The notes under the pieces are model-generated. The model was not told where the DNA came from and searched no databases. It worked only from the letters and a program-made list of their open reading frames with translations. Below, one piece after another: positions 1 through 64,000 of a stretch of 64,000 bases of DNA; position 1 is the stretch's first letter; the number at the start of each line of letters is the position of its first letter. The translations under genes were made by a program, and so were the position numbers. Source of the stretch: Helianthus annuus (lineage: Eukaryota; Streptophyta; Magnoliopsida; Asterales; Asteraceae); assembly GCF_002127325.2 (NCBI RefSeq), contig NC_035437.2, positions 154,735,897-154,799,896 of the forward strand, given 5' to 3'.

Positions 1-850
1 TACCTATATTTATTGATTTTTACCTTCAAATACCATACCGTATTGTACTGAGCATTTTCGGTGCCGGTACCTAATTTCGATCATTTTCCGGATCGGTACT
101 TTCGGTGCCGTTACAGGTACCAAGCTCATCCATATTTTAACGTGTTAGCACCGTAATAACTAAACTAAAAACAACCGAATTTCCAACGTGTAGGACGTGT
201 GGGTCCTATTATTATATATTAGGTTATTTAAAATCGCTTTTTTAGGACGAATTGACTATCCTTTTCACGACATTTTTATTTATGTTTTGATATTCGGTAT
301 CTGCTTGCTGTTACTAACACGCGTTTGCAGTCATTGGGTCCCCGCCGCAACGCGCGAGCGGAAATTTAACTAGTTTATATTAAAAAAAGAAAGCTTTGAA
401 CAGTAATCTTCTAGATCTTATATTATAATAAAATATTATAATAATTGTTATTCTTTTTATTTTTTAAGTTTGATCAGTTTGGTGTCAACCAGTACTTGTA
501 TCAAAAATACTGGTTCAACGCTAAAAGTCGGTACTAGATTGAGTTTGATAGTCTTTTTAGTTCGAGAAAATTGGTACTGCTACCCAGTACCATTTGCTCA
601 TCCCTGATCACGGGTATCGTACGAACAACAACGGTATCGTACACCTTTTTTTTAGTTTCAGGGGTAGGGATGAGCTCGGTGCCAACTGATACCCCGGTTA
701 CGGTATCGGTATATGAATGTAAAAACCGGTACCGAACTAGTACTTAGGATCTTTCGATTCAGAAAATTCGGTACCGGTACCCATTACTATTTGCTCATCT
801 CTGACTACGGGATTCTATCGAACAACATCATTACCATACAACTTTTTAGT
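1..850. repeat. GGTACC-rich dispersed repeat cluster
   Basis: AT-rich sequence with repeated palindromic cores such as GGTACCGGTACC, CGGTGCCGGTACC and ACCGGTACCGAAC. Unit ends look like GGGATGAGC (from about 666) and GCTCATCCCT or GCTCATCTCT (near 120, 600 and 800), so several short inverted-repeat elements appear to lie side by side. The same family recurs at 5720-6055. The ends resemble hAT MITEs, but I found no matching 8-bp target duplication, so the class is open. No gene is seen in 1-1082. Confidence 0.5.
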
Positions 851-1366
851 TGATTTTCTTTCGGTTATTTTTTAGTGTTTTTTCTACATTTACTTTTTAT
901 TCTTGTCAGCGGTTCCGTGTGTAACACGCTTGTATTGATTTCAAACACATATAAAGACAGACTAAATAACAAAATAAGTTCGCCGTAACACGGCGGCATT
1001 TTTTATAACTAGTTTGTTATTAAAACATCTCTAGAAAAACTCACTGCACAGACTCTCTCTCTCTCTCTCAAAACAGGATTAAGGCCATGGGGTATGGGGC
1101 TTGGGTTGGGGCGTGGGTTGAGGGAAAACGCCCAAGCCACCATCCCGGGTGGGCTTGGGTTGGGGCGTGGCCCTTGGGGCTTGGCTTTCAAGCCGGGCGT
1201 GGGGCGGGGGAGCAAGATGACATGGCGGGCTGTGAATGGCTCATTCAAACTAGCTGTTGGCTAGCCGTTAGGGGCTGCTTTTTAAAAAAAAAAATCCTTT
1301 ATAAATACCTTACCATATTTAACATTTTTCTCACACAATATCAAACACATAAAACACAATCTTGCC

Positions 1367-2566
1367 ATGAGTTCTTCAAGTTATAGTGAATCGTCATCAT
1401 CATCTGACGATGGTGCGGAAATATTTCTACAAACGATCGCGGCGGTGGTGAAAGCTATCGTGGAAGACGAAGACGATGAGGAAGAGACTCAACAACCTAA
1501 ACGGAGGAGAATGTACATCGCTCGTGAACGGCACACCGCTGACGATTTGTTGGTAAGCGATTACTTCTCAGCGGAACCTAAGTATGATGAGAAAATGTTT
1601 AGGCGTCGTTTTCGTACGAGTAAAAACTTATTTTTAAGGATATCTAGAGATCTTGAGGAGAAGTATGTTTATTTCCAACAAAAACCCGATGTAACCGGGC
1701 AATTAGCATTTAGTACGTGGCAAAAGGTCACGGCCGCACTTAGGCAGTTAGCGTACGACAATAGTTCGGACATTATGGATGACTATTTAAAAATGTCTGC
1801 ACGTGTAGCTAGAGAAAGTCTTCACAAATTTTGTTCGTGTATTCTAGAACTTTATAGGAAAAGATATTTGAGAAAGCCCTCATTTAGTGACATGCAACAA
1901 ATATTGGAACATCACGCAGATTCTCATAGGCTACCCGGGATGCTAGGTAGTTTAGATTGTATGAAATGGCCTTGGGAACTTTGTCCTACCCAATGGCAAG
2001 GCGCTCACACTAGTGGATTTCACGGGGTGCCAGCCATCATGTTTGAAGCGGTTGCGTCCCAAGATCTTTGGATATGGCATGCGTTCTTCGGTATGTCGGG
2101 TTCACATAATGATATTACCATCATAAACCACTCGCCTCTTTTCAATGATCGGGTAAATGGTATAGGACCCAAAGGAACTTTCTTTGTAAACGAGGTTGAG
2201 TACATATACGGGTACTACCTAGTTGATGGGATTTACCCAGAGTGGGGGGTTTTCGTAAAATCGTTCACAAGACACGGTACCGCAGATCCAAAGAGATTAA
2301 AGTTTAACAGGGTCCAGATGGCTGCACGTAAAGATGTCGAGCGAGCATTCGGTGTTTTGAAGAAAAGGTGGCGAATATTGGGAATGTCTTGTCGACTATG
2401 GGACAAGGATCAGATTGGAAACGTGATGTACACATGTATCATTCTTCACAACATGATTTTGGTGGATGAAGGTAGAGCGGTCGTAACTTACTATGATGAT
2501 GATGACCCCCAACCAGGTAACGTAACAAACGAAGATAAAGCGGCAAATGAATTTTTTATAAAGTAA
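1367..2566 (+). CDS. PIF/Harbinger transposase (HARBI1/ALP1-like nuclease)
   Basis: The 399-residue product starts with a Ser/acid-rich leader (residues 1-45) and then a DDE_Tnp_4 nuclease. The catalytic triad is visible: D197 in GSLDCMKW, D287 in YYLVDGIYPEW and E325 in KDVERAFGVLKKRW. The family signature CIILHNM follows at 358-363. Harbinger transposases cut at the element termini and paste into TWA targets, normally with a Myb-like partner. The stop TAA at 2564-2566 is followed in the same frame by 32 more codons ending in TGA at 2663-2665. They contain NLRSDLVEHV, which looks like the usual family C-terminus. The stop is therefore probably a recent nonsense mutation that removes the tail but leaves the catalytic core. 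Confidence 0.9.
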   Translation: MSSSSYSESSSSSDDGAEIFLQTIAAVVKAIVEDEDDEEETQQPKRRRMYIARERHTADDLLVSDYFSAEPKYDEKMFRRRFRTSKNLFLRISRDLEEKYVYFQQKPDVTGQLAFSTWQKVTAALRQLAYDNSSDIMDDYLKMSARVARESLHKFCSCILELYRKRYLRKPSFSDMQQILEHHADSHRLPGMLGSLDCMKWPWELCPTQWQGAHTSGFHGVPAIMFEAVASQDLWIWHAFFGMSGSHNDITIINHSPLFNDRVNGIGPKGTFFVNEVEYIYGYYLVDGIYPEWGVFVKSFTRHGTADPKRLKFNRVQMAARKDVERAFGVLKKRWRILGMSCRLWDKDQIGNVMYTCIILHNMILVDEGRAVVTYYDDDDPQPGNVTNEDKAANEFFIK

Positions 2567-2665
2567 AGGGATATACATCACAACCTTCGATCTGATTTGG
2601 TGGAACATGTTTCCACGATTCCTGGGTTCGAAACCGACGAAGACGACAAAGACGACAAAGAATGA
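2567..2665 (+). pseudogene. In-frame transposase C-terminal tail beyond the stop
   Basis: Thirty-two sense codons directly follow the transposase stop codon without any frameshift. They include NLRSDLVEHV and an acidic end, closing at TGA 2663-2665. This matches the kind of tail seen in plant Harbinger transposases, so it is read as coding sequence orphaned by a point mutation or reached only by readthrough. Confidence 0.6.
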
Positions 2666-2873
2666 TAGTTTTTTATTTTGATAATTATTTTGTATTTTTA
2701 TGTAGTTTTTGGTTATATATATATATATTATAAAAAAAGCTGATGTGGCTTGGCCACGCTAGCCAAGCCACGCCCACCATACCCCCTTCAAAGCGGGTTT
2801 GAAACTTGAGTTTTGAAAATTACACGTGTCAATCGATGCCCCAACCCAAGCCCCACCATACCCCACGGTCTAA

Positions 2874-3130
2874 CATTAACAAGATTAACAAAGTCAGCAA
2901 TATTCACAAGACTGACAAAGTCAGTAATAATTTTGTTGTTGATAATTATGACGATTCTCCTGCTTCTTCTATAAGTACTCTAACAAGTGAACAGATTGAT
3001 AAGCTGCTAAGTCTTTTGAATAACAAACCCAAAAGTGATCCTTGAAGCAGTAATTTTGCGGGTAGGTTTGTTAATTCTTCATGTTTAAATAGTTCCGCTG
3101 ATGTGTTTTAAAAACCTGATTGTGATATAA
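2874..3130 (+). pseudogene. Ty1/copia Gag remnant
   Basis: One frame beginning just after the Harbinger right end reads an Asn-rich linker, a stretch with LTSEQIDKLLSLLN, a stop at 3043-3045, and then SSNFAGRFVNSS. The LTSEQ..KLLSLLN block followed by NFAG resembles the linker between the Gag zinc knuckle and protease of plant copia elements. No LTR, integrase or RT sequence adjoins it, so it is a small orphan fragment. Nothing further is recognised in 3131-3312. Confidence 0.45.
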
Positions 3131-3321
3131 AAATGTGTATTGTTTTTCAAACTTTCTTAGTGATGGGAAAAAGATTGGGTGGAGTATCCATGCAGGGGCG
3201 AAGGACACGTAGATTAACGCTTGATATGACCCTGACCACCGTAATTAACTCAATGATATTGTAGCAAGGCATGATGATAACTATTGTCACGATGTTCGAT
3301 GCAATAATTAGCCAAATAAAA

Positions 3322-4713
3322 GAGTAAATTGCCATTTTAGTCCCTGAGTTTTGTCAAAATTTGCCATTTTAGTCCAAATAGTTTTTTTTTTTCGCCTCTG
3401 GGTCCCTAATTTTTCCCTTTTGTTGCCATTTTGATCACATACCCTAACTCCGTCCAAAAACCTCATTTTTAACCAGGGGTATTTTGGGGATTTTCATATT
3501 AAATCTTTTCAGTTGCCATTTTGATCCAAAATTTATTTTACATTAAAAATTAAAAGAAAAAATTAATGTTATAAAAATCACACTTATATACATATATATC
3601 TATACAGTCTATGTCAGGGTATAAACACACAATCATCATCACCATCCTCAAGCACTTCAACCACCATCATCCTAAACCACCGTTCACCACCAGCGTCACC
3701 ATCATATCAAACCACCAACGACTACCGTGCACCGCCACTTCCGCCGCCACACAACCACAACCACAACCATCCGGAAGGAGACCAAAACGAACCCCATCTC
3801 CCTTTCTTATTCACCTTTCCACCATCGGCCTCTCGACCTTCTTCAGATCTGAAATACCGGGAAACGGATCTTAAATGTTGGTGCTTGTCGGCTAGATCTG
3901 GTGTTGCAGGTCCATCGGCCGTTCAGATTGAAGGCGGCGGCGATGAATCGACGTTGATGGGTGTGATGGTGGTGTGTCACAGGTTAGGTGGTGGATGATA
4001 GTTTAGTAATAGAGTGTAAAACGATGGAATGGTTATGGTGGATAACGGTGTGTGGTCGGAGATGATGGTGGTTTACGGTGGTTGCAGGTTTAGGTGGTGG
4101 TTGCATAGTGGTGTAGGTGACGGTGGTGGAGGTGGGTGGCGGATAGGTAGGTGACGGTGGTGGAGTTGGTAACCGGTGTTGGTTGTGGTGGGGGTGGTTG
4201 TCACGGTGGTGGTGATGGTGGTGCATAGATGGAGGACACACGGTGGGGATGGTGGTGATGGCATTTGCTGCAGAGAGTCAGAGAGAGAGAGATGCAGGCT
4301 GGGAGGGTTTGAATAGATTTACACTAAATTATAAATTACCATCTGCCATAGACTGTATACATATGTATATAAGTGTGATTTTTATAACATCTGCCAATGA
4401 ATGTCCACTCAGGTTACAGCTTCCAAATGGAGAGACTTACTCATTTGATTATAATAATTATTATAATCATTATTAATATTATATATATATTTCTATTTTT
4501 TTAAATTGGATCAAAATGGCAATTGAAAATATTAAAATTAAAAATCCCCAAAATACCCCTGGTTAAAAATGGAGTTTTTGGACAGAGTTAGGGTATGTGA
4601 TCAAAATGACAACAAAAGGGAAAAGTCAGGGACCCAGAGACGAAAGAAAAAAACTATTTGGACTAAAGTGGCAAATTTGAACAAAACTCAGGGACTAAAA
4701 TGACAATTTACTC
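3322..4713. mobile_element. Mutator-like element (non-autonomous), 1.39 kb
   Basis: Long terminal inverted repeats begin GAGTAAATTGCCATTTTAG on the left and GAGTAAATTGTCATTTTAG on the reverse complement of the right, and extend for more than 200 bp per side. The flanks CAAATAAAA (3313-3321) and CAAAGAAAA (4714-4722) are 9-bp duplications matching at 8 of 9 positions, as expected for Mutator. No transposase is present. The interior (3610-4310) is rich in CAC/GTG codon-like runs and an AG-rich tract near 4270, possibly captured host leader sequence. The right repeat carries an extra segment near 4390-4480 that is missing on the left. Confidence 0.8.
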
Positions 4714-4779
4714 CAAAGAAAAAGTCTACTATAGAAACTTACTTGAAATGAAGAGAAGCAAACTAAGTCCCTTAAATAT

Positions 4780-5289
4780 TTACTTTCTATAAATACCAGT
4801 CTAATCGTTAATTTTACACTTCAAACAACTTCAATCTTTTAGCTTTCACAAAATAATAACAATAAATAATTCAAACAACAACCGAAATTCTTCCCATTGT
4901 CCCTCACTACCACCATTTATCCCCCAATTTGATCACTCGTTTTTCTTCCCTCACAACTGTCGTTTGTCAAGTGGAGCCCAAAATACTTTCAAATGCAAAA
5001 TCCCCAAAGCCAACGCAACTCCCAACACAATCACGTACGCAAGACCCAACACAATCACATACCAACCTTTAACATCGCAAACTGGTTAAGAGCTCCAAAA
5101 AGAATAACTATAACAAAAAGCGCCACTATGACTCGTTTCGTTCTAGCCTCCACTCGACCTTGGAATACAATTGAGAAAGAGGCTTTGGTACGTACTAGAA
5201 TCAACACTTCAATGGACCCGAGAACCGCATTGCAAACCAATTTCACCATCAACTTCTCCATGAATAACATCGTACACACCATTAACTAA
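4780..5289 (+). pseudogene. Harbinger ORF1 (Myb/SANT-like) remnant
   Basis: A TATA-like TCTATAAATA near 4788 is followed by an AC-rich leader and an open frame from 4993. Residues in the middle (PWNTIEKEAL, then INTSMDPRT) resemble the start of the Myb/SANT-type protein that partners Harbinger transposases. The remainder of that protein is missing and the frame ends at 5289. It could alternatively be a NAM-associated host-gene fragment. It lies about 1.9 kb beyond the Harbinger element at 1083-2870 and has no visible inverted repeats of its own. Confidence 0.4.
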
Positions 5290-5411
5290 ACTAGTAAGTT
5301 AAGGATGTATGACTAAAAGTTTATACAATTAAATAATCTAAGCTAAATGCGGGTACTGGTACTTAAAATGATCCGTACAATACGATACTATATTTCATAG
5401 TAAATTATTTC

Positions 5412-5700
5412 TAGATCAAGTTGTGGAAGACTTGCATTTCTCTTTTGAGATGCAAGTTAACTCCCACTTGACGCAGAGTGAGACATTGGTGGGTAATGAC
5501 AGGAGACCTAGGGAAATATGGGTTCGATCCTTGATCCAAACGAGTTTTACAGCTAATTTCACCGTCGTGCCTACGGGCGGGTGGATTACTGGGTTTTCCC
5601 CGGAATTGGTGGTGGACTCGGGTTACTCTCGGAGTAATCCGTTTGGTCCAGTGGATGTCTCAAGAGTGCTCGGAATTGATTCTGTCGGCTGTTAAAAAAA
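5412..5700 (+). mobile_element. Probable tRNA-derived SINE
   Basis: The sequence contains GGTTCGATCC (around 5521-5530), a good match to the RNA polymerase III B box of tRNA genes. About 35-45 bp upstream lies a weak A-box-like stretch (TTGGTGGGTAATG). The body ends in a short A tract near 5693-5699. There is no tRNA cloverleaf, so this is read as a SINE. The precise 5' end and target duplication could not be fixed. Confidence 0.45.
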
Positions 5701-5719
5701 GGTAAAATAGCGGTAGTGT

Positions 5720-6055
5720 ATCAAATAGCAATGAGTTCGGTACCGAAAGAACCGGTACCGAAAATCCCTAAAAGTGGATACCGGCACTGAATATACCCGG
5801 TTCGGTACCGGTATTTGAGGGTAAAAATCGGTAAATACCGGTACCGAACCGGTACCAAAAATGCCAAAAGTGGATTCCGAATCGGTACCGAAAATACATC
5901 CGATTCAGTAAATTCGATACTGGTACCGGTACCGGGTCTGATTTGCTCATCCCTAGTATCAAACCAAAAATACCGATCGATACCGGTGCGGATACAAATT
6001 TTAATCGGTAGACACCATTCGATACCGGTGCGGATACCAAAATGCTCATCCCCAT
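5720..6055. repeat. GGTACC-rich repeat next to the COA5 start
   Basis: Second cluster of the repeat family seen at 1-850, with many overlapping GGTACCG and CGGTACC palindromes and internal ends reading TTTGCTCATCCCT (near 5940-5953) and GCTCATCCCC (near 6043). It stops about 85 bp before the COA5 start codon and therefore forms part of that gene's proximal upstream region. Confidence 0.55.
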
Positions 6056-6139
6056 AACCACAACCTTAATCAAAATCGTAGAAATCAGATTCTTCGAAAC
6101 CGTGAGGATCGGAACCAGAGATTGAGAGGGTTTACGAGG

Positions 6140-8519
6140 ATGGCGAAATCTTGCAAGGGGCTAGCTATGGAGCTCGTCAAGTGTCTCAGCGAATCTGATT
6201 GTGTCAAGGTACTAAAGATCATCATTCGGTTTTACAATCACCATCTTAACATGCCTATATTATATCAGTTGTTCCATTAGAGCATATACAACATGCTTAT
6301 TTGAATTGATGCTATAGATTTAGGTCACAAGAAATCAGTAGCACTTGACAAAGAGCACACAATACTCACTTAAATAAATTCATGTGTAAAACTAATGGCT
6401 GCAGTTTAATGAATGGAGTGATACAGTATCATGCAGCAGTTTATGTATAGATTATGTATCTTTTTTTATAGGTGTGTAAGCGTGATAACGAACCTTTTAT
6501 ATGAGTGGAAACTTGTTGAGGCAGGAAGTATTGCAAAGTGCAGTTAATGTTGGACATACCCTAATCTTTGCTATAAGCGTTGCCGCAGTTAGATCTCATG
6601 TGGTCGGGTTCTCGTTTTAGAAACGTGTGAGGCGCTAAGGAATGTTTATTAGGGGCAAAAAGGCGCACCTCATGCAGTTCTGGGTTAAAACTGGTCAAAA
6701 TTAGGGTCCATAGGAGGTGGCGACGGTCGAGCTACAGAAACCGCAGCTGCGATTAGCTGCTGATGTTAAGCGGCTGCATTCGCAAACAGAACATATCCAA
6801 CACGCGCATACACAGAAAAAATCAGAACACATGAGTATACGTGGTTTGGCGTTAACTGACCTACGTCCACGGCTGTACCAATGAGTATTATTTCTTTAAG
6901 GTGTAAATTCACAAATTACGTAAGAGATATATTTATAGGCTAAACTAAATAAGGCTGGCTACCCTAACTGGCTTAAACACAGCGGGCTGCCTTAGGGCCG
7001 AAGAAATACCGGGCTGGATGCTCCTAAACGGCCTCTACACTTGACAGATAATATGTAAAAACAACCCCAAGGATGACGATATTATGAACTTGGTTTTAAA
7101 AAGCGCGAAGCGCACAAAAGCGACGAGGTCTAAAACCATGGCGCAAAGCGCAAAAGTTGTGGGCTTTTCGTACCCGAGGCGCAAGACGGTTATATAAATA
7201 TAATATTTATTTATGTATCCTATAGGTTTTTAGCTTGCCCTACCCAAAATATAGCTATAACTAAGGCTTTTATATTATTTTACCTACATGTACAAGAGGC
7301 GCGCTCCTCAGCCTCGAAATTACCAAAGAGCCCAAAGGCGCTGAGGTCTGTACCTTAGTGCGCCTTGCGCATGCTTTTTAAAACCCAGATTATGAAAGGT
7401 TACTTGATAAATAGGTTTACTTGTAAAACATATGAGAGACATGCAACTTCTGGTTGTAAATAAACCTTATTTGGTTGTACATAGAGTCATAGACGTGCAC
7501 CTCACGGCTCGCGCCTCGGCTTTAGGGACCAAAACGACGCCTCGCGCTGTTCTAAACTAGGGTTGAGTTTGGGATATCTTTTTTTTGACTGATTCTTTTG
7601 AAAGTGTACCATCTGAACCTTGACATACCTGAGAGATATGGTACTTCTAACTTTTCCTGTACATGACTTGTTATCCAGAAACTTCCAAAGATGAATATTT
7701 GTTCTCAAACCAAATATACATTTTTGTCTTCATTTCACATGTGAAGGTCATAATGAGAAGTGAACAGAGGTGGCAAAGTGGGTAGGTCAAGTAGGTTGGG
7801 TAATGGGTCAAAAACTCAAAATTGGTTCGGGCTGAAACAAGTTTTTGTGTGCATCGGGCTGGTTGACCACTTGACCCACAAACATTTTTTGTTCGATTTT
7901 AAATTTTTAATATAGACTTTATGTTGATCTTAGTAATTGGTCTTTTGGCTAGCCTGCTCCAACTGATTTGAGATAAAATACTATTATTTCGGTTGATTAT
8001 TGGTCTTTTAAAGTGCATTTCGGTAATCTGTTTTGCAGGTTGAAAATCGTTCTTTTAGAGAGTGCGCTAAAGAGAAGAGCCCCTTAATTACTAGTGAATG
8101 TGTTGGACTTAGAGAAACATATTTCAATTGCAAGCGAGGCCAGGTAGTATTTTCTCGCATAACTTGTTCTACTAACTAAGCGATGCGATTTTTATGCACA
8201 TCAAAACGGGTCGGGTTTTTGTGAATGTTTAATAATTAATTTATTAAACAAGATTACAAAACCTATACTAATTCTATTGTACATGGCTTTCAACCCATAT
8301 GACCGTGTTGTTTTCTGCTAAGTTTGTGAATTTGATGCATTTGCGACTGATAAAATATGACTTATAAACCGACCCCTTTTAAGTAAACGGGTCAAAATTT
8401 AACTTTCAGCTCTGGATTAATATTTTTAATTTTTTCCTTGATGTATTGCTAACCAAGTCGTGGCTTTCGTGTGGCAGGTTGACATGAGAGCAAGGATTCG
8501 AGGGAATAAAGGTTACTAA
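6140..8519 (+). CDS. COA5: Cytochrome c oxidase assembly factor COA5/PET191
   Basis: Three exons encode 71 residues: 6140-6208 (23 codons), 8039-8143 (35 codons) and 8478-8519 (13 codons plus TAA). Both introns are phase 0 and begin GT and end AG. The protein starts MAKSCKGLA, contains ECVGLRETYFNCKRGQVD and ends RIRGNKGY, hallmarks of plant PET191. Cysteines C5/C15 and C44/C54 form two CX9C pairs, with C22 and C32 between them. This is the twin-CX9C fold imported into the mitochondrial intermembrane space, where PET191/COA5 is required for complex IV assembly. Length and all core residues fit the family, so the gene looks functional. Intron 1 (1,830 bp) is enlarged by a hAT-type MITE. Confidence 0.93.
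7089..7388. mobile_element. hAT-type MITE in COA5 intron 1
   Basis: The 300-bp element is flanked by a perfect 8-bp duplication ATTATGAA (7081-7088 and 7389-7396). Its termini are inverted: CTTGGTTTTAAAAAGCGC on the left and CTGGGTTTTAAAAAGC on the reverse complement of the right, with further GCGC-rich pairing inside. An 8-bp target duplication points to hAT. No coding sequence is present. Confidence 0.75.
7765..7905. mobile_element. Possible hAT MITE end (partial)
   Basis: The sequence CAGAGGTGGCAAAGTGGG followed by repeats of GGGTCAA and TTGACCCAC resembles one end of Ac/hAT-like MITEs. No matching opposite end or target duplication was found in the intron, so it is probably truncated. 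GGGTCAAA-type motifs also occur in intron 2 (8205-8400). Confidence 0.3.
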
Positions 8520-8666
8520 TCAGACGTTTTTGTAGCATGACTCGAGATAACTCGATAGATGTTTTTGCACACAAACTAGAGATTGCAGATGATAATGTTA
8601 AGGGATTCTTGATTTCTTGTAATAGGATCGAGTAGTTTTTGTAATGGGATTGGATTCTTCATATAC

Positions 8667-8672
8667 AATAAA
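8667..8672 (+). terminator. Putative COA5 poly(A) signal
   Basis: AATAAA lies 148 bp after the COA5 stop codon in a T-rich 3' region and fits a near-upstream polyadenylation element. Use of this site is inferred from position only. Confidence 0.5.
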
Positions 8673-8699
8673 TGTATATACATTTTAAAACTTTGCATA

Positions 8700-9511
8700 A
8701 GAAATGTCGCAATTTTAGAGACAAGCTTTATTCAAAAATAGAAAAAATATTAATTACAACATTTAAATTCTTAGCTAATAACCAATTTTCTACGATTAAA
8801 AACAATAAATATTAGCTTATGATGATAATAATCACCTTATAAAATATTAATAAATTTGAATATGACTACCTGATTACAATCTAAACGCAATGAGAGTAAA
8901 AAGCATTTTGTTACTTTTAACTTTTTTTAACTACGACTTTCATAAAACAAAAAAAAAAAAAAAAAAAAAAAAAAAACTAGCAAGAAGCTAGAAAATTACA
9001 ACCAACGTGATTACAATTTAAAAACACACCAATCTTTTCAAAAAATATTGATAATTAGGGATATGTTTTTTATCCATAGATAAGCTAAAGATTTTATGTC
9101 TTCCACTACTTTAGAGTTTAGACCATGAGTAATGTGCATCATAGGGGCGTGAAGTGACTTGATAATGCTCACAACACCCTCCCGTGGGCTTTATATAGGC
9201 ATAAAGAGAAATGGATATTTCTAGTATAATGCCCAATAAGAATAACAAAATTGAAAACTAATGATGGAATAAAGGCATAGTGTTAACTATTAACAATTTT
9301 GGTTAGTAAACTGGTTTTCATATCGATTTTCAAAAGAAAAAGATTCTGTGAAAGTGAAAAAAAATTGTGAAAGTGATTGTTTTCTTTAACGCATTAATTA
9401 GTTTAAATTTTAATTATTATTATATAATGTTTTTTTAGGAAATAGTAAATACTCATTAAATTACAACTAAGTTATGGGAATCGTGTTAATTTAAAAGTTG
9501 TGGTACACCTG

Positions 9512-9582
<71 letters not shown>

Positions 9583-9937
9583 ATAATAAATAACTTTTGT
9601 TCAACTTTTTTATTAGAGTAAATTATGATTTTAGCCCTTGTGGTTATATCACTTTACCCTTTTAACCTAAAAAAAATCTTTTAACATCTGAGCCTACGTC
9701 TTTTTTTCTAACTTTTTGGCCCCTAAAAGTAAATGGATGAGGTTAGTGTTAGGGGCCAAAAATATTAGAAAAAAAGACGTTGAAGACTCAGATGTTAAAT
9801 GATTTATTTTTGTGTTAAAAGTGTAAATAGGTATTACCATTTTTATCATCAATAAAGTAGTATTTTATTATTATTCTTATCATTATTAATGCTAGTGTAG
9901 GGATAATGTACATTAATTCAGAAGTGTGAGAAGTGTA
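8700..9937. other. AT-rich intergenic stretch
   Basis: No gene is seen. The stretch contains a run of about 30 A at 8948-8977, a long (ATT)n microsatellite at about 9510-9580, and a degenerate fold-back repeat (entered separately). It ends where the Helitron begins. Confidence 0.7.
9614..9840. mobile_element. Degenerate fold-back MITE
   Basis: The left arm begins GAGTAAATTATGATTTTAG, with GGTTATATCACTTTA and TTTTGGCCCCTAA further in. The right arm returns as TTAGGGGCCAAAAATATT followed by the complement of the inner left arm. The start matches the family at 24356-24656, which has a clean 9-bp duplication. Here the right terminus is eroded and no duplication is visible. Confidence 0.5.
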
Positions 9938-11060
9938 TCTATACTATATAATAAAAGAAACCACTTTGGTGACACATGTCACTCATTGGAGCCATCTATT
10001 TTTTAACCTATTAAAATTAAATAATTATTTAAAATTAAATAATTATTTATGAGATATACGTAGAGATATACTATTTAATATATATAATTATGAGATATAC
10101 GTAGAGATATAGTATAGATTAAAAACTTATTTAGAAAATATACTATTAATATTAAATTATTATTTTTATAATATATTTCCTTAGACATAGGAATAGGTTA
10201 CATTATAGTTTTATTATATCGATTTTAATATTTACGTTTATACTTTTACATCCGAATTTAGGTAACATATTTAAATTGTCTATGACTCTTTATAATCAGT
10301 AATATGTTTTAAATATATTTAGCTCTTTATAATCAGTAAATGTTTTAAATATATTTATTTTAAATAAAATATTATATATTTTTTAATATGTTTTATAAAA
10401 ATAAGAATATGACTTAGGATGTAATTTTAAGGAGAGAAAAATTATTATTATTTAATAGGAGAGAAAATGCAGAAAATCAAAATCTGAAATTAATCAGAAC
10501 TCAACTCATGTATTACACGAGGTTTTTTAAAGAAATAAGTTTTTATTATTTACTATATAAAATTACATTTATTCAACTTATCCAACCCGTGTAATATATG
10601 AGGTATTTAAAAATATATTTTTTTATTATTTGATATATAAATTCAACCCGTGTAATACACGGGGATTTTTAAAGATATAACTTTTTTTTATAAATTACTA
10701 TACAAAATTACATTTATACAACCCGTGTAATACATGAGTTTTTAAAAAAATATAACTTTTTTTATTATTTGATATATAAAATTAGATTTATTCAATCCGT
10801 ACAATATACAGGGTTTTTTAAATATATAAATAATTTATTATTTAGTTTTTTTTCATTATTTGATGTATAAAATTATATTTATTCAACCTGTACAACAATA
10901 CAAGGGGTTTTAAAGATATAACTTTTTATTTTTTAGTATATAAGATTATATGTATTCAATCCATGTAATAAACAAAGTTTTTAAAGATATATTATTTTAT
11001 TATTTAGTATATAAATTCACATTTATTCAACCCGTGTAATACACGGGGTTCTAATCTAGT
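9938..11060 (+). mobile_element. Non-autonomous Helitron
   Basis: The 5' end reads TCTATACTATATAATAAAAG, a common plant Helitron start (TC). The 3' end has the hairpin CCCGTGTAATACACGGG followed 8 bp later by the terminal CTAGT at 11056-11060. The element sits between A (9937) and T (11061), the classic AT target, with no target duplication and no inverted repeats. No Rep/helicase gene is present in its 1,123 bp. Confidence 0.85.
10505..11047 (+). repeat. Array of Helitron 3'-hairpin copies
   Basis: About eight diverged copies of the terminal hairpin unit (AACCCGTGTAATACACGGGG and variants) recur near 10508, 10585, 10643, 10717, 10793, 10885, 10956 and 11029. Each is separated by TTTTTAAAGATATAAC-like and TTATTCAACC-like spacer sequence. 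Only the last is followed by CTAGT. The period is roughly 60-90 bp. Confidence 0.75.
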
Positions 11061-11222
11061 TATAACACTATATAACATCATATAAACACCGTATAACACT
11101 ATGTAATACCATATAACACTATGTAACACTATATAATACTATACATCTATCATAGACATGCTATCAAACAAAATATAGTGTTATATAGTGTTATATGATG
11201 TTACATAGTATAATACGGTGTT
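11061..11222. repeat. AT-rich fold-back repeat (TATAACACTAT)
   Basis: The left arm has tandem variants of TATAACACTATATAACATC. The right arm has the complement, ATAGTGTTATATAGTGTTAT, followed by a copy near TACGGTGTTTATA. The two arms could form a long hairpin. A short piece of the right arm resumes after the solo LTR at 14629-14647, so the LTR inserted into this repeat. Confidence 0.55.
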
Positions 11223-11227
11223 TATAT

Positions 11228-14200
11228 TGTAACACCTCAAATTTTTGTGTCCAATGATGTGTTAACACGTGTCATTTGTTTACACGTGGCATCTATAATA
11301 AATAAAGGACTAATTTTGACAAACCTTGAAAGTATATAAATTCGAGGGTTATAAAATGTCAACAAGGGTAAATATACTGTATAGTATCCCTAAATAATGC
11401 TTAAACCTTCAAACGAATAAATTAAAGATCGTACAAAAACAAAACGCGGAAGAAAGTGAGAGATTACAAACTACAGGGGTTAACTGTGTCAACATGTTTA
11501 ATAATACCTCTGAGTGACCCTTTAACGTTCCAAAGACTTTGTAACGGTATTATACCCTCACTAAAATAATATATATAAATTTCGCGAAGTTTCGATATGA
11601 AACAAGAAAGTTACGATCGAACTCGTAGAAGAAGGGTTAAAAGCGTCAATAATGAAAGTTAAGGCTTTCTGAACAATTAAATAAATAAACCGGGGACTTA
11701 ATAAAGCGGGTAAATAACACGAGGCCCCTATCGGTAAATAACCGAGGGCCAAACCGCAAAGTTACCCCTTCAGAACCGAAAGGTCAGACGAATCATTGCG
11801 AAAGATTTCGTTATTAATGGCCAGATTCTGTAATCATTACAAAAAGATTTAAAAATCCTGAAATCTTAACCTTAGGCGACCCGCGTGAAGGTTAAGGATT
11901 AGTTGAGGCGGGCCGCGAGCCTCCTCACTAACTCGCCTGATTTCTTACTCTTTAGGCGACCCGCATTAAAAGGCATGGGAACTCCCATGCGGGCCGCGTA
12001 AAGTGCCCAGATGCAGAAACTTTGTAGTTTCTTGCCTTTTGGAGCTTTTGAACGATCAAACACCAATTAATGGAGCATGGGCGCCCCCTACACGACCCAT
12101 ACACCTCTAGGACACCTACCCATCATCTCTGGACTATTGTGGTAGTTGTAATGATCATAGGGGCTTGTTCTTGGCTATAAATAGCACCTTTGTGTGCATA
12201 ACATTCACAACAACTCAAACACACATCTCTGGCCATTCTAAAGGCTCCCAAGTGTTTCTTCTCTGCTCCATATTCAAGTACTAACTTCTGTAAGTTACCT
12301 TGATCATCCATTGTTCAGTTTATGCTTAGTTTTTAGCTAAAAACCAAACCGTCGTAACTACGGTTTGACTTCACAATAAATCAGTAATGGTTCAGTCTTA
12401 TGACGAATCAAAAGTGGTTATGAGTTGGTATTTACGTGGGTAATAAACCTCTAAAATGGTTCCCCCTGATCACCACTCTAACTATGTCAAATGTCGAGTC
12501 AAACGTGCGGTTAAAAAAAGTCAACAGAAAGCTATTTTAGCGATTTATGCATAATCTGTAAAGTATATGTTATGGAATCTGTTTTGACAATCATAAAACA
12601 TGATAATAAGTATATAAACGTGTTTGCGCTCGTTTGAATCGACCGTTTGCTATATTGACCCGGTTCGGAGCCGAAAGTCGCAAAAGTTTGACTTTTGCTT
12701 TGACTTCAGTTCTGACCCGTTTTAGTGAGGTATAAATATACCTTAGGACTCTCTTAGGACCAGGTCACATGTTGGTATACGCCTCTGTGGTCGGTTCATG
12801 AGTTATCCGAGTCTTTTGCGCAATTCCGTCATTCGCCTAAAAGTTGACCGTAACGGCCTTTTAAAATTAAAACGAGTATTTCGGACACGTGAACGGACCA
12901 AAACCTTGCTGGTTAAATTATAAGCATGTCCTTAAAGTTTCACGTCAATCCGAGGCCTAGAATGAGAGTTATGCTAAAAGGCGCACTTTTAAAAAGTTTT
13001 GTAATTAACGGCGCAATTAGCATAACGCCCATCTAACCCAAGTTTTCGTCACCAAAACTTTTACCCACTGTGGTAAAATAATATTTTGGGAATTTTAAAG
13101 ATTTTTTAATAATTTTACCTTGCTCATAACCTGCGGTTATGGCTACGGTTCGGTAAATACCGAATATGCCCTTTTTGGCCAAAACGGGAGTTCTACAAGG
13201 TCTTTTGACCCGATTCCAGTTGCTACTGGTTTTAAATAATAAATAAAGTATTTTAAGCTTTATAAACTGTTCGGGAAACTCAGATTTCCTGTAGAACTCG
13301 AAAAGCCCTTTTAAAGTCTTTAAAATGACCGAAAAGCCCCTTCGGGGCATAATATTAACTTAAACTCGTTACGGGCGTCACGGAAGGTATCCTACTGATA
13401 CCAAAATACTTTTAAGGCATATTGACTTAGGAAATAAGCGTACGACTCTCATAGTTAACCGTTTCGCCTATTTGCGCACACGGTACGGCTCATGGAACTA
13501 GTTTTCGTGCAATAGCCGATATGGGTCAAATTATATCATTTGAACCCCAAAATCCAGAGTATGAACTATAAACCCATATAAAACAAGTCACTGAACTTGT
13601 TGGGTCCAACTCATACTCCATTCTCGGTTTTCGCCTTTTCGTGCGAATTAACCATATCTATATATCGGAATCAACCGGTTTAAGCTACGGCTAATATAAG
13701 GACCGTTAGGATTCTAAGAGGTTAATTAAAACCTTCGTTCCAGATTAGGAGCCCCAGTAAAAGCTATCGGTGACTTGATCTAAATTAAGGATTAATACTT
13801 GCAAAGGTAAATACTTTAACTTATTTCCCCTATATGGGCTTGGGTTACGGTATATTAATACCGCTTGATTGAGCATTATATAATTCCATCGCTTAGGTGG
13901 TTAATTGATTAAATATGATCGGCTCATTTAAACAGTTTTGTTGCTTATAAGCCTTTGGGGGGTTTAATGACCGTTGTCCCGGATATCCTTGGCATCATTT
14001 TACGAAATGGCCACGACCATCGACATCCCGGTGTAGGCGTACACCCGGTATAAAGTGTCGACATTAAAAATTAAAAGACGTAGCCGTTGGTTTTTGTACT
14101 ACGGTTTTACGCAAACGTGGTGTGTCTATAAATCTTTAACCCGGCACGACCCGGGCTACTGAACGCATAAAAGAACATGTAAAACGTTCACAAGATCATT

Positions 14201-14623
14201 ATGAATTTTCCCAAGTTAAAAAGAGTTTGTGCCTTGTGCATTCAAATCAATTTTAATAAACATTTTCAAATGTGTCAGTTGAATGTATTTACCAGTGTAA
14301 ACTGACGTATTTTCCCCAAAAAGATTAAGTGCAGGTACCTAAACGTAATTGGCTGGTATTAGCTCCTTAGCGTCGGGATAAGTCTCGCAAGCTTGATTGC
14401 AGTATCTGATGGAACAATACTTTATATTTATTTACGATCCACTGTGGATATTCAACTTCTGTAATACGTTGATATTATCACTAGAGGTTGAAATATATAT
14501 ATTTATCTTATGCTTCCGCTGTGCATTATATAATTGTGTGGTTTGACTATATTGTTGCCAACATCGTCACGGTAATCCCCCACCGGGCCCACCGGTGAGA
14601 CACGTGGAAATCGGGGTGTGACA
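11228..14623 (+). mobile_element. Solo LTR of a Ty3/gypsy-type element (3.4 kb)
   Basis: It begins TGTAACACCTC, ends GGGGTGTGACA and is flanked by a perfect 5-bp duplication TATAT (11223-11227 and 14624-14628). There is no internal coding sequence, primer-binding site or second LTR, so this is one LTR left after recombination. A TATA box lies at 12175-12183. GC-rich palindromic motifs such as GCGGGCCGCG and GGCGACCCGCG occur at about 11875-12000. Similar motifs are found in the chromovirus LTR at 43807, which suggests the same broad lineage. Antisense open frames in this stretch are not considered genes. Confidence 0.85.
12175..12183 (+). promoter_or_regulatory. TATA box of the solo LTR
   Basis: CTATAAATA is followed by a C/A-rich leader (ACAACTCAAACACACATC) and fits the U3/R promoter of an LTR read on the plus strand. 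Any transcript would run rightward toward the FRIGIDA-like gene about 4.8 kb away. Confidence 0.55.
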
Positions 14624-14931
14624 TATATAGTGTTATATATAGTGTTAGGCTAGTCGGTATGGGCTCCAGCCCGGGTCCGTCTTGCTTCGGCGACGGCGTG
14701 CACACCGTGCCGCCCCCCTGCGTCGCGTCGTGGACGTCGAGATGGTGCCGTTTGCGACGGTCCAAAAATAGTGGGGCCCATTGAATTAAAGTTATCGCTT
14801 AAAAAAATCAATTTTTTCCCAAAAAAGCAACGGTAATATTTCCAATATTTATAAATTTCAACTCAATTTTCACTTTCATTCATCAAATTAACCACAAAAT
14901 CTCATCCCTCTCTCACATAATTTTTATAAAT

Positions 14932-16335
14932 GAGTGAATTGCAAATTTTGTCCTTTATCTTTATACCATTTTGCAGACGGTGTCCTTTATCTTTAAAATT
15001 GACGAGTTTTGTACTTTAGGTTTTAAAATCTTGCGCGTTATGTCCTTTGAGCCAAACTCAGTTAATTTTTTCTGTTGAATCTGATCACTCAAGGGCAATT
15101 TAGTCCTTTTACCAATTACTTTAAAATATGTTAATAAATAAAACAAAAAAAAATTTAAAAATAATACAATATGTGTATATACATTTATATATAAAGAAAT
15201 AACACCCTCTCTCTAACTCTCTCTCTCTCTCTACGTCTCTCCAGCCACCACCAACAACCACCTCCGACCACCACCCTCAACCACCTCCGATCCCCTCTAC
15301 TTCTCTCAACCGTCGCCGCCAACCATCACCACCACCCACTAACCAAATCATCTCATTTGAACAAATAAAAAATCCCCAAATCCCCAATCTTTTATTCCCA
15401 CTCTAGGGGTCCGGTAACAGGGGTACGACTCAAATCGGTAGCGGGCTTAACCGGATCGCTGAGGATGTGGGTTGGTGCGGGTGTGTAGTAACACGAGACA
15501 CTACAGAGGAGAGATTAGAACATACCTTATGTTATTCCTAATCGGAACCGGCGACGGGTTGTTCAGAACGGAGATGGACGGCTCGGGGTGACTGATTAGA
15601 ACATACCTTATGTTATTCCTAATCGGAACCGGCCGATTCCGGTGCGGATGAGGGTGCACCGGCGGCTGTTGTTCAGAGTGGTGAAGAAGGCTGAGGGCGA
15701 TGGTGGTGACAGGCGGCGGTTGAAGAAGACGATGGAGGGTTTAAGGTCCGACGCCGGCGGTTCCGGAGACGGGGTGACTCGGCGGAGATGGAGGGTTGGA
15801 GAAGTGTGGTGTCGGTACGATGAAGGAGGTGCTGTGGTGTCGATGTGGGTAGAAGATGGCCGGCGATGGATGTGCATTTCTGAATTAGTTTTTGGTGTAG
15901 TTCGGTAGTTTAGAGATGGTTGGGATTAGGATAATGGATTCTGAGTTTATTTAACAAAAACATTACTGAATAGTGAATGCTAATGTGTGGCTATGCTATA
16001 TCATCATTTTTTAGGGCTTGCTGAATTGAAGACTGCAGAGGTTTTTTGAGAGAGAGAGAGAGATTTGTTTAATTAAATATTATTATTTATTTTTACAAAG
16101 TAGTCCTTGTATATAACTTTTTTACACAAGAACCCCTGAAAAGGTGAAAAGACAAGGATACCCTCATGTGCAAGGCACATGACAATAGTTAACTGAAAAA
16201 ACTAACTAGGTTAGGTCTAAAGGACATAACGTGTAGGATTTTAAAACCTAAAATACAAAACTCGTCAATTTTAAAGATAAAGGACACCGCCTGCAAAAGG
16301 GTATAAAGATAAAGGACAAAATTTGAAATTCACTC
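14932..16335. mobile_element. Mutator-like element nested in Harbinger
   Basis: The element is 1,404 bp, flanked by a perfect 9-bp duplication TTTATAAAT (14923-14931 and 16336-16344). Long inverted repeats start GAGTGAATTGCAAATTTTG on the left and GAGTGAATTTCAAATTTTG on the reverse complement of the right, and run for about 150 bp or more. CT-rich (15206-15240) and GA-rich (16048-16063) tracts sit at the inner repeat edges. The interior contains CCACCA-rich and GGCGG-rich sequence and an 81-bp tandem duplication (15513 and 15594). It has no transposase; the interior may be captured host leader sequence. Confidence 0.88.
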
Positions 16336-16375
16336 TTTATAAATCTTCTTCCACTTTTATAAACCTTACTCTATC

Positions 16376-16525
16376 ATGGATCCCTTCAACAACCCGAGCG
16401 ACCCGAACAACCCGAACAATCCGTATAACCCGACGACTCCCAACAACCCGACCCAACCTAATGTTTTCTCGGTCCGGGATATTATCCGACGCAAGAACCG
16501 AATCAATTCTCGCAATATTATTTAA
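16376..16525 (+). CDS. Short Asn/Pro-rich ORF of the Harbinger derivative
   Basis: The 49-codon frame starts MDPFNNPSDPNNP and continues with Asn-Pro repeats, then VFSVRDIIRRKN. This resembles the N-terminal leader of a Harbinger ORF1-type protein but stops before any DNA-binding domain. The ATG lies about 30 bp after the MULE insertion, which split the leader. It is probably a relic. Confidence 0.35.
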   Translation: MDPFNNPSDPNNPNNPYNPTTPNNPTQPNVFSVRDIIRRKNRINSRNII

Positions 16526-16890
16526 GTCTATGTTTTTTTAAGTCTTTGGTTTTTTTTATTAACTTTATGTTTTTTTTATGTTTATGTAATGTGGTTTTAA
16601 TATTAATGAAAATAGTTTGTTAGTATATTTGTTAAATGTTAAAAAAAAGAAGACTAAAAAAAAAAAAAAACATAAAAAGTGGTGGAGGACTATGACTAGG
16701 ACCATCCTTCCATGCCTTCTAGTTTTGGAGGATGAACCATCTTTGGGAGGATTATGACGTAGCGCCTACATGGCGGACCATCCTCCAAAAATGGTTCATC
16801 ACCATACCGAGTAGCCTTATAATACACTTGTGAATTAATATACAGATCCTCTACCATTAATGCTTATCTTATCATTAATTATTAATTGTT

Positions 16891-16899
16891 TATATAAAG
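16891..16899 (+). promoter_or_regulatory. TATA box of the FRIGIDA-like gene
   Basis: TATATAAAG lies 61 bp before the ATG at 16952. A start site 25-35 bp downstream would fall after the upstream ATG at 16904, which favours 16952 (MDTISGL) as initiator. Position-based inference. Confidence 0.5.
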
Positions 16900-16951
16900 A
16901 TATATGCTCCTTTTCTTGAAACCCCGATCACCCACCGGGGCCCCACCGTCG

Positions 16952-19900
16952 ATGGACACCATCTCCGGTCTCATCAACTTACAAAATCAGTCAACCCTAC
17001 CAACATCACCACCTACACCTCCTCCTTCAACATTAAAAACCGCCACACAACAACCACCACACATCACAACCACCACTCTCACCGCCGATATACCATTCTC
17101 CACCTCCATCAACCAACTCCACACCTTCTCCACCGCCTTATCAGCATTCCTCAACCACTACGACGACTTGCAGACTCATATCAATTTCATTACCTCATCA
17201 ATCGACTCCAAATTGCCACCTCATCTCGTTGAAACTGTTTGCCCTAACTTATCAGCCCTAACGAACGTGCGTTTATTAGAAATTGATTGTGATCGTACGA
17301 TAACCGCTTCACCAGAAGTCAGTTTGTCAGAACGAAACCCTAAGGTAAGTGATAGCGCCAGTTTTTCGCATAATTCTGGAGAAATTGATGCTTCGAATAA
17401 GCTTGAAGTTGTTGATGTATCGAAGAATGTTGAAGAGATTGATGTATTGAAGAAACATGCGGAAACTGATGCTTTGAAGAAGCCTGTTGTAGAAACTTTT
17501 GTTGATCAAGCGATAAATGATGTTCTAGAAGCCATTGTTTCAGAACAAAACCCTAAGGAAAGTGAAAGTGATTGCGAACCGAATCATGAGTCTGCAACTG
17601 CCGATTTTTCGCGCAATATTGAAGAATTTGATGCTTCGAAGAAGCTTGAAGTTGTTGATGTGTCGAAGAATGTTGAAGAGATTGATGTATTGAAGAAACA
17701 TGCGGAAACTGATGCTTTGAAGAAGCCTGTTGCAGAAATTTTTGTTGATCAAGCGATAAATGATGTTTTAGAAGCTATTGTTTCAGAGCAAAACCCTAAG
17801 GAAAGTGAAAGTGATTGCCAACGGAATCATGAGTCTGCAACTGCCGATTTTTCGCCCAATTTTGAAGAATTTGATGCTTCGAAGAAGCTTGAAGTTGTTG
17901 TTGACGTGTCAAAGAATTGTGGAGAAATGGATGCGTCTGAGAATTTTGTAGAAATTGATAGTTCGAAAAAGTGTGAAGAAATTGATGTATTGAAGAAACA
18001 TGTAGAAACTTTTGGTGATCAAAGTATAACTGCTTTTCCAGAAGCTGCTGTTTTAGAACAAAAGCCTAACGGAACGGCTACGAGTGGCGAACGGAGCAAT
18101 GAAATCAATGTGAGGACACCTGAAGGCCTTGAAGAAACTTGTATCGGTAAGGATCCTCAAGGAATTGATGTACGGCAGAAGCCTGAAGAAAATTATTCTT
18201 CAAGGAGTCCAGAAGAAACCTACACTTCGAAGAAGCAAAGAAAGCGAAGAAAAACTGGTAAACGTAAGAAGGATAAGGATAAGGATAAGGAAACGGCTTT
18301 AAACAAGTTTGCGGGGAAATTGCAATCCTTGTGTAAAAACATGTATACTAGGGGAATGAGGCGGTATGTAGCAAAACATTTATCTGAAACGTTTAATCTT
18401 CGCGAGGAAATTATTAAGGCGTTGAAGCTGGCTAAAGATCCTGCAAAACTCGTTCTAAACTGCACTGGCAATTTTTTTAAACAGGAAACTGCAGGAAGGC
18501 TGGCTTCAGTCTTGGTGTTGGAGTGTTTTTTGATGATCAGTAATGATGATGGCATTGAGATCGAGAAAAGAGAATTCGAACGTGCATTAAATAATGCTGT
18601 AATTTGGAGAAAACGGATGATCAGAGAAGGTGGATTTGGACACACGGACGAGGTTGATGCCAGGGGTTTGCTTCTGCTTATCAGTGGATTTGGGATTCAA
18701 GATGATGTTTTCAAGACTCAAGATATTGTGGATTTGATTCAGGCTAGTAATGTGAAGGGAATATCAACCGCACTTCGTCGTTCAGCTTTTCTTATGCCAA
18801 AAATTCCAGGTTTATTGCTTTTATATGTTAATTTATTGTACTTTAAAACCTCTATAAATGCATACCCTCAGGACAAGAGGAAATATCGTTTGTTGGCGTC
18901 ATTTATTTATTTGTTGATGATGATAACTACAGATAACAATTATAATAACAATTATGGACTGAAGAAAATTATTCATTTGGGTTGTGTTCTGTGTGATTAA
19001 GCTAACATGGCATATGCATATGCATTTGGGTTGAAGCATCGTATGTATAATGTAGGAGAATTGTTATGGTGGATATAACTAAACTGACTTTTAAAGGTGG
19101 ATACAAATATATGATAATGAATCTAGGTTAAATTTTAAACATTCATATATTGTTATTTTTTTAGCTTCATGAGCTAAACTCTATTCTGGTAAATTATACT
19201 TGTTTCAGATGTAATTTCATTGATGGTGAAGAATAATCTAGAAATTGAAGCTGTTGATATTGCCTATACATTCGGGTTGGAGGATACGTGTAACTCTCAG
19301 AACATATTGACGACATATTTGCGCAATAAAATTAAAGATATTCAGAACGATTCGCCTTTCCAAACGGTAACCAATACCCTCTCTCTGTTATACTAAATAT
19401 AGTATATTTTTTTTGGTGTTGTGCATCTTTTCAATTAGAACACTTTCTTTTTTAGTAAACTTAAAAATTTTAATTACTTGCCCCTTTTTATCACTTGAAA
19501 GAATTCTAGCAGAATCCTATATATGATTATTGAACTTTTTGTCGGTAATTAGTGCGTCAAATATGATTACAAAGGTTATATTTTATTTTAATACGGGCAA
19601 AGTATTAAAGTCACACTTTGGGCAACTTTTGACCCGTTTGAGAATTGTTTTTAAAATATTACCTTTCGGACAGTTAGAATTTATGTATAGCCCGGATCAA
19701 CCTATCTATAAGCAAATGGGTCTAAAATGCCATCCCTAAATTGAGTAATTGATATGTTCAACTAGTTTCACCTATTTTGTCATTATTAAAGGGTAACCAA
19801 CTCAAAACATTGCATACGAAATATACGATTTCTCAAACGTACGAGGGACCAAAATTAATGTTTGCGATTTTTAAATTTTCAGTTGGAGGCAATGAAGCAG

Positions 19901-22900
19901 CAATTACTTGATCTGAAATCAGTAAAACAATGTTTGGAATCTCACAAAGTTGATCCTTCGACGCTTCTTCCCGACTTAAAAATCAATGAAAATATACAAA
20001 TTCTCGAGAAAGAAGTAAACGAATCGAAATTAATCCAAAAAAGGAAGTCTTTAGAAAACCCAATTCATCAGGAAGCAAAGCGTGCTTGTTTTGGTCATGA
20101 AAACATGCCACACCACCATGAACCTGTTGATAACTACGGCATGGTGTTAGAGCAAACCCCGAGCGAAAGCGCTAGTGATTGCGAATGGAGTCATGAATCT
20201 GCAACGATGCCTGATAGCACCGATTTTTCGCACAATTATGAAAAAATTGATACTTTGAAGAACCTTGAAGTTGTTGATGTGTCGAAGAATTCTGAAGAAA
20301 TTGATGTGTCTGAGAATCCTGTAGAAATTGATACTACAAAGACGCTTGAGGAATTTGATGTATTAAAGAAGCATGAAGAATTCGATACATTGATGAAACA
20401 TGCAGAAACTGATACTTTGAAGAAGCAGGAAGAAATTGTTACAGAAACTTTTGGTGATCAAACCATAGGCGTTGTTTCAGGACGAAACCCTAACGGAATG
20501 GCTACTAATGGAGAACAGAGTCGTGAAATTGTTACGGCACCTGAAAGCTTAGAAGAAATTAACGTATTAAATAAGCTTGAAGAAATTGATGTCTTGAAAA
20601 AGCCTGAAGAACTTGATACTTCCATGATTCCAGAAGAAACTGTTCCAGAAACTTCTGTGGTTTCTGTGTTACAATCCTTTTGTGAAAGCATGAGTCCTAG
20701 GCAACTGAGGCAGCATGTAGCAACACATTTTTCTAAAATGATTAATCTTCGCGAGGAAATTGCAAAATCGTTGAAGCTAGCGAAAGATCCTGTGTATCTC
20801 GTTCGAAGCAGCATTGGCAGTTTTTTTGTCAGCCGCAGTACAACATTCCGCGATTACAATAAAAAGTTATCAAGAATGGTTGCAGTTTTGATTTTGGAGT
20901 GTTTTGTGATGATCAGCAGTGATGGCATTGAGATCGCAAATAGTGACCGGGAATACGCTGCAAAAGATGCTGTAATTTGGAGAAAACGGATGATCAGAGA
21001 AGGTGGATTTGGAAAAACGGACGTGGTTGATGCTAGGGGTTTGCTTCTGCTTATCAGTGGGTTTGGGATTCAAGATCATGTTTTCAAGATTCAAGATATC
21101 ATGGATTTGATTCGAGCTAGTAATTGGAAGGGAATTTCGGCTGCACTTCGTCGTTCAGCTTTTCTTATGCCAAAAATTCCAGGTTTGTTGCATATGTTAA
21201 TTTCTTATACTTTAAAACCTCGATAAATGCATACCCCCAAGACAAGAGGAAATATCGTTTAGTGTCGTTTTATATTTATTTGTTGATGACAACAACAACA
21301 ACAACAACAAACTGAAGTTAAATAATTCATTTGGGTTGTGTGTGATTAAGCAAACATGGTATATACATTGGATCTTTGAATTAAAAACCAGATACACATT
21401 CTTGATGTACATAACTCGATTTGTACAATGGTTGCATGATGCAAACTTCTTGTTATATCATTTTTATAACTAAACTGACTTTTAAGGGTGGATATCTACA
21501 TATGATAATGAATCTAGGTTAAATTTTAAATGTTTATATATTGTTTTTTTTTTTTTTTAACTTCATGAGCTAAACTATATTCTGGTAAATACTTGTTTCA
21601 GATGTAATTTCTTTGATGGTGAAGAATAATCTAGAAATTGAAGCTGTTGATATGGCCTATACATTTGGGTTGGAGGATATGTGTAACCCTCAGAACATAT
21701 TGACGACATATTTGAACAATAAGATTAAAGATATTCAGAACGATTCGCCTTTTCAAAAGGTAACTAATACTAAGTATAGTATGGTCTTTTTTGGTGTTGT
21801 GCCATCTTCTTAATTAGAACACTTATTCGTAAACTTTGAATTTCAAATTACTTGCCCCTTTTTGTCACTTGAAAGAATTCAAACAGAATCCCATATATGA
21901 TTATTGAACTTTTTGTCGGTAATTAGTGTGTCAAATATGATTACAAAAGTTATATTTTATTTCAATATGGGCAAAGTGCATCTTAACTATAACTTTTTGA
22001 GTAAAATGATTTAAGGAGTTTTAATGTATTAAAGTTAGACTTTGGGCAACTTTTGACACGTTTGACAATTGTTTTGAAAATATTTACCTTTTTGGACAGT
22101 TAGAATTTATGTATAACCCTGATCAACCTATTTATAAGCAAACGGGTCTAAAATGTCATCCCTAAATTGAGTAATTAATTTGTTCAACTAGTTTCACCTA
22201 TTTGTCATTATTAAAGGGTAACCGACTCAAAACATTACATATGAAATATATGATTGGGCAAACGTATGAGGGATCACAATTGATGTATGTAAATTTTTAA
22301 TCTTCAGTTGGAGGCAATGAAGTCGGTAAAACAATGTTTAGAATCTCACAATGTCGATCCATCGAAGCTTCTTCCAGACTTCAAAATCAATGAAGAAATA
22401 CAAAATCTCGAGAAAGAAGTAAGCGAATTAAAATTAATCCAAAAAAGGAAGTCTTTAGAAAACTCAATTCATCAGGAAGCAAAGCGTGCTTGTTTTGGTC
22501 ATGAAAACACGTCGATAAATCCTGAAGAAAATTGTACTTGTGAAGAGATTGATTCATCAAAGAAACGTTCAGAAACTGATTCTTCGAAGAACCCTGTTCC
22601 GGAAACTTCCTATGATGAAACCATAACAGCTGTTCCAGAAGCCATTGTTTCAGAACAAAACCCTAACAGAATGGCTAGTTATCACGAACAGAGTGATGAA
22701 AACGTGAGGACACCTGAAAGCCTTGATGAAACTGATGTATTGAAGAAGCCTGAACAGACTGATATTTGTAAGAATACAGAAGTAACCGTCGTATTAAAGA
22801 AGCCTCAAGAACCTGATACTCCGATGGTTCCAGAAGAAATTGATACCTCGAAGAAACCTGAAGAAACTGTTCCGGAAACTTCTTGTGATCAAACCACACC

Positions 22901-25394
22901 TGCGGTTCCAGAACCCATTGTTACAGAACAAAACCCTAACAGAACGGCTGCTAATCGCAAACAGATCCATGAAAACGTAACGGAGAAGTCTGCGATTTCT
23001 GAATTAGAATCCTTGTGTGAAAGCATGAGTTCTAAGGAACTGAAATGGCACGTAGCTGCAAATTTATCCGAAATGATTAATCTTCGCAAGGAAATTGCAA
23101 AGACACTGAAGCTCGCTAAAGATCCTGCAAAACTAGTTCTAAACAGCATTGGCTCGTTTTATGTACAGGACCGTAAAAAATTCTTGCAGAAAAAGCAAGA
23201 TTTAGGAAGGAAGGCTGCGGTTTTGATTTTGGAGTGGTTTGGGATGATCAGCGGTGACGGCGTTGAGATTGCGAAAAGTGACGAGGAATTCGCAGCACAA
23301 GCTGCTGTTGAGTGGAGAAACCGGATGATCAAAGAAGGTGGTTTTGGAAAAACGGACGAGGTTGATGCCAGGGGTTTACTTCTGCTTATCAGTGGATTTG
23401 GGATTCAAGATCATGTTTTCGAGATTCGGGATATTGTGGATTTGATTCGAGCTAGTAATGTGAAGGAAATTTCCACTGCGCTTCGTCGTTCAATTTTTCT
23501 TGTCCCGAAAATTCCAGGTTTGTTGCTTTCTTATGTCGATTTCTTATATATTAAAACTTCGATAAATGTATACCTCAGAACCAGATAAAATATTCGTCCA
23601 ATGAGGTTATTTATTCATCGATAACGATAACAATGGTAATCCCAGGCTGGAAAAAAATGTTCATTTGGGAGGTTATTCGTTTATCGTGGTTATACTGAAG
23701 TTGACGTTTAATGTGTGTGATTAAACAAATATATATATAGTGAAAGGTTAAAATACAAAAGGCTCTTAACGTGCGGCAGTATGCGACCACCAATATAACG
23801 TGTGCAGTTATGCAAATAACGTGTGTAATTAGGGTTAACCCAACCCATGCGTAATTATGCAAATAACGTGCGTAATCAGGGTTTATAACGTGCGCAATTA
23901 TGCAAAGTTAATTACTATTGTGCCACCGCGTTCAATTAAAGGCCTAGATTCAGATGTGCGGTTGAGATGCTCGCATACTCGTCGCACAATAAGATGGTCG
24001 TGTACGTTAACCGGCCTATATATATGTATAGACTTGATCAGTTTTTTGCTGTTCCAGATTTTTTTTGACCCTTAATGTATTCATTTTTTTGTTGAATTCA
24101 TGAGCTAAACTATTTTATGCTGAATTATACTTGTTTCAGAGGTAATTGATTTGATGGTGAAGAATAATCTGGAAATTGAAGCTGCTGATATTGCCTATAC
24201 TTTCGGGTTGGAGGACAAGTGTCGTCCTCTGAGCATACTGGCGACATTTTTGCGCAATCGCATTAGAAATATTTCAAGCAGTTCTTTTTTTCACATGGTA
24301 ACCAATACCCTCTCTTCCTTTGTAGTGTGTTAATAGTAATATAGCTTTTTAAGTAGAGTAAATTACGTTTTTGGCCCCTGTGGTTATATCACTTTTACTA
24401 TATTAGCCCAAAATAAGAATTTTTAACATATCTGCCCCCATGGTCTCTATAACTAACCATTTTGGCCCCTAAGTCTAACCATTTTAGCCCCCATGGTCTC
24501 TATAACTAACCACCATTTTGGCCCCCATGATCTCTAGATTTAGGGGCCAAAATGGTTAGTTATAGAGACCATGGGGGCAGATATGTTAAAAATTCTTATT
24601 TTGGGCTAATATAGTAAAAATGATATAACCACAGGGGCCAAAAACGTAATTTACTCTTTTAAGTAAGATGTTCTGAAATCGGTGTTTGTGATTTTTTTTT
24701 TAAGTTTCAGTTGGAGGAAATGAAGCAGCAGTTATTTGATCTGAAATCTGTAAAACAATGTCTGGAATCTCACAACATTGATCCTTCAGTGCCTTTTCCC
24801 GACTTCCAAATCAATGAAAAAATACAAAATCTCGAGAAAGAACTAAACGAAGAAAAACCAATCCAAAAGAGGAAGTCTTTAGACGGCCCAATTTATCAGG
24901 AAGCAAAACGTGCTTGTTCTGGCCACGAGAACATGCCACACCACCAGAGTCCCGTTGATCATTATGGCATGAATCGGTATCATCAGTCAACACAGCTGAG
25001 CACTAGCTACTTTGACCCTTGCCGAGACCTTCATAATAGTTACATCAGTAACTATACCCCTTCATCTGTATATAATTCACCCGCAATGCATGAAACTATA
25101 ACCAGCACCGTGCCCAATGGTCCAGCCGTCGGTAGTTTCATTGGTTCCAATGGCCATATACACCATTCGGCTAATGTTAAACCTTACGGTCGGCATGAGC
25201 CATATGTTCAGCATTATTCAAGACATGGTCAAACATATGATTCACAACCTTATGGTAGAGGTAGACCGTGGGAGTGGGGCCCGCCAGAACCGTTTCCACC
25301 ATCTAATCCATTGGGTGGCTTTCCAAGAAGGCGGGGCCCAACCTCGGATCTCTACAGTGATGCTGATAAAATTGCAATGAAATACTTAAGGTAG
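16952..25394 (+). CDS. FRIGIDA-like protein with three Frigida domains
   Basis: Seven exons are proposed: 16952-18809, 19209-19366, 19883-21182, 21602-21759, 22308-23517, 24140-24297 and 24711-25394. Every intron is GT-AG and the joined frame is 1,841 codons. Frigida (FRI/FRL superfamily) domains lie at about residues 454-672, 932-1158 and 1387-1614. Each has LREEI/LRKEI, LKLAKDP, MI(R/K)EGGFG, ARGLLLLISGFGIQD, PKIP and MVKNNLEIEA. Residues 1-100 form the single N-terminal FRL start. A basic KRRKTGKRKK stretch near 430-450 could be a nuclear signal. Residues 1615-1841 carry the usual coil (LKSVKQCLESHN) and a Tyr/His/Gly-rich tail ending near GPPEPFPP. FRI-type proteins are nuclear scaffolds; FRI itself activates the floral repressor FLC. 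Ordinary FRLs have one domain in roughly 500-700 residues. Three separate genes are unlikely because modules 2 and 3 lack start regions and module 1 and 2 lack tails. Confidence 0.85.
17385..17895 (+). repeat. 243-bp in-frame repeat in FRIGIDA-like exon 1
   Basis: GTTGATCAAGCGATAAATGA recurs with an 81-codon (243-bp) period at 17501 and 17744, and the flanking sequence repeats as well. The encoded acidic linker contains many EEIDVLKK- and VVDVSKN-like units of about 11-12 residues. The period is a multiple of three, so copy-number changes keep the frame. Confidence 0.8.
19883..24710 (+). repeat. Tandem exon-intron modules of the FRIGIDA-like gene
   Basis: Homologous exon starts TTGGAGGCAATGAAG (19883 and 22308) and TTGGAGGAAATGAAG (24711) are spaced 2,425 and 2,403 bp apart. 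The short exons at 19209, 21602 and 24140 are all exactly 158 bp. Long exons run phase 0 to 1 and short exons phase 1 to 0, so any number of modules is translatable. Introns of modules 1 and 2 remain alignable (for example ATGATAATGAATCTAGG), whereas those of module 3 do not. This suggests module 3 is the older branch or was altered by insertions. Confidence 0.85.
24356..24656. mobile_element. 301-bp fold-back MITE in the last FRIGIDA-like intron
   Basis: A perfect 9-bp duplication TTTTAAGTA (24347-24355 and 24657-24665) flanks an almost fully palindromic element starting GAGTAAATTACGTTTTTGG. The arms return around 24530. The 9-bp duplication and GAGTAAATT terminus match the Mutator-type family at 3322. 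It accounts for most of the 413-bp intron and is absent from the equivalent introns of modules 1 and 2. Confidence 0.85.
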
Positions 25395-26137
25395 TAGTGG
25401 TGCATAATGTTCGGTCTTACTTTACCTGAATTAGGGTTAACTTAATGCATGCCTATAGGTCGTTGTGCTTTGATACAACAGTTTTTGTAACTCTCCTCTC
25501 TTTGGTACACATGCTGTTATCAGAAGTAGTGGCAGTTTTTTTACAAAATGATAATGTTTCTTAATTTATAGATATTTTATTAACTAGGCTCATTATTTAA
25601 GTAAGATGTTACTAAGCAAGGTTTGATGCTAAAATTAACGAGACATATATACTCACTTAAACTTGCAAAAATTATATCTCAAGTCATGAAGAGCATTGTA
25701 TATTTATATACTAAAAACTTGTGTTTTGAAAACATATGATATTACATTATTACTACACGATATATGATACCACGGTAATACTCAAATGGCTTAGTAACAT
25801 ATGATTTTATTCAACGGCCTTGAACCTGAGCCAAATCGGTTGTATCGAGCCCCAAAGGTCTTGATTACAATCTTCTAATCAAAACAAAGTCTAAGAACCA
25901 ATAAACCTTTATATAACCATTAAAAGGGGTAAACTAGGAAATTGAAATTTTAAGTGGATTTAAAAGATTTTATAATATCTTCTCCTCCAGTCTCCATCTT
26001 AGTTGTCAGGGTATGGTCAGGCCGGGCCAAATGGTTTCAAGCGTAAACGGTTATAAATCATCCATATGTATCACATTTAAAGCAATAAATACAAGCGCAT
26101 CATGTAATTAATATGATTTCCTACTTTACAAAGGGTA
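25395..26137 (+). other. 3' flank of the FRIGIDA-like gene
   Basis: T-rich sequence that probably holds the 3' UTR (to about 25600) and then AT-rich intergenic DNA. No gene, RNA or complete repeat could be recognised. Confidence 0.5.
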
Positions 26138-26140
26138 TTA

Positions 26141-26967
26141 GAGCATCCACAATAATACATTTTTCCGTGTTGTTTTTACTCATTTTTCCACATCATCCAT
26201 TTTTTCTTATTGTGGACCTTGTTTTTGTACCTCATTTTTTAGATACGTTTGTCTGCAAAAACGACTAAAAACAACAAAATGGTGGGACCCATGTACTTTT
26301 AATATATATAATATAGAGAGAGAGAATAAGTGTGTAAATGTGTGGTTAAAAATTAAAAAAGGTGGTGATGATGTGGTAATATTTTTAAGTGTTTTTGTGT
26401 TTTCTTATTGGGTGGGTTTTTGATATTTTTGAAGGGTGAATGTTTTTCTGATGTGTCAGCTGACTGAACATGTTTTTAGGTGTTTTTAATGGGCCTTAGA
26501 CCGCCCGTAGTGGGGCGTTTTTTTTTTTAAAAAAATTGCAAAATAACGCCATATAACGCCCAAACCCCCATTACACGGGGCGTTTTGGGACGTGATTTTT
26601 GAAAAAAAAAACGTTTTGGCGTTTTAATTAAAACGCTATGCACATATGGTCTTAACCAATCAGTTTTGAGCATTCCCTGACAACTTTTGACAACCTCACT
26701 TTTGTTTTAAATGCCCTGACAACATGCATTTGTTGTTTGTTGACTAGCCAATGGAGTAATGACAACATGCACAGGACCCGAAAGCATACACATGACCATT
26801 TTGTTTTTTTTTTTCTAATTGGAAGGGGCGTTATTGGCATAATGCCCCACTACGCCACTTTTGCTATAATGCCTCAACGCTGACTAGGATGCCACGTGTC
26901 GGATAATGCCCCATGGTAGAAGCATTATGTTTGTTCACCACTACACATGATCTTATTGTGGATGCTC
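26141..26967. mobile_element. Tourist-like MITE (outer)
   Basis: The ends GAGCATCCACAATAAT and, on the reverse complement of the right side, GAGCATCCACAATAAG are flanked by TTA (26138-26140 and 26968-26970). TTA duplications and this terminus fit a PIF/Harbinger-derived MITE. It is interrupted by a second element of the same class. Confidence 0.75.
26499..26952. mobile_element. Tourist-like MITE nested in the outer MITE
   Basis: The left end GACCGCCCGTAGTGG and the reverse complement of the right end GATCATGTGTAGTGG are flanked by TTA duplications (26496-26498 and 26953-26955). The interior alternates GGGGCGTTTT, ATAACGCC and ATAATGCCCC motifs. It is 454 bp and non-coding. Confidence 0.7.
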
Positions 26968-27019
26968 TTATAGTTATTTGACTATTGTCATAAATCAAAA
27001 AAGTCCTGTTCTCTCTCCT

Positions 27020-27560
27020 CTTTAATACAATTCACATTTTTTTTTTTATAAAAAACAAATTCTTTATAGGTTTTTACAAAACATTTTTAACTTTTTTTAC
27101 GACCCGGTTTTGAAATTTTTTTATAAAAAAACAAATTCTTTATAGGTTTTTACAAAGCATTTTTAACTTTTTTTACGCCCCGTTTTTTCGCGCCGTTTTT
27201 TACGCCCCTTTTTACGCCCCGTTTTTACACCAAAATTTTTTTAACGAAAAACATTTTTAAACTTTTTTACGCCAAATTTTTTTTACGAAAAAACATTTTT
27301 TTACGCCAAAATTATTTTTTACGTCAAACAGTTTTTTACGCCAGAGACTTTTTTTACAAAAAACTTTTTTTTACGAAACAGTTTTTTTTTTTTTTACAAA
27401 AAAACATTTTTTTGCGAAAAACTTTCTTTTACGAAAGATTTTTTTTTTTTACGAAAAACTTTTTTTTACGAAAAAACTTTTCTTTACGGAAAACTTTTTT
27501 TACGAAACACTTTTTTTTTGCGAAAACCTTTTCTTTAAGGAAACCTTTTTTACGGCAAAA
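27020..27560. repeat. T-rich low-complexity tract punctuated by ACG
   Basis: Runs of 4-12 T alternate with ACGAAAAAC, ACGCCCC and ACGAAACA blocks at irregular spacing of 15-25 bp. The two halves near 27050 and 27120 share ACAAATTCTTTATAGGTTTT, so a local duplication is included. Open frames here are artefacts. Confidence 0.7.
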
Positions 27561-27755
27561 AAAATCGCGACTAAACCAAAGTCACGACTCATATATGTCT
27601 CAGATAAGTTTATACTTATCATCATCCCGATAAAATATAAAAAAACTAACAACAAAAATCAAAAACCATGTGTGGATCTTAAAAAAACAAGGGTTTGGCT
27701 AAAAATTTTCCGGGAATCATGGCTACAAAGTGGTATTGCAGGTCAAAAACCTACC

Positions 27756-28605
27756 TGATGAAACAATGGTTAACCGGGCAGGGTTAACTCACTGGTCTCG
27801 TCAAGAAGGGTTAATCCCTTCCTCTCGAGGATCGCTGGCTGGATCACCGGTGGTTGATCTCCTGCACAAGGAAACAAGCCGTGACTCGTAACAAGGAGGA
27901 TGGGGTGGGGGGTGCTCCTTGTTACCACTCTCCGGCGTGAGAATCAGTAGTTTGCTTGGGAAGCAAAGTAAGATAGTCGTAGTAGTGAGAGAGTTGTGAG
28001 AAGATACCTCAAACCTGGTTTGGGGTTGGTATTTATAGCCGAGGAGTGGAGGAGGATGATGATGGATGGACTGACGACGTGCTGCCCCTTTTCAGGTGTG
28101 TCAGGCTCGTCGGTTATGGAGGTTACGCCACGTCAGTCCATTGCTTACGTAGCTCTGACAGGTAACTGTCATTGGTGCCACTTGCACTGTGGTGTAAGTA
28201 CCACTTGCTTGAGTACATAGGATGCGGTGCAAGCCACATCGCTATGTGCGGTAACCTCTGAAGTTACCGCGTCTCCTACTTGTGATCAAGGAATACGCGA
28301 GATGCGGTGCTAGCCGCATCGTCGTCTTGCCTGCATTGATAGAAGTGTTCACTGGACGCGGTGCGATGCCGCGTCGCTGTGAATACTTCCGTTTTCGTAC
28401 ACCAGATGTGATGCTATGTCGCATCACTCTACCGTTCTCCTGTTCCATGTAAGTTCTCCTTTGTTACTAGATAGATTGGATTCAACCCTTGTGTCGATGC
28501 GTTCCCGCATGGGCACAAGTGGGTTGTTAGCTAGTGGGGGTTTTGATAAGGGTAATGGTCACTCGCGGTCGATGCTGACGCGAGATCTAGGACCATACCC
28601 CTTCA
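27756..28605 (-). repeat. 3' LTR of the Tat-type element
   Basis: On the minus strand it starts TGAAGGGGTATGG and ends TTGTTTCATCA. A minus-strand TATA (CTATAAAT) lies at about 28031-28038. It differs from the other LTR at 28236 and 28589; both look like cytosine deamination (one CpG, one CHG context). U3 contains four imperfect palindromes of 20-21 bp, beginning at 28221, 28301, 28355 and 28405. Confidence 0.92.
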
Positions 28606-28618
28606 AGTCCCCCCAGTC
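28606..28618 (-). other. Polypurine tract of the Tat-type element
   Basis: Read on the minus strand, GACTGGGGGGACT directly abuts the 3' LTR, the expected site for plus-strand DNA priming. It also fixes the element's orientation. Confidence 0.75.
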
Positions 28619-30260
28619 TAGTGTTGCTGCCACATACAAGGTGTATGTGGGAGGAGTACTGGACTATGGTGTTTGGAAGGTAGTTTGGAGTCTGGAGAAG
28701 ATCCTAGACCATGTGTGGTCTTTTCTGTATGTAAATGAAGCTGGAGGTCCGGAAGGGTCATCTGACGCCTCTTCCGTATCGGTGAAGGAATCTCGTCTGA
28801 TGCGAGATTCTCAGCCGATTTATGTCACCAGGTGGTCAGCCACCTGTTGTTGTGTCGAAGGTCTCTTGGAGATCTTGTTAGTAATGCTGCACAAACTTCG
28901 AACCAACCTCTGAGATGGTGGTTCGAAGGTATGTGGAGGTTTCCCATCCTTTAAAGGTGGGTTTTTCTTCAGACCAATTGTTGAATTGGTGCATGAAGAA
29001 GAAAAGAAACTTTTGGACCAATCTTTGAGACTGGGACCAAAAGTTGCTGATGCTTGCAAGTGCTTTGCTCGAGCTCTATGTTCAGCATCGAGTTATGAGA
29101 CGACGATCCCTTTTTTGTGGGGTGTTCGTGTTTATTGTCATAGCTCTCTAGTAACCGCATGTTCTTTGCGGTTACCTCGTTGCGTCATTGTTGGCCATGT
29201 TTGGTCGAACAATGTATATTCATACTATGGGTAAATAAACATGGTCATAGGCAAGGGTATGCCCACCATTGTTTATTCTATGCGGCCCATTATCGGGTTA
29301 ACAAAGTCATAAGCAGACTTGTTACCGCTGTTCGGACGCTTGTTGTTCGACGAGAGTTTATTTAGAGCGCTGTTCTGCGTTCGTTTTGGAGCCACTTACC
29401 TTCCCGCTCCAATACCGAGTTTGCCATGCAGTAGCATTGTTCGGTGATGTGGAGTGAGCTTGGCTCTTCCGTAGCAACCACTCTGCGGAAGCTATGGTTA
29501 TGTCCGTAGCTCCTCGTGAGTGTCTGTGGTTTTGTATTACCACATTTGCTCGAAGTGGGTGTGGGTCGGATGTAGCTCTTGAAGGTTCAGGAGACAGGGT
29601 TGCTGATGTGCGTTCGCGTGCATACCCTTCCTTCCTTTCGTTAAAGAAGGTGTTCATGTACCCTCTGCGGTTGTGAACCGGGCAGGAGGGATTTGAAGCT
29701 TGAAGAGAATGAAGGCAATGCAGTTCCCCTGTGTCTGAGATGCGGTTCAGTCCAACGGCCAGCGCTGGTTCTGAGCATCTGACACACCTGAACGGGCGCG
29801 TGTGTGGCAAGGCCGCATATTCCACGTGTGCTCGTGGGTAGTGCGGATAGGTATTATACCCCCTTATAGTGTAGAGATATATGTTTTTACCTATTTTTAG
29901 GGGTATGTTAAAAAACGACATGCGGTATGGGTTATGGTGCGGTATACCAGAGAAACCGCATGCCGCTTATAATTGGATAATGTAGTCGCTTTTTGTTGCA
30001 TACGTGGCTGGACGCACGTGTGAGTTGGTGGAAGTTGGTGAGATCTTCCTGGCATGTGCTGAAATGAAAGGACGTTTACACTGCCCGAGGCATTAAATGC
30101 ACTGTAGCGAAGAGTGTAAACGTCGCTTTTGTCAGGCGCGTGGGCGGTCACGCGCGCGTGATAACCGTCAGCGGAAACGGCGCTCGACACGTGGTGTCCT
30201 ATGATTCGCTCTTTTTGAACGTGATCATTTGTTTTCTCCCTCCGCATTAATTGCGATGGG
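28619..30260. other. 3' internal region of the Tat-type element
   Basis: This is the non-coding spacer between the 3' LTR and the antisense ORF promoter. Open frames up to 187 codons occur in several phases but none shows a recognisable domain. Motifs such as GCGGTTAC and TGCGGT recall the LTR palindromes. Confidence 0.5.
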
Positions 30261-30269
30261 TATATAAGG
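30261..30269 (+). promoter_or_regulatory. TATA box driving the antisense ORF
   Basis: TATATAAGG lies 167 bp upstream of the ATG at 30428, in a GC-richer region with CACGTG-like and CGCGCG motifs upstream (30126-30195). It is well placed for a plus-strand transcript independent of the LTR, which is transcribed the other way. Confidence 0.55.
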
Positions 30270-30427
30270 GGAAACCGTTCGTGGTTTCCCCTCACTTGTT
30301 CGAAAATTCAAAAAATTTGCCGTTTGAGAGAGAAACTGTTATCTGTCTTCTCCGACTATTTTTTCTGAAATTCCGGTGAGGTTGCTGGTGTTTCCGTTCA
30401 CCATATTTTGTTTCTTGAATATTTTTG

Positions 30428-33400
30428 ATGGCTGAACCATCGAATCCACACAATGTGGAGGGTGAAAACCCTGAACAGCCGGTAATGGCTGAAGAAGAAG
30501 ACGAGGGGGCTGCCGGTGTTGGTTTACCGGCGTTAAGGTGGACCAAGAAGTCTTTTGACAATCTTATGCTTACTGTCCAAATGCCCCCTGAATATGGGGC
30601 TCAATATCCATCGGAGGGTGATACTGGTGCCGACGCTCCGGCCGGTTATGTGACCATGTGGGCCGACTTTTTTGGTGACTGTAATCTCCGGTTACCGTTG
30701 ACGGTGTTTGTCGTGGATGTCTTGGAGTGGTACAAGGTCCACATTTCTCAAGTGAGTCCGTTTGGTATGATTCGGATTCGAAATTTTGAGTTCACCTTCC
30801 GTGCTCTTGGTATAGAGCCTACCGTCGGAGATTTCCGACGGTTCTATCAGATGACAGTGTCCATGGGGTTCTTTTCTTTCCGTCAACGAGACGGTACCCC
30901 CAAGCTGATGACTCCCCCCAAGGGGATGACGATGTGGAAGAAGAAATTCTTCTACATCAAAGCTGCTGCCATTGTTGCAGATATGACGTTTCGGAATGTG
31001 ACCGAGACGATCATCGCGGAGACCATTGCGGTCCCTAGCACGAAGTCAGTGGAATGGTTTCCTCAGTTGCAGACCATTGAGACCGTGAAGCTGACCAATA
31101 CGCAACTATGGCTGTTGCGTATGATGCTGAGGAGGAGCAAGAACTCGAAACCCGTGGTGCGGGAGAAGAGCGGTGGTACGTACTTTTTATCTGTTTACGT
31201 TCCTTATTTTTGTGTGCGTTACTGATATTTGTGTTTGCTATCAGAAAATGCTCCTGCATGGAGGATGTTTGCCCCGGATTTCCTGGGTACGGTTGAGACC
31301 GTGGTTTGTGCGGATGGTGAAGAGGATCACAATACTATCATCCGTAGTAACTTCCGGGTGCCTACTGAGGCTGCACTGGCAGTTGAGTTGCCGTCAGGCA
31401 AAGGTATAATATCCAAGCTTTGTCACTTGTGTTGATAATGTTGGTTTATTGACGTATTGATTCCATGCAGGTGATCTTGGGGCCTTGGGGGACCCTGAAG
31501 CGAAAGGTGTGCCAAAGAGGCAAACTGTGAAGGGCGTGCGCTTTCGCCAAAAGAAGATAAAGGAGGTCACTACTGTGCCTCATCTGGTGCCGCAGGCAGC
31601 AGGTATCTCTCACTCCTCTTTTCGTCGACACAAGGATTATGTGATAGTATCTGATACCCTTGAGGGTTTGGGTACAGCCGCGGAGTCACGTTCTGGTGCT
31701 GCGAAGAAACAGGCAGAAGAGGCGGCCGCGGGAGGGACAGCTGCGGGTCCCCCTGTGATTGGTGAGAAGAGGAGGCCAGAGCAGAAAGCTGCTGGTGGTG
31801 TTGAAACCAAACGTCGGAGACTAGTAACCAAAAGGTCTGCTCCGACGCAGAAAAAAACCTGCGGTTGTCGTTGGTAAGTGTAGGCTATCTAGTCTTAACT
31901 GTTGTGTAACTAGTTTTGATAGCTATTTGACTTTTTTGCAGAGCCTCAAGATGAAGATTTGTCTATCTTCGATGCTCCGGAGTCCCCCCCGCGTGCCACG
32001 GGTGCGGGTGCAACGGAGGTGCCGTCGACACCTCCCGTCAAGGTGGTACCTGAGTCAACCGTGCAGAAGGAGGGTACCGCAGAGAATGCTGCGGCCCAGA
32101 TATTTGATACTGTCGACTCGTCCAACAATCTGATCTCTCCCAATGAGGGAGACGATTTGAGTGTGCGGTTCACTGCTACTGGGAAGCAACATTTTGATGC
32201 TGAACCGCAAAAAACTGGCGCTGAAGCGCGGCAGCATGATGCTGGGCCGCAGAAGTCTTCGGTTGATAAGGGTACCAGCTCGTCTGCCAGTGGTGCGGGG
32301 TATGACGGGCCTCCAATTCAGCCTGGGGAGTCTGAATTGGAGTATTACTACCGCACTTATTCCCCGGGTCGCAGTATGGTGTATCACCGACCCCCCTGGA
32401 CTGTTATGCAGGGGGATGATATTTCGAATGATCCTGCGGCCTGTAAGGAGATTTTGGGTGGTCTGGGGACCCCCTTTGAAGTTGAGCGCGCCCGTGCCGC
32501 ACCTCGAGAGTTGCGTATAAACCAGCTCTCAACAATGTTGGTAGGGACTTCCATTGTGGCGAATGCCATTTTGGAAGACTATAAAGTGCTGGGTCGGCGC
32601 GAGGAAGATGCTGCTCGTATGCGGGCAGAAGCGGAAAAGCTGGTCCAGGCTGCCCGTGCGGGTGCGGAGCAGCTGGAGAAAGACAAAGCTGCTTTTGAGA
32701 AGCAGAAGCAGACTGCTGAGTGGGCTGCCACTGCCCAGCTGAAACAGGTGCGTACCCTTGCTAAACTCCTTGCTGATGAGCGCAAGAGTTGGAACGAAAA
32801 GTTGTCCAATGAGCGCAAGAAATGGAATGAATCTTGGGCTAAGCAGAATAACGTTCTGTTTCATACTCGGCAGGAGTTGGCGAATGTCAAGGCGGCAAAT
32901 GTTGCCTTGGGCAGCGAGAAAGCTGCGGCGGAGGCCATATCGGTTAAAGCGCTGCAGGAGAAGGCCGACGCCTTGAAGGCGCTTGAAGAGGCCAAAGAAG
33001 CCGGGGCTCGTGCCTCAAAGGCCCTTGAAGAGGCCGCGGAGAAGGAGAGCCGTTCTTCCAAGGCTCTGGAAGAGGCGAATGCGGAGCGCATTCGTTTGGG
33101 CAAAGTTGTTGAAAGCCTGCAGGTACGTTTCGTTACCTCTGTTGTATATTTCCTTTATTGTTTTGAAAATATTTATCGAGTGTACTGTTTGCTGTTCTTG
33201 TAACAGGCTGAGGTTCAGGCCCGGGAGGTCGCGGTTACGGACCTTACTGCCCGCGTGTCTGCTGCGGAGAAGCGGGCGGACGCTGCTGCTGAGCCCAAGG
33301 ATGCCTTGGTGTCCTCTTTTAACCAACTGGAAGCTGACCGTGAGTGGTTGCGGACTCACGGCATCGCGCGTGTAAGTATCCATTGTCTTTACATTGGCTT

Positions 33401-33798
33401 GGATTAGTACTTCAAGACTTATAATCCTTTTATTGCAGATTGTCGAGGCTATAATGAATGCCCCTGAGACCTCATCTGGTTTGGACCTGGTTAAGGAGCG
33501 TGCGCGCGATGCTGGCTTCAAGGCTGGTTATAACCGCTGCATTGGGCATATCAATGTATTATCCGCAGGCGGTTATACTGATCAGGCATCCGGGTTCCGT
33601 GATGTGGATACCGAAGGTCGTCTGAAAGCGGCCGTAGCCTCCTTTTATGATACGCCCCTTGCCTGTGTAGGGGAGCTGGACGAGTGTTTGGAGGTTGCGG
33701 ACTATGTTGACCGCTTGCGGATGCTTTATCCTGATGTGGAAGAGGAAGAACCCGCTGGTGGTGTCGGAGGAGACGCGGGGACCAGCGGTACAAAATAG
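30428..33798 (+). pseudogene. Antisense additional ORF of Tat element (Transposase_28-like)
   Basis: Six exons are proposed: 30428-31175, 31245-31403, 31471-31873, 31942-33122, 33207-33371 and 33439-33798, all with GT-AG introns. The N-terminal half (including FFGDCNLRLPLTVFVVDVL and WRMFAPDF) resembles the plant family annotated as putative gypsy-type transposon protein. Exon 4 encodes a long Ala/Glu/Lys coiled coil (about 32550-33120) and the last exon an acidic Gly-rich end. It lies opposite to gag-pol, like the antisense aORF described for Tat elements; its function is unknown. Exon 3 has a run of seven A (31851-31857). Keeping all seven puts a stop into exon 4, whereas six would join the phases. 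The copy therefore appears frameshifted, although its introns and coil remain clean. Confidence 0.7.
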
Positions 33799-34468
33799 GG
33801 TTTAGGTTGGCGATTGTGCCTCCTTTTTGTATTCCTCTTGTATAGAATAGGAACTTTATGTAAATTCAGTAAGCATCATGTGGATACTTGAATTTTTTGA
33901 ATATAAAGTTTCTTTGTTCAGTTTGTACAAGTGTTTTTAATTCTTGCATGTCTGAATGTGTGTATGCGTAACTTTACCCATTTATGAACGGGGTCAAGTA
34001 TACTCCATACTTTTGTTGTATGGGTATGCATCAATTCTGTTATTTACCGTGTGAGGGTTTTAGAATTGCTTAAGCTTTGTAAAAGCTTATATTACCGGAA
34101 CTCTACCCATTTGTGAATGGGGTCGAGTGTACTCCATACCTTTGTCGTATGAGTCCGCGTCAATTCCATTGTTTGCCTTTTTGGGCTCAGGAATTGTGTT
34201 TAGTGTTTAACAAAAACTTGTGTATCCGGCCGGATAAAACATGCAAGTCTTTTTGCCTTTTGCTGGCCTATTACAATATTTGTGTGTGGTTACCACTTTG
34301 TATGGGTATCACGAATGAAGATTTTGCCAATCTGTTTTTGGGATACCGCAAAGTGGAACACGCATTTGTAATAGTAATAACAAACAATAATGTAGAAAAT
34401 TGCTTATTTATTTATTTGCAAATGGCCTGCGGCCCAATAGGTTACATAGAGAAATGTAAGAACATGGC
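33799..34468. other. Spacer between convergent ORFs of the Tat element
   Basis: AT-rich sequence between the stop of the antisense ORF (33798) and the stop of gag-pol (34469). It contains two related segments beginning ACTTTACCCATTTATGAACG (33972) and CTCTACCCATTTGTGAATGG (34101), about 130 bp apart. It may hold 3' processing signals for both transcripts. Confidence 0.5.
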
Positions 34469-37400
34469 TTACATATAACAGCGTCGAAGCTGTTGTGCAT
34501 TCCATGTGCGTGCGATAGGTTCGCCTTCTAGTGTTTGCAATCTGTACGCGCCTTTCCCTAAGACCTCGTTGATGAGGTAGGGTCCTTCCCACTTGGGGGC
34601 GAGTTTGCCTGGGCGCTCGGCATTAGATGCCTCGTTGTCGCGTAGGACGTAGTCTCCTGGGTTGAAAGTACAAACGCGGACGCGCGCGTTGTAGTACTTT
34701 TCAAGTTTGGATTTATATTTGGCCTCGTTGATGGCAGCGTTTTCGCGCCTTTCTTCCAAGAGGTCCAAATCGATCCTGCGTTCCATGTTGTTGTCTAGTT
34801 TTTCAATAGCCAACATTCTAGGAGAGGGGAGACCTACTTCTGCGGGAATCACCGCTTCTGAACCGTAGACTAGGCTGAAGGGTGTTTCCCCATTGCTTGT
34901 TTTTGGGCTTGTGCGGTGAGCCCATAAGATACTTGGGAGTTCATCGACCCAGCCACGCCTGGCCGTTCCCAACCGTGCCTTGATCCCTTCGACTAGGCTT
35001 TTATTGATACTCTCGACTTGGCCGTTCCCTTGCGGGTGTGCGACTGAGGAGAATATGTGCTCAATGTGTAGTTCCTCTAGCCATTTTTGAAATTCGTCGG
35101 CAGCGAAGTTGGTGCCGTTATCGGTGACAATGCACATTGGTAATCCGAAACGGCAGATGATGTGTTCCCAAATGAACTTTCTGGTTATCATAGCAGTGGT
35201 TGAGGCGAGTGGTTTTGCTTCTACCCACTTGGTGAAGTAATCAACCGCCACTATGATAAATTTAACCGCACCTGGAGCGTCAGGGAAAGGTCCCACAACG
35301 TCAATTGCCCATTTCTGGAAGGGCCATGCGGTTGTGACGGGGACTAAGTTGTTTTTTGGCCGCAAGGTTTTTGGAGCATGACGTTGACAGTCGATGCACT
35401 TGCGCAACTCTTTGACGGCATCCAGGTGCATGCCGGGCCAGTAATACCCGGCATTCATGATTTTGGCCACTACCATGCGTGGTCCAGCGTGTATGCCACA
35501 TATGCCCTCGTGTATCTCTCGAATGAGGTATGTGGCATCCTGGGGGTTGACGCATCGTAGTAGTGGCCCGAGGTATGATTTGCGGTATAAGATACCGTCT
35601 CCCATCTGATAATGGCACGCTTTGTATTGTAGTTTGCGTGCTTCTGATTTGCTTTCGGGAGTCACACCGGATTGTAGATATGCGATAATAGGTGTCATCC
35701 ATGATGTTGAACCGTATTGGATGACGTTGACTTGGCGCAGGGGTACCGAAGGATTTTGCAAGATTTCGATGCGTATCTCCTTTGCCAAGTGTTGGAAGCT
35801 GGTAGATGCAAGTTTTGATAGTGCATCTGCGGACTTGTTTTCGCTTCGATTAATATGGCGAATATTGAATGAAGCGAATTTGGATTTTAGTTGCAGGACT
35901 TGTTCGAGGTAGAGGATCATGATATCCCCCTTTGCGGCATAGTCGCCGCGTACTTGGCCTGCAACTAACAAAGAGTCGACGTGGGCTTCCAGATGTTGCA
36001 CGCCGATTTTGACTGCTAAACGTAGCCCCGCTAACAGAGCCTCATATTCTGCCTCGTTGTTTGTGCTTTTGAATTCGAGGCGGATTGCATATGTAAGTTC
36101 TTGGCCGTCAGGGCTGACGAGTCGCAGACCTGCACCCGCCCCTTCGTCGTTGGAGGCACCATCTGTGAAGAGTGCCCATGTCTCTGAGGTGGGTGGCGTT
36201 GGTGCAGGAGTTTGTGCTTCTTTGCATTCTTGGATGCGATTCACCGGTACTTCGGCGGCGAAATCAGCTAAGATCTGGCCTTTAATCGCGGGGCGCGGTT
36301 TATAATGTATCGTGTGCGCGCCTAGCTCGATGGCCCATTTCGCTAATCGCCCAGAGATGTCGGGTTTGGAGAGGATCGGGCCGATCCTGTAATTGGTTAG
36401 CACTGTGATGACGTGGTTTACGAAGTAGCGTCGCAACCGTCTTGAAGCGTGCACTAATGCTAGTACCAATTTCTCCATTATTGAGTACCTCGTCTCTGGG
36501 TCGTTGAGCATCTTGCTGATGTAGTAGATGGGTGTTTGAACCCCCTTTCGCTCCACAATTAGTACCGCACCCACCGCGTTGTCCGCGGCGGATAGGTATA
36601 GTATGAGTGGCTCATCCTTGCGTGGTGCGGTTAAAGTTGGGAGTTGTATCAAACACTCCTTCATTTCCCGGAAGGCCTGTTCAGCCTCTGCGGTCCACTG
36701 GAATTGTTCTTTCTTTGAACAGCTCCGCAGTGTCTTGATGAACGGATAAGACTTAGCTGCGTGGTTGGCTAAGAATCTGTTAAGTGCCGCTAGCCTGCCG
36801 GCTAGCCGTTGCATATCCTTCATCGATGAAGGCGATGGCATGCGCTCGATCGCCTGGACCTTCTCCGGGTTTACCTTGAATCCATCTTTAGTCACGATGA
36901 ACCCAAGGAATTTGCCTTCTTCCATTCCAAACGAGCATTTCCCTGGATTGAGCTTTATGTTAACGCTTCGCAGAGTTTGGAATGTTCTTTCGATATCTGT
37001 GAGCATGGTATCTTCTTCCATGCTCATAACGACCAGGTCGTCCATGTAGATCTCGACAGTTTTGCTTATTTGGCCGCAGAAAGTGTCGTTCATCAACTTT
37101 TGGTAGGTTGAGCCCGCGTTGCGCAACCCAAACGACATTTTTGTATAGCAGTAATTTCCGGTGGGAGTCCGGAATGCCGTTTTGTCTTCATCCTCGATTG
37201 CCATTTGTACTTGATGGTATCCTTTGTAGCAATCGAGGAAACACTTCCACCTGAATGGTGCGAGATTATCGACTTTTTCGTTGATTTCTGGAAGTGCGTA
37301 ACAATCCTTGGGGCAAGCTTTGTTAAGGTCTTTGTAATCGACGCACATGCGCCAGCCCCCGGATGGTTTTTCTACCATGACTGGGTTGGACAACCAAGTC

Positions 37401-40015
37401 TGGTATTTAACTTCCCGCAGGATGCCTGCGGAGAGCAGTTCTTCGATCTGCTCTTGCATCGCCTGATTTTTAGCTGACCCAAGGTGGCGTTGGCCTTGGA
37501 TCACTGGCTTGATACCTGGCATGGTATTCAAGTGATGTTGCGCAATATCACGTGGGACCCCGGTCATGTCTGCGGGTGTCCACGCGAAGATGTCTTGGTT
37601 CCTGAAGAGGAGCTGCTTCAGTTGCGCTTTGGTGGTCGGGGACAAGGCGTGACCCAATGTGACCTTTTGTTCTGGGTATCTCGCGTTGAGAACCCATTTT
37701 TCTGGCTGGTCATTGGGGGTGGGCCTTGCGACCTTGGTCGGACGTGCTTCGTCCGACATCATGACGTCCCTGCGGGTATAGATTATCGCGACCCCCGATT
37801 CGGTTGGGAAACCAACCGCAGAGTGGGGGACCGACGTAATCATATTGAAATCTCCTTGGGATTCTCTCCCGAGGAGTACGTCATATCTGGAGGTGTGAGG
37901 TAAAACCATGAAGTTTACCTCTTCTGTCCTTGTGCGGTTTCCGCTGGAAAGACGCACAGGAAAAGTAATCTGGCCTAGGGGAAAGACAGTTTCCCCTGCG
38001 AACCCGGTTAATGGGTAATCTACTGCTTGCAACCGATCTTTGTCCTCCTGGTCGAACTGGTTGAAGCATTGTTCGTAGATTATATCAGATGTACTGCCCG
38101 GGTCGATGAATAGACGCTCGGTGCAGTAGTGTGCCAGTTGGCCTGAAATGACGACGGCGCGCCTATCGCGCGGTCCGCCTCGGACTTTTGGAAAGACGAC
38201 TTGCTCGTCCTTCCAGTCACATTCCGGCCTTCTTGCCGCTTTCCGCGGCCTGCCCTTGCCTCCGTGGATCATGTGGGTGGAAGCCACGTGCATGGTTCGC
38301 TTCCCGGAGGAGGTACCTTCGCCGTGAGGGGTAATGCGCTTGGTGGGTTTTTGCCCACCTGGCAAAAGATGTTGCAGTTTACCCTCCTTTAAGGCGCGCT
38401 CAATCTCCAGTCGGAGACTGATGCAGCTGTTGGTGGTGTGGCCTGAGTCCTTGTGGTACTCACAGTAGAGTGTGAGGTCCTGATTTTTCTTGGACTTCAT
38501 TGGTTGGGCCGGTCGCAAGAACTGTGGGTCCGCAAGGAGGACCTCACTTGGCGACATGGTGATCTCGGTCCAGTTGCGGTCCCGAGATTCTTTCTTGGAC
38601 GCCCGATTGTCTCGGGCGGGGTTGTAGTTCTTTGGGTCGAACGTGTTGGTTTGCGGGAAGTATGGTTTGGAAATATCGCGATTTCCAACGTCCCGGTTGC
38701 GTTTATTGTTACGCTTGGACCCTTGTTGGGATGTTTCGGCTTGGGGTTTTGCCTTTGCCACATGCGGTTCGAGTGACCGCTGTGTCTGGGCGTATTTCTT
38801 GACCGCAGTCATGACATCTTCCCATTTTTTGGGCAAGCCCTCCTTGCCAGAGATGGTCATGATCATCTCTCTGTCCTTGACGGCCCGGATGAAGTGGTTT
38901 CGTGCCATTTGGTCTGCCACGTCACCTATCTCCAGGCACTCTTTATTATAACGGACGACGAATGCTTCGAGCGATTCGTCGTTCCTTCGCCAGATGTTCA
39001 TGACGTCACACGAATCTCGTTCGTGGCGTCGCTGCTGGCAAAAATGTGTGAGGAACTTGGTACGCAAGTCCTCGAATGAATCCAGTGATCCCACTGGCAA
39101 AGAATCGAACCATGCCCTGGCCAGGCCCGTAAGGGTCTGGGGGAAAAAATTGCACCAAGTGGGTTCATCCCACTGGCCGTTGATGCCCGCGCCCATGAAG
39201 ACGTTCATGTGGTCGTCCGGGTCGGTCGAACCATTGTATTTCCCAACGTTGAATGGGAACTTTGTCGTGGTGACATGGGCGTTGGCAATCCGCGTGCCGA
39301 ACTTGGAATTTTCGGCCGCTGCCTTTGGCCTGTATGGTTCGTTTGCAGGGCGCTTTGCCGCCCTAAGGTATATGTTGCGGGGGTGACTGGGAGGAACATA
39401 GTTGCGTCCTCCCGGTCTGCTACTGGTGTCATGCGAATCACCGCGGTAGCTATGGTCGTCAGGGTCGGTATGACCGTACCCTTCGGTGTATGGTTGTGGG
39501 CCCAATCGGCTCTGAATGCCGGGGCCGCGTCTGGAGGTTGATCGCCTCCAGTCCTCGCCATGGGGGCCAAGGCGGGTGTGTACCGGTCCTCTGGTGTGGG
39601 ACCCGTATGAGGAATCATCCTCGTTGAGGGTGTGGACCGAACAGTAAGACGATCCCCTTTCTTCACGCCGGCTTCTTGAAGCCGGGCGTGAATGGATCCT
39701 GCCGTCGTATTGTAAAATACGCTCAACAGGGGTGTGCGGTGCTGTGGGAAGCCCAGCTCGTATATTCGCTTCAGTACAAGCGCGGTTGTATGCTGCAGTC
39801 AGCGTAGCTGCCTGCTGCTCGTACCAGGCATGAATGGTCGTGCCTGGTGGGATCACAGATGGGAACTGTGATAAGTCATGTCCGAACATAAAGGAGGGGC
39901 TCCTTTGTGTGGACGTGCCAATGTGTCCGGGTTGGGAGGTCGAGGCATTGACCCCTACCGGGTTTGGGATTGGAGGATTTTGGTTATCCGCAGTGTTGTT
40001 TTGGTGATCAGTCAT
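34469..40015 (-). CDS. Gag-Pol polyprotein of the Tat-type element
   Basis: A single uninterrupted frame of 1,848 residues. Gag core: about 250-415, with a CX3HX4GHX5C-type knuckle near 518-531. Aspartic protease: DPGS at 638-641. Reverse transcriptase: about 860-1060, with catalytic D928 and YMDD at 990-993. A first RNase H region follows at about 1137-1240. A second, archaeal-type RNase H (about 1280-1400) has D1285, E1321, D1347 and D1397. Integrase: zinc-binding H1502, H1509, C1540, C1543 and catalytic D1572, D1632, E1668. The frame ends in a basic C-terminus. Every catalytic residue I checked is present, so the element could be autonomous. DPGS and YMDD are variants of the usual D(S/T)G and Y(I/V)DD. 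Gag and Pol share one frame with no visible frameshift site. Confidence 0.95.
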   Translation of the reverse strand: MTDHQNNTADNQNPPIPNPVGVNASTSQPGHIGTSTQRSPSFMFGHDLSQFPSVIPPGTTIHAWYEQQAATLTAAYNRACTEANIRAGLPTAPHTPVERILQYDGRIHSRPASRSRREERGSSYCSVHTLNEDDSSYGSHTRGPVHTRLGPHGEDWRRSTSRRGPGIQSRLGPQPYTEGYGHTDPDDHSYRGDSHDTSSRPGGRNYVPPSHPRNIYLRAAKRPANEPYRPKAAAENSKFGTRIANAHVTTTKFPFNVGKYNGSTDPDDHMNVFMGAGINGQWDEPTWCNFFPQTLTGLARAWFDSLPVGSLDSFEDLRTKFLTHFCQQRRHERDSCDVMNIWRRNDESLEAFVVRYNKECLEIGDVADQMARNHFIRAVKDREMIMTISGKEGLPKKWEDVMTAVKKYAQTQRSLEPHVAKAKPQAETSQQGSKRNNKRNRDVGNRDISKPYFPQTNTFDPKNYNPARDNRASKKESRDRNWTEITMSPSEVLLADPQFLRPAQPMKSKKNQDLTLYCEYHKDSGHTTNSCISLRLEIERALKEGKLQHLLPGGQKPTKRITPHGEGTSSGKRTMHVASTHMIHGGKGRPRKAARRPECDWKDEQVVFPKVRGGPRDRRAVVISGQLAHYCTERLFIDPGSTSDIIYEQCFNQFDQEDKDRLQAVDYPLTGFAGETVFPLGQITFPVRLSSGNRTRTEEVNFMVLPHTSRYDVLLGRESQGDFNMITSVPHSAVGFPTESGVAIIYTRRDVMMSDEARPTKVARPTPNDQPEKWVLNARYPEQKVTLGHALSPTTKAQLKQLLFRNQDIFAWTPADMTGVPRDIAQHHLNTMPGIKPVIQGQRHLGSAKNQAMQEQIEELLSAGILREVKYQTWLSNPVMVEKPSGGWRMCVDYKDLNKACPKDCYALPEINEKVDNLAPFRWKCFLDCYKGYHQVQMAIEDEDKTAFRTPTGNYCYTKMSFGLRNAGSTYQKLMNDTFCGQISKTVEIYMDDLVVMSMEEDTMLTDIERTFQTLRSVNIKLNPGKCSFGMEEGKFLGFIVTKDGFKVNPEKVQAIERMPSPSSMKDMQRLAGRLAALNRFLANHAAKSYPFIKTLRSCSKKEQFQWTAEAEQAFREMKECLIQLPTLTAPRKDEPLILYLSAADNAVGAVLIVERKGVQTPIYYISKMLNDPETRYSIMEKLVLALVHASRRLRRYFVNHVITVLTNYRIGPILSKPDISGRLAKWAIELGAHTIHYKPRPAIKGQILADFAAEVPVNRIQECKEAQTPAPTPPTSETWALFTDGASNDEGAGAGLRLVSPDGQELTYAIRLEFKSTNNEAEYEALLAGLRLAVKIGVQHLEAHVDSLLVAGQVRGDYAAKGDIMILYLEQVLQLKSKFASFNIRHINRSENKSADALSKLASTSFQHLAKEIRIEILQNPSVPLRQVNVIQYGSTSWMTPIIAYLQSGVTPESKSEARKLQYKACHYQMGDGILYRKSYLGPLLRCVNPQDATYLIREIHEGICGIHAGPRMVVAKIMNAGYYWPGMHLDAVKELRKCIDCQRHAPKTLRPKNNLVPVTTAWPFQKWAIDVVGPFPDAPGAVKFIIVAVDYFTKWVEAKPLASTTAMITRKFIWEHIICRFGLPMCIVTDNGTNFAADEFQKWLEELHIEHIFSSVAHPQGNGQVESINKSLVEGIKARLGTARRGWVDELPSILWAHRTSPKTSNGETPFSLVYGSEAVIPAEVGLPSPRMLAIEKLDNNMERRIDLDLLEERRENAAINEAKYKSKLEKYYNARVRVCTFNPGDYVLRDNEASNAERPGKLAPKWEGPYLINEVLGKGAYRLQTLEGEPIARTWNAQQLRRCYM

Positions 40016-40064
40016 GATCGTGAGAGAGGAAAAAGGGATGGATTAGAAAATGCTAAGAGTAGCG

Positions 40065-40075
40065 GTGGGCGCCAA
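40065..40075 (-). other. Primer-binding site of the Tat-type element
   Basis: Read on the minus strand, TTGGCGCCCAC directly follows the 5' LTR, as expected for a tRNA primer-binding site beginning TGGCGCC. The exact tRNA is not assigned here. Confidence 0.7.
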
Positions 40076-40925
40076 TGATGAAACAATGGTTAACCGGGCA
40101 GGGTTAACTCACTGGTCTCGTCAAGAAGGGTTAATCCCTTCCTCTCGAGGATCGCTGGCTGGATCACCGGTGGTTGATCTCCTGCACAAGGAAACAAGCC
40201 GTGACTCGTAACAAGGAGGATGGGGTGGGGGGTGCTCCTTGTTACCACTCTCCGGCGTGAGAATCAGTAGTTTGCTTGGGAAGCAAAGTAAGATAGTCGT
40301 AGTAGTGAGAGAGTTGTGAGAAGATACCTCAAACCTGGTTTGGGGTTGGTATTTATAGCCGAGGAGTGGAGGAGGATGATGATGGATGGACTGACGACGT
40401 GCTGCCCCTTTTCAGGTGTGTCAGGCTCGTCGGTTATGGAGGTTACGCCACGTCAGTCCATTGCTTACGTAGCTCTGACAGGTAACTGTCATTGGTGCCA
40501 CTTGCACTGTGGTGTAAGTACCACTTGCTTGAGTACATAGGATGCGGTGCAAGCCGCATCGCTATGTGCGGTAACCTCTGAAGTTACCGCGTCTCCTACT
40601 TGTGATCAAGGAATACGCGAGATGCGGTGCTAGCCGCATCGTCGTCTTGCCTGCATTGATAGAAGTGTTCACTGGACGCGGTGCGATGCCGCGTCGCTGT
40701 GAATACTTCCGTTTTCGTACACCAGATGTGATGCTATGTCGCATCACTCTACCGTTCTCCTGTTCCATGTAAGTTCTCCTTTGTTACTAGATAGATTGGA
40801 TTCAACCCTTGTGTCGATGCGTTCCCGCATGGGCACAAGTGGGTTGTTAGCTAGTGGGGGTTTTGATAAGGGTAATGGTCACTCGCGGTCGATGCTGACG
40901 CGAGATCTGGGACCATACCCCTTCA
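40076..40925 (-). repeat. 5' LTR of the Tat-type element
   Basis: Direct copy of 27756-28605 with two differences. A minus-strand TATA (about 40351-40358) would start the genomic transcript leftward. The four U3 palindromes are present here in the less decayed form (for example GATGCGGTGCAAGCCGCATC at 40541). Confidence 0.92.
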
Positions 40926-40930
40926 CTACC

Positions 40931-42010
40931 CTCCACCATCATTGCCACGCCATCGTCATCAATTGTCGGAAAAAAAAGTTTTGACCTATCACTGCCAACT
41001 CAACCCATATCTTTATTTTCAACACCGGCACCACCGAAAATGATCGAATCATTCCGAAAATTCAACCAAAAATTACCCGAAAAATGATCGAATCAATCCC
41101 AAAATCTCAATCAACGAAACTTGTTTGAATCGTTCAAATCTGTGTGTAATATGCCGAGTTTCGAATCCAAATTCACCAAAAACAGATCGAAAATGAAAAG
41201 AATTTAACCTTTCAAGAACTAGTTGAGATCAAAGTGCCCACCAACTGTTAAAACACTGATGTCGAAGATGTTAAAAAATATGTGTTAAAAATCAAAAACC
41301 AACTGTTAAAACATATAAACCAACTGTAACATATAAGCCAAATGTTAAAACATATATGTTAAAAATCATATATGTTAAAACATATAAGCCAAATGTAACG
41401 AAAACTGCTATAAGCCCTTTGGCTCTAAACATATATGCTAAAAAATCAAAAACCAACTGTTAAAACATTAATGTTGAATCATAAAAAATCAAGAAAACCC
41501 CATCATCAAAATGTGCTTACCTCATCACAGAAGGGATTTCCACCGTCTTTAACACAAATCAAGAAAACTCATCTCATCACAGAAGGTATTTCCACCATCT
41601 TTAACACAAATCAAGAAAGCCAATCATTAAAAAAACCATAAATTGCATAAAAAATACACCTTATGTCGTCGGCTCAACATCATCAGAATGGAACGCCACC
41701 GCCGTCGGACCTACCCTCCACCGTCACCCACCTCTGTCACACACCACCAAAAAACCCCCACCGCCACCAACCCAACGCCACCACCACCAACACTTGTGGT
41801 GTAAAAAACTTGTGGTGTAAATTTACGGAACTCGTAAACCACAAACTTGTGGTGTAAAAAACTACACGTACGGTATTTTTTTTAAATTTTTTTTACGAAT
41901 GTGTTTATAATACATGCATCTACGTTTTTGAAAAAAAAATTTGGTCCACCTCGCCCCGTACGGTGTGGTTCTCGCGGTTCTTACAACTCGAGGTGGTTCT
42001 CATTCTAGCG
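40931..42010. other. AT-rich repeat flank of the Tat insertion
   Basis: No gene. Contains imperfect repeats of AACCAACTGTTAAAACATA (41275-41480), a duplicated segment around CAAATCAAGAAA (41550 and 41610), and tandem CTTGTGGTGTAAA units (41793-41860). The end near 41955-42015 (CTCGAGGTGGTTCTCATTC, then GCGGTCCCCTATATA) resembles one terminus of a (TA)n-associated plant repeat, whose other end is not in view. Confidence 0.4.
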
Positions 42011-42033
42011 GTCCCCTATATATATATATATAT

Positions 42034-43063
42034 GGTAAGGTTATTGTAAAAAAGGTTAAAAGTGTGAGAAGGGTGAGAAATATTGTGGAGATGACATGTG
42101 TCCTAAATCTAAATTAATTCAAAAAGGTAAATAAGTAATTTTATCATTAATTCAATTAATTAAAAACTTCTCATAACCGCCACCTTAATTATAGGAACTT
42201 GATTTTTTTAAAAGATCTCTATAAACACCAAACAGTAAAGTATATAGCATCATTCAGTAAGTATATAACACCATACAGTAAGTATATAACACCATACAGT
42301 AAGTATATAACACCATTCAGCAAGTATATAACACCATACAGTAAGTATATAACACTATTCAGTAAGTATATAACACCATTCAGCACATATATAATACCAT
42401 TCAATAAAGTATATAACATCATACAATAAAGTATATAACATCATACAATAAAGTATATAACACCATTCAGCACATATATAACACCATTCAATAAAGTATA
42501 TAACATCATTCAGCACATATATAACACCATTCAATAATCATTACATCTCTGTATCATCTTCTCCACTGCCGGCACCACCACTGCCGCTCCGCCGCCGCTG
42601 CCATTACATCTCTGTATCATCTTCTCCACTGCTGGATATCTTTTTGTCGCTCATACCAAACCACCAGAAACCACCTTGCCGGAACCCCTGCACCTTCGGA
42701 CACCCAAACCACCGCCGGAACGACACATCCGCCGTCGCCGCAATCATCGAAAAAACGAGAAGAGGGCGCTGTTCAAATTCTGGAAGCAGGATGGGGCGCT
42801 GTTCAAATTCTGGAAGAAGGAGGAGGATGATTCGAATGAAGAAGAAAGAGAATTCGTAATTTTAGGGAATTGATTTACAGTTTCCTATTTCCATGTTGAT
42901 GTAAAAGACACAATTGCCCATACAAATTTCAAATCAGTCCAAACTAATAAAAACATTTTACAATTTGGTCCCTTTTGATCTAAACCATTAGATCAAAAGA
43001 TCTAATGGCTGAGATTCTTTCTCACCCTTCTCACACTTTTGGTCTTTTCTACAGGAACCTTTA

Positions 43064-43065
<2 letters not shown>
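42034..43065. mobile_element. Inverted-repeat element inserted in (TA)n
   Basis: Inverted ends share AAAAGTGTGAGAAGGGTGAG (left 42058-42078; complement near 43019-43039) with GG(T/A)AAGGTT outside. It sits between (TA)n tracts at about 42017-42033 and 43066-43094, so the target duplication is probably TA but cannot be fixed. There is no transposase. The interior holds the 21-bp minisatellite and a short segment with a tandem 27-bp duplication (GGGCGCTGTTCAAATTCTGG at 42764 and 42791). Confidence 0.55.
42236..42537 (+). repeat. 21-22-bp minisatellite
   Basis: About 13-14 copies of CAGTAAGTATATAACACCAT and variants (CAATAAAGTATATAACATCA, CAGCACATATATAACACCAT). The 21-bp period equals seven codons and creates a false repetitive ORF (unit YSKYITP). 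The TATAACAC core is shared with the fold-back repeat at 11061-11222. Confidence 0.8.
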
Positions 43066-43094
<29 letters not shown>

Positions 43095-43097
<3 letters not shown>

Positions 43098-43806
43098 ATG
43101 AGGTTCATGAGTGAACAACATCCTTGTTTGTGAACCGAGTGAACCAATCTCAACCATTCATTTTATTACTTGATGAAAATGTTAGGATTGTAATTCTACA
43201 TTTATTTATTTTTTTAAATTCATTTTCTATTTATAATTATCAGTTACATGTCCTTTTTTTAGGAAATTAGGAGATTTCATTTAATTATATCCAAGATTCT
43301 ATCATATCTTCAACTAATAATTTCAAAATTCATACTTCTAATATGTTTCCTTTTTTTATCAAATAACGACATGATCATGGAGGACGCTTAATAAAACTAA
43401 TTTATACACACGTATATACACTTGTGTATTTTAAGCCATGCACCTGTATTTTATCTGTTTTTTTAGTATGTTTTTCAGTTTTAGAACAAAATCAAACACA
43501 TTATAATGTATGCTAATTAAAAGAGTAAATATCATGCAACAACATCCTTGTTTTTGTTCCATCATTCAATCAATAAATATATATTTAGAATAAACTTAAA
43601 AAAAGTCAATGTGTTTCTGTTTACAACTACTTCACTGCCAATACAAGTTTACACCCTTGTTCTAGATCAAATAGTATTCAAAGCATAAGAGAAACAATAG
43701 CTTCTGGCACCAATGGCTTCAAGACCTTCAAAGCAATTTAATTTTTAGTCTTTAGTTCTTTTTGCTGGTTCGATACAGGTTTATGACTATATATACCAAT
43801 GGCTTC
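43095..43806. other. AT-rich flank with one end of a (TA)n-associated repeat
   Basis: Starts GGATGAGGTTCATGAGTGAAC directly after the (TA)n tract, which resembles a MITE terminus. No matching second end was found before the retrotransposon at 43807. No gene is seen. Confidence 0.4.
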
Positions 43807-45107
43807 TGTCACGACTCCCGTCCCGGTGTTACCCGGTCCAGGAGCCGCGGGACAGAAACCCGTGGTATTGATTATTTAATTTGGCAGCGGAAATATTTGA
43901 CAGGATCTTTTAAACTGAAAATGTCCAATTATTTTATTTCACAATTTGGGACAAACCCCATAATTTACAGTAAAGAGAATTTCACGAGGGAATCCCTTGT
44001 TTTACAAAACATGTTTATTTGTTTTATTGAGCCACTACTTCAAGCTTGTTAGTGCTCCGTAGCACTTTCCTGGATTCACAGTAGGTCACCTGAAACATGT
44101 TTGAAAATATTTTATCAGCGGGGAAATACTGGCGAGTCACTCAGTTTATAAAACGACACCTTAGTTATGAATTACAGCATAAGAGCGATTACAATGGCTA
44201 CTATCTTATTTTTATCTAGCGCCGTGTCACACCCTGGTGACGATGGTCATACCACTATTGGGTCCTTTCACCCAAGTAGTGATGATTATCACCGTTAGGT
44301 TTGTGAACCTAACTGTGAGAAATTAGTAATGTGCACAATACCCCACTTGCCAGTGATTCAAGATAACCACGACTTAATCCCTGTAATTATAACTTTGAAA
44401 ATAATTGGAGTATTGTAAAACATTATTAAAAAAAGAGAATGACTCACATTGCAGGTTTAATTGGGCAGAGATTAGCCTACTGATTTAGCCGTGTAACCTA
44501 GTTTAAATAACAATGCACACGAAACTAGGTCAATAACTTAATACAACATTTACGATAAGCTCACGAAATCAAAACTCTCACGACGAATGACAAAGTATAG
44601 CCCAAATATGGGCAACACTTAAACATCCATCGGATCGGTTTCAATCGATCGGACATTGTAACGTAGCAGTGATCGAGTTAATACCTTGTATTCGTAGTAG
44701 CGCCTTGACACCTTAAAACTCGATTTAAGCAGAATATGGACGTTTTGAAACTGAAATTTCAAACACAGAAGCAAGTCCCATGCACAGGCAATTTATAGCA
44801 ACATTTTAGGTTTTACACGGCCCGCGTAAACCCTTACTTAAACCTTACGCGGCCCGCGAGGGCCACCTAGTCTACAACTAGGGCTACCGTGTCACATGTA
44901 GGCCCGCCACGTGTGCGACACGTGGCCTGGAATGCTTATCCGTCAAGTTTGCTTTGACGCGGCCCGCGTAAGCCTAAGCTTACGTTTTACGCGGCCCGCG
45001 TGAAACCCAAAATTCTTGTTTTCTTGGTTTTTCATGCACATTAGGGTTTCAGGGGTCCGGGTTTTCACTTACGAGTCGTTTTGGGACATTTTTGGCAGGT
45101 CCTTACA
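43807..45107 (-). repeat. 3' LTR of the chromovirus-like element
   Basis: The 1,301-bp LTR reads TGTAAGGACCTGCC to GGGAGTCGTGACA on the minus strand. A minus-strand TATA (GCTATAAAT) is near 44791-44799. Four copies of a GCGGCCCGCG-type palindrome lie at about 44818-45000, upstream of the TATA. Confidence 0.85.
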
Positions 45108-45143
45108 TCCTCCCCACCTTATTTAAAATCTCGTCCTCGAGAT

Positions 45144-48100
45144 TTACTGAAATAAGTGAGGATACTTTTGTTTCATTTCTGATTCTAACTCCCAGGTGTA
45201 TTCATGTCCTCTTTTTGAATCCCACTTGACTTTGACCAGTACTAGTCTTTTGTGCTTGAGAAACTTGACCTTTCTGTCTTCTATTTGGAGTGGTTTCTCA
45301 ACAAATTTTAGCTTTTCATTCACCTCTATATCCTGAAGAGGTACTACCAGTGATTCGTCAGATAGACACTTCTTGAGGTTAGATATATGAAATACATCAT
45401 GTACTCCTCCTAGTTCTTCTGGTGTAAGCGATATGCAACTGGTCCTATTCTTTGAGTTACTGGGAATGGTCCTATGTACCTTGGACTTAGCTTTCCTTTC
45501 TTACCAAAGCGGGCTACCCCTTTCCAAGGAGAAACTTTTAAAAGTACCTTGTCTCCGATTTCAAATTCCAGCGGTTTGCACCGATTGTCTGCATAACTCC
45601 TTTGGCGATCTCGAGCTGTTTTCAGTCTTTCCTTAATTTGAGTTATTTTTTCGGTGGTTTCCTGTACAATCTCAGGACCGGATAATTTACTTTCTCCTAT
45701 TTCTGCCCAGCAAACTGGAGTTCTACACTTTTGTCCATACAGTGCTTCGAACGAGGCAGCTTCGATGCTTGAATGGTAACTATTGTTATAGGAGAATTCA
45801 ATTAAGGGTAGGTGGTCATCCCAGTTTCCACTGAAATCTATTACACATGCCCTGAGCATGTCTTCCAGGGTTTGGATCGTCCTTTCACTTTCCCGTCTGT
45901 TTGGGGATGGTATGCAGTGCTTAAGTTCAGTCTAGTCCCCATGGCTTCTTGAAAACTTGTCCAGAAATGTGAAGTAAAACGACTATCTCTATCTGATACA
46001 ATAGAGAGTGGAACTCCATGTAAGGATACTACTTCGTCTACGTATAGCTTGGCTAATCTTTCCATGCTAAAAGTTTCCTTCATGGGTAGAAAATGAGCTG
46101 ATTTGGTTAATCGATCCACAATTACCCAAATTGCGTCGTTACTTTTTCTGGTCTTGGGTAGCTTAGTAACAAAGTCCATTGTTATTAGTTCCCACTTCCA
46201 CACAGGCATTTCTAACTGTTGGAGTAACCCTGAAGGTTTCTGGTGTTCTGCTTTAACTTGCGAGCAGGTCAGACACTTAGATACATATCTAGCTATGTCC
46301 TTTTTCATTCCTATCCACCAGAAATTATTTCTTAAATCTTGGTACATCTTATTATTTCCAGGATGCATGGTATACCTAGATTTATGGGCTTCCTCTAGAA
46401 TCTTATTTCTTAAATTTCCTTGCTTAGGTACCCAAATCCTGTTCTTGTGGAATCTCCAAATTCCATCAGTTCCTTGCTCTAATTCCTTGATCCTTCCTTT
46501 CATTCCTTCAGTATCATCCTTGATTTCTATTGCTTGAACATTCTTCAGTTGTTCCATTAAATCTAATTGAAGATTATCTAAGAGCACGAACTCGTTTTTG
46601 CTTTTTATGATACTTACAACTTAGGGCATCTGCAACTACATTTGCTTTCCTTCGTGATATTGAATATCACAGTCGTAATCACTTAGAATTTCCATCCATC
46701 TTCGTTGTCTCATGTTCAATTCTTTTTGCCCAAATATGTACTTTAAGCTTTTATGGTCTGTATAAACGGTAAACTTACTTCCATACAGATAGTGTCTCCA
46801 AATCTTAAGGGCAAAAATTATCGATCCTAATTCTAAGTCATGCGTCGTATAGTTTTCCTCGTGCTTCTTAAATTGCCTTGAGGCGTACGCAATTACCTTT
46901 TTGCGTTGCATTAGTACACATCCTAATCCTAGCTTAGAAGCATCACAGTAAACTTCAAAATCTTCTGTCCCTTCTGGTAAGGCAAGAATTGGAGCGTTTG
47001 TTAACCTTTGTTTTAAAATCTTAAAAGCCTCTTCTTGCCTAGGTCCCCATTCAAACTTTACTGCTTTACAGGTTAGCTTAATTAATGGTACAACTATCTT
47101 AGAAAAATCCTTAATGAATCGCCTATAGTATCCGGCTAACCCTAGAAAACTTCTAACTTCCGTAGCTGATTGCGGAACCTTCCATTTGGTGATTGCTTCT
47201 ATTTTGGAGGGATCTACGTGAATACCTTCGTGATTCACCATATGTCCTAGAAATTGCACCTCCTGTAGCCAAAATTCACACTTTGAGAATTTGGCATAAA
47301 GCTTCTCTTTTCTTAACAAAGTTAAGAGTGCATGTAAATGCTCACAATGCTCGTCCTGGCTTTTGGAATAAATAAGTATGTCGTAGATGAAGACAATTAC
47401 AAATTTATCCAAATACGGTTTACAGATCCTATTCATCATATCCATAAATGCTGCAGGAGCATTTGTTAGTCCAAATGGCATAACTGTAAACTCGTAGTGA
47501 CCATACCTCGTCCTGAAAGCGGTTTTAGGTATGTCTTCTTCTTGTACCTTCAGTTGATGGTATCCGGAGAGTAAATCTATCTTAGAAAAATATCTAGCCC
47601 CCTGAAGTTGATCAAAAAGATCATCAATCCTAGGTAATGGGTATCGATTCTTAATTGTAACTTTATTTAGCTCTCTATAATCGATACACATTCGCATGGA
47701 ACCATCTTTCTTTTTCACAAACAACACTGGTGCTCCCCAAGGGGATGAACTAGGTTGTATAAATCCTTTGCTTAATAATTCATCTAACTGCTTTTTCAAT
47801 TCTAACATTTCGGTGGGTGCTAACCGATAAGGTGCCTTAGCTATTGGTGTAGTTCCAGGAATTAGATGAATTCTAAATTCTACTTCCCTATCTAGAGGTA
47901 ATCCTGGTAGCTCTTCCGGAAACACATCCGGGTATTCTGATACTACATGAATTTCTTTAAGTTCCTTACCCTTAGAGCTAATGATTACCGAAATCATATA
48001 CACTATTCCTTGCTTTCGTTCATAACTAGCAACTTTCATTACATAAATGAACTTCATTGGCTTATGTGGCTTATCTCCTGCAACCCTGATTATTTCTCCT

Positions 48101-51100
48101 GATGGCGCACGAATTTCTATGGAATTCTTATCACATAGGATTCGAGCATGGTTGGCTACTAACCAATCCATTCCTAACACAACATCGAATCCAGCTAAAT
48201 TCTTAGGTAACAGGTTTGCAGAAAATTTATGACCTGAAAGTTCTATCTTACCTTCCTGCAAAACTTGTGTCACACCCCAACCGATGGCGGAAACATCGGG
48301 ATGAGACGAACAAATTGCTCAAAACAACATAACACTAAATGTGACAATATGAATTAAATCATTTTATTAAAACTAAAGAATAATACATTGTTTCAAATAG
48401 TAAACATAGATTCAAACATTGTTTAATTGCTAAAATGGGTATCTAAAGCCATCCTAGCTTGTTTCTTGAGTCTTGTACTAATCAACCTGCAATATGTATT
48501 AAAATAAAATCAACAAAATATGTTGGCGAGTATACAAGTTTGATACATAGCATAATAAAATATTTGAAGTTGCTCATATCCAACGTGAATAACATGACTA
48601 CACATTAACAGTATATACTCGAAACGATGTTACTGTATGTGTCCAAACCAAAGTTTAACGCAATTAAAGTGCCAATCCCAAAAGTATAACGGGAGGTTTT
48701 AACATAGATTAACCTAACAATACCCGCGAGAATAACGGGAGGGGCGTTTCTCAACCTATAGCGCTACCATTGTTAGGGGAGGCTTGCAAAGTTAATGAAC
48801 ACATAGTCATGAGAGTTTACAATAGCATAACATGTATAACATGAATCAAATGTATCACGTGCAATTTGGATAGAGTGTGCATAGAGCTGTTTGAAGTGAA
48901 TAATGTGATTGATATAGAATACATATTGCACCCAAAAGTGTTAAAATGGAAAATGGGTCATGTATATTCACATTGATTGCGTTGCGATTTCTTGTAGAAT
49001 AACGCACGAGTAAAGAAAATCCAAGAGGACAAACGAGGGCGATTTACCTAGATATGAAAATATCACATAACGATCTCGTTATTATTTATAGGTTAAATAT
49101 GTTTTCTAATGTTTATTGTTTAATTACATCATTAATTAACTAAAACTATAATTTAGTCTCTTAATATTTGATGTTAAAGAAAGATATAAAAAAAGAAACA
49201 AAAAGATAGATTATCAATTTTAGTTTTATGAAATCACTCACTGTTTTAATGTAAACAAATTCAACGAAATGGTTGAGTTTTAAAAAGAAGTTGTTTAAGG
49301 AAAATAATAATGGTTTTTTTTTCATTCAGTTATACCTTTCCTAAAGTTTATCTTCTTTACAAACAAAAGCCCAAAAGCAAACTGTTATGACATGAACGCA
49401 TATTTTAGTTGTTTAAATGATGAAAAATATCAGAATTGAATATGTATCGACAGAGGTTAATACAAGTAACAAATGAAGTAAGAAATCGTATACCGAACGT
49501 GGCGGTTTGTGTTCCACGTGAATTCCAGTCGTCTTCTCGGTCTTCGGCGACGACGGCTTCTTCTCCGGTGACGACTAGCTTCTCCGGCAAGGGAGTAAGG
49601 TTTGTATGAAGATGTTGTGGGGTTGTGTCGAAAAGATAAGGACAGAGAGTGTGTGACGGTGTAAAACTGTGATGATGGCTTCAGTTTATATAGAGGGTTC
49701 GCGGACATGTAGGTGGTCGAGTTCTTGGTCCATGTTCTTGATTGAATGTAAAGTCGGAAACCATATAATAGCTGTCAATCGCGAGAAGTCAGGTAGTGAA
49801 ACAGGAATGACAATTGGTTGTTGTCGTGTTTCTGGCTGGGCGGCAAAACGAAAGAAAAAAAAATTGAACTGAACGTGTGTCCTGTTAATTGTTTAGAAAC
49901 AATCCAAAAGTCAAACTTTCAATTGTAAAAGTAACTTTGCATGTTAAAGGAAACTTTCATAATCCTGTATCATGGTTTCTATCTTTAATAATAGTTATTA
50001 TATATGGTTGAATTGTATTAATAAAAGTATTATTATTTTTTTTCTTCAAGTTTCATAAGTTACATTAACCTCCTTGTATTTTAACTTAACTTAACTAATC
50101 AAAATAACTTGGCTACTAACTTGATTAAAACTAACTAGATTATAACTTAATTAATAGTTTAGAAAAAAAACAAAGATTTAACCTTGAAATTGTAAATTTG
50201 ATTAATTAAATTAATTAAACTAATGAATAAATAAATAACCATATTTATACACGAGTTAAATTAGGATAAAATGCTTTCAACGATTATACACTTCTCGAAA
50301 ATTTCCGTTGGTTAAAGGTTAGGTTTCGAATTTCAAAATGGGTTGGGTTTTGGATATCCGTTTTTTACGGATGTTACAACTTGATCTATGCTAACAGAGT
50401 TACCGTCTACTGTTTCTACTGTATAAATCTGCCTAAGTTTGGTTAAAGGTAGCTTAAGAGCTTGGCAGAACGAAGTATTTATAAAACTTTGGTTTGCACC
50501 AGAGCCAAATAATATTTTCGCATAAACGTTGTGAACTAAGAGCGTACCCGCTATCACATCAGGAATCAGATCTACTTCATGTGTAGTCAACTGGAAGGCT
50601 CTTGCATTCTTTTTGGTAGTTCCTTCTACAGGTTTAGCCTTGTTGTCAGCTAGTTTAACCAGTTTAGGGCAGTCTGGCCTAAAATGTCTAGCTTCTCCAC
50701 AATTGAAGCAAATTGTTGATTTCTTTCTTCTGCAATCTTCTTCTTGGTGCCCCGGGATTTTGCAGAAGTTACAGTGCTCCTTACATTTTCCAAAGTGCTT
50801 TCTTTTACAGGTACTGCAAAATGGAACAATGGAGGATTGCCCAGTTCCTCTTTTCTTGAAGTTGTTACTAGTATTACCCCCTCGGAATCCTTGGGTAATC
50901 TTCTGAGCCAACTCCTTCTTCCTGTTTTCTTCTTGCGTATGCATCAGTCCGTCGGTCAAGGTGTTGGCTAACTCCACCGCATCGTCAATCGTGCGGGGTC
51001 TTGCAGCTTTGATGATATCACGAATCTCGCTAATCCAACCCCAAATGTAGTGAGAAATAAGTACCGGCTCTGGCGATGCCAGAGTTGGCACAATTCTGGC

Positions 51101-51753
51101 ATATTTGAAAATTTTCGAAGTATACCCTCGACAGTCAACATCCACCATTCGGTGGCTCAGGAACTTGTTTGCCATTTGTTCTTTTTCATATTCGGGACAG
51201 AACTTTCTTTCCAGCAATTGTCTAAATTCTTCCCAATTCATGGCATAAGCAATGTCACTTCCCTTAGCTTGCAATACCGTGTTCCACCATTCTAATGCCT
51301 CTTCTTTGAAAAGGTGAGAAGCATACATAACCTTGTTTTCCTCTGCGCATTTACTTATTTTAATTACTGCTTCAGTTTTCTCTAACCAACGCAGTGCGGC
51401 TGTCGCCCCTTCATTGCCTGCGAATTCGGCTGGTTTACAGGCAAGAAATTCCTTGTAAGTGCAACCAGGTGTTGCAACTTTCATTTTCTTGAGTACTGGG
51501 GCTTGAACCACATTATTCTCATTAATGCCGCCTCCATTAACATTGTTACTGAAATTATCATCGCGTGTGCGTTTACTGGGGTTGGCTTGTGAAGGTTCAA
51601 CAGGACTTTTAACAGCAGCGACGATTGCCGGGATAGCAATGGCTATCCCTGAGCGACGATGTTTTCTATATCTTGCCGATTTAAAAGGTGATCCTCATTA
51701 TTGTGTTCCGATTGATTACCTTCATTAACTGGTTTATTAACAGCGTGTTCCAT
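45144..51753 (-). pseudogene. Gag-Pol of the chromovirus-like element, inactivated
   Basis: The gag ATG is at 51753. A frameshift near 51648 precedes the Gag core. Zinc-binding Cys/His motifs include CFNCGEARHFRPDC (about 50685). The protease reads FGSGANQSF where the family has FDSGA, so its catalytic Asp is Gly. A solo LTR splits the protease region; the frame is continuous across it once the insertion and one duplication are discounted. In RT (about 47800-47150) the FIDD box reads FIYD, replacing a catalytic Asp. RNase H (about 47000-46650) is followed by frameshifts near 46650, 45893 (before the integrase Glu) and 45430. The C-terminal frame ends at 45144 with PHLF, typical of chromovirus tails. 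The element cannot be autonomous. Confidence 0.88.
48268..50378 (-). mobile_element. Solo LTR (2.1 kb) inside the protease region
   Basis: Ends are TGTAACATCCG and GGGGTGTGACA on the minus strand, flanked by a perfect 5-bp duplication ACTTG (48263-48267 and 50379-50383). A minus-strand TATA (CTATATAAAC) lies near 49688. No coding sequence, primer site or second LTR is present. Discounting the LTR and one duplication leaves the host pol frame continuous, which confirms the boundaries. Confidence 0.9.
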
Positions 51754-51959
51754 CTGATAATTAACAGTATATACAAGTTATTGACACAAATAAATAACAA
51801 CCAAATGCAAATAAAATAATCGCACAAAATCACGTCAACTTGTATAGCCAAAATTGTCGACTTTGCGACTTTCATATTTTATATATTTTAGTATGCATCC
51901 GTACACACCAGTTATCTTATAAAAGGTTTTATTTTAAGTTATTTTACATGATTATATTT
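51754..51959. other. Leader of the chromovirus-like element
   Basis: AT-rich sequence upstream of gag; it resumes at 60921 after the nested LTR element. No other feature is seen. Confidence 0.6.
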
Positions 51960-51964
51960 TTATT

Positions 51965-52431
51965 TGTTAGTGCATACATCTGTCGACTTCGTCTTGTATC
52001 GAGTCTTAGTCTTAGAATGTTAGATTAGGGCACATTGTACGAGATTTCCCGACATGTCCGTATGTGGGAAACTACTATGTTCGTATGTGGGAAACTATTA
52101 TGTTCGTATGTGGGAAACTACTAGTTCCGCTTATATGGACATGAGTAGTTCCGCTTATATGGACATGAGAGGTTCCGCTTATATGTACGTGTACATATAA
52201 GCGAACTACCAATACTATAAATAGGGTCTTGAACGAAATCATTTGTAACGTTCTTGTTTTCCATACTGAGGTGCTGCCAGTGTGAGATTTGGTTGTAAAC
52301 GCTGTTATATCAACCAAAATTGTGATTTAAGTGAAGATCTAGTTGTTTCTACGTCAGGTACTTGTTTTCCGCACCTGTATTTGATCAAAACTCCTCTGAT
52401 AGACTCGTTCGGGTCAGAATACGATCCTACA
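51965..52431 (+). repeat. 5' LTR of the gag-only element
   Basis: Contains tandem GTTCGTATGTGGGAAACTA units (52055-52120), tandem GTTCCGCTTATATGGACATG units (52123-52200) and a TATA box CTATAAATAG at 52215-52224. The U3 part is thus built from two small tandem arrays just upstream of the TATA box. Confidence 0.88.
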
Positions 52432-52666
52432 AGTGGTATCAGAGCTTCAGGAGGAGGAGTTCTACAAAGATTTACTGGATTTCATCATAAATTCTTACTT
52501 CTACACCTTCTTTCATCATTTCAGAAAGATTTTACGGTCGAAATTCGCTCAAAATTTCACAGACTGTGTGTTATTGATCATAGTCAAATCCCTGAAAGTT
52601 TGACCTTAAAATTCACACTAAAAATGGTCCAAATTAACCTCCGATTAGGTTTCGCTCTTATGGACA

Positions 52667-52950
52667 TTGTGTAGTTTCGTTCTTGTGAACATAGGAGTTT
52701 CGCTCATACGTACGCTCAAGACACAAGGTTTCGCTCATTTGGCACAGGTTTCGCTCTTTTGGCACAGGTTTCGCTCATTTGACATCAGGTTCCGCTTTTG
52801 TGTCATCTGCAAGACATAGTTCCGCTTTTGTGACACCTAAGTGACCTAGTTTCGCTTTTGTGTCAACCCAAGCTACCTGGTTTCGCTCTTGTGTACACCA
52901 TAATCCTAGTTTCGCTCATAAGGACACTCAACATCCTGATTTCACTTGGA
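52667..52950 (+). repeat. Leader array of TTTCGCT units
   Basis: About eleven copies of (A/G)GTTTCGCTCNTTTGNCAC or close variants at 20-31 bp spacing follow the primer-binding region. They resemble the GTTCCGCTTATATGGACAT units of the LTR. Confidence 0.7.
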
Positions 52951-52979
52951 CTTTATTCGTTGATTTTGCATGAACACAG

Positions 52980-53860
52980 TCTCGGTCCAATCATCAATTG
53001 AATTAAAATAATTGTCGGCTCAAAAGATTAAAATCTTATTGCATTTAAATTTTACGGTCCAATGGTTTTGATCGCATGTGTTGTTGACAGCTTTAGTGTG
53101 TCAGTTGGTCACGTGAGTGTTTCATTCAAGAGTTGCATGTGATCAGTAGGTTGTGGTTCAATAGATTTGTGTTAGGTTTTTATAGTTGTCGGTTTGATGG
53201 GTATACATAAAACAGCGGCCCAATCAGAATGAAATAGTTCATCGACCCAATCATATTACATTGGGTATTGAAGTTGTTGGCTGCACAATTGTCAAAGTGA
53301 TCTGAATTATAAATCACAGGCCCATGTGATTACAGTTGTTGTTGTCGGCCTCATTAATCTTTTCATTATTAAAGAAGTGCATCGGCCTAATCAGGTTTTG
53401 AAATAAACTTCACGGTTGTCGAGTTAGTGGAATTTGAGGTTCATTTAAACTTGATTTGTATTGGTCCAATCGAAGTTAATTCATTCAATAGAGTTGTCGG
53501 CCATTAAGGTTGCATGTGAATTGAGATTAGGAACAAATCTTTTGAACATAACCGACCCATGTGCTTTGACTAAAGAAATTGTCAGGAAGCATATATTGAT
53601 CGGCCCAATGAAATAACTGTTGTAAAATATTCTTGTCGGCCACAATCAAGTGTTGGTCCAATCATCTAATATTCTTGTGAATCGTTTTAATAGGCCTGAT
53701 CAGAATTGAACATTATGGGGAGTATTGTTCTCAGCTAAATGTTTACTTGGTCTTTGTGATTAATCAAGCCCATGTGATATTTTCATCGGCCCAAGAATTC
53801 TCATTTCTATTATTTTGTTAAAGGTCAAATAAGCTTGTATCGGCCCAAGTTCAAATTGTT
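52980..53860 (+). repeat. Leader with recurrent TCGGCCCAATCA motif
   Basis: About seventeen occurrences of (T)CGGCCCAATCA and variants (GGTCCAATCA, CGACCCATGTG, TCGGCCTAATC) are scattered at 25-80 bp intervals, with otherwise unrelated AT-rich sequence between them. No ORF covers them. Confidence 0.65.
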
Positions 53861-54209
53861 TTAAAAAAAATCAAGCTCAAAGCATAACAGTTCACAAGAG
53901 GTGGTTCAGTCCGTTTGATTTCAAACTCGTTCAAGGTCGTGTCTTTTAGCCAGGTCATTGGGAAAGGTTATTTGAGTTTAATCCGGGTCATAGCAGTCTG
54001 CATAGTCGGTCAACTTTCAGTTTGCACAGAATATTCATCAGTTCGAGTGATTCAGTTCGCACAGAGTATCAGTTTGATTCAGTTGCTTTGATAAGTGTTT
54101 TAAACTGATTGTGTTTTATTTGTTTGTGTGTCGTCAGGTGATACAGATGTATTACGAGATGAACCAGTTAGTTTGAAAGCTTCTTTGGAAAATTCTTCGA
54201 TATAGAAAC

Positions 54210-55480
54210 ATGGATTCTGAATTTTACAATGCGTTTGCTACAACTCCGACAAGTCCATCCAACATTACTAAAACCATGACAATGGAGATTGAAACCGGAA
54301 CAATGCAAAAACCCCCGAAACTTATGGGAATTGAGGATTATCACGGATGGAAGAAACGGTTTGAGAATTGGGTTCAGGCGAATCATCTAAAAGCTTGGGA
54401 AAGCATCAAAACTGAATATGAGAGGCCAAAGAATTCAATTGGAGTTGGTAAAATCATTTCAGAGTTCACTGAGCAAGAAAGAGAGAGTTACAAAGCCGAA
54501 AAAATGATGATCAATCTGTTACAACAAGCTGTTAAAGAGGATATATTTGTGTTGCTTCAACGTGATGAAAGTGCTTATTCTATCTGGGAAGCTCTTAAAA
54601 AGAAGTTTGAAGGAAGTACTGAGATGCTATAGAGTAAAGCAGCATTGCTGAAAAAGGAGTTTGAACTGTTTACGTGCATGCCTGGTGAAACAACAAAGAC
54701 TCTTATTGAAAGATACTGTCATCTTGTACGCACCATGTCACAGTTGAAGATTACTAAAACTCCAGCAGAATGGGTTGAAAAACTTGCTGATGCGTTACCG
54801 CAACAGGAATGGGGTACATATCTGATGATATTGAAGAATTCCGGACAGTTTAGCAGGTTATCGATTGCACAGTTTATAGAGAAGTTGGAGGCACAGGATC
54901 TGGAGCAGCAGAAAATTGCTAGAATGAACAGTTCTACTCATCAACAAGATATTAAATTGTACTATAAAGGAAATGTTCAAACTGCAGAAGCAAGTCCAAA
55001 GATACAAACTGCATTTAGTGCTGGAAATCAATCTACACCAAGCAGTCAAGGATCAGTCAACACTAATGGGTTTTCAACGGTGAATCCTCCAAGTGTTCAA
55101 AGTTCATCTACTGGAAATGGTCATCTAATTCAGTGCAATGTGGCTTTACATCTTCAAAATGGACAAAATTATTCTGAAGAGATTGTAAAGAATCATATGG
55201 GATTATTGGTCACTGCATTAGAGTCTTATGAAGGGTTGATTGCCGGAAGAATTGGCAATCCGATGCTCACAAAGGAAGATTATGACCAAATCGATGCAGA
55301 GGAGCTGGAACTGATGGATATTAAATGGGCTTTAGCGAGTGTTTTGAGGAGAGCAGAAAAGTTTAGATTGATTACAGGAAGAAATGACTTCTTGGATGCA
55401 AATCTTTCTAATCTAGGATTTGATAAATCTAAAGTTGTCTGTTTTCGTTGCAGGGAGAAAGGCCACTTTAAAAGATAGTG
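54210..55480 (+). pseudogene. Copia-type Gag N-terminal part
   Basis: The frame from ATG 54210 contains MGIEDYHGWKKRFENWV and IWEALKKKFEGS, as in the UBN2/DUF4219-type Gag of plant copia elements. An in-frame TAG at 54630-54632 interrupts it and the same frame then continues to 55478. A zinc knuckle starts CFRCREKGHFKR at about 55439, but a TAG stands where the residue before the final Cys should be. Two point nonsense mutations therefore break an otherwise recognisable Gag. Confidence 0.75.
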
Positions 55481-55481
55481 C

Positions 55482-58314
55482 AAGAATCAGGAGCCGAGAG
55501 GAGCAAAGGAGTCGTTTGGGAAAGATGAATATTATAGGAAAACTATCTATCAGCAGATCACTCATCAACCGAATCAACAAAAAGAAGCTCAAACGGCACA
55601 TGGAAGAATGATCGAGGATGCAAACAGGAAAGCTTATTATGGCATCGTTGATCAAGATGATGAGAAAATGGCTGAAGGTTTTAGCTGGGACAAGTTTATT
55701 CCAGCTGATTCAAATGTTCAAGCGTTTATTGCACATATTATTCGAAAGCCAGAAATGCTGAAGGAATGATGGAAGTGTTATCGGATGAAGAGAAAAGTGA
55801 AGATGAAGGATCTGTTTCATCTGAAAACAGTTCATCAGAAACAAGTGATAGTGATGAAGAGATGGAACAGATAAATCTTGGAAAAACACATTTATCTTCT
55901 GACACTTTTGAATTTTATTTTGCAGAAAAATTGAGGAAATTGAAAGAGAGGAAAGCTGCAAAAGGATTGAAAGAAGTCAAAGTGGTTGAGAAGTTTGTGG
56001 AAATTGAAAAGATAGTTGAAGTCGAGAAGATCGTTGAAATCACAAAACCCTGTCTTACTTGTTTAGAGTCTTGTAAACAATGTATAGAAAAAGATGAGAG
56101 GTTTAGTGAGTTAGAAAAGTTGAAAGAAAAATTGGTGTTTGATGCAAAGAATTTGAAAAAGTCGTATGATGTATTGAACGGACATGTGAATAGTCTGGAG
56201 AAGACTAATTCTGAAAGAGAGAAAGCTTTGAAGATGATGAATGCTACCATGATGACAAAGCAGAAAGAGATCAACTTATACATAGAAGAATGTGCAAAGT
56301 GGAAGAAAGAGTTGGATAGTGAAGCAGCTGAGAATGAAAGAATCAGAAGATTGTTGCGAAGTTACAAAGGTTGTGACTACATAATCGATAGAATTTATCC
56401 AACAGTTGAAGGATTTGAAGCGTTTAAAGGTGAAGAAACCACGTCAAAGAAGAAAAAGGATACTGGTAAGAAACAGGGTGTCTGTTATAATAAGTGTCCG
56501 CCTCCAATTTGGGAAGGGTACTCGCCTAGAAAACCTAACGAGGAAGAACTAAAACAGGCGGTCAATATTAAGTTAGAATCCGAGATAACCGATGTTTTAC
56601 CAGACAATATTGATGTCACGTTCACAGCGTCCGACACAGATCATGAGTCCGAACTGATAAAACGAGTGGTCGATCAGGTGTTGGATAAGGATGAGGAGTC
56701 AGAGTCAAAGTCCGAGTCCGAAAGTTCGTGTCAGTCAGTCGGGAGTTCAAATTCGTCCGAAAAGAGTTCAAAATCATCGGGAAAACTGGTTTACAGTAAA
56801 GAATTGTTGTTGTCAAAATCTAATTTGAATGATGAAACATTTGAAGTTGTGTATACTTTGAATGATTCTGACAAATTATATTTTGATAAAGAGTTTCCAA
56901 TAAGAGGATACTGGTAAGAAACAGGGTGTCTGTTATAATAAGTGTCCGCCTCCAATTTGGGAAGGGTACTCGCCTAGAAAACCTAACGAGGAAGAACTAA
57001 AACAGGCGGTCAATATTAAGTTAGAATCCGAGATAACCGATGTTTTACCAGACAATATTGATGTCACGTTCACAGCGTCCGACACAGATCATGAGTCCAA
57101 ACTGATAAAACGAGTGGTCGATCAGGTGTTGGATAAGGATGAGGAGTCAGAGTCAAAGTCCGAGTCCGAAAGTTCGTGTCAGTCAGTCGGGAGTTCAAAT
57201 TCGTCCGAAAAGAGTTCAAAATCATCGGGAAAACTGGTGTACAGTAAAGAATTTTTGTTGTCAAAATCTAATTTGAATGATGAAACATTTGAAGTTGTGT
57301 ATACTTTGAATGATTCTGACAAATTATATTTTGATAAAGAGTTTCCAATAAGAGGTGTTAAACCAGAAATGATCAAAAAGGTTTTCAAATTAACAGAAAT
57401 TAATATTTCTGAAATAAAAGATGAAATGGTAAACCAAAAAATTACACCTCAAGAGTACAACAAAGATTAAACAAGAAAAAAGGTTACAATTCTGGTTCTG
57501 GTTTTCAAAAGAAACCAAACCAAAATCGTAGCTACAAAAAGAAAGGACTTGGTTTTATTCCACCTGAAACTATAAAAATGAAAAATTTTCTAAAAATACA
57601 AAATTTGTTTCAGGACCATCTGCTGAAGAGGAAAAGAAGAGCTCATTCTGGAGACAATCAAATCAAGAATTTCTTGCTGAGAAAAAGAAGAATGAAGTTC
57701 AGAGAAAAGAAACCAAAACCTGTTTTAGATGCAATGAAGTTGGACATATTGCATGGAATTGTCCTAAATCAACCAAGACAAAACAGGGAGTTTCTGGAAA
57801 ACTGAAACAAGTTGTTGTTGATAAAACCGAACCATCGACTGAAAAATTTAAAGTTTTCAAAAATTCAACATTTGAAGTTGGTGAGTGTTCGAAGAGATTT
57901 TACAGGCGTAGTGTGAAACTTGACAACCAAAAATGGGTTGTTAAGAAATCTGAGGTAAAATCTGGTGATGAATCTGATTCCACAATATCAGAGGAGCCAC
58001 AGTTTGATGAGAGTGATGAAAACTCAGTTCCTTCAATGGATGATGAGAACTTTCCACCATTAAGGACTGAGAATTTTAAAAGGAAAGTTGGAAAGTCTGA
58101 AATCTCAAAATCAGGGTTATTCTGAAAAGGATAATTTTGATGTTGAGAAAGCATTTAATGGGAAAGTAAAGAAGATTTTCGGAAAAATGGTTGATGGGAA
58201 GGTGAAAGGGGTAAAGGACTTCTACGCTAAAAAGAAAGCAACTTACACCCCAACAAAATCTGAATTGAAATCACCCAAGGCTGGTCAGGCTTGGGTGGAC
58301 ATTTTCTTTGCTTG
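55482..58314 (+). pseudogene. Gag C-terminal extension with coiled coil and second knuckle
   Basis: After a frameshift near 55750, a long open part (55766-56917) encodes an acidic Ser-rich start (SDEEKSEDEGSVSSENSS), repeated EKIVE units and a Lys/Glu coiled coil, then CYNKCPPPIWEGYSP. A 448-bp tandem duplication (units starting near 56465 and 56913) shifts the frame. A further frameshifted part has CFRCNEVGHIAWNC (about 57729-57770), a second CCHC knuckle, and ends AWVDIFFA at 58314. The architecture suggests an originally very long Gag of more than 1,200 residues. Confidence 0.65.
56465..57356 (+). repeat. 448-bp tandem duplication
   Basis: Two adjacent copies (period 448 bp) differ at about three positions. 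448 is not a multiple of three, so the copy breaks the frame. Only three differences imply that it arose after the element inserted. Confidence 0.85.
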
Positions 58315-60440
58315 AAAAAACTGACTTGCCGGAGATCCCAAGTTTGTAATCGTGGATCAGGAATCGGCATCTTTCATGTTTAATAAGGTTGTTTTGAAAA
58401 TGCTTGAAATTGTTAAAATTTTACAGGTTGAATGACTACGCTGGAGCTTCCAGGTTGGTAAGTGCGAAGCAGGAATCGGCACTTTGATGGGCAAAATGTA
58501 GATTCATTCCTACAATTGGTATTGATTGGTTATACCTACAAGTGGTTATTCTTACAAGTGGTTTAGAGGTTGCTTGATTGCAAACAGTGAATCAAGGACA
58601 TTAAGTTGTACTTGATTTACTACATTTGATAAAACTGACAACATGATGAACCATATCCCCGTACTTAAACAAGTGGTAAACTTACAAGTGGTAAAAACAA
58701 ACTCATTTTCCGGAAAAATCATTTTGATTAAAACAAACTTAAGTGTTTTGAAATCTAAATGAGAAAATGGTTTGTGAAAGGGGGAGTTCAGATTGTTTAT
58801 GCCTAGTGAATGGCGAATTGAGGCGATTTGATATCGGTTGTCATGTTTCTGTACAGTTTGTTTTGAATGTTCTTCAAGTGGGTCAAGAGCTTAGATAGTT
58901 TTCAAATTTCTTTAATGTGTTTGCATTTTAGGGGGAGTAGAAAATTTCAGAAAATCCAAAAACATTAGAAAATTTGAAAAAGCCAAAAACATGATAAAAT
59001 TCAAAAATGAGTTTCGTTGAGAAAAGAGGAAATGATAGTACATAAGTGGACTGTCACAACATGCTAAAGAATTCAAAAGTTAAAATGTGATAAACAATCT
59101 CATTGCGGATATGCCAGTAGGTTTTTACACATTTAGTTGATTGTGACGAGATATAAACCTAAAAATTCAAACTTGCTTATTCTGTGGGGAACAACATCTT
59201 GGATATATAGGTAACCCCTGAAATCTTGTTTGAAAGGTCCCTTATTCTGAGATACTAGGTCTTTATGCTCAGTGATATCTGGGGTATTATCCCAGGACTT
59301 TTGCTCTATGGAAGTACTGACCTAGTCCCCCGATAATGCTTTCCGCAAATGCTTGAAACATAGCATCGCCCTCAGCATGCTGATGAAACAATAAAATTGA
59401 TAGTCGCTGCTGTTGAAACAAAAAGATACTCTAAAGGGGACACACCGAAAAGTCGAAGCCGTCATCTCTCTGCGTATACGGAAGTATCGACCTGAGCTCT
59501 CACGGCCCTCGCATCTAATCCCTGAACAGATATCATCTGTGGTATACTCACCTGTAAGACTGAATATTGGGATCTGGATACGGGAGTATATTCAAATAGT
59601 GGGACACACGGATAAGTTCAAGAGCTTAAAATATTAATATCATATCTCGAAACAGTTGAACTTTGTGTGAAAATTTAAGTAGACAAATATACTGACAATC
59701 TAGGTGAATTGTTTAAAACTTAAAATGAAATAAAGCTTAACGGTGTTGGTGACTTGTCTCAAAAACTGATATGATCCTCTTACACGAACTCACAAAAATA
59801 TTGTATGTAAATATTTCTTTACTGCATTTCATGTTTCTTTATTACAAAATCCAAAAAGATTTTCAGTGTGTTTTAGCACAGTTTCAGAAAACTCAAAAAG
59901 ATTTTCGACAACTGATATTGGAAAGCTGATTTTCAAAATTCTGAGTGCTAAACATAATGAGTATAATTTGAGGGGGAGTTAGTTTTAACACTGATTATTT
60001 TTTATCAAACCTTCAAATGGTTCATCAGATTGAAAAATCATTTTGTTTGAGTTTTGAGAGTGAGTATGTGTTTATTTTGAAATATGTATGTAAGAGAAAT
60101 TTACTTTGAGGTAGAGTTTTTCCAGGATAAGATGAGCCAGGTTATTTGTTCATGAGATCTGAGCTAGATGAGACCCAGGTTCCAATACCTGAGGACTCTG
60201 ATTGGAGGTAGCCAGGCAATGATCTTGAGACATGAAGAGTCAGGCTGATTGATATTGAGAAGCTGTTAGATGGAAAGCCAGACAACGATCCTAAAGCTGA
60301 TGATGCTGATGAACTGAAGAAATGCCAGCATATTGCAAGGGGGAGTCTGAAGACTTGCAAGAAGATATTGAGAGAGTAAAGCCCAGAGACAGATCAAGAC
60401 TGAAGATGCGAAGACTCGACACTTAAGACTCGTCAACATC
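58315..60440 (+). other. Non-coding 3' region with repeated polypurine motifs
   Basis: No ORF of substance. Polypurine AGGGGGAG motifs occur near 58783, 58931, 59972, 60338 and 60443; the last is the true polypurine tract at the LTR. A GC-richer block at 59180-59560 contains CAGTGATATCTGGGGTATTATCC-like sequence and stands out from the AT-rich surroundings, possibly a structured or conserved RNA segment. Confidence 0.5.
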
Positions 60441-60452
60441 TGAGGGGGAGTC

Positions 60453-60920
60453 TGTTAGTGCATACATCTGTCGACTTCATCTTGTATCGAGTCTTAGTCT
60501 TAGAATGTTAGATTAGGGCACATTGTACGAGATTTCCCGACATGTCCGTATGTGGGAAACTACTATGTTCGTATATGGGAAACTACCATGTTCGTATGTG
60601 GGAAACTACTAGTTCCGCTTATATGGACATGAGTAGTTCCGCTTATATGGACATGAGAGGTTCCGCTTATATGTACGTGTACATATAAGCGAAACTACCA
60701 ATACTATAAATAGGGTCTTGAACGAAATCATTTGTAACGTTCTTGTTTTCCATACCGAGGTGCTGCCGGTGTGAGATTTGGTTGTAAATGCTGTTATATC
60801 AATCAAAATTGTGATTTAAGTGAAGATCTAGCTGTTTCTACGTCAGGTACTTGTTTTTCGCACCTGTATCTGATCAAAACTCCTCTGATAGACTCGTTCG
60901 GGTCAGAATACGATCCTACA
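60453..60920 (+). repeat. 3' LTR of the gag-only element
   Basis: Direct copy of 51965-52431 with a TATA box at 60704-60713. The true polypurine tract immediately precedes it (60441-60452). The right target duplication TTATT follows at 60921-60925. Confidence 0.88.
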
Positions 60921-60989
60921 TTATTATTATCTTATTATTATTATTATACACGTAACCACACCACCATACAATCACAACCAACTGGTGTC

Positions 60990-61658
60990 TCAGAAACGAC
61001 GCTCCCTCTCGTCGTATTTCCATGAGATCTGTTCCCCCACTTCTTGAATTCGATTTCCTGCATCTACCAGCTCCTCGCCAAAATGGCAGAGTTCAGCCAA
61101 GTTCTCAGTGCTCATAGGTGGGTTTGGTGCAGGTTCAGGGTCAAACTGGGGGAAAAAGGTGTTAAGATTATTTAAGAGATTCTGAAATTGCCAGTCAGTG
61201 GTTCACCATTCTTCCAGCTCTCCTTGTAGAGGTCGGGGGTTGACAATGGGATCTGGGATAGCAGGCTCTAGATTAACTGGAAGTTGTGATTCAACTGGGT
61301 AATTGAAGAGGTTTTCATCGGCAGGTCCGATGAGGTCGCTAAGTGCCAGTTTACGATCCAGCTCCTCCCATGATGGCATTTCCTGGGCTTGCCCGGAATT
61401 TTCCCCAATCTCTTTTCCTTTCCCCTTATCCTTCGGGTCCTCAGGCTTTATAACTTTCTGTACTGCTGGTTTCTTCCTACGCATACGCCTCCAGCCTACA
61501 AGCCTTCTTCTCTTTTTCGTCTTTGGGTTTTCCTGCGGTTGGGCCTAGAACACCATTGGCTCTTCAGTATCAGCCTGGTAGCCAGTGAAAGTGCCGGTAG
61601 TATCCATATCGTTGTTATGGATAGTAAAGTTTCGGAGTGCCTCCGACAGTTCATTCAT
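60990..61658 (-). pseudogene. Leader ORF upstream of chromovirus gag
   Basis: One minus-strand frame of 222 codons runs from ATG 61658 to TGA 60990, broken only by an in-frame TAG (about 61547) and TGA (about 61201). It reads MNELSEALRNFTIHNN, a basic KTKKRRR stretch, then acidic sequence with WEELDRKLALSDLI and ISWKYDERERRF. I recognise no domain. The frame persists over both stops, so it was probably a real protein encoded between the primer site and gag, or an N-terminal Gag extension. Confidence 0.5.
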
Positions 61659-61783
61659 GCTGAGAGCACACATGAAGACACACACAAACCTAAGTTAAAA
61701 AAAATTATTTATTATAAAGTAAATTTTCACGAAATCACAGAATGGCAATCAGAAAAATTATTTCTAAATACTTAATTGGCTTA

Positions 61784-61803
61784 AATCAGTGGCTCTGATA
61801 CCA
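61784..61803 (-). other. Primer-binding site of the chromovirus-like element
   Basis: The minus strand reads TGGTATCAGAGCC close to the 5' LTR edge at 61812, complementary to the 3' end of initiator tRNA-Met. Confidence 0.75.
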
Positions 61804-61811
61804 CCTTTTTC

Positions 61812-62490
61812 TGTCACGACCCCCGTCCCGGTGTTACCCGGTCCAGGAGCCGCGGGACAGAAACCTGTGGTATTGGTTATTTAATTTGGCAGCGGAAATA
61901 TTTGACAGGATCTTTTAAACTGAAAATGCCTAATTATTTTATTTCACAATTTGGGACAAACCCCATAATTTACAGTAAAGGGAATTTCACGAGGGAATCC
62001 CTTGTTTTACAAAACATGTTTATTTGTTTTATTGAGCCACTACTTCAAGCTTGTTAGTGCTCCGTAGCACTTTCCTGGATTCACAGTAGGTCACCTGAAA
62101 CATTTTTGAAAATATTTTATCAGCGGGGAAATACTAGCAAGTCACTCAGTTTATAAAACGACACCTTAGTTATGAATTACAGCATAAGAGCGATTACAAT
62201 GGCTACTATCTTATTTTTATCTGGCGCCTAGTCACACCCTGGTGACGATGGTCATACCACTATTGGGTCCTTTCACCCAAGTAGTGATGATTATCAACGT
62301 TAGGTTTGTGAACCTAACTGTGAGAAATTAGTAATGTGCACAATACCCCACTTGCCAGTGATTCAAGATAACCACGACTTAATCCATGTAATTATAACTT
62401 TGAAAATAATTGGAGTATTGTTAAACATTATTAAAAAAAAGAGAATGACTCACATTGCAGGTTTAATTGGGCAGAGTTTAGCCTACTGAT
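61812..62490 (-). repeat. Partial 5' LTR of the chromovirus-like element
   Basis: Matches 43807-44484 with about 15 differences plus a one-base indel. Homology stops sharply after CCTACTGAT at 62490, where foreign sequence begins. The rest of this LTR, including its promoter half, is beyond the inserted sequence or lost. Confidence 0.85.
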
Positions 62491-64000
62491 GTGGAAAAAG
62501 TAGTTCAACTAAATAAACTAAATTACCCTAAATTAAGACTCAAGTAATAAAAATCTAGACTCTTTAACCTGACTAAACTACTCACCGGCAAGTGTACCGG
62601 TCGACTCTAGCACAGAAAAGTAAGTCCGGATGTCGAACCCACAAGGACTCTAATGAATTACGTTAACGACTAAACTTAGACTAGACACTGACACGACTAA
62701 ACAAATGTTGTGTTTGGGGGGGGGGTTACTAAAAATCTAAAATTGTGATTAAATTGAAATTAAACTAAGACACGAATGAAACTAGGGTTTTAATTCAGTT
62801 GCGATTAAGGACTACCTAGACTTGAATCCAGTTTAACTACGAATGGACTTCTAACGGTTTTATTGATGTATGGAGCCGGGATCGTTAAATACTAAACCTT
62901 AAGGTATTTCAATGCTAAGACTTCCCGACCCTTCTCAGGAAGAAACCTAGGAAACCCTACAAGGCTGTTATGATTACCGACTGTTAGATTTCCTCTCAGT
63001 CCTCTAACGACTCTAAAAGTGCCCTAATACGACTATCTACCTCTCAGCGCGACAATCTAAGGCAGTTCTAGGTTCTAACTTGGTTTACTAGACACAAATG
63101 CAATTAGGGAACTAACGTCGACTTCTCTCAAAATCTAATTTAGCTATATTCTGCACCACGACCTAATAACTAACTCGAGCCTCTCAGCGACAAGTTAAGC
63201 AGAATATTTACTTCTAATTACGTTTTAATTACTGTTTCTAAGGCTATCGCCCGATTTACCCAAAGATCACCCGAACCCGCAAGGATGCAAATAATCAACA
63301 CAGATCTATTATGTGAAAGACATCCACAAAAATCTATGTGAAACAGTAAACAATCCACAATCAAAAGTAAATACGCACACGCACCAAATCAGAAAATCTA
63401 GAACACGTTACTTTCAAAGTCAATCCATAATCAATTCAATAAAAACCGTTAAAAGATCTAAACATAAATTAAACCATCATCAAATCTAGGTAGTATCTAA
63501 AATTTAGCCAAGAATCATGATGTTCAAAACAAACAAAACAAGTTCAAAACAAGAATTCATCGTAAAGTATCGAAAACGCGAAAATAAGGAACACCGGGAG
63601 ATAAAACCCGAAAGATCTTCACTCTCACGATCCAAGCTTCAACCGGATGATTCCCGTTCGGCAAAATACTCCAGAATGCTCAAAATCACCTCCGAAATTC
63701 GTCCTAGGGTTTCTTGATTCGTATTCAGAGTTGTGTTCAGTTTCTTGGAAATCAAAACATCAAAACCCTAATTTTCCCGGAGATTACAACCCGTCGCGTG
63801 ACGTCTAGGGGGGTCGCGTGACGCTGCGCCTCCCTTTCTATTTTTTTTTATTTTTTAATTCTAATCAGCTTCCAACTCTTCCCGACGCGCGTACGAATCC
63901 CGATTTTCTTCCAAACTGCTCGGTTTTGCTCGTTTTTCAACACTTTAAGCTACGGGACCTGAAATCAAAGCTTAACGTCAGCAGTATCGCAGTTCTAACC
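62491..64000. mobile_element. Unidentified insertion in the 5' LTR, runs off window
   Basis: Begins at or just before 62491 (TGTGGAAAAAGTAG if the preceding T is included, which would be an LTR-like TG start). It has features common to plant LTR elements, such as GCAAGTGTACCGGTCGACTC and GGATGTCGAACCCACAAGG. No coding domain is seen to 64000. The (G)9 run at about 62717 and the repeated GTCGCGTGACG (63794 and 63813) are notable. The class is not resolved. Confidence 0.4.

Follow-up and report, generated by a model that had tools for sequence, protein, structure and literature searches.

The window studied here, a stretch of 64,000 nucleotides of sunflower (Helianthus annuus) DNA (C5:154735897-154799896 of the 3.01-Gb genome), carries a gene encoding three Frigida domains in one reading frame. 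We regard this gene, with a probability of about 0.6, as a sunflower co-orthologue of FRIGIDA (FRI) whose module was duplicated in frame, and its product as a putative multivalent nuclear FRI scaffold. Judged by its sequence, the locus is a real and well-formed three-domain FRIGIDA gene, and its seven exons would be joined in a single mRNA. The preliminary description of this DNA had seen in it the best candidate for an undescribed system. This goes too far, since what is new is the architecture of a known scaffold. A published report (PMC9570299) already describes a two-domain Frigida protein from tomato.

Gene structure and reading frame

Within positions 16952-25394 (+ strand) the following features were located.

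16952-18809, + strand: exon 1; start codon, N-terminal region, linker 1 and first part of Frigida domain 1 (splice model, Pfam, composition)
17362-17900, + strand: tandem repeat in linker 1; in frame, 243-bp unit (81 aa), 2.2 copies, 94% matches
19209-19366, + strand: exon 2, 158 bp; middle of Frigida domain 1 (splice model, genome-wide Frigida scan)
19883-21182, + strand: exon 3; end of domain 1 (helical segment), linker 2 and first part of Frigida domain 2 (splice model, Frigida scan, junction analysis)
20141-20143, + strand: duplication junction from module 1 to module 2 (blastn of exon 3 against exons 1 and 7)
21602-21759, + strand: exon 4, 158 bp; middle of Frigida domain 2 (splice model, Frigida scan)
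22308-23517, + strand: exon 5; end of domain 2, linker 3 and first part of Frigida domain 3 (splice model, Frigida scan)
22510-22538, + strand: duplication junction from module 2 to module 3, at about bases 203-231 of exon 5 and placed differently from the first junction
24140-24297, + strand: exon 6, 158 bp; middle of Frigida domain 3 (splice model, Frigida scan)
24355-24657, no strand: MITE-like inverted repeat inside intron 6; arms of 123 nt, 98% complementary
24711-25394, + strand: exon 7; end of domain 3, sole C-terminal tail and stop codon TAG (splice model; tail with pLDDT <50 in the 95%-identical allele P0026)

All six introns of the splice model are of the GT-AG type and the spliced frame comprises 1,841 aa plus a stop codon with no inner stops, which bears out the seven exons and the continuous 1,841-codon frame proposed before. 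The likewise proposed conservation of the splice plan was found as well: exons 2, 4 and 6 share the length of 158 bp, the intron phases recur module by module, and the same plan returns in a five-domain neighbouring gene (see below). Scanning the genome for Frigida in all six frames, without recourse to the splice model, turned up the same domain exons, three of them long and three short. In the translated protein there is one N-terminal region and one C-terminal tail, as the preliminary description had it, so that neither module 2 nor module 3 amounts to a full FRI gene.

Linkers 1 to 3 are acidic in composition (net charge -28, -32 and -21, respectively), and linker 1 contains a basic stretch at aa 430-440, within exon 1, which resembles a nuclear localisation signal. 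The core motif of the linker 1 repeat is present twice in the window protein and in that of the line HanIR and once in that of HanPSC8 (P0006); the 81-aa repeat is thus a length polymorphism between sunflower lines. In blastn comparisons bases 1-261 of exon 3 match exon 7, and from base 258/259 onward exon 3 matches exon 1. The different placement of the two junctions points to two duplication events or to one event followed by later change.

Domain content and placement in the FRI clade

The three Frigida domains predicted earlier were recovered with the family profile: PF07899 matched the window protein in three stretches (E 1.7e-182, 605.7 bits compared to a curated cut-off of 25.7). The protein is thereby not of the one-domain plan that is customary, if not defining, for the family.

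In a domain tree of 28 rows, which holds no Arabidopsis row and in which several rows are long-branched (among them those called FRL1 and FRL3), a branch with support of 99/100 separates a FRI side of 21 rows. This side contains the domains of the window gene and its neighbour together with FRIGIDA of PDB entry 5ch6, Brassica FRIGIDA and Ipomoea FRIGIDA; a tomato row named FRIGIDA-like protein 2 by its source also belongs to it. On the opposite side lie sunflower's own five Frigida genes with a single domain, to which we presumptively give the sub-names FRL1, FRL3 and FRL4 from their N-terminal sequences, and both domains of the Hevea protein P0024. Membership of the window domains in the FRL group was ruled out by this tree, in which they do not group with FRL members, and the label "FRL-type" used before has to be replaced by FRI-type.

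The five-domain neighbour and the genomic context

Genome-wide, the Frigida profile gave at least 31 matches, 15 of them in the five single-domain loci (C16, C6 with two, C1 and C11) and 16 on C5. The latter form two clusters, namely the window gene and a second gene, LOC110941666, at C5:154842014-154859286, about 81 kb downstream of the end of the window gene. Accordingly, the FRI-clade exons found all belong to multi-domain genes, the counts being lower bounds. Introns split the domain of the single-domain genes at roughly matching profile positions, near 180 and 220-240, so that the introns of the window gene look ordinary.

LOC110941666 has 11 exons, five of them of 158 bp, and 10 of 10 introns are GT-AG. 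With exon 3 left unspliced it encodes 2,859 aa with no inner stops. Its isoform X2 (P0002), in which Pfam detects five Frigida stretches, agrees with the genome letter for letter except that it omits 36 nt of exon 3, an in-frame stretch of the genomic sequence. Both genes follow the same exon plan and are 71% identical over 88% of the queried part, but the neighbour differs in its five domains and 11 exons. Domains 1, 2 and 3 of the window protein pair with domains 1/2, 3 and 5 of the neighbour, respectively. A chance origin of the array was ruled out, given that all six introns are intact and that a paralogue as well as the allelic models described below exist.

At the 5' end, 2.7 kb (window positions 16856-19573, beginning shortly before the start codon and ending in intron 2) form one block of 92% identity with the neighbouring gene, whereas the remaining best blocks between both genes range from 67% to 89%. 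Together with the synonymous divergence of domain 1 from its paired neighbour domain, which is 0.05 compared to 0.21-0.22 for domains 2 and 3, this suggests a recent exchange of the 5' third; sequence exchange between the two C5 FRI genes is therefore likely. Part of a published study reports an inversion on sunflower chromosome 5, ann05.01, of 29.3 Mb in Ha412HOChr05 (PMC9127631). It may cover the window locus, which is a lead only, with borders not located.

Elsewhere in the window, an open frame at 1286-2563 (+ strand) with Plant_tran and DDE_Tnp_4 domains was found, which we take to be a Harbinger-type transposase. An open Ty3-type polyprotein of 1,857 codons (gag, RT, RNase H, integrase) occupies 34472-40042 (- strand), and a separate ORF near it, at 30419-31222 (+ strand), matches PF04195. 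A second Ty3-type element at 45413-51694 (- strand) is spread over several frames, with gag/protease matches at 50336-51694 and protease/RT/RNase H matches at 46639-48318. An identical minisatellite pair (units of 23 and 24 bp) at 52054-52185 and 60542-60673, 8.5 kb apart, perhaps represents the two LTRs of one element. At 56457-57355 there is a 448-bp tandem duplication, 99% identical, that spans open frames; the first of these, at 55709-56914, had no Pfam match.

Alleles, gene models and the question of a single transcript

Three-domain models of the locus exist in two other sunflower lines, HanIR (P0005, 96% identity) and HanPSC8 (P0006, 97%). Domain 1 of the window gene lacks 12 residues that are present in these two lines, and HanLR1 lacks them likewise.

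Other annotations cut the locus up, and they could be read as a sign of several transcription units, in which case separate single-domain mRNAs, or mRNAs truncated by intron retention, would be made and the long frame would be only a potential one. In HanOQP8 the locus is split into P0034, which covers module 1, and P0026, which starts in the first exon of module 3 and, with module 3 and tail, is 95% identical to window residues 1162-1841. In HanLR1 the model P0031 reads into intron 1, whose reading frame in the window is open as far as 18997, so that its retention would yield a plausible truncated protein. Similarly, the H. anomalus model P0028 is confined to module 5 of the neighbouring gene and the last part of its module 4. 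We nevertheless hold separate units to be improbable. Lacking the N-terminal region, modules 2 and 3 would have to start with the preceding module's C-terminal helix, and modules 1 and 2 would be without a tail. The introns, as stated above, are ordinary and interrupt the domain where the five single-domain genes do, and the splice sites are kept in six of six introns here and in 10 of 10 in the paralogue. In addition to the three-domain models of the two lines, five-domain models are found in H. annuus and H. debilis. A single mRNA from the window gene remains the reading we prefer.

Gene models of this kind can be over-joined, too. The Tagetes erecta model P0007 combines three Frigida domains with an LRR_9 domain at its end, which is probably a fusion of two neighbouring genes.

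Constraint on the domains

Each part of the window gene was compared with the paired part of LOC110941666 (ranges are 95%). For domains 2 and 3 dN/dS was 0.42 (0.26-0.70) and 0.32 (0.19-0.54), respectively, for linker 3 0.48 (0.27-0.89) and for the tail 0.50 (0.30-0.97). These ranges indicate maintenance as protein for both of these domains as well as for linker 3 and the tail, and domains 2 and 3 have been under purifying selection since the split of the two genes. The values for linker 2 and the N-terminus were 0.60 (0.34-1.18) and 0.53 (0.21-1.39). Domain 1, with 8 synonymous differences only, gave 1.24 (0.64-3.22), which is indistinguishable from neutral. The core pattern E...W[RK].RM...GG...DARGLLL (variants allowed) is present in 3/3 domains of the window protein and in 5/5 of the neighbour.

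These results also bear on the view that the protein truly has three domains but that the extra ones arose near-neutrally, as by-products of a locus prone to recombination, and bring no functional gain. Such an origin would fit the dN/dS of about 1.2 in domain 1, the variation of domain number, junctions and linker length among lineages and lines, and the signs of recent exchange, i.e. the low synonymous divergence of domain 1 and the 2.7-kb block. The purifying selection on domains 2 and 3 and the core pattern retained in every domain of both genes argue against it, and we consider it rather unlikely, although it deserves some weight. Recent positive selection on the exons is not claimed here: the introns of modules 1 and 2 look more alike than the exons, yet the synonymous divergence of the domains is about 0.22, and ungapped repeat blocks bias this comparison.

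Distribution among Asteraceae and other plants

Querying with the three-domain part listed at least 24 proteins, 16 of which were scanned with Pfam. The protein searches considered candidates sharing most words at 0.55-1.75 times the query length, and all figures hold among the matches listed. Lineage labels follow general usage; those of Erigeron and Centaurea were taken from a taxonomy lookup. Among the 16 scanned proteins, the Frigida stretches numbered 5, 5 and 3 in those of H. annuus, 3 and 2 in Tagetes, 2 and 2 in Smallanthus, 2 in Deinandra, 4 in Ambrosia (two being fragments), 2, 1, 1 and 1 in Bidens, 3 in Centaurea, and 2 and 3 in Erigeron (one being a fragment). With a profile made for this analysis, five domains were found in H. 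debilis, three in PSC8, two in Arctium and two, the first incomplete, in Cynara. The rows from Lactuca, Cichorium, Artemisia and Tanacetum have a single domain, the 374-aa Tanacetum protein P0119 being only a fragment.

FRI relatives with two to five domains thus sit in the databases as hypothetical or uncharacterized proteins in several Asteraceae lineages, and the titles and abstract openings listed for openly licensed papers contained no description of a multi-domain FRI from this family. The multi-domain form seen in the window is not unique, as the five-domain neighbour demonstrates, too.

Two-domain proteins were counted among 94 proteins (P0026-P0119), of which 22 are from Asteraceae, 11 are without named species and 61 are from other named species. 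None of these 61 relatives among the matches listed has two complete Frigida domains. P0042, P0080, P0107, P0113, P0116 and P0117 show complementary pieces of one domain, and the Gossypium proteins P0106, P0110, P0113 and P0117 an additional partial end piece. Non-Asteraceae proteins longer than about 1020 aa were sampled by the three-domain search alone; among the matches listed, Hevea P0024 and Drosera P0025 have two matched stretches each, P0022 and P0023 one. Like the window protein, Hevea P0024 carries tandem Frigida domains, but only two, and on the FRL side of the tree, which makes it a separate case.

All 22 Asteraceae FRI proteins compared, whether single- or multi-domain, contain one or more copies of a 9-residue linker motif derived from the sunflower repeats, and so does 1 of the 33 other proteins, lone matches in Lactuca and Capsella being weak. 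At least two motifs at 9-residue spacing were found in 17/22 Asteraceae proteins and 0/33 others. Since the motif is also present in single-domain Asteraceae FRI, the repeat linker appears to be older than the multiplication of the domains.

Duplication history

The domains group by lineage in the tree, with support of 97/94 for Carduoideae, 100/100 for Erigeron and 99/98 for the Heliantheae alliance. This tree left out the BidensB-E, Hdeb, Tanac_cin and Ilex rows of an earlier one and included only the second domain of Cynara. One clade of all last-position domains was rejected with p-AU 7.3e-5, in a test that groups by position but was run after the earlier tree had been seen. The module borders vary, too: the C-terminal helix is missing from 4/4 internal modules of Centaurea, Arctium and Cynara and present in 13 of the 14 listed internal modules of the Heliantheae alliance, the exception being domain 1 of BidensA. 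An ancestral array with orthologous positions is disfavoured by both the last-position test and the module borders. From the clustering by lineage and the rejected last-position clade we infer repeated duplication within the gene.

In the Heliantheae alliance, grouping by genus is seen for the copies of Tagetes, Smallanthus and Deinandra but not for those of Helianthus, Ambrosia and Bidens, indicating that some duplications predate the genera. This last point could equally be claimed for an old array, arisen by one duplication in the Asteraceae ancestor and homogenised within lineages by gene conversion. The signs of exchange between both sunflower genes would agree with such conversion, and gene-model errors could conceal domains in Lactuca, Cichorium and the Anthemideae. 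The domains, however, group by the larger lineages and not by last position, the borders of the modules differ between Carduoideae and the Heliantheae alliance, and the rows from Lactuca, Cichorium, Artemisia and Tanacetum have one domain only. An old array is accordingly doubtful in our opinion. Only tentatively, as a possibility well short of an even chance, we propose that in Asteraceae FRIGIDA became a tandem-domain protein on three or more independent occasions (in Carduoideae, Astereae and the Heliantheae alliance) after a family-specific acidic linker of 9-residue repeats had arisen. Domain number and linker length would then set the valency and spacing of a nuclear scaffold and tune its condensation, with valency (1, 2, 3 or 5 domains) as an evolving trait.

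Predicted structure and putative function

FRIGIDA is a central switch of winter-annual flowering and has been studied as a condensate-forming scaffold. For P0026, the 95%-identical allele of module 3, the FRIGIDA fold is predicted: the AlphaFold2 model (mean pLDDT 61.5) contains a helical block at residues 210-512, flanked by regions of pLDDT <50 (59-209 and 521-678), and Foldseek placed 5ch6_B first among PDB entries (E 1.9e-15, TM 0.89 by target, 42% identity). The model of a two-domain Bidens relative, with a mean pLDDT of only 54, too low for conclusions on domain packing, consists of two helical blocks and linkers of pLDDT <50; its N-terminal helix (residues 32-68) has a low pLDDT of about 50-60.

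The window protein shares its clade with FRIGIDA, the single-domain scaffold of the Arabidopsis FRI complex (PDB 5ch6), and, judged by module 3 of the allele, its predicted fold, as well as the plan of one N-terminal region and one tail, here predicted to be disordered. It differs in having three domains instead of one and long acidic repeat linkers, and its 1,841 aa compare to about 550-750 aa in most non-Asteraceae proteins among the matches listed. Tomato SlFRL6 has more than one Frigida domain per protein, too, but according to its description there are two, one of them called "highly conserved" (PMC9570299).

The duplicated module would comprise a linker, the exon-1 part of the domain, the 158-bp exon and the domain end, joined in frame. 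The predicted product has one N-terminal region, three folded Frigida domains beaded on acidic, disordered repeat linkers, and one tail. Retention of one tail together with multiplication of the folded domain and its terminal helix suggests a multivalent scaffold, which would presumably act in the nucleus as FRI does in Arabidopsis. Three partner-binding folds per chain might confer higher avidity for the partners of the FRI complex and a stronger tendency to form condensates, and multiple copies would be free to diverge in partner choice. Part of a study on Arabidopsis states that cold-induced nuclear condensates of FRI require two coiled-coil domains and the disordered C-terminal domain (PMC8612926). 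A published analysis of lettuce reports no clear FLC orthologue (PMC7982828), so that Asteraceae may lack the target on which FRI classically acts. Any effect of the window gene on flowering is, like its single mRNA, nuclear location, multivalent binding and condensation, an inference.

Since multi-domain FRI loci are cut up or labelled "hypothetical protein" in annotations, surveys may miss FRI in Asteraceae. If the FRI counterparts of sunflower and its relatives are multivalent, scaffold valency, which is usually altered by engineering only, would vary naturally within one plant family, with linker length varying even between cultivars, and the role of valency in FRI condensates would become directly testable.
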